A DNA stretch of 24,442 nt from a virus: IMG/VR virus record IMGVR_UViG_3300034073_000041, positions 1 to 24,442 of that record. One strand, given 5' to 3'. The notes under the pieces are model-generated. The model had not been told where the DNA came from and searched no databases. It worked only from the letters and a program-made list of their open reading frames with translations. A program made the position numbers and the translations under genes. Shown here piece by piece: positions 1 through 24,442 of the stretch. The number at the start of each line of letters is the position of its first letter. Within the stretch, counting starts at the first letter, position 1.

Positions 1-386
1 CCTTGTGTCACAAGATGCGTAATCGTGACACTCTGCCCTGTAGACATGATGCTGTTTAGGGCTACTGAGCTTGACCCACGGATGTTAAGCGTCCAGTTGG
101 CTGAAGCATTGCTTGTGTAGTACAGGATCGATTGTGTGGATACATCAAAGTTAACCGTACCTGTTGCCGCTGTCGCTGCTATCGTGACCGTCTCTGCGGC
201 GGCGGATAACGTTAACTCCATCACAGACCCTGATACGCCAAGCGCCAGGGTATTTGCAAACGACACGTTTTGGCTTGAGTCAATACTTAACCCTGTCACG
301 CCATTCGTCTGAAGGTTTAACTCATTAGAGTTATCGCCCGTAGCGACGATGCCAATCCCTGCCGTGGCGTTGATGGTATTAGCCAT
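1..386 (-). CDS. Fibre-like structural protein, 3' end outside window
   Basis: An open frame starts at the ATG at 386-384 and runs off the left edge after 128 codons without a stop. The N-terminus reads MANTINATAGIGIVATGDNS and the rest is rich in Thr, Ser, Ala, Asn and Val, with no charged helices. This looks like a beta-rich fibre or virion decoration protein and matches the composition of the other fibre-cluster proteins here. The start overlaps the stop of the upstream 119-residue gene by 8 bases (ATGGCTAA), the same junction seen at 20958-20951. A role in the tail fibre or host-recognition apparatus is inferred from position and composition. No catalytic motif is visible. Confidence 0.8.
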   Translation of the reverse strand, partial: MANTINATAGIGIVATGDNSNELNLQTNGVTGLSIDSSQNVSFANTLALGVSGSVMELTLSAAAETVTIAATAATGTVNFDVSTQSILYYTSNASANWTLNIRGSSSVALNSIMSTGQSVTITHLVTQ

Positions 387-738
387 TTATTTCTACCCAG
401 TTTGTAGTTGCCTCATCCCACGAATACATCTTGCCGTCTGTTGGCATCGCTACTGGAGCCTCCCACTGAGCGTCTGCGTTGAGAAGCCAGCTAGCAAAAG
501 GCTTAGGAGGAACAAATGCGTCGATGTCTGCTCGGTAGGTATAACCAATCCCTGCGTAGTTCTTCCTAATATTGCCGTTGTAGCTGGTCTGCTTCCAGGT
601 TCCACCGAGAATCTTCTCAAGATGAGCAGCACCGATGTGTTCTTTCTCGACACCGCTAGCGTCTGCCATATCTTTATTGTCAACAACCACAACTTGAGTA
701 ACAACATTGTTCTCGTCGATTTTGGCGTAATGGCCCAT
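379..738 (-). CDS. Conserved phage fibre-cluster protein (119 aa)
   Basis: The protein begins MGHYAKIDENNVVTQVVVVD and contains the blocks GGTWKQTSYN, NYAGIGYTY and PPKPFASWLLN, ending with a WDEATTNWVE-like segment. I recall this small family as widespread in cyanophage and other aquatic phage fibre regions, where its function is unassigned; a virion or fibre-associated role is inferred. An alternative ATG lies one codon upstream at 741. The GGAGG at about 747-743 is four bases from the ATG at 738 but only one from 741, so 738 is preferred. The start overlaps the stop of the oxygenase gene (TGA at 740-738), so translation is probably coupled. Confidence 0.85.
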   Translation of the reverse strand: MGHYAKIDENNVVTQVVVVDNKDMADASGVEKEHIGAAHLEKILGGTWKQTSYNGNIRKNYAGIGYTYRADIDAFVPPKPFASWLLNADAQWEAPVAMPTDGKMYSWDEATTNWVEING

Positions 739-1340
739 CATGCCTCCAATTTCAATCCGGTTAAATCCATTTCTTCCCCAACAACACCAACAGGGAAGGT
801 ATTAAAACTAAGTGAGATTCTTGTGTCCTCGCCTTTGACCTCTGGAACCATGTGCGTGAGCGAGGAAGGAAAGAGAATCAGCCTGCCTGCATAAGCCTCA
901 AACCACCAGCTTTCAGAGTTATACGGGTTCCACTGGTCAGGAGGAAACTTGATCTGCTGCCAGCCATCCTTGTAGAAGTAAATCCGATCATCAGGGTTGG
1001 TCTGCACATAAAACACACCTGAGATGTAGCTATTAGGATGTGCGTGTTTGTGATGGTATTGCCCTGGGTTGCTGTAGTTGCACCAGCTTTGAGTAACCCT
1101 TAGTGATACATTGTGCTTGGGATTGACTGTGTTTTTGAAGTAATCCGATACCGCATCTTCAATGAACGAACGAAGTGAGGTAAGCGCAGGATCACGCAAG
1201 ACAAAGTTGTTCGTAGACGTGGTGTTACCCATGTTGGGTCTTGTTGGCAGTTCACGGATGAAAAACAATTCCTCATCGCTCAGAGGTCGGCCAAGCTCTG
1301 CAAAGCCTACAGGGATGGGGAATAAGTTATGCAACTGCAC
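738..1340 (-). CDS. 2-oxoglutarate/Fe(II)-dependent oxygenase
   Basis: With the GTG at 1340 as start the protein has 200 residues and matches the phage/cyanobacterial 2OG-Fe(II) oxygenase family typified by an HxHPNSxxSGVxYV block (His99, His101). Further features are a Trp-rich segment near 144-146, LILFPSSLTH (His163) and the RISLSFN block (Arg174, expected to bind the 2OG carboxylate). Such enzymes hydroxylate protein, lipid or small-molecule substrates using O2 and 2OG; the substrate here is unknown. GAGGA precedes the GTG at 1340 by about 8 bases. An upstream GTG at 1355 would add five residues. The gene overlaps the end of the preceding gene by 14 bases. Its place among fibre genes suggests action on virion or host-surface components, which is inference. 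Confidence 0.85.
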   Translation of the reverse strand: MQLHNLFPIPVGFAELGRPLSDEELFFIRELPTRPNMGNTTSTNNFVLRDPALTSLRSFIEDAVSDYFKNTVNPKHNVSLRVTQSWCNYSNPGQYHHKHAHPNSYISGVFYVQTNPDDRIYFYKDGWQQIKFPPDQWNPYNSESWWFEAYAGRLILFPSSLTHMVPEVKGEDTRISLSFNTFPVGVVGEEMDLTGLKLEA

Positions 1341-1581
1341 GTTCAAATTCCTCACGGGCTATGCCCATCTCTTTTAACTGCTCGTCGGTGTAGATCGTTG
1401 GAATGCTGTCCTCAAACTCTTTGATCTTGTCAATGACCCAATACACTTCTTCAATGCTTGGGCATGGCCGTGGATCGTCCCACCGTGTAAACACGTTGTT
1501 TGATATTTCCCACTTCGCACCGGGACGAAGCAAGTGCATGGCTGTATCGATGCCTAGGAAGCGATATGTTTTTGTAGTCAT
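1327..1581 (-). CDS. Small conserved phage protein (84 aa)
   Basis: An 84-residue acidic protein whose centre carries MHLLRPGAKWEISNN, then a WDDPRPCPS segment and an amphipathic helix EEVYWVIDKIKEFED. The layout of a short beta hairpin with LLRPxAxW, then a PSxEEV helix, resembles small phage proteins found next to tail fibres (XkdW-like or fibre-assembly-like). I cannot assign a precise family. It starts one base after the stop of the Gly-rich protein and its end overlaps the oxygenase gene, so it is translated from the same fibre-cluster transcript. A chaperone or fibre accessory role is only inferred from context. Confidence 0.8.
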   Translation of the reverse strand: MTTKTYRFLGIDTAMHLLRPGAKWEISNNVFTRWDDPRPCPSIEEVYWVIDKIKEFEDSIPTIYTDEQLKEMGIAREEFERAVA

Positions 1582-1582
1582 G

Positions 1583-3310
1583 TTATTGATTGATTTTGAT
1601 GATTACGATACCGGAGCCGCCTTTACCACCAGCACCACTACCTCCTGCACCACCACCGCCACCGCCGCCTGTATTATCCGTACCGGCAGTTCCCGTTGCG
1701 CCAGACGTTGAACCGGCATTCCCACCACCGCCCTTTTGAGATGTTGTAGACGTTCCACCACCTAAGCCGCCGGTTCCAGTAAATGATCCACCGCCACCTC
1801 CCCCGGAGTAATAAACCGTAGATCCCGTTATTGTTGAAGTGCTAGCTACACCACCATCACCACCGTTTGTTGCCCCTGCGGTTCCTGCGCCGCCAGCGCC
1901 ACCGCCACCACCAGAGCTATAACTAGGCGCTCCACCCCCATTACCACCGCTATTTCCTTGCCCAGAAGGGCTTGTTGAAGCAGAACCTCCTGTTGTTGTT
2001 GGAGGGTTTATCGCCTGCCCAAATCCGCCACCTCCAGAACCACCACTTCCGGCTGATGCGTTTGGACTTGTTGTTGCTCCGCTCCCACCGCCTTCTGATG
2101 TAACGGTGTCAAATACGCTATTACCTCCTTTACCGGACGCCACTCCAGATGATCCAGCCGTTCCACCAGCCCCAACTGTTATCGTGTATTCAGTGCTAGC
2201 ACTAACAGGATGAGCGCTGCCAGTTCTAAATCCTCCAGCCCCACCACCACCTGCTCTGTCATAACCCCCACCCCCACCACCCGCAACCACAAGGTAGTCA
2301 ACAGAGGTCACACCCGTAGGACATTTCCACTTAGTCGTGCCTTTGAATACAAAGACGGTTTGGCTAGGTACGGTGTACTTGAGGATAACAATGCCGGAGC
2401 CGCCACCCACAGCCGTAGTACTAAAAGACGCGCCGCCGCCGCCGCCACCGGTATTTGCTGAACCCGCCGTTGGATTTTGTAAAACTGAACCAGAATTACC
2501 TGAGTAAGCTCCGTTTCCACCACCACCTTTTTGATCTGATGGGCTTGACACCCCTCCACCAAGACCGAAAGCATTCTTTACTGGCCCTGTGTAACTATTA
2601 GGTCTTGCACCACCACCGCCACCGCCAGCATAGTAAGTTGTGGCCCCAGTAATGGTTGTTGATAAGGCCGTACCACCATCTCCAGCTTTACCAAAATTTG
2701 ATATTCCATCAACTGTTGCGGTTCCATTAGCGGCTTGTCCCGCACCGCCTGCTCCACCGCCACCGCCCCCTACATAATTAGCGTATGAACCTCTATCTAT
2801 TGATCCAACGCCTCCAGAATTACCCTGAGACGGCGCATCGGTTGAAGTTCCTGTTACTTTGTTACCAATACCTGCTGCTGGTGGCCCTGAGTCAGACCCT
2901 CCAGATCCCCCGCCCGAACCTCCGTTAATGCCAGCTCCGTTATAAGTCCCGCCGTAGCCGCCACCCTGTGAAGTTAGCGTAGAAAACGGAGATGGCCCTG
3001 CAATGGATGATGTAGATCCATTTGTACCGCCGCTTGCGCCCCCCGCCCCGACAGTGATGGTGTAATCTTGTCCTGCGGTTACCGAAACACCTGTTCCAGT
3101 ACGAAAACCACCAGCGCCACCTCCACCGCCCCCTGCTGGGTTTGTAGCTGATCCTCCACCTCCACCAGCCACTACCAAATACTCAACCTCTGTCACCCCA
3201 GTAGGGCATGTCCACGTTGAGGTAGCCGTAAAGGTTTGGACGACGGTGTATCCACCACCACCGCCACCAGCAAATACTTGTCCAATTAGGACAGACAAAA
3301 TACCTGTCAT
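1583..3310 (-). CDS. Glycine-rich tail adhesin-like protein, two tandem domains
   Basis: A 575-residue protein after choosing the ATG at 3310, which forms an ATGA overlap with the preceding stop. ATG 3334 is possible but would overlap 28 bases. Two homologous halves follow a short hydrophobic N-terminus (GILSVLIGQVFAGG). Each half opens with W-x-CPTGVT-x-V-[ED]YLVVAGGGGG, continues through GGFRTG and YTITVGAGG, and ends with long GGGGG runs and SGIVI[LI]K. The second half begins near residue 320. This is the phage glycine-rich domain type; Gly-rich loops packed as polyglycine helices form receptor-binding surfaces in some phage adhesins. A host-recognition tip attached to the preceding fibres is likely but inferred from composition and position. 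Confidence 0.85.
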   Translation of the reverse strand: MTGILSVLIGQVFAGGGGGGYTVVQTFTATSTWTCPTGVTEVEYLVVAGGGGGSATNPAGGGGGGAGGFRTGTGVSVTAGQDYTITVGAGGASGGTNGSTSSIAGPSPFSTLTSQGGGYGGTYNGAGINGGSGGGSGGSDSGPPAAGIGNKVTGTSTDAPSQGNSGGVGSIDRGSYANYVGGGGGGAGGAGQAANGTATVDGISNFGKAGDGGTALSTTITGATTYYAGGGGGGARPNSYTGPVKNAFGLGGGVSSPSDQKGGGGNGAYSGNSGSVLQNPTAGSANTGGGGGGASFSTTAVGGGSGIVILKYTVPSQTVFVFKGTTKWKCPTGVTSVDYLVVAGGGGGGYDRAGGGGAGGFRTGSAHPVSASTEYTITVGAGGTAGSSGVASGKGGNSVFDTVTSEGGGSGATTSPNASAGSGGSGGGGFGQAINPPTTTGGSASTSPSGQGNSGGNGGGAPSYSSGGGGGAGGAGTAGATNGGDGGVASTSTITGSTVYYSGGGGGGSFTGTGGLGGGTSTTSQKGGGGNAGSTSGATGTAGTDNTGGGGGGGAGGSGAGGKGGSGIVIIKINQ

Positions 3311-3963
3311 GACACGTTCCCAGAAACCACGCAAACCGTACCCGAGATAAATAGAATCGTAGCTACACCCCTTGTTGCTAGCGTCATCGTGGCTTTGTCT
3401 GTATCCGTTCCTGCTATGTAAGCCGTCGTTATCGACATCGTTAGCGTGATGGATGAAGATGAGTTATTAAAGATAACCACCACATCGCCAGCAGCAAATG
3501 TTGCATCGGGTACGGTCTGGCCTGCACTCACCGATAGCAACTTACCAACATCGCCAACTACAAGCGTATTGGTTGCATTGCTAGATACAGGCACATTCCT
3601 AAACCCAACTGGATTCGTACCATCTACCGTACAACTTGATAGCGTTCCAGACGATGGTGTACCTAAAGCACCGTTAAGCGGCACTGCTCCAATCGTGTTG
3701 TAGCTAATCGTTTTAGCCGCAGAACCATTGAACGTAGCTCCTGACGCATCACCAGCGCCACCGCTGTTCATGGTCAAGGCATTAGACGTTGTGCCACCTA
3801 CGGTTGCAAAACTCAGCGTTCCTGAACCGTCGGTGACTAATCCTTGCCCGTTCGTTCCATCTGTACCAGGAAGCGTGAACGTTGTGTTAGAAGAGGTGTT
3901 GGCAGACTGAAACGTCGTCGTCCCAGTGCCACTTGCATTACCTTGGAATTTGATCTTACTCAT
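3307..3963 (-). CDS. Fibre-like protein sharing modules with the large fibre
   Basis: A 218-residue Thr/Ser/Gly-rich protein. The N-terminus (MSKIKFQGNASGTGTTTFQS) is followed by a TFTLPGTDG segment, an ALGTPSSGTL block like those repeated in the 878-residue fibre, and a C-terminal domain from about residue 130 (VGKLLSVSAGQT, then DVVVIFNNSS). That domain resembles the terminal domain of many phage fibre proteins. AAGGA lies six bases before the ATG. It follows the large fibre by nine bases and overlaps the Gly-rich gene by four, so the three are probably co-translated parts of one host-recognition device. It may be a second short fibre or a distal piece split from a longer fibre. Confidence 0.85.
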   Translation of the reverse strand: MSKIKFQGNASGTGTTTFQSANTSSNTTFTLPGTDGTNGQGLVTDGSGTLSFATVGGTTSNALTMNSGGAGDASGATFNGSAAKTISYNTIGAVPLNGALGTPSSGTLSSCTVDGTNPVGFRNVPVSSNATNTLVVGDVGKLLSVSAGQTVPDATFAAGDVVVIFNNSSSSITLTMSITTAYIAGTDTDKATMTLATRGVATILFISGTVCVVSGNVS

Positions 3964-3972
3964 CTCGCTTCC

Positions 3973-6609
3973 TTAACCTAAAATCATCCAGGCTTGGCCC
4001 GTACCAACAGTAACCGAATATCCTGCCGCTACTGTTACAGGTGACACTGATAACCCATTTGTATTACTTGTGAATGTGTAGTTCTGGCTAATCACAATCT
4101 GTGACTCAAGAACCGGGCCACCTGAACCACCCCCACCTCCAGAAGCCCATGTAAGCTGCCCCGTGCCATCCGTCTGCAAGAAGTAACCCGCAGAACCATA
4201 ATCCGTCGGGAATGTGTAAGTCTGCGTTGACGTTGTGGCTGCATTACTTGGTTGAATACGCAGCGTCATCGTGCCAGAACCTGCGTCGTTAGACTGAAGC
4301 TCTAAGTAACCCGATGTACCAGCACCTGTATTAGCCGTAATCTGTGCATAACCAACAAATGATGCCTGACCAATATCAGTAATCGTTGCACTTGAATTCT
4401 GTATAACCTTGCCCGTGGTTGAATCAAACCTGGCAATTGCATTATCCGTAGAACTTGCAGGCCCAGTGACATCACCGCCAGCCGCCAAGGTCGCATACTC
4501 TAAACCCGTGGCAGATCCATTCACACGCAAGTACTGGTTAGCCGTACCTAGTGCAGATAATCCTGTACCGCCATTACTGTAATTCAGCGTTCCAGTAACA
4601 CCTGTTGCAAGCGGCAACCCCGTGGCATTTGCCAAACCTATTGAAGATGGCGTACCTGCATCGCCTTCATAAAGAACAACACCGCCAGTAGTCCCTACCG
4701 TCAAACCTAAAGCCGTGGATACACCCGTACCAAGACCCGATACACCGGTTGTGATTGGTAATCCCGTGGCATTAGTTAACGTACCTGTACTTGGCGTACC
4801 CAAAGCACCGTTAAATAATACCGGCGCTCCTGCTGTACCAACTGACTGGCCTAGAGCCGTCGCAATACCAGAACCCAACCCACTAACACCCGTAGATATG
4901 GGAAGGCCAGTCGTGTTAGTCAACGTACCGGATGATGGCGTACCTAACGCACCACCAGGCACGATGTAATCTGTACCTGCAACCGCTGCACTCACTACAC
5001 CCGTAGTACCTTTCAGGATGCCTGACAAGGTAGAGTTAGTAATGAGTTTTCCTGTAGTCCCGCTAAAAACTGGGAGTTGTCCGTTTGTTGAACTTGCCGG
5101 TCCAACAACATCACCAACGCCTACAGCCGCACCATATTCCAGCGCCGTACCACCGCTATTAACTCTCAGTACTTGCCCAGCCGTACCAAGTGCCGTAAGA
5201 CCCGTGCCACCCGATGTAATAGGCAGCGCCGTACCAGAGTAAGTAAGTGTCAGGGTACCTGCGCCAGTAACCGGCGATCCCGATACCGTGAACATGGCAG
5301 GTGCTGATATACCCACCGAGGTAACCGTACCTACACCAACCACCGAACCCCACTTCACGCCATAAGGCTCCGTGGAATCAGCAATAAGTACTTGCGTATC
5401 TGTACCTACAGGAAGTCTGACATTATCGCTTCCCGTATTAACAATTAAATCACCCTTGGTGGTCGTCGGTGCTAGCGCATCAAAAGCTGATGTCTTGTCG
5501 GCCTGCCCTGTACCACCAGCCGTGATTGCTAACGTACCGCCTAGCGTGATGGTCCCGGATGTAGTAATCGGCCCGCCAGAAGTCGTAAACCCTGTACTAC
5601 CACCAGATACGTTAACCGACGTAACTGTTCCCGATCCAACAGTTGCATACTCAAGCCCCGACGCACCTGAGTTAACCCGCAATACCTGCCCCGCGGTCCC
5701 TAGTGAATTAAGCGCCGTACCACCATTGGCAATAGGTAATGTCCCTGTTACACCCGTAGACAACGGCAACGCAGTTGCATTCGTTAGCACCGCCGCAGCT
5801 GGCGTACCTAGATTAGGCGTTACAAGCGTAGGACTTGTCGCAAATACTAATGATCCAGTGCCTGTGTCATCAGATATAACGCCCCGTAACTGGTCAGACG
5901 TTGTTGATGCAAAGACCGATAAATTGTCTTGCGTATAAGCAACCGTACCACCTGCCCCAAACGCAGCCGATGATCCATCCGTACCCGTGAAAGTCAGGGT
6001 ATTGCTAGCCGTTAAGGTCTTACCATCCGCTACGGTAAGCGTAGATCCCGTGGCCGGAGAAGTGATTGTTACTTTGTTGTACTTACCTGCTGTGATGTCA
6101 CCAGTCGTATCAGCAATCGTGGCGGCTGAATTCTGTATTAACTTACCTGATGTACCGTCATACCGAGCAATTGCATTATCAGTCGCAGACGCAGGACCAT
6201 TCATCCCCGCAAAGGCGTAATCCGATCCATCCCAATAAACAACAGCAGCAGCACCTGCTGTAATGGTTACGCCCGTGGTGGCAGAAGCCTTGATAACAAC
6301 ACTTCCATCCGATGCGTTGTTAACCAAATACCAGCTACGGCTTGTTGAGCCGCCCGGTGCAATAACATTTCTTGATGTACCAGGCGTACCCGTTACATTT
6401 AAGATGGCATAACGTGCTTGGTTGCTTGCCGATCCATCACCGTTGGTTAACGTGATATTCCCAGATGTAACGTCTAGCGTTACCGATCCGGCAACCGCAA
6501 CATCCACAGGCGACGTAAGCGCATCGTTGATGGTCGTGCCCCAAGTTCCATCCTCTGTACCATTAACAGGCTGGGCTAACTTAAGTAGCGTTGTGTAATT
6601 GATGGTCAT
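3973..6609 (-). CDS. Modular phage tail fibre protein (878 aa)
   Basis: The N-terminus (MTINYTTLLKLAQPVNGTE, then WGTTINDAL) is typical of phage fibre N-domains that attach to the virion. The body is built from imperfect repeats: LP[IL][ST]TGV[ST]G, ALGTPS[ST]GTLTN, NGGT[AG]L[NS][SA]LGTAGQVLRVN and GPAS[ST]TDNAIAR. The C-terminus is a short beta-rich domain ending in GYSVTVGTGQAWMILG. The start at 6609 gives an ATGA overlap with the 30-residue gene and is about seven bases from an AGGTGG site. A start at 6630 would add seven residues and overlap more. Low-complexity triplicated modules of this type form trimeric fibre shafts. It is probably the main receptor-binding fibre. Confidence 0.92.
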   Translation of the reverse strand: MTINYTTLLKLAQPVNGTEDGTWGTTINDALTSPVDVAVAGSVTLDVTSGNITLTNGDGSASNQARYAILNVTGTPGTSRNVIAPGGSTSRSWYLVNNASDGSVVIKASATTGVTITAGAAAVVYWDGSDYAFAGMNGPASATDNAIARYDGTSGKLIQNSAATIADTTGDITAGKYNKVTITSPATGSTLTVADGKTLTASNTLTFTGTDGSSAAFGAGGTVAYTQDNLSVFASTTSDQLRGVISDDTGTGSLVFATSPTLVTPNLGTPAAAVLTNATALPLSTGVTGTLPIANGGTALNSLGTAGQVLRVNSGASGLEYATVGSGTVTSVNVSGGSTGFTTSGGPITTSGTITLGGTLAITAGGTGQADKTSAFDALAPTTTKGDLIVNTGSDNVRLPVGTDTQVLIADSTEPYGVKWGSVVGVGTVTSVGISAPAMFTVSGSPVTGAGTLTLTYSGTALPITSGGTGLTALGTAGQVLRVNSGGTALEYGAAVGVGDVVGPASSTNGQLPVFSGTTGKLITNSTLSGILKGTTGVVSAAVAGTDYIVPGGALGTPSSGTLTNTTGLPISTGVSGLGSGIATALGQSVGTAGAPVLFNGALGTPSTGTLTNATGLPITTGVSGLGTGVSTALGLTVGTTGGVVLYEGDAGTPSSIGLANATGLPLATGVTGTLNYSNGGTGLSALGTANQYLRVNGSATGLEYATLAAGGDVTGPASSTDNAIARFDSTTGKVIQNSSATITDIGQASFVGYAQITANTGAGTSGYLELQSNDAGSGTMTLRIQPSNAATTSTQTYTFPTDYGSAGYFLQTDGTGQLTWASGGGGGSGGPVLESQIVISQNYTFTSNTNGLSVSPVTVAAGYSVTVGTGQAWMILG

Positions 6610-6698
6610 ACTGTCACCACCTGAGTCCAAGTCGTCGTTACGCCAGGAGTAATACCTCCCCAGCTAGCCGTTTGCGTCGTTGTGATTGTTGTCCACAT
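6606..6698 (-). CDS. 30-residue Trp-containing small protein
   Basis: A 31-codon frame starts at the ATG 6698-6696, one base after the stop of the 142-residue gene. It ends at TGA 6608-6606, overlapping the fibre start as ATGA. The peptide starts MWTTITTTQTASWGGITPG and contains three evenly spaced Trp residues, with Thr/Gln between them. Tiny W-x(n)-W fibre-associated proteins of this kind occur upstream of fibre genes in related phages as I recall. Precise packing between two real genes on the same strand supports translation. Its function is unknown, perhaps fibre attachment or coupling of fibre translation. Confidence 0.65.
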   Translation of the reverse strand: MWTTITTTQTASWGGITPGVTTTWTQVVTV

Positions 6699-6699
6699 A

Positions 6700-7128
6700 C
6701 TAAGCAATCCTTAATACAGCATTTGTTGCGTCTGCCGCCGGGAAGGTAATCACAAGATTCTGTGCTGACTTCGTGATATTCACCCCGAAGTTTAATACTG
6801 CAACCGACCGATTACCATTGGTTGAGTTATAAATTAACCCGCCATTGGTCGTCAATGTCACGTTTGTGAATGTTGCCGTGTCAAAAGACCAGTACGCAGT
6901 AGTTCCTTGAAAGGTTGGCGTGATGTTTGTGAGGGTAATTCCGCCGGCCGAATAATTGGCTCCACTGGATTCACCCGCTGCGGTGTAAGCAGTCGTTGAG
7001 GCACCGAGATCCGCGTTGGCGGTGTATAAGGCCAGCTTAAAGACATCGCCCGTCCCCGTTGTAAAGTTATGCAAGCCCTGAGCCAACTCAACTTTGAAGC
7101 TTGTTGTCAGGGTTTGTATGATCGCCAT
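6700..7128 (-). CDS. Conserved phage structural protein (142 aa)
   Basis: The protein begins MAIIQTLTTSFKVELAQGLH, followed by FKLALYTANADLG, then GGxxLTNITP, and ends with GLIYNSTNGNRSVAVLNFG and ITFPAADATNAVLRIA. This is a conserved beta-rich family that I recall in many aquatic phages, positioned beside fibre or neck genes; it has no assigned enzyme activity. It starts at the ATG overlapping the upstream stop by one base (TAATG), indicating translational coupling to the adaptor gene. It is probably a tail or fibre-base component, from context. Confidence 0.85.
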   Translation of the reverse strand: MAIIQTLTTSFKVELAQGLHNFTTGTGDVFKLALYTANADLGASTTAYTAAGESSGANYSAGGITLTNITPTFQGTTAYWSFDTATFTNVTLTTNGGLIYNSTNGNRSVAVLNFGVNITKSAQNLVITFPAADATNAVLRIA

Positions 7129-7799
7129 TACACCACCTTATCCCTAACCTGCCCAGACCTGTAAGCATCCTGACGGTCAAGACCATCACCAAGACGCTTA
7201 GCAAGGATAAGCGCTTCTTTATACCGGTTAGTTACATTTTGGATTAAGTCTGGCTCACCCTTCAAGAATGTATAAGCCTCTACCAGACATCCATAAAGCA
7301 ATACTGAATCAAAGTTATCGCTCAGCCACGTTGTATTTGTATCCGTATCCGTGACAGCAATAGACGTTGGATAGTAAAAGTAATGCAGCTCTACACTGTA
7401 AGCAGCATCTGGCGTTGGGCCTAAAAGAAATACCCACTCTTTCTCATCCGTGGAATCTGGTCCGAATATGGCATAGCAATAAGGCTCACCAGTATTGCCA
7501 GATCCCGTGGGCGCGGGAAAAGCCTCACGGATAAAGTTCACATCCTTGTTGAGCAAGTACTTGTAAGAACCTGCCGCATCAATCACTGCTATTGAATAAG
7601 GGGCTAAGAAATCCGTAGGCGCCTGTAAGTAGCGATTGTTAATCGTACAGGTTCCAGTCACGTTCTTACGTAGCGATGGAAACTGTATCGTATTGAAGAT
7701 CCGCTGCTCAGCTTGTTTGGCAAACGTCTGAAGTGATGTCGTATCAAACGTCGTTTCACAATAATCTTGTATCGCAGTCTTAAGCTCGCCCCAATTCAT
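7128..7799 (-). CDS. Head-tail adaptor, SU10-adaptor-like
   Basis: A 223-residue protein starting MNWGELKTAIQDYCE with an N-terminal helical part, FAKQAEQRI near residue 26 and a central beta domain. The C-terminus is helical: DNFDSVLLYGCLVEAYTFLK, then RYKEALILAKRLGDG and DAYRSG. The ELKTAIQDY start and the LLYGxLxEAYxFLKGE...DAYRxGQxR end match adaptor/neck proteins of SU10-like and other podoviruses, which form a ring beneath the portal. AAGGAG lies five bases upstream of the ATG. Together with the 324-residue protein it would make the neck. Which of the two contacts the portal cannot be told from this window. Confidence 0.8.
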   Translation of the reverse strand: MNWGELKTAIQDYCETTFDTTSLQTFAKQAEQRIFNTIQFPSLRKNVTGTCTINNRYLQAPTDFLAPYSIAVIDAAGSYKYLLNKDVNFIREAFPAPTGSGNTGEPYCYAIFGPDSTDEKEWVFLLGPTPDAAYSVELHYFYYPTSIAVTDTDTNTTWLSDNFDSVLLYGCLVEAYTFLKGEPDLIQNVTNRYKEALILAKRLGDGLDRQDAYRSGQVRDKVV

Positions 7800-7808
7800 G
7801 ATGGCTCC

Positions 7809-8069
7809 TTAAGCCATTGGCCCTCGGCACATCGTACCTTTAGTCGCAGCCCCGGCTCCGCGCATTTTAATGCCAGATGTCTTAACCTGGTTATTAGGAT
7901 TCATAGCCACACCATGCGTGGGCTGCCAATCTTTAACCATGTTATAGGGCATTTCCTTACCCGGATTGGGCGATGCAACCACCTTGGCGCCGGTCATCGT
8001 ATGCGGCTCTGCGTAAACAGACGCCGATCCAACTTCCTTGCCACCAACCTTCATTGAGTACTTAGCCAT
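7809..8069 (-). CDS. Small basic conserved protein with terminal ATKGT motif
   Basis: An 86-residue protein starting MAKYSMKVGGKEVGSASVYA and ending with KMRGAGAATKGTMCRGPMA. It is Gly/Lys/Met-rich with little predicted secondary structure. The C-terminal GAATKGT block recalls the GKT[KR]G ends of three proteins encoded at 18876-20416. The family occurs in structural clusters of podovirus-like aquatic phages as I recall, without assigned function. AGGGG lies about six bases before the ATG. The gene starts three bases after the stop of the 56-residue gene and ends ten bases before the adaptor start. A minor virion component is the best guess. Confidence 0.8.
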   Translation of the reverse strand: MAKYSMKVGGKEVGSASVYAEPHTMTGAKVVASPNPGKEMPYNMVKDWQPTHGVAMNPNNQVKTSGIKMRGAGAATKGTMCRGPMA

Positions 8070-8072
8070 GGA

Positions 8073-8243
8073 TTACCCCTGGTTACGTGCACGGGCAACA
8101 TTACGCCCCATCTTCTTCATCATCTCTGATGTAGGACCACCCTTACGCATCTTGGTTAAAGGCTTACCTGGGTGCATGGCTTTTTCATGCTTGTGTACCG
8201 CAGCAGCCGCGGTCTTTTTGTCCTGCTTGATGTCGTCTTTCAT
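8073..8243 (-). CDS. Small Lys/His/Met-rich protein (56 aa)
   Basis: The frame from ATG 8243 to TAA 8073 encodes MKDDIKQDKKTAAAAVHKHE, followed by KPLTKMRKGG and MMKKMGRNVARARNQG. The acidic-to-basic helical N-terminus, central KGG and terminal MGRNxARxxNQ block match a small family that I recall beside neck genes of aquatic phages. TTAGGAG precedes the ATG by five bases and overlaps the upstream stop region. The gap to the next gene is three bases. The strong ribosome binding site and tight packing support expression. The positive charge suggests nucleic-acid or scaffold contact, but its function is unknown. Confidence 0.8.
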   Translation of the reverse strand: MKDDIKQDKKTAAAAVHKHEKAMHPGKPLTKMRKGGPTSEMMKKMGRNVARARNQG

Positions 8244-8251
8244 GTCGGCTC

Positions 8252-8677
8252 CTAAGATACAGTGACACTGTTCAACAATGCTTGACCCACAAGATGGTTA
8301 GGGGTCATGCCGTAATCGTATGATCTTGCACCGCCAACAGGGTTGAAGCCCCACTCGATCGTTCGGCTTCCTTCTAGCGGAACACCCGTATAAAGCGGGT
8401 TAGTTCCTACCGTGTTGTTCGTCTGCATCCCGTTGTAGCCTGACTGGTAATACGAATTGGAATCGGGACGGGGATTCCGTACGGCCTGCGGATCGTCCAC
8501 GGGCCACATTCCTAACTGCAACTGCGGCTGATCAGGATTCCAGCACTCAGGACATGCCAATATATTGACATTTTTTGTCTTAATTACCAAGTCCTTGAGT
8601 TGCTTAAGTTTATACCGAAATCCGCAGATATCACACTGCGCTATGGCAAACTTACCAGATGCAAATTTATTGGGCAT
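8252..8677 (-). CDS. Zinc-ribbon structural-cluster protein
   Basis: A 141-residue protein with CxxC pairs at Cys15/Cys18 (CDICGFRYK) and Cys42/Cys45 (CPECWNPD), spaced as in a zinc ribbon. Next is the conserved-looking WPVDDPQAVRNPRPDS stretch, then a Gly/Asn/Tyr-rich C-terminal half. The same zinc-ribbon-plus-DPQAxRxPRPD layout is familiar from small phage proteins near adaptor genes, which lack a firm function. Zinc binding is predicted from the four Cys. The start overlaps the end of the homing endonuclease gene by 11 bases. Its ancestral neighbour was probably the 324-residue adaptor before the endonuclease inserted. A neck or tail component is likely. Confidence 0.82.
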   Translation of the reverse strand: MPNKFASGKFAIAQCDICGFRYKLKQLKDLVIKTKNVNILACPECWNPDQPQLQLGMWPVDDPQAVRNPRPDSNSYYQSGYNGMQTNNTVGTNPLYTGVPLEGSRTIEWGFNPVGGARSYDYGMTPNHLVGQALLNSVTVS

Positions 8678-9158
8678 TTTCTGTCCAATGGGGTTGAGCT
8701 GGCTCTTTCATAGATGCCCTTATTTCTTGCAACATCTTTCTCATGTCAAGCCTTGCTTGCATAACTTCATCTGGTATTGGATTTGACTGGTTGCCGTATT
8801 TCTTTCCGTTTGGGTCTCGTATTGGATATTTCAACGCCACGGAAATTTGTTCATGTTTTACTACTGTGTACTGATGGATTTGGCTTAAAAACTCCATCGC
8901 CAAGTCGTTTTTTACTCCCCACCTATATTGAACAGACCATCTTCTGCCATTTGGCGTACGATCTCTGCTCGCTACAATTTTCCCGCCAAACCAGTTCATC
9001 AGTAACTCTAAGCATGGCACATTTGTTTGGCTAACCTGAGCATGAAGTACAGTTCTTATGCCATGTCTACATCTATCATTTTTTGCTAGCTCAACAATGA
9101 CGCATCCTTCGCCGTCAAAGAAACCAGCGGCCCAAGCTAATTGTGTTGGTGTAGGCAT
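8667..9158 (-). CDS. LAGLIDADG homing endonuclease (single motif)
   Basis: With the ATG at 9158 the protein has 163 residues and starts MPTPTQLAWAAGFFDGEGCV. The AWAAGFFDGEGC segment (about residues 8-19) is a LAGLIDADG helix, with the acidic metal ligand expected at Asp15 or Glu17. Further family features are VSQTNVPCLELLMNWFGGKI and YRWGVKND. A single motif implies a homodimer cleaving a pseudo-palindromic site. The gene starts one base after the adaptor stop and overlaps the zinc-ribbon start by 11 bases, so it sits as a free-standing gene exactly between two structural genes. An in-frame ATG at 9230 would overlap the adaptor gene by 71 bases and is disfavoured. It is probably a selfish mobile element. 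Confidence 0.88.
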   Translation of the reverse strand: MPTPTQLAWAAGFFDGEGCVIVELAKNDRCRHGIRTVLHAQVSQTNVPCLELLMNWFGGKIVASRDRTPNGRRWSVQYRWGVKNDLAMEFLSQIHQYTVVKHEQISVALKYPIRDPNGKKYGNQSNPIPDEVMQARLDMRKMLQEIRASMKEPAQPHWTENAQ

Positions 9159-9159
9159 T

Positions 9160-10134
9160 TTAGTACCCGCCTGATCCCAAAAATCCCTGCCTCGGTACAA
9201 ACCTAATCGGCGCCTTCTCACGGTCTTCATCTGCCGCTAACTGCCATGCCTCATCATACTGAGCCTTCAGCATAGCCATGCGCTCTAACCCGCCTTCCAC
9301 TTTCATGGATAGCTTATAAGCTAATCCGGCAATCAAAGCCTCTTGGAATCTGAATGGGATGTCTTCCACATTCACACCATTCCCTGCGTCTTGCAACCTT
9401 CTCATCCGCCAATAAACAAGCGTGTAATAAGGTGTCGTAATCGATCCTTGATCCGGGGCCGGCCAAACCGTGACATTTGGAAACTTGGTATTACTTACCG
9501 CATCACCCGCTGTATGCGATGCAGCCGTTGTATTGTTCTGTCCACGCACCACATTATCAAGCGTTGCATAGGCCGAAACACCAGTCGCCACATTCTCGGC
9601 TTGGGTTGAAGTACCGTAGTAATAAACCGTCTCCGTGCCAATGTTTGCATATCCTGCATATGGTATCCCCGTGAGGCTAGACATCGGTATTGACGTATCA
9701 GAGGATGTAATGTTGGCTGCAAGCGTTCCAGTAAAGACATAAGTTTGACCACCCTGCCTGTCAATGTAGATCTGAATAGGCCGCCCCGTGGCAAGCTTGT
9801 TGGGGATGGTTGAATAAGTACTAACGGAGATTCTGCTGATATTAATATCCGTCTGGTTCTGGCTTTCCCCTGTTCGGATAATCGTTTCAACAAGATCAAC
9901 TGTATTAATCGGTAACGGGTAGGTAATCTGATTGGCATAGAGCTGAATAGCACCTTGCTCCATGGTCCATAAATTTATCCCACGGTTTGCAAACTCGGTA
10001 AGCAAAAGATTAAGCGAGCGTCTGGCCGTCCGTAAATCATAGCCAGACCTTAATTCCCTGCCGCAGCGTTCGTACGCTTCCTCAACAAGCTCATTTAAGT
10101 TTGGGTTAAAACTTGTGGTACCGGAGGTGGTCAT
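9160..10134 (-). CDS. Neck/adaptor protein (P22 gp4-like or podovirus neck family)
   Basis: A 324-residue protein. The N-terminal helices LNELVEEAYERCG and YDLRTARRSLNLLLTEFANRGINLW are characteristic of podovirus head-tail adaptor proteins. A central beta domain (about residues 70-215) follows, then VWPAPDQG, YYTLVYWRMRRLQDAG, and C-terminal helices IPFRFQEALIAGLAYKLSMK and EAWQLAADEDREKAPIRFVP. AGAGG lies six bases upstream of the ATG, and the gene starts two bases after the preceding stop. Such proteins bind the portal and complete the neck. The exact family (P22 tail accessory factor versus SU10-like neck protein) is uncertain. Confidence 0.8.
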   Translation of the reverse strand: MTTSGTTSFNPNLNELVEEAYERCGRELRSGYDLRTARRSLNLLLTEFANRGINLWTMEQGAIQLYANQITYPLPINTVDLVETIIRTGESQNQTDINISRISVSTYSTIPNKLATGRPIQIYIDRQGGQTYVFTGTLAANITSSDTSIPMSSLTGIPYAGYANIGTETVYYYGTSTQAENVATGVSAYATLDNVVRGQNNTTAASHTAGDAVSNTKFPNVTVWPAPDQGSITTPYYTLVYWRMRRLQDAGNGVNVEDIPFRFQEALIAGLAYKLSMKVEGGLERMAMLKAQYDEAWQLAADEDREKAPIRFVPRQGFLGSGGY

Positions 10135-10136
10135 GA

Positions 10137-10385
10137 TTACCTCTTAGCTGTCAGCGCCGACTTGCGAAATGCTTCTGCCGTGGGCGCACCTTTAGCACCA
10201 GGCTTTCTCATTTTCTCACCCGATCCTGCCGCAATACGCTTACGCTTGGCATTAATATTGGCGTATAACCCGACCTCGCCGCCCTGCGCAAACTGCATAA
10301 AGTCGGTGTTATCACGTCGGGATTTTAATTTGGCCTTGGGCATTTTGGAAGGGTTGATATCCCCCATTCCCCTGCTTTTCATCAT
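10137..10385 (-). CDS. Small conserved basic protein (82 aa) overlapping the giant gene
   Basis: The C-terminal half, KRKRIAAGSGEKMRKPGAKG followed by APTAEAFRKSALTAKR, is a conserved basic block I recall in several aquatic phage neck clusters. The N-terminal part is MMKSRGMGDINPSKMPKAKL. GGGAG lies six bases before the ATG at 10385, a far better ribosome binding site than those before downstream Met codons at 10367, 10343 or 10298. The first 74 bases are therefore read in two frames, the other encoding the C-terminus of the giant protein. A nucleic-acid-binding or virion-packing role is conceivable from charge; nothing is proven. Confidence 0.75.
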   Translation of the reverse strand: MMKSRGMGDINPSKMPKAKLKSRRDNTDFMQFAQGGEVGLYANINAKRKRIAAGSGEKMRKPGAKGAPTAEAFRKSALTAKR

Positions 10386-13300
10386 ATAAATCTCCCATCA
10401 GGGCGCCTATGCCATAGGGTAAATATGGATCTAATGGGCGCAGGTAATTAGGATACGGCATTTGGAAACTTCCTGAAAGCTCAGGGGGCGGTACAACAGG
10501 CAATTCCCATGGGGGCGGTGGAGGTTGTGTTGGCGGTGTCGTAACAACTGGCGGAATAACCGGTGGATTTACTACCGGAGGCCTAACTACAGGACCTCCA
10601 CCAGTTGGAACAGTTGCGGTGTTGATCGTTGTGTCAGGAACGCCCACTGTTGGAATTTGAAGATCTACAGGAGGCACTCCGCTGGTTGGGGGGCCAAGAT
10701 CTATGGGCGGAACACCGCCGGGAGGAACAAGATCTGCCGGCGGGACGTCTCCGGTTGGTATTATTCCGCTAGGAGGGAATAGCTCACCAACAGGTGGTGA
10801 TACCGATGTATTAATTGTCGAAATATTTAGATCTGGTGGTGGTATGTCTGGGAAGGGTATGGTATCAATTGGCGGGTATATGCCGCCCGGTGGTTGCAAA
10901 CCTTCTGGCCGACTTTCTGTTTCTAATTCTAGTTTGATTGGCGTCCCGTACGCCTCCCCAGTTGCTCCGTTGAAAAATAAATCACCACCAACAACTGGTT
11001 TAATCCCTGAAATTCCTACAATTTGTGGGTTACCCATACCTGTTGTAACAAAAGCAGTTTGATTCAACGGATCAATACTTTGCACAGTGCCGACTAAAAT
11101 ATCAGGCAACGCCGTGTTAATCGTGGTCTGTCCTGATGCTGTATTTAACGGAACATATGACGGCATTTGCACCGTAGAAAGCGTGGAAGGACTCGTGACG
11201 GGAACATACTGCTGGAAGCCGTTTTCGTCTATTGTTTTTTGTACTTGTGTTGCTACACCCTCGCCCATAACAACCTGGCTGCCTGGATTCAACGACGTAG
11301 CGCTTGACACACTAGACGCCGGGACAAAAGCTAGTGTTCCGTTGTTTGTTATGACAATAGAGCCTTTGTCGTTTGACGACACGACCGTACCAATATCAAT
11401 AGGCCCATTTAAAGCGTTGATATTGATAGATTCAGCCAGCTTGGTTGACAATAAAGCTGTTAAACCACCTGTATTTTGTAAAGCGGCTATTGCCTCTGGG
11501 TCGGCTTGAGTTAGCAAATTCAACGCATTATTTTGGATTTGCGTAGCATCAATCGTGTTAGGCGTTCCGTCGGCCATCGTTACATTGAATTTGTTCCCAT
11601 CCAGATTAACGCTATTAACGGTATATCCTTGGCTTTCGTTATCAAAAACCAAGTCAAATATCGTTTCCGTTGGCAAGCTTATTGAAAACTCATTGTTTAC
11701 CGGCCCTTTATCGTCGCCTACTACAGTTGCTGTTGGCTGGTTTGCAATAGACTCTAATAAGATTGGCTGACCTTGATTGTTTGTGATTGGCTTATTATCT
11801 GGGCCAGTAAGCAGACCAACGGTTTGTACTACTGGCGTGACATCCAAGACGTCCTCAATAGTCTTATCAAATCCTTTTCTTGACATTTCATCGGCGTACT
11901 CAATGGTTATTACCCCAAGATTTGCCGCTCTTGATGCGGCATACGCACCCCCGCCAAGACCTAAAGCTATATTTGTTGCGCCAAATACGATCTCCATTTG
12001 AGATGCTACTAATTCTGCTAACTCTTGGGCGTTCTGTGGAGTTGTGTCTGTGATGCCATGAATCTTGTCATTGGCAATTTGTAGAGCCGTTGTAACACCC
12101 TCCGCCACCTGCTCTACACCGTTTATTTTGGCCCAAGTGCCAACCATGTCTTTAATTTGCTGCTTGCTTGCATTCGCAGGTAGGCTTGCGTACCCATTCA
12201 CTAGGCTATCCCTTATTGCAACTGATGTGCCAGGAGCCGCGCCTTTTAAAGAGCTTAAAAGAAACTTATTTCCTACCCATTCGCCAATATATTCAGCAAC
12301 ACCAGAACCTAGAGTTCTTGTTAGATTGTCTACATCTGACAAACCCCTAACTTGGCCGTCCCTAAACGTATCGTTCATTGCCACTATGGTCGGTGCTATT
12401 GCGCTTGACCAAGCGGTTCCCCCGCTTAATAAAATTGATAAGCCAGAAAGAACGCCGGACGACACAGCAAGTGTTTTTTCTACATCAGGGCTTGTAGCAG
12501 CAATATTTCGTGCTGCAAAAAAGGCATCTCTTGAAGCCTCTCCAACGCGTTCCGCCGCTTCGGTTTGATTTAATCCACGAAGCACGCCTTCAACAAATGT
12601 TGCCCCGGTTCCTCCGACTGCCATAGCCATGTGGCCCAAACCGGCAAGATACGGACTTCCTGCTGCCGAGTAAGAATTTAACGGGGCTTCTGTTGGCTGT
12701 TTATAAGCCGCGCTAGTAGCTACGATTCCAGCACGCGTTGACATATCTGAAGCTCTTGCAGCAGCAATATTGTAGGCAGATGCGTTCAGTTGATTTGCAG
12801 AACCTGTTTTACTAATCAACTCATTAGCTGCTATTACATAACTGCGATAGTCTTCTGGGTCTTTACCGCCCCCTGCCGCTTGGAATCCTTGTAACGTGTA
12901 CATACCATTAGCTGCTCGCGCTTGCGGTACATCAGTCGAACCTGGGACTTCCACGCCCGTTGTAGGCGCCTTTGGCGATATTTCATTGCCTCTGTAATCG
13001 TAGGTTTTACCGTTAAGCTCGTATCCAGTTACTCCGCCTTTCGCATTCGTAATTAACGTAGCTTCTTTTGATATTCTGTACTCATTACCTTGGGCGTCTT
13101 TCAATACTGTTTTTCCTAGATCACCCTCATAAAACTTACCACCATAGCTAAATGAGGCACCTTTTCCGTATGCTAATTCAGCCATCTCCCTAGCTTGCTC
13201 AAGCGTCGGTGCACGATCAATCAGCATGGCTTCTAGCTGGGCTTGATTGAGGTTGTAGTAATCCAAGGCACCTGTTCTTTGCGCCTCTCTTATTTGCGCA

Positions 13301-16300
13301 ATCGCATCTTTATTGGCAAGCTGGCCAACACCCGTATCTTCTGCCTCTGTACCGGCCATCTTTGAAAGCGCCGCCGGATCTCCGCTAATCAGCGCCTGTG
13401 CAAACTGAAGTGCGTTGTCATATCCGGCATATTCATCAACACCAGTGACCGGTTTTGACATATCCGTTGAAATCATCTCACCGGGAGGTCTAACAATCCC
13501 CGTCGTTGCCACTTCGCTACCAAGTTCGGTCTCGTTAATGTCCCTAAATAACGCCTCACCTTGGATGGTTTCAGTCCTTGGTGTACTCGTTAACACCTCT
13601 TTCTGTACAGTATCCAAACCAGATAGATCAACAGCCGGGGGCTTTTGTGCGGTATTTGTAGCAGCAGCAGTTGATAAACTCTGGAAAACGTCCTGATTTC
13701 TCATGACAAAATTAACAACGCCCGCCGGGTTTTGTGCAAGGCTCGCTATATTTTTGCCTCCAGAAGCCACCGTTTCAATCAAAAGCCTTGCTTGAGGTGC
13801 TGTAAGCGCACCACCACTTGCGTCAACAATTGTGCCGATGACCGTAGGCTTAACACCTGCCAAAGCCATTTGACCTAAATCTATCTCACCCGTAGATATA
13901 AGTTGCGTTACAGCATTACCCACCGCGCTAGAAACTCCAGTAGGCAACCCAGTAGTAATCGAATTAACCGCATTGGCCGTTAACTGACCCATGACAGGCG
14001 CAACACCGCCGGTTATGAAACCTTTCTCAAAATCACCGCCGGTTAATTCAGATACCGTACCGTTGTATATGCCATTCACAATAGCCGTGGCCGCATAACC
14101 AGCCACTGAAGCAGGTATGCCCGCCGCCATCAGTGATCCTGTTAGACCCGTCCCGCCAAGAGCGGCCTGAGCTACAGCACCCTCTACACCAGCAACAGCC
14201 GCCGGTGCCGCCCCAATCAGTTGTGGAAGTATCTGTGGCGCAAGGATTGATGCGCCAAATGCAACCAATGTTGATATTGTCTTTTTGTCTGATGTATCTG
14301 TAAACGTCGTGCCAAATACAGGCTTACCAGAATCATCAACTGAGAAGCTATATACAGTTCCGCCTTTTCCAGTATAAGTTGCTCCTAAGCTTGGCGCCTC
14401 TTCACCAGTCTCTGGATCGATTAACTTGGTAACTTTGGTTTCGGTTGGCGGGCCGGCCTCTACGTTGTAATCAAGCTCAGTTACTTCAGTAGGCTTGTAC
14501 TTGCTTAGTTCTGATACATCCTTAATACCAGCGTTCAACAAACCTCTCGCAATATCAATTGCCACCTGGTCAAATGTCGTGGGCTCCTTACCCTCTGGGA
14601 ATAGCTTCTTGGCTTCGTTGTAATCAAAGCCAACGCTTTCACCAGATGTTTTATAAACACCGCCGCTTGAGTTTTTGAGGTCAAAGTTTTGCTTGACTTG
14701 ATTTGCAAGGTTTAACAAATCATTTGCCGAGTACTGCTTTCCTTTGTAATCAGTCAACTTGACATCGCTAAGGCCTGTTTTGAACTCCTCTTCCTTAACG
14801 TAATTTTGCAGCCCAGTTAATAGATCTGAACGCTTATCTTCTGTGCCAATGTAATTGACCACATTGGATAAATCCATGTTGTTTTTCGATGCAAAATCAA
14901 CAATCTCACTGTATGAAAGCTGCTTATCTTCACCGGCAGCTGTTTGTAAACCTTCAATAATTGGCTTGTCAGCCACGTACTTCTGCAAACCTGCTAATAG
15001 TTCGGGCTGTTTATCTGCCGCACCTATGTATTTAACTATATCCTCAAGCGTAAAGTTATTAGCAGTCGTGTAATTAAGTATCTCGTCATACGATAATTGT
15101 TTATCAGACCCGGCAGCTGTTTGTAGCCCCTCGGATATTTGTTTATCAGTATTGTATTTTGTTAATGCTTCTGGCGTTACATTAATTGCCTTGGCTACAT
15201 CTGCAATAGGTATTTTGTTTTGATTCGCATATTCCAGGGCCGCATCAAATGTTATTTTTCCGTCTTTATCTGCAAAAGTCTTAAGGCCGTTAAGTATTGA
15301 TTCTGTTGTTGGCGCAGCAGTTGTTTTAACTGGCTCTTCCGCTATTGCCTTTCCTGCCGTGCTTATTCGATTCCATTGATTATATCCAACCGGTCCAACC
15401 GCTTTTTCAAATAAAGTTTGAATTTGCGAGTCTGATAGACCTTTTGATAAAAGTCTTGCGTATTCCTTGCCCCAAGCTTGTTCAGATGTTTGTGTTTCCG
15501 TCCATTCGCTCGGTCCGGTGCTAGGTGCGGTACTTGCAGGAGGTGTAGTAGTTTTCTGGCTTAAAAAGTCACTAACTTCCTGTACCGTATAGCCAGTAGC
15601 ACTTGCGAGTTGTTCGTTGGTTACACCGTATTGATTTTTGTAGTTGTTTATCTCAACAGACTTCTGAGCATCTGTAAGGTCCGTCCGCTTCATAATGCCT
15701 TGCGTGAAGGCTTGCATATAGATCGGACTTTTATAATCTATGACGGGTGTTCCCTGCTCCTTAACAGTTGCCACGGTTGACGTTGGCGTAGCTTGTGGAT
15801 AGGCTTTTATTGATTGAGCACCCGTCCAATTCCCGTACTCGTCTTTTCCAAAAATGCGATTGATCTGATCGTATTCTGCTGGCGTACTTGCGTAATACCT
15901 TGCGTATCCAGCAAGCTCCTCCATGGTCATACCAAGCGCTGCGGCACTCTCACCTTCGCTTAATTCATTCCTCTCTATCCTGTCCATGACTGCTTTGACC
16001 GCAGCCTTTGGGTCAGTCCCCACTCTTCCAAAGAAATCACCCTTGACCGAGTCCATTTGGACTTGGTTCATTCTTTCTTCTTTGGTATACGGCATCCCAG
16101 TTACAGGATCTCTGCCGTAAGGTGCATTTGCGTTCAAGTTTGCCTGCTCCGCTGTTAGTGCGGCAAACTCATTAAGCGCGCCTTTGTGGATTATCTGTTT
16201 TCCATCCACGCCTTCTACTAAAACATAGTTACTTCTGTCATCAAGAATTTTTTGTATATCGCTTGGTGATATACCAGTAGCATGTGATGCAAACCCTATT

Positions 16301-18861
16301 AAATCGCTATCCGATAACCCATACTCTCTTTGTATGTTTAATAATCTAGCGCTATCTGAATAAAGCCATTTTTGGGCATCTTCATTTAATAAATAATCCG
16401 ATCTGATGGTACTTAATATACCAAGCGCGTTCCTTTGCTGCGGCGTCAGTTTTTCTGGATCATATCCATAGTACCCATCCTTGACGTAGGTACTGTGCAT
16501 CTCACTGTAAGGTATATCTGTACCCTCTACAAATGTACCGAATTTACCGCCAGCCTCCTCAAACTTTCTTTGATTATCTAGCAGCGTTGCAACTTTAGAA
16601 CCAGCGTCAGGATCGTAAAAGTATTGACCCTGACTTGATCCAACAGCACGTATTGGTTTACCTGTTACGGGGTCATATCCAACAAAAGAACTAATGCGAT
16701 ATAACTCGTTTACATTTTCGCCTGTTATTGGCTTGCCTGATACATCTAAAAAGACTGTGTTCGCAGCAGCTTCCGCATCTGACTGACGACTGCCAATAAC
16801 ACTTCCCAATAGTTGCTGCGTCGTCATCCCTGGCTGATACAAGTTCGCAATCTCAGCTTGAGCTCCATAGCTTGTACCTAGTCCGGCCTTGGTGTAAGCG
16901 CTTATAAATGCTTGCTTATCTGCCTCTGGTATTTCATTAAACCTGGTTCTGTCGTATGCGCTATCCGCTAGCGCCGCATCTAATTCATAAAGCCCTGTAG
17001 CGTCTGAACTTGTTAGGTAATTCTGTATTGCCTGCTCTCGGCTAATAGGATTTAAAAGCCTAGATACTTGATCGTCTGAGAAACCCGTGGCGGTTGCTAA
17101 ATCTTTTTCGGATAACTTGTTTTGCTGTAAATACGTTTTAATGCTTGCCGCTTGCTCACCTATATTTTTGTCTTCGCTTGCAAGCACTCCATTAACAAAT
17201 GTCTTAAGCTGATTTAATTCTTTGCCTGTTTTATACTCTGTAATTGTATTTGCATTTACACCTAAATAAGTAGCCAACTCATCAATCGTCATATCCCTAT
17301 CGTCAGCAAAATCGAGTGCTGCGTCATAGGTAATTTTCCCGCTTGAATCGGCTAAGGCATTTAACCCTGTCCTGATACTTGAATCTTTTACATAATCGGT
17401 GATTGCTTTTGGTGTTACGCCTAAATAACCTGCTAGCTGGTCATTACTTAGGTTATTTGTTCTTGCGTAATCAAGAGCTGCATCAAAACTAATCTTGCCA
17501 TCAGTTCCGGCAAGTGCATTTAATCCGTCACGAATATCGGTCGTATTAATTGATTGCGTAACCTTATCTGCCGCAATCCCAAACATGCTGTTTAGTGACT
17601 TACTGGGGTCAATCCCGTTGTCTCTTAGGTTGTCAGCAATATAGTCCAAATTGCTTGACACCAAACTTGACATCTCAGCTGGCGTTTTGCCAAAGAACTT
17701 AGCTAAATTCTCTGGGGATACCTGACCTTGAGATGCCGCTCTGATCGCATCCGCAAGATCTACTGACGTTACATCCTTACCGTCAACCTTTTTTGTTGTG
17801 GCTAGCCTATTTAACGCTAACCTGTCGTCTTCATAATTTAGGCTGTCAACAATCTGCTGCGGCGTTGTGTCTTTGAATTTACCTTCTAGCGCATTAGCAA
17901 CTGCTTGAAATGACAGATTGTTGTTGTTTGCGTAGTTAACAAGCGCTTCATAAGTAATGGAGCCGGATGTCGGTATGAGCGCTGTTATTTCAGAAACTAT
18001 CGTGTCTTTTGTTTTTCCAGAAGCAGCATACTGTTTGTTTACACGCGTGTACTCGCTCTCTGGCAAACCCATCGCCTGTTCATACTCGGCAATTGCTTTT
18101 GGTGTTGCTGCAAGTGTTGATTTTGCTTGAACTGCTTCGTATCCGCCGTATTGATTAAATTCACTTGTCGGTACACCTCCAGTCATCGCCCTATACATTA
18201 GGTCGTTAGCGATCCCTGTAGTGACAGTAGGGGGTGGTGGCGGTGGTGGCGGTGGTGGCGGTGGAGCTTTATTAATACGCGTGTATTCGCTCTCCGGAAG
18301 GCCCATCGCTTTTTCATATGCAGCGATTGAATTGGGTGTCTCTGTAAGCGTTGATTTTGCGCGTAAAGCATCCCACCCGCCGTATCTATCAAGCTCACTT
18401 GTCGGCACGCCTCCTCCGACCATCATCCTATACATTAGGTCGTTGGCAATATCTACCGTTAGCGTTGGGGGTGGCGGAGGCGGCGGCGGAGGCGGCGGCG
18501 GCGGAGGCGGCGGAGGTGGAGGTGGAGGTGGAGGTGGAGGTGGAGGTGGAGGTGGAGGTGGAGGTGGAGGTGGAGGGGGTGGAGGTGGCGGTGGAGGTGT
18601 TTGGGCAGCGATACGAGCAGCTTCTTGGTCAACTGCTGCTTGCCGCTCAGCCAAAAGTCTGGCGGCTTCTTGTTCGGCGGCCTGTCTATCAGCCGCCAGA
18701 ATAGCTTGGTAAGTTGCGTCTAATTGTTTTTGTGATTCGTTTACATTGTTTAAAGACGCAGCCGCCTGTGGACTATTTGCGCCAAAATATTCAACTGCTA
18801 AAAAATACGTCCCAATAGCAGAGTTGAGAGAATTTTGGGCTATTTCTAACGAAGACGCCAT
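10312..18861 (-). CDS. Giant putative internal virion/ejection protein (2849 aa)
   Basis: An uninterrupted frame of 2849 residues. Residues 1-88 form a helical, coiled-coil-like head. Pro89-132 is an unbroken polyproline run, followed by a ~67-residue module (133-199), a second Pro run (200-211) and a second module copy (212-277). Residues about 380-1330 hold repeated helical units; at least seven have an LAxxLGVTxxxIxxY-type core resembling helix-turn-helix domains. Hydrophobic Gly/Ala-rich segments lie near 1527-1595, 2129-2160 and 2292-2315. Residues about 2655-2795 are Pro-rich with VPP[IV]DL repeats. Size, position between capsid and neck genes, and membrane-seeking segments suggest an ejected internal virion protein. 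I see no lysozyme or protease motif. No strong ribosome binding site precedes the start. Confidence 0.82.
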   Translation of the reverse strand: MASSLEIAQNSLNSAIGTYFLAVEYFGANSPQAAASLNNVNESQKQLDATYQAILAADRQAAEQEAARLLAERQAAVDQEAARIAAQTPPPPPPPPPPPPPPPPPPPPPPPPPPPPPPPPPPPPPPPPPPPPTLTVDIANDLMYRMMVGGGVPTSELDRYGGWDALRAKSTLTETPNSIAAYEKAMGLPESEYTRINKAPPPPPPPPPPPPTVTTGIANDLMYRAMTGGVPTSEFNQYGGYEAVQAKSTLAATPKAIAEYEQAMGLPESEYTRVNKQYAASGKTKDTIVSEITALIPTSGSITYEALVNYANNNNLSFQAVANALEGKFKDTTPQQIVDSLNYEDDRLALNRLATTKKVDGKDVTSVDLADAIRAASQGQVSPENLAKFFGKTPAEMSSLVSSNLDYIADNLRDNGIDPSKSLNSMFGIAADKVTQSINTTDIRDGLNALAGTDGKISFDAALDYARTNNLSNDQLAGYLGVTPKAITDYVKDSSIRTGLNALADSSGKITYDAALDFADDRDMTIDELATYLGVNANTITEYKTGKELNQLKTFVNGVLASEDKNIGEQAASIKTYLQQNKLSEKDLATATGFSDDQVSRLLNPISREQAIQNYLTSSDATGLYELDAALADSAYDRTRFNEIPEADKQAFISAYTKAGLGTSYGAQAEIANLYQPGMTTQQLLGSVIGSRQSDAEAAANTVFLDVSGKPITGENVNELYRISSFVGYDPVTGKPIRAVGSSQGQYFYDPDAGSKVATLLDNQRKFEEAGGKFGTFVEGTDIPYSEMHSTYVKDGYYGYDPEKLTPQQRNALGILSTIRSDYLLNEDAQKWLYSDSARLLNIQREYGLSDSDLIGFASHATGISPSDIQKILDDRSNYVLVEGVDGKQIIHKGALNEFAALTAEQANLNANAPYGRDPVTGMPYTKEERMNQVQMDSVKGDFFGRVGTDPKAAVKAVMDRIERNELSEGESAAALGMTMEELAGYARYYASTPAEYDQINRIFGKDEYGNWTGAQSIKAYPQATPTSTVATVKEQGTPVIDYKSPIYMQAFTQGIMKRTDLTDAQKSVEINNYKNQYGVTNEQLASATGYTVQEVSDFLSQKTTTPPASTAPSTGPSEWTETQTSEQAWGKEYARLLSKGLSDSQIQTLFEKAVGPVGYNQWNRISTAGKAIAEEPVKTTAAPTTESILNGLKTFADKDGKITFDAALEYANQNKIPIADVAKAINVTPEALTKYNTDKQISEGLQTAAGSDKQLSYDEILNYTTANNFTLEDIVKYIGAADKQPELLAGLQKYVADKPIIEGLQTAAGEDKQLSYSEIVDFASKNNMDLSNVVNYIGTEDKRSDLLTGLQNYVKEEEFKTGLSDVKLTDYKGKQYSANDLLNLANQVKQNFDLKNSSGGVYKTSGESVGFDYNEAKKLFPEGKEPTTFDQVAIDIARGLLNAGIKDVSELSKYKPTEVTELDYNVEAGPPTETKVTKLIDPETGEEAPSLGATYTGKGGTVYSFSVDDSGKPVFGTTFTDTSDKKTISTLVAFGASILAPQILPQLIGAAPAAVAGVEGAVAQAALGGTGLTGSLMAAGIPASVAGYAATAIVNGIYNGTVSELTGGDFEKGFITGGVAPVMGQLTANAVNSITTGLPTGVSSAVGNAVTQLISTGEIDLGQMALAGVKPTVIGTIVDASGGALTAPQARLLIETVASGGKNIASLAQNPAGVVNFVMRNQDVFQSLSTAAATNTAQKPPAVDLSGLDTVQKEVLTSTPRTETIQGEALFRDINETELGSEVATTGIVRPPGEMISTDMSKPVTGVDEYAGYDNALQFAQALISGDPAALSKMAGTEAEDTGVGQLANKDAIAQIREAQRTGALDYYNLNQAQLEAMLIDRAPTLEQAREMAELAYGKGASFSYGGKFYEGDLGKTVLKDAQGNEYRISKEATLITNAKGGVTGYELNGKTYDYRGNEISPKAPTTGVEVPGSTDVPQARAANGMYTLQGFQAAGGGKDPEDYRSYVIAANELISKTGSANQLNASAYNIAAARASDMSTRAGIVATSAAYKQPTEAPLNSYSAAGSPYLAGLGHMAMAVGGTGATFVEGVLRGLNQTEAAERVGEASRDAFFAARNIAATSPDVEKTLAVSSGVLSGLSILLSGGTAWSSAIAPTIVAMNDTFRDGQVRGLSDVDNLTRTLGSGVAEYIGEWVGNKFLLSSLKGAAPGTSVAIRDSLVNGYASLPANASKQQIKDMVGTWAKINGVEQVAEGVTTALQIANDKIHGITDTTPQNAQELAELVASQMEIVFGATNIALGLGGGAYAASRAANLGVITIEYADEMSRKGFDKTIEDVLDVTPVVQTVGLLTGPDNKPITNNQGQPILLESIANQPTATVVGDDKGPVNNEFSISLPTETIFDLVFDNESQGYTVNSVNLDGNKFNVTMADGTPNTIDATQIQNNALNLLTQADPEAIAALQNTGGLTALLSTKLAESININALNGPIDIGTVVSSNDKGSIVITNNGTLAFVPASSVSSATSLNPGSQVVMGEGVATQVQKTIDENGFQQYVPVTSPSTLSTVQMPSYVPLNTASGQTTINTALPDILVGTVQSIDPLNQTAFVTTGMGNPQIVGISGIKPVVGGDLFFNGATGEAYGTPIKLELETESRPEGLQPPGGIYPPIDTIPFPDIPPPDLNISTINTSVSPPVGELFPPSGIIPTGDVPPADLVPPGGVPPIDLGPPTSGVPPVDLQIPTVGVPDTTINTATVPTGGGPVVRPPVVNPPVIPPVVTTPPTQPPPPPWELPVVPPPELSGSFQMPYPNYLRPLDPYLPYGIGALMGDLYDEKQGNGGYQPFQNAQGQIKIPT
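18031..18228 (-). repeat. Duplicated module, copy 2 (residues 212-277 of the giant protein)
   Basis: The 66-residue copy shares IANDLMYR, GVPTSE, YGG, AKSTL, TP and AMGLPESEYTR with copy 1 at 18265-18465. The DNA also retains matching stretches, for example ctatacattaggtcgtt in both. Each copy is preceded by a polyproline run, so the duplicated unit is polyPro plus module. Confidence 0.9.
18229..18264 (-). repeat. Second polyproline tract (12 Pro)
   Basis: Twelve consecutive Pro codons (residues 200-211 of the giant protein) join the two copies of the ~67-residue module. On the plus strand this is a tgg/cgg repeat. It is the shorter counterpart of the 44-Pro tract at 18466-18597. Confidence 0.95.
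18265..18465 (-). repeat. Duplicated module, copy 1 (residues 133-199 of the giant protein)
   Basis: This 67-residue copy is homologous to the module at 18031-18228, with one extra Gly in the GG(G)VPTSE segment. Synonymous and amino-acid differences between the copies show that the duplication is not very recent. Its function is unknown. Confidence 0.9.
18466..18597 (-). repeat. 44-residue polyproline tract with an exact hexamer microsatellite
   Basis: Every codon from 18597 down to 18466 is CCN, giving Pro89-Pro132 of the giant protein. Within it, plus-strand bases 18512-18571 are ten perfect copies of GGAGGT (CCA/CCT codons on the coding strand). The flanks are CCG/CCT/CCA mixtures. The hexamer block suggests recent expansion by slippage. 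The plus strand is G-rich enough to allow two-tier G-quadruplexes. Confidence 0.95.
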
Positions 18862-18875
18862 CGTTCAACCAACTA

Positions 18876-19166
18876 TTAAGCGCAACCGCCTTTGTTCATC
18901 TTGACCATCTTTCCCTTGGTCTTTCCTTTTGTAGCTACACCATTGATACTAGGCGCGGCTGTTTTTACAGCACCCATTTTCTTGGGCATGACCGCACCAC
19001 CATCTTTATAGCCAGCCATCTTCTTTGCAGGTTTCTTTTCCATTGATCTTTGCTCCGATAGTCCAATTGCAATCGCTTGCTTAGGGTTAGTTACTTTCTG
19101 GCCCGAGGAAGACTTAAGTTTACCTTCCTTGAACTCTTTCATTACGACGCCTACCTTGTCTTTCAT
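18876..19166 (-). CDS. DUF6496-like small basic protein
   Basis: The N-terminal part reads MKDKVGVVMKEFKEGKLKSS followed by SGQKVTNPKQAIAIGLSE, the signature of the DUF6496 family as I recall it. The C-terminal half is Lys/Met/Gly-rich and ends in VATKGKTKGKMVKMNKGGCA. Function is unknown; the family is common in phages and bacteria. The ATG overlaps the stop of the 317-residue gene (ATGA), so translation is coupled, and the giant gene begins 14 bases after its stop. The end carries the GKT[KR]G motif found in the two genes upstream. A DNA-packing or minor virion role is inferred from charge and context. Confidence 0.85.
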   Translation of the reverse strand: MKDKVGVVMKEFKEGKLKSSSGQKVTNPKQAIAIGLSEQRSMEKKPAKKMAGYKDGGAVMPKKMGAVKTAAPSINGVATKGKTKGKMVKMNKGGCA

Positions 19167-20116
19167 ATATACCTTCCGCGGGTCTTGCCACGCTTTGCAA
19201 TACCATCACCACGGCTAGAAGCAGATCCTACCTTACCGCCGCGCTTCATACCCATCTCAATCACATCATCACTACGGCTGGATCCGCCAAGCTGTCTACG
19301 CTTATTAGCTTGTGTCTCAAGCCTTGCTTTACCCATGTTCTTTTCAAATGGAAGCCGACCGCGTGGTGACTCTAACTGAGGCATGGACTCACGGCGCTTT
19401 ACCAAGTCCTTCCCTTTGGCGGCAAGTTCTCCACCTCTTGTAGCCAAATCACCGCCACGGATAGCTACCTCAGCACTCTTTGCAGCTTTTTGTGGTACCG
19501 TAAGAGCTTTTGCCGCCTCCTGCGGAATCCTTGGCTCAACCCTGGCTTTTGCTGCTTGCGGTGCTAGCTTAGCTGCTAGTCCAGCCCCGGCAGCTTTTAG
19601 ACCCTTCAATAACGGTCCACCTACAAGATTCATCTCTGGCGTCACGCGCTCAATGGGCTTGTCATAAGCTTTCAGCCGCTCAATCTCAGCCTTTACATCT
19701 TTCTTATCAGAAGGTTTGATCTCTGCTTTAGGCGCTGCTTTAGGTGCCGCCCTAGGAGTTTCTGCCTTTACCGCGGGTTTTGTTGCAGTCTTTGTAGGCG
19801 CACGGCTAAATCCTGCTGTGCTTGGCTCAACTAACTCTGTATCACCTTTTGCCTCTATACGGGGTTTAGTCATGATAGGGCTAGGCGTGGCAACACTTGT
19901 TTCGGCCCGTGGGCCTCTTAGCATCGCCTGGTCCATGGCCGCAGCATCTCGTGCCTCGCGCATGGCAATTCCCATGGCACGGTCTTTGTCTGCGCCACCT
20001 GACATTACCGCTTCACCAGAACTAGAGCGAACAATCTCTCCGCTGCTATCCCTTAGCGGCTCCCGATCAATATCCGGAATATCACCGCCCTCTTGGAACC
20101 GCCTGCGCTTCTTCAT
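19163..20116 (-). CDS. Ala/Lys-rich low-complexity protein with terminal GKTRG motif
   Basis: A 317-residue, strongly basic and Ala/Pro/Lys-rich protein. The N-terminus (MKKRRRFQEGGDIPDIDREP) is followed by a short helix with AMGIAMREARDAAAMDQAM. A long disordered stretch with APKAAPKAEIKPS-type repeats occupies about residues 85-150. Gly/Ala helices GPLLKGLKAAGAGLAAKLAP come next, then three IRGGD/TRGGE/AKGKD-type repeats near 215-235. It ends DGIAKRGKTRGRYI. I do not recognise a family. It is sandwiched between two small basic proteins with the same kind of C-terminus. It may be a scaffold, an internal capsid protein or a DNA-condensing protein; none is proven. Confidence 0.75.
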   Translation of the reverse strand: MKKRRRFQEGGDIPDIDREPLRDSSGEIVRSSSGEAVMSGGADKDRAMGIAMREARDAAAMDQAMLRGPRAETSVATPSPIMTKPRIEAKGDTELVEPSTAGFSRAPTKTATKPAVKAETPRAAPKAAPKAEIKPSDKKDVKAEIERLKAYDKPIERVTPEMNLVGGPLLKGLKAAGAGLAAKLAPQAAKARVEPRIPQEAAKALTVPQKAAKSAEVAIRGGDLATRGGELAAKGKDLVKRRESMPQLESPRGRLPFEKNMGKARLETQANKRRQLGGSSRSDDVIEMGMKRGGKVGSASSRGDGIAKRGKTRGRYI

Positions 20117-20138
20117 ACTACCCCCTACTTTAGTAGCA

Positions 20139-20160
20139 AATTCCGCCCATGGGCGGAATT
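20139..20160. terminator. 22-bp perfect palindrome, possible weak terminator or processing hairpin
   Basis: The sequence aattccgccca followed by its exact reverse complement forms a 22-bp palindrome centred on CCATGG. On the minus strand it overlaps the stop codon of the 85-residue gene and can fold into a nine-base-pair stem with a CATG loop. It is followed by only a short AATTTG, so termination would be weak. A second small inverted repeat (ctact...agtag, 20125-20136) lies just downstream. Attenuation or RNA processing before the 317-residue gene is possible. Confidence 0.5.
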
Positions 20161-20416
20161 ACTTCATCTTGATCATCGTGCCTTTGGTCTTACCGCGCTT
20201 TGCACATCCATCAGCAGCGGTTACATAGCCACCATTCTTGAACATCTTGCCAAGGTTGGGACGCTTGTCTAGCTTACGCAGCTTCTCATCTTCCATCTGC
20301 TGCTGCATAGCACCGCTTTCTTTGACCGTGGGGACGGTATCAAAGTTAGGGTTGTAAATGGAATCGCCGTGGTAACCACGGCCTTGACGAGGGTCATCTC
20401 TATTCATTCTTGCCAT
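20159..20416 (-). CDS. Small Lys/Gly-rich protein with terminal AKRGKTKG motif
   Basis: With the ATG at 20416 the protein has 85 residues: MARMNRDDPRQGRGYHGDSI at the start, a helical centre (SGAMQQQMEDEKLRKLDKRP) and a C-terminus MFKNGGYVTAADGCAKRGKT followed by KGTMIKMK. AAAGGA is seven bases from this ATG but only about one from the alternative ATG at 20422, which would form an ATGA overlap with the preceding stop. The C-terminus is closely similar to that of the next gene, with a shared K-x-GG-x-V...DG-x-AKRGKT[KR]G pattern. Function is unknown. A minor virion protein is suggested by position. Confidence 0.82.
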   Translation of the reverse strand: MARMNRDDPRQGRGYHGDSIYNPNFDTVPTVKESGAMQQQMEDEKLRKLDKRPNLGKMFKNGGYVTAADGCAKRGKTKGTMIKMK

Positions 20417-20418
20417 GG

Positions 20419-20670
20419 TCATTTCCTTTCAGAGAGGGCATCAATTTTTGCTTCAAGCCTTCCAATGCCTGAGTCAAAGCGTTCCATAAGTTTTTCAAGA
20501 TCCTGCCTAACTTCTGCGCGAGTGATGTGATCACGGGCAATTTCCTCCCGAGTTCTGTTCAATAGGATCTGGATGCGCTTCTGTTCATCTGAAGCTTGTT
20601 TAAGCATGAACATTACCAGGCCCACTAAGAACGATGTGATTAGATTCCAGACCAGAGCACCCGTTTCCAT
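20419..20670 (-). CDS. Membrane-anchored coiled-coil protein (83 aa)
   Basis: A single hydrophobic segment at about residues 7-23 (VWNLITSFLVGLVMFML) is followed by a charged helical region with heptad-like spacing, through LNRTREEIARDHITRAEVRQ and LEKLMERFDSGIGRLEAKID. This is a membrane anchor with a cytoplasmic or periplasmic coiled coil. The ATG directly follows the TAA of the upstream gene (TAAATG). Small proteins of this form in phages include holin-like and spanin-like proteins, but no lysis gene is adjacent. A role in ejection or membrane docking is equally possible. Confidence 0.8.
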   Translation of the reverse strand: METGALVWNLITSFLVGLVMFMLKQASDEQKRIQILLNRTREEIARDHITRAEVRQDLEKLMERFDSGIGRLEAKIDALSERK

Positions 20671-20958
20671 TTAGCACTTCCATCTGCGTCTTGCCTGACG
20701 TAGTCGGCTATTAGGGTCCTTGGCTGCTTCAGGGAAATCCTTCATTTGTCCGGCAGAACGAGCACAAAAAGACTTCCTTCGTGCCGCATCTTTCGGGCCG
20801 GGATTATCGCTAGTCACAGCCGTCTTTAGCTTGCTGCCAGGATTAGCTGCACGGTAGGCTTTGACACCTTTCTCCGTCATCCCAGCACCTTGTTTGGTAG
20901 GCCGGAAATTGCCAGACTTTACTGACGTAGCAATCCCCATGCCCTTGGCTTTAGCCAT
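20671..20958 (-). CDS. DUF6321-like conserved small basic protein
   Basis: A 95-residue protein starting MAKAKGMGIATSVKSGNFRP. The conserved blocks GMTEKGVKAYRAANPGSKLK, RRKSFCARSAGQMKDFPEAA and DPNSRLRQARRRWKC identify a family I recall as DUF6321. It is frequent in cyanophages and other aquatic phages and has no known function. The two Cys (in SFCARS and the C-terminal residue) and the many Arg/Lys suggest nucleic-acid contact. The ATG overlaps the preceding stop by eight bases (ATGGCTAA). No strong ribosome binding site is visible, so translation is likely coupled. A longer in-frame start at 21018 would run 68 bases into the preceding gene and is unlikely. Confidence 0.88.
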   Translation of the reverse strand: MAKAKGMGIATSVKSGNFRPTKQGAGMTEKGVKAYRAANPGSKLKTAVTSDNPGPKDAARRKSFCARSAGQMKDFPEAAKDPNSRLRQARRRWKC

Positions 20959-21223
20959 AAAACACCGTGACTTTGGCGTTTGACAAGGTGGCGTATGCGC
21001 TTGTTTTACACCAAACACCTTGGCCAGGAATAACCACGTTAAAGGTCTCCCCGTTAGCTACGGTGTTAATGGTGAATAACGTTGTTCCGCCAGACCCGCC
21101 ATCTTTGATAATCACGCTACCAGCGGAACCTCCTGGTTCAACCACCAACCCGCGAACACGAGTTGGCGTTGCGCTAACAGCCCCAGATGCGGCAAGTGAT
21201 ATGCCGGAGACATCTGTTTGCAT
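20951..21223 (-). CDS. Small beta-rich phage protein (90 aa)
   Basis: The protein begins MQTDVSGISLAASGAVSATP and contains RVRGLVVEPGGSAGSVIIKD, GGTTLFTINT and VVIPGQGVWCKTSAYATLSN, ending KVTVFYG. The alternating hydrophobic pattern suggests a compact beta-sandwich. AGGAG lies six bases before the ATG. I recall similar small proteins in the structural clusters of aquatic phages without assigned function. It may be a capsid decoration or connector piece. Confidence 0.82.
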   Translation of the reverse strand: MQTDVSGISLAASGAVSATPTRVRGLVVEPGGSAGSVIIKDGGSGGTTLFTINTVANGETFNVVIPGQGVWCKTSAYATLSNAKVTVFYG

Positions 21224-21235
21224 GATGCGCTCCTA

Positions 21236-21766
21236 TTAGCTATCGCTGAAGGGAGTAACGAGGGTGCCAGATCCCAGTAAGTTTCCTTGGACAAGGTACT
21301 TGGCAGAAGCAATCGCCGTAAAGGTGATAATCGATCCAGCGATACCACCTTTGGTTGTACCGTTTAACGTACAAACATCATTAGAAGCGCCAGAGATGAA
21401 GGTCTTGCCATCAGCGCCATCATCAATACCAATAAACACACCGCCCACGAACTTGTCCGTTCCATCGGTCTGGAAGACCAGCGCAGATGCTGTGGTTTCA
21501 ACAACGAACGAGTAGGTCGTTCCAATGTTGTTCGTGCTATTGGGATCGGCGCCAGGGCCGGAGCTGGAAGGATAAGCAGTTGCGATGATGGTCGGTAAGG
21601 TAACCACTAAGGTCGCATCGTTAGTTTTGATCAGGCGGCCAGCATAACCTGCCGTGGTCAAGGTGATGGTGTTGGTGCCATTAGCAAGATTGATAATGCT
21701 GTTTGGCCCTTGAGCATAGAAACCGCCCAGCGAACGGACTGGACCGTCAAAGGTAGAAATAGCCAT
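21236..21766 (-). CDS. Beta-rich putative virion protein (176 aa)
   Basis: The N-terminus MAISTFDGPVRSLGGFYAQG is followed by IINLANGTNTITLTTAGYAG and AGRLIKTNDATLVVTLP. The C-terminal half carries FVVETTASALVFQTDGTDKF and SNDVCTLNGTTKGG, and the protein ends in a short polar tail. It is Thr/Gly/Ala-rich with no enzyme motif. This is typical of phage decoration or fibre-like proteins, and its position downstream of the capsid gene favours a head-associated role. GGAG is five bases from the ATG. I do not recognise a named family. Confidence 0.8.
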   Translation of the reverse strand: MAISTFDGPVRSLGGFYAQGPNSIINLANGTNTITLTTAGYAGRLIKTNDATLVVTLPTIIATAYPSSSGPGADPNSTNNIGTTYSFVVETTASALVFQTDGTDKFVGGVFIGIDDGADGKTFISGASNDVCTLNGTTKGGIAGSIITFTAIASAKYLVQGNLLGSGTLVTPFSDS

Positions 21767-21792
21767 GTTAACTCCGCGTAGTAGCGCATCCC

Positions 21793-21831
21793 CATACCGT
21801 CTCTACTAAGTCTGCTAGGCCAGTCGGTATG
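21793..21831. repeat. Inverted repeat in the gap downstream of the GIY-YIG gene
   Basis: The 7-base arms CATACCG (21793-21799) and CGGTATG (21825-21831) flank a 25-base loop between the endonuclease stop and the next gene. A smaller aactg/cagtt repeat (21846-21863) overlaps the endonuclease stop. No T-run follows either one. They may be weak terminators, leader structures, or part of the homing insertion. Confidence 0.4.
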
Positions 21832-21857
21832 AGTTAAATCCTAGTAACTGGTTTGTA

Positions 21858-22796
21858 TCAGTTATTGGGGTTGGAGTCAATCCGTTTCTTGCGAGCGGCC
21901 ATCATTTTCTCCCGCCACACGGGATCGGCCCAAAGCGCCTTGGCAGCAGCTTTCTTGGCAGCTTTTACTTCTTCACGATTAGCAATCTCTTTGTTATTGG
22001 CTGTCTGCGCGGCATGGTAATTAGGATCAGCCCACATGGCTTTTGCGATGTCACTAGTCTTTTGCTTGGATTGCTCAGTGTTCCTTGAGCGCTTAATAGC
22101 GTCAGTCCTTTTATTGCGTACGGTAGTGTCGGCCCATGTCTGTTTGCTGGCTTCAGATTTCAGGCTGCGTGCTTCTTCTGTGCCTTGAACTTCTTTTTGC
22201 GCCTCGGTCACTTTCTTTACGTAGTCAGGATCCTGCCAAAGCTTAGATGTTGCTTCGCTCATGGTTTGGCGGAAGACTTCTGTATGAATGAATGCGGCCT
22301 TACCTGCTTCACGTCTAGCTATGACTTCAGGATCTTGCAGGGCTTTGCGTATAGCCGCAATGGTTTGTTCGCGGAATGTTGGGTTAGCCCATCGGCGCTT
22401 CTGGCCCTCGCTGTACAGAGCTATCTTCTCAGGGGTGCTGTTTGCCTCTTTGACTTTGTTTCGCCATTCTTCAGTTCTGATAGCCCCAGACGTTCCCTCG
22501 CCCCCGTCGGTAAGATTGAACAGGGTTCCGGTTCCAAGGTCTCTCCTACCGTACACCTCAATCATCATCATTTCTTCGTAAAAGGCTTCCGCCTCATCAA
22601 GGTTGTCTTTGATGATCTCAATAATAGGCTCGCGCTTCTCCCTTCTAAGCAATGCTAGAAAGGCACCAAAGCCTTTGTTATGGCTAGCCTTTACTTTCCA
22701 GTGATACCAGGCCCGATCGCCCGCTCCTTTTCCTACGTACACCACCTGCTGGTTCTTGGTAGGCCGTGGGTCTTTGTAGATGTAGACGTAATACAT
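21858..22796 (-). CDS. GIY-YIG homing endonuclease with W-x-DP repeat tail
   Basis: A 312-residue protein. The GIY-YIG nuclease domain spans about residues 1-100: MYYVYIYKD (GIY), VVYVGKGAGDRAW (YIG) with catalytic Arg28, a Glu-rich helix near 73-75 (AFYEEMMMIEVYGRRD) and LFNLTDGGEG. A NUMOD3-like TEEWRNKVKEAN segment follows. Six spaced copies of a W-x-[DN]-P-type motif make up the tail (RRWANP, ALQDP, LWQDP, TWADT, MWADP, LWADP), probably DNA-binding helices. AAGGAG lies exactly five bases before the ATG at 22796, so that start is preferred over 22850. The gene sits alone after the capsid terminator with its own candidate promoter. It is a selfish free-standing endonuclease. Confidence 0.93.
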   Translation of the reverse strand: MYYVYIYKDPRPTKNQQVVYVGKGAGDRAWYHWKVKASHNKGFGAFLALLRREKREPIIEIIKDNLDEAEAFYEEMMMIEVYGRRDLGTGTLFNLTDGGEGTSGAIRTEEWRNKVKEANSTPEKIALYSEGQKRRWANPTFREQTIAAIRKALQDPEVIARREAGKAAFIHTEVFRQTMSEATSKLWQDPDYVKKVTEAQKEVQGTEEARSLKSEASKQTWADTTVRNKRTDAIKRSRNTEQSKQKTSDIAKAMWADPNYHAAQTANNKEIANREEVKAAKKAAAKALWADPVWREKMMAARKKRIDSNPNN

Positions 22797-22801
22797 ATTA
22801 G

Positions 22802-22807
22802 CTCCTT
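22802..22807 (-). promoter_or_regulatory. Strong ribosome binding site for the GIY-YIG gene
   Basis: The minus strand reads AAGGAG five bases upstream of ATG 22796. It selects this start over the more upstream ATG at 22850, which would lie within the candidate promoter. Confidence 0.8.
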
Positions 22808-22822
22808 GGTTAGTGAGAGCTA

Positions 22823-22850
22823 ATGATAACACATGGATGGCAAGATGCAA
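22823..22850 (-). promoter_or_regulatory. Candidate sigma70-like promoter
   Basis: On the minus strand TTGCAT (22850-22845) and TATCAT (22828-22823) are 16 bases apart. The -10 is preceded by TG-T, an extended -10 element. The site lies between the capsid-gene terminator and the endonuclease ribosome binding site. The -35 match is weak (3 of 6), so the call rests on the extended -10 and the location. Confidence 0.5.
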
Positions 22851-22880
22851 GTCTATGTACTATTACATACTGCACAAAAG

Positions 22881-22905
22881 GGAAACCCCGCCGGAGCGGG
22901 GTTCC
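22881..22905 (-). terminator. Rho-independent-type terminator after the capsid gene
   Basis: The arms aaccccgc (22884-22891) and gcggggtt (22896-22903) form an 8-bp GC-rich stem with a four-base loop (TCCG on the minus strand), extended by two G-C pairs past a bulged A. On the minus strand it is followed by CCCTTTTG, a modest T-run. It lies about 50 bases beyond the major capsid stop. Confidence 0.8.
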
Positions 22906-22953
22906 TGATACAAGGCTAGTAAGGTAATTTCTTGTTAGAAATCAAGCACTTAC

Positions 22954-23862
22954 TTAGGCGCCTTGGCTGCCGAAGATACCGAGCGGATCCGAGACTCCAA
23001 ACGAGTAGCGTTCTCTCGCTTTGTATCTGACATTGCCCGTATCAAAATCGCCATCCATTCCAGTACTCATCGGTGTCCGCACGAAGTGCTTCAGTCCGTT
23101 GGGTACATCGGTGGTGAGGAACCAGCCGTTGGTGTCGGTCAAGAAGTGGTTGATCGTGTAGCCCTCTGGGATCGAACCGTTGTTCTTGATGGCGTTGATG
23201 TCGTTGTTGTTAGTACCGACACGGAGTTCGGTTTCTAACAGACGGGTAGCCACGAACTGGAGGTTCGGAGGAACGATGAGCTTGCGTGGGCGAGCTGCGA
23301 TCAACAGATCACGTTCGTCGGTCCAAGCTGCGATTTGAATGACTGCGTTTTCCAACGAAGTCTCGTTCAAGTCTGCCTGGGTCGCGGGCGTGTTGCTGTT
23401 TACACCACCTGATACCAGAGGATGTGATGTGGAGAACAGGGGTTGTCCATCACCGTATGTAACGGTAGATGCCCATCCGTTGTTCAACACAGCTGCTGCT
23501 TTCACCTGCTTGGTGTATGCCATGGCGCGAGCAAGCGCCTTGGTATAACGTGAGCTGAGCGAGTCGTACAGGTTATCTTCGATTGCCTCTTCGGTAATCG
23601 AAAAGCCCATAGCGATCGTCTCATGGGTGTAGCGAGCAGTCCAAGCTTCCTGTGCGTTGTCATAAGCAATCGCAGAGCCTTCGTTCTTGACCGGGGCGGC
23701 CGAGAATCCAGACAGCTTGGTTTCCTCTTCAAACGAACGCTCAGAGGTCTCGGTTTCGTAGATCTCTTTGTGTTCTTCGCCATAGCGAGCGTACTCAAGA
23801 CCGAACAGTGCGTTCAGGCCGGGGAGCAGCTCTTTCAGTAGTTGTGCGCGTGAAATAGCCAT
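22954..23862 (-). CDS. Major capsid protein (HK97-type fold expected)
   Basis: A 302-residue protein starting MAISRAQLLKELLPGLNALF. It continues through a Glu-rich segment (EEHKEIYETETSERSFEEET), AWTARYTHETIAMGFSITEE, a helix DSLSSRYTKALARAMAYTKQ, GQPLFSTSHPLVSGGVNSNT and ARPRKLIVPPNLQFVATRLL. It ends RYKARERYSFGVSDPLGIFG. This pattern matches the Mu gpT-like/HK97-type major head subunit family, whose copies form the capsid shell. AAGGGGA precedes the ATG by about eight bases. A strong terminator follows, as often seen after highly expressed capsid genes. No protease or scaffold gene is visible in the window; they may lie further upstream. Confidence 0.9.
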   Translation of the reverse strand: MAISRAQLLKELLPGLNALFGLEYARYGEEHKEIYETETSERSFEEETKLSGFSAAPVKNEGSAIAYDNAQEAWTARYTHETIAMGFSITEEAIEDNLYDSLSSRYTKALARAMAYTKQVKAAAVLNNGWASTVTYGDGQPLFSTSHPLVSGGVNSNTPATQADLNETSLENAVIQIAAWTDERDLLIAARPRKLIVPPNLQFVATRLLETELRVGTNNNDINAIKNNGSIPEGYTINHFLTDTNGWFLTTDVPNGLKHFVRTPMSTGMDGDFDTGNVRYKARERYSFGVSDPLGIFGSQGA

Positions 23863-23874
23863 TTAAGTTTCCCC

Positions 23875-24442
23875 TTACAGTCCGACTGGGTTGTTGTACG
23901 CATGACCACCAGTAACTGTGGAGGTAATGCCGCCGCTAGATGAAACATACGGTGCATTGAACTTCACAATAACTTCTGGGTAGTACAGAGTACCGCTATA
24001 GGTAAATGCCGTATCAGGCACCACATCAACAACTCGCAACGGTAATGTTGCCGTTACTGCACCGGATGCAATATCCACTGCGTAACGTGAGTCCTTGGTC
24101 GTGGTATTCAACGTGTTTGCAACCATCGATACGTTCAGACCGATGTCTGTGTACGTAAAGCCTGATGTGGTTGAAACGACCGTGGTTCCACTAACACCGC
24201 AAACCTGGAACAACTGATCTGGGTCTTCACAGATGTAAGCAACAATGTTGGTGTTGCTTGCAATTGCGGTTCCAGAAATCCATGCCTGCGAAAACGTGGG
24301 CTGGCCAGTTACAGCAGAAACAAACGTACAGCCCATGAACACACCAGCAAAACCAGTGGTAGGAGCAGCCGTCGTTTCGGTACAAACAACAACGCAACCG
24401 TTGCTGTCGAACTTCACAGGGTCACCAAAACCGATGCTCGAT
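23875..24442 (-). CDS. Head-associated protein, 5' end outside window
   Basis: The reading frame stays open to the right edge (last complete codons read SSIGFGDPVKFDSNGCVVVC), so the gene begins outside the window and an internal GTG at 24417 is not the start. The visible 189 residues include FAGVFMGCTFVSAVTGQPTF, a VAYICEDPDQLFQV block, and the C-terminus TGGHAYNNPVGL. The GDPVK...GVFxGCxF...EDPDxxFQV layout is familiar from proteins immediately before the capsid gene in many aquatic phages. It may be a capsid decoration protein, though I cannot prove this. It ends 12 bases before the capsid start. Confidence 0.82.
   Translation of the reverse strand, partial: SSIGFGDPVKFDSNGCVVVCTETTAAPTTGFAGVFMGCTFVSAVTGQPTFSQAWISGTAIASNTNIVAYICEDPDQLFQVCGVSGTTVVSTTSGFTYTDIGLNVSMVANTLNTTTKDSRYAVDIASGAVTATLPLRVVDVVPDTAFTYSGTLYYPEVIVKFNAPYVSSSGGITSTVTGGHAYNNPVGL

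Follow-up and report, generated by a model that had tools for sequence, protein, structure and literature searches.

A virus of bacteria, represented by an IMG/VR record of which we analyzed a stretch of 24,442 bases (the window), encodes a single protein of 2849 residues that contains no cysteine. The frame of this giant occupies a fixed slot between the major capsid and adaptor genes, a block of it has been replaced between close relatives, and its C-terminal end and one internal module (modC) are conserved. With moderate confidence we consider the giant to be an internal virion protein that would travel in the particle with the genome and enter the host along with it, in addition to the ordinary ejection set.

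The giant frame and its genomic setting

The frame runs on the minus strand from an ATG at 18861 to a stop at 10312 and takes up 35% of the window. A sequence-only reading of this DNA had described one uninterrupted frame of 8.5 kb, a third of the window, at positions 10312-18861. Length and coordinates were upheld; that reading named no strand, and the frame was found on the minus strand, the plus strand having stops throughout the interval. It had also missed three features of the product, namely the absence of cysteine, a net charge of -120 and a pI of 4.5. The frame is under purifying selection relative to the near twin L002, with a dN/dS of 0.10 over 1627 codons (0.028 and 0.014 for the two adaptor genes). 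Because of this selection, and because giant frames recur in other contigs, the frame is not an assembly accident. The features of the region are as follows.

22954-23862, minus strand: major capsid protein gene (Phage_capsid_4 / Mu gpT-like, phrog_371)
18876-19166, minus strand: p96 (DUF6496), left border of the slot, with an RGKTKG-type C-terminal tag
10312-18861, minus strand: giant gene, 2849 aa, pI 4.5, cysteine-free
18466-18597, minus strand: poly-proline run of 44 Pro, residues 89-132
18031-18465, minus strand: two modules (residues 133-199 and 212-277) around a second poly-proline run of 12 Pro (residues 200-211), 70% identical over 66 aa
17002-17994, minus strand: helix-turn-helix (HTH)-like helical repeats, residues about 290-620 (Pfam HTH_3/HTH_26; repeats of related profile in relatives)
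14692-15354, minus strand: second helical repeat block, residues 1170-1390 (AlphaFold2 ten-residue blocks mostly at pLDDT 73-90)
14287-14694, minus strand: modC, modelled as two helices plus five strands, widespread in the family (A1, A2, A5)
13552-14283, minus strand: conserved Gly/Ala hydrophobic segment, residues 1527-1770
11935-12483, minus strand: second hydrophobic region, residues 2127-2309
10762-11826, minus strand: C-terminal region, residues 2346-2700, common to L002, L018, L143, L040 and L014, with small beta (OB-like) units by eye
10513-13123, minus strand: block without blastn match to L002, a recombinant replacement with flanks 88% and 93% identical
10315-10482, minus strand: C-terminal signature, residues 2794-2849, containing PNYLRPL..YLPYGIGALMG
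10137-10385, minus strand: p82 (phrog_16028), right border of the slot, overlapping about the last 24 giant codons
9160-10134, minus strand: SU10-adaptor-like protein of 324 aa (25.5 bits, slightly under the Pfam cut-off of 27)
7128-7799, minus strand: SU10 adaptor of 223 aa (85.7 bits, cut-off 27)

Every assignable gene of the window lies on the minus strand. In the order of transcription they encode an unnamed protein, the major capsid protein, a GIY-YIG-like homing endonuclease, the small proteins b176, b90, p115, p83, p87, p317 and p96, and the giant, followed by p82, the 324-aa adaptor-like protein, an HNH endonuclease, p141, p86, the 223-aa SU10 adaptor, p142 and fibre-like proteins. The giant has the major capsid gene on one side and a pair of SU10-type adaptor genes on the other, in agreement with the position between capsid and neck genes assigned to it earlier.

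Several other features of this cluster were recorded. The capsid protein is 86-99% identical in the best 80 of at least 600 matching contigs and 75% identical in the best named phage, a conservation that suggests a common lineage with few cultured relatives. The GIY-YIG-like ORF after the capsid gene (21858-22850) and the HNH ORF between the adaptor genes (8667-9230), the latter matched in one of 31 clade loci tallied (L018), are likely mobile homing endonucleases inside the structural cluster. The p115 protein (20671-21018) matches C-terminal parts of far larger phage proteins (residues 435-525 of 525 in phrog_10346 and 860-928 of 928 in phrog_3477), its domain being free-standing in the window and fused elsewhere. 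Up to four adjacent, otherwise size-variable basic proteins encoded between capsid and adaptor of one phage share the C-terminal tag ASxRxDGxAxRGKTxGxxx, carried in the window by 20159-20422, 19163-20116 and 18876-19166. This tag was found near the C-terminus of 143 out of 13,823 stop-to-stop ORFs (69 loci) and in none of the reversed or shuffled controls; with a looser pattern one copy was also seen in the named Planktothrix phage Pag-Yong1. It is perhaps a virion-targeting tag.

Architecture, family and payload exchange

The layout proposed for the protein from its translation was borne out. The N-terminal part is rich in Ala, Gln and Glu and, judged by eye, coiled-coil-like; the poly-proline linkers with duplicated modules, the HTH-like repeats and the Pro-rich tail are present. 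Hydrophobic Gly/Ala segments lie within residues 1527-1595, 2127-2161 and 2284-2309 and are not extreme on the Kyte-Doolittle scale, the 19-residue maximum of the giant being 1.61, lower than those of p218 (1.79) and p83 (2.16) of the window. Two HTH profiles exceeded their Pfam cut-offs, HTH_3 with 53.8 bits (cut-off 23) and HTH_26 with 44.9 bits (cut-off 22). Every 100-residue bin across the HTH regions is net acidic (-8 to -1), and the HTH signal was below cut-off in the eight relatives scanned.

In an AlphaFold2 model of residues 1170-1770 the helical repeats and the small beta unit were well predicted and the hydrophobic part poorly. When modC was modelled alone it gave two main helices and five strands, and the blocks of its core had a confidence between about 70 and 90. 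The quality of the two models is modest (mean pLDDT 67 and 65), and fold searches with them returned nothing significant: the best Z scores were 4.4, for the ParB HTH structure 6s6h tied with an unrelated enzyme, and 4.0. Many HTH proteins were among the weak matches of the second helical repeat block. A third alignment, of residues 2000-2720 (A3), was thin.

In searches of Pfam and PHROGs the giant gave generic HTH matches but was covered by no other family and by no fibre or spike profile, and no ejection family was matched in these collections or with the module profile. The earlier statement that no familiar enzymatic domain is visible holds, none being found above the Pfam cut-off or in PHROGs. 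An identity as an enzyme or polyvalent protein was rejected, as no enzymatic or LPD domain exceeded the cut-off and only HTH-type families reached that of Pfam. Identity with an N4-type virion RNA polymerase was likewise rejected (no such domain in Pfam or PHROGs), and so was that with a tail tape measure protein, for which Pfam and PHROGs gave no profile match; the window carries adaptors of the SU10 type. No tape-measure or other described family confidently matched most of the length. The A1 profile of the conserved module matched no solved structure by sequence, and a scan of genome contigs with it for prophage or cellular homologues confirmed no relative. The surroundings of related capsid genes, 23 loci of which several are short or cut, yielded neither a giant frame nor modC.

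Among named phages the whole giant gave one weak match, UOF80803.1 of MW202710.1 (tblastn E 4e-3); a query with UOF80803.1 returned itself alone, and a query with L145 nothing. This hypothetical protein of 508 aa shares with the giant an HTH-like N-terminal unit, by eye, and modC with the Gly/Ala segment, a likeness that is strong only after profile iteration; it differs in being more than five times smaller and in coming from another phage type. No publication on the giant family was found in the literature covered, which included the available parts of PMC12633501, PMC5512222 and PMC12143481.

Related loci were gathered with the giant itself, the 223-aa adaptor, the capsid protein (best 80 of at least 600) and the A1 profile. 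A clade was delimited by at least 71% identity of the 324-aa adaptor-like protein to that of the window, a line drawn after a gap had been seen in the data. It comprises 48 loci, of which 31 have at least 3 kb upstream of the gene for the 324-aa protein; in all 31 (29 contigs, L025/L141 and L042/L142 being pairs) the slot holds an ORF of at least 770 aa. Since 15 of these (L130-L143, L146) had been fetched by the giant's own module, the bias-free count is 16 out of 16. Complete slot ORFs measure 1241 to 2855 aa from stop to stop. The C-terminal signature ends all 31 giants, in 27 by regular expression and in L037, L135, L137 and L146 by eye; the version in L135 is a variant common to L015 and L019. 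Among clade loci with 0.7-3 kb upstream, eight of nine have the signature and L012 lacks it. Below 71% adaptor identity the capsid gene is present in 39 of 42 loci and the signature in none of these 39; the largest ORFs that separate capsid from adaptor there, three in number (1002, 960 and 845 aa), look unrelated by eye. Named phages matched by capsid or adaptor include Pelagibacter HTVC023P/HTVC027P, Roseobacter CRP-901/902, Planktothrix Pag-Yong1, Caulobacter RW, DSL-LC04 and others. In the six inspected (HTVC023P, HTVC027P, CRP-902, Pag-Yong1, RW and DSL-LC04) no giant occupies the slot. No isolate of the clade itself turned up in the collections searched.

The family is marked by the C-terminal peptide PNYLRPL..GIGALM, the beta module with the Gly/Ala hydrophobic segment, low-complexity Pro/Ser/Thr stalks and helical repeats. 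An iterated modC profile reached 27 ORFs, 24 in the slot and three (L001, L144, L145) outside it, in loci where the flanking genes of the slot are not in view; first-pass tblastn E values for these three were 4e-3, 5e-12 and 1e-5, respectively. In L001 (MW202710.1) the modC protein directly follows an annotated head-to-tail connecting protein, and in L144 and L145 a single ORF (233 and 129 aa) separates it from the phrog_3287 hub gene. Four giants (L006, L008, L009 and L146) were not reached by the profile and were aligned to modC by eye, L146 being also matched by tblastn (9e-5). The C-terminal parts of these four contain long SxS-type serine repeats, like serine-rich adhesin stalks. The giant of L042 contains DUF4214 (E 1e-10).

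Comparison of close relatives showed that the payload is exchanged between related viruses while the C-terminal end is kept, and in this sense the mosaic architecture suggested before is real. Between L018 and the window the p82, 324-aa and p141 proteins are 96-98% identical, p86 88% and the 223-aa adaptor 84%; the giants are 43-44% identical in the best segment and 25-39% in others, but 89% in their final 55 residues. The DNA of L002 is 88% identical to the window over 13124-18042; blastn finds no match between 10513 and 13123, and from 9154 to 10512 the identity is 93%; across residues 2346-2849 its protein is still 40% identical. Strong DNA identity resumes at 10512 in L002 and, at 75-87%, only at 10500 (L018), 10461 (L136) and 10452 (L044), that is, in the last 46-66 giant codons. 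On the other side it stops at the end of p96, at 18884 (L136) and 18876 (L044); the matches of L002 and L018 begin inside the giant and are uninformative for this border. Within the gene, L018 and L136 have scattered matches, mostly of 65-67% with a few short ones of 74-75%, and L044 has no DNA match. The L019 giant is 38-81% identical per 50-residue bin over residues about 2000-2340, compared with 36% ahead of this stretch and 25% behind it. As the constant end and the start of p82 overlap, roughly the final 24 codons may be under additional constraint at the DNA level; relatives whose DNA has diverged there nevertheless retain the protein signature.

Absence of cysteine

At the frequency seen in the other window genes (32 Cys in 5064 aa) about 18 cysteines would be expected in the giant, and none is present (Poisson P about 1.5e-8). 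The two remaining frames of that strand contain 43 and 181 TGT or TGC codons and the giant frame none, so the avoidance is frame-specific. Across the giant family we counted two cysteines in 49,671 aa of 34 stop-to-stop ORFs, a tally in which partial ORFs, near-identical ORFs and the three cousins from outside the slot are counted as well and others, e.g. L131, L133 and L139-L141, are left out. One of the two is at position 10 of L142, perhaps before the true start, and the other within serine-rich repeats of L037.

Seven podophages (N4, T7, P22, SU10, SP6, phiKMV and epsilon15) were used as a benchmark; N4 adds no protein to the non-ejection list, which covers the other six. Ejection proteins are cysteine-free in 19 cases out of 24 (0.33 Cys per 1000), other virion and packaging proteins in 9 out of 43 (6.74 per 1000). 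At 400 aa or more the figures are 12 of 15 and 0 of 21 (Fisher 3.6e-7), and the 21 include fibres, spikes and the nozzle; some shorter fibre and needle proteins are cysteine-free, as are the scaffolds in four of the five benchmark phages with one tallied. The exceptions among ejection proteins are four from epsilon15 with 1-2 Cys each and T7 gp14 with one. All five ejection proteins of SU10 (gp20-24, according to the accessible part of PMC9509320), the type phage of the adaptor family in the window, are cysteine-free. The ejection list was based on accessible portions of PMC9509320 for SU10 and of PMC12633501 for T7 and N4, and on paper abstracts for P22. For SP6 and phiKMV it partly followed record annotation. 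The remaining proteins in it, those of epsilon15 included, were assigned from background knowledge of these phages.

Cysteine exclusion has been stated for N4-type RNA polymerases (PMC3915230, PMC4837373, both in available excerpts), and for the injected N4-type enzyme injection was already given as the reason (same excerpts of PMC3915230). No statement of it as a general rule for ejection proteins was found in the literature, searched mostly without full texts. In our view the exclusion of cysteine speaks well for ejection but does not settle it. The giant is cysteine-free despite its length, a property measured here that lies outside any published definition of ejection proteins. Inside the clade the test is weaker than in the benchmark because the fibre-like p885 family is nearly as cysteine-poor (8 Cys in 18,066 aa, 13 of 20 ORFs free) as the giant family (0 in 35,653 aa, 21 ORFs) and the capsid protein is cysteine-free (0 in 1,800 aa); p317 has 2 in 3,579, and the 223-aa adaptor, p141 and p115 carry 17 to 28 Cys per 1000.

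Two relatives also encode a separate cysteine-free protein, about 2506 aa long in one and 2084 aa in the other; both have ART-PolyVal and LPD39 domains and resemble DarB-like proteins.

L153:4879-12396 (G003, 49.2 kb) and L155:9431-15682 (G001, 46.4 kb): cysteine-free polyvalent giants (ART-PolyVal, LPD39)

The G003 protein weakly matches the N4-type virion RNA polymerase family phrog_2206 (E 5e-7). Next to it lie three cysteine-free proteins: one of 249 aa that matches phrog_4287 'DNA ejection protein' (E 4e-5), one of 312 aa and one of 469 aa, the last one cysteine-free from the start chosen, with one Cys before that start. This block of 249, 312, 469 and 2506 aa appears to be the ordinary ejection block. 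The corresponding 555-aa frame of L155 has three Cys within positions 1-30, which may precede the true start. The slot giant lies outside this probable block, between capsid and adaptor; the window ends before the region of the polyvalent giant. LPD39 was detected in all five clade records of at least 39.7 kb, in neither of two shorter ones, in one of 12 cousin records fetched by capsid protein (G016, whose giant slot is not in view) and in none of six named phages. Three of the five clade records (G001, G003 and G005) bear the giant's module, and in the other two the slot is cut off, locus L013 beginning 80 bases before p82 and L021 inside p141.

The giant as a possible ejected protein

An internal protein built of a tag and a payload would explain why the C-terminus is constant and the remainder exchanged, why a flexible stalk adjoins the tag, and why cysteine is excluded and the sizes range widely. 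The conserved C-terminal peptide of about 55 residues would act as a tag that retains or docks the protein in the head or neck, and the Pro/Ser/Thr-rich stretch before it as a flexible leader. The long N-terminal part would be a string of small, cysteine-free, mostly helical units, threaded unfolded through the tail channel and then refolding, and the Gly/Ala hydrophobic segment could insert into the host membrane. Evolution would retain the tag and swap the payload.

Ejection with the DNA, as the sequence-only reading had it, is favoured by the cysteine exclusion that separates long ejection proteins in the seven podophages, by the location in the late structural gene cluster, by the place of modC after the head-to-tail connecting protein (L001) or near the phrog_3287 hub (L144, L145), and by the lack of cysteine in the most probable ejection block of L153. 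Against it stand the want of an ejection-family sequence match or a significant fold match, and the place of the gene between capsid and adaptor, outside the probable ejection block, a block that in two relatives contains a giant of its own. The near-equal cysteine poverty of p885, the cysteine-free capsid protein, the cysteines of the L155 555-aa frame, the epsilon15 and T7 gp14 exceptions and benchmark lists drawn partly from annotation and background knowledge also count against it, as do the modest hydrophobic maximum and the serine-rich stalks and DUF4214 of relatives, which would also suit a surface adhesin. On balance the giant may well work like an ejection protein; it is not filed as a member of that group because its packaging is something we infer and its gene lies away from their usual, though not obligatory, position in an ejection block next to the hub/nozzle gene.

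Many ejection proteins are matched by size and place only, and ejection sets typically consist of mosaic proteins that vary in size and diverge fast (review PMC8954989, available part). N4 gp50 is a loosely linked string of domains with a membrane-type N-terminal part (PMC12633501, available part). Like it and the other ejection proteins of N4, T7, P22 and SU10, the giant is very long, cysteine-free (T7 gp14 has one Cys), late-encoded and size-variable; unlike them it has no RNA polymerase or lysozyme domain or sequence match, occupies another gene position and is a hypervariable cassette with a constant C-terminal tag. With the polyvalent proteins (ART-PolyVal, LPD39, DarB-like; PMC5512222, available part) it shares very large size, many domains and a place among phage late genes, but no enzymatic or LPD domain was found in it and it has a separate genome slot.

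The main rival reading, to which we assign a clearly lower likelihood, is an external head or neck fibre or whisker, anchored at the neck by its C-terminus, with a projecting stalk and variable N-terminal modules that bind host surfaces. Phage tail and head fibres with low-complexity stalks resemble the giant in repeats, extended Pro/Ser/Thr stretches and one conserved end with the rest swapped, as in receptor-binding proteins. The Pro/Ser/Thr stalks lie beside the presumed anchor, and the serine repeats of L006, L008, L009 and L146, the DUF4214 of L042 and the cysteine-poor p885 of the clade point the same way. A fibre would explain stalk and exchange equally well as ejection, and the conserved hydrophobic core less easily: the best conserved internal part is modC with the Gly/Ala segment, not a shaft or receptor domain. 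In addition, the conserved end of the giant is C-terminal, no fibre family matched it in Pfam or PHROGs, and none of the 21 long non-ejected benchmark proteins is cysteine-free, though some shorter fibre and needle proteins are.

We think it unlikely that the giant is an injected anti-host or anti-defence protein acting in the cytoplasm, polyvalent-like in purpose, whose HTH-like array would bind incoming DNA or host regulators. The HTH families in Pfam and PHROGs, the LPD39 proteins in all five clade records of at least 39.7 kb, three of which bear the giant's module, and a cassette variation that fits an arms race are compatible with such a role; the lack of enzymatic and LPD domains above cut-off, the uniformly acidic HTH bins, which do not suggest a DNA-binding array, and the sub-threshold HTH signal in the relatives scanned argue against it. 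A scaffold-like or length-setting head assembly protein, staying in the virion or leaving before maturation, would fit the nearby capsid gene and the usually cysteine-free scaffolds, but is very improbable, as a relative (L154) has a separate cysteine-free protein of about 291 aa (phrog_28737) upstream of its capsid gene, a place usual for scaffolds, and the giant is missing from cousins whose capsid proteins are 86-91% identical.

Returning to ejection, we tentatively put forward a more specific proposal, which we hold to be possible rather than probable: the slot would be a cargo bay whose fixed C-terminal tag loads any fused payload. The clade would exchange payloads of about 1,200 to 2,850 residues, each phage injecting a different giant besides its ordinary ejectosome and the polyvalent protein. 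In its working principle the giant would be a new variation on phage ejection proteins. If ejected, it would be a second giant delivered by a short-tailed phage, and the slot would amount to a naturally evolved, exchangeable means of loading large proteins into phage heads. If valid beyond seven phages, the cysteine test would allow long ejected proteins to be picked out cheaply, from sequence alone, among giant phage genes without a name, and the constant C-terminal peptide offers a short, directly testable element.
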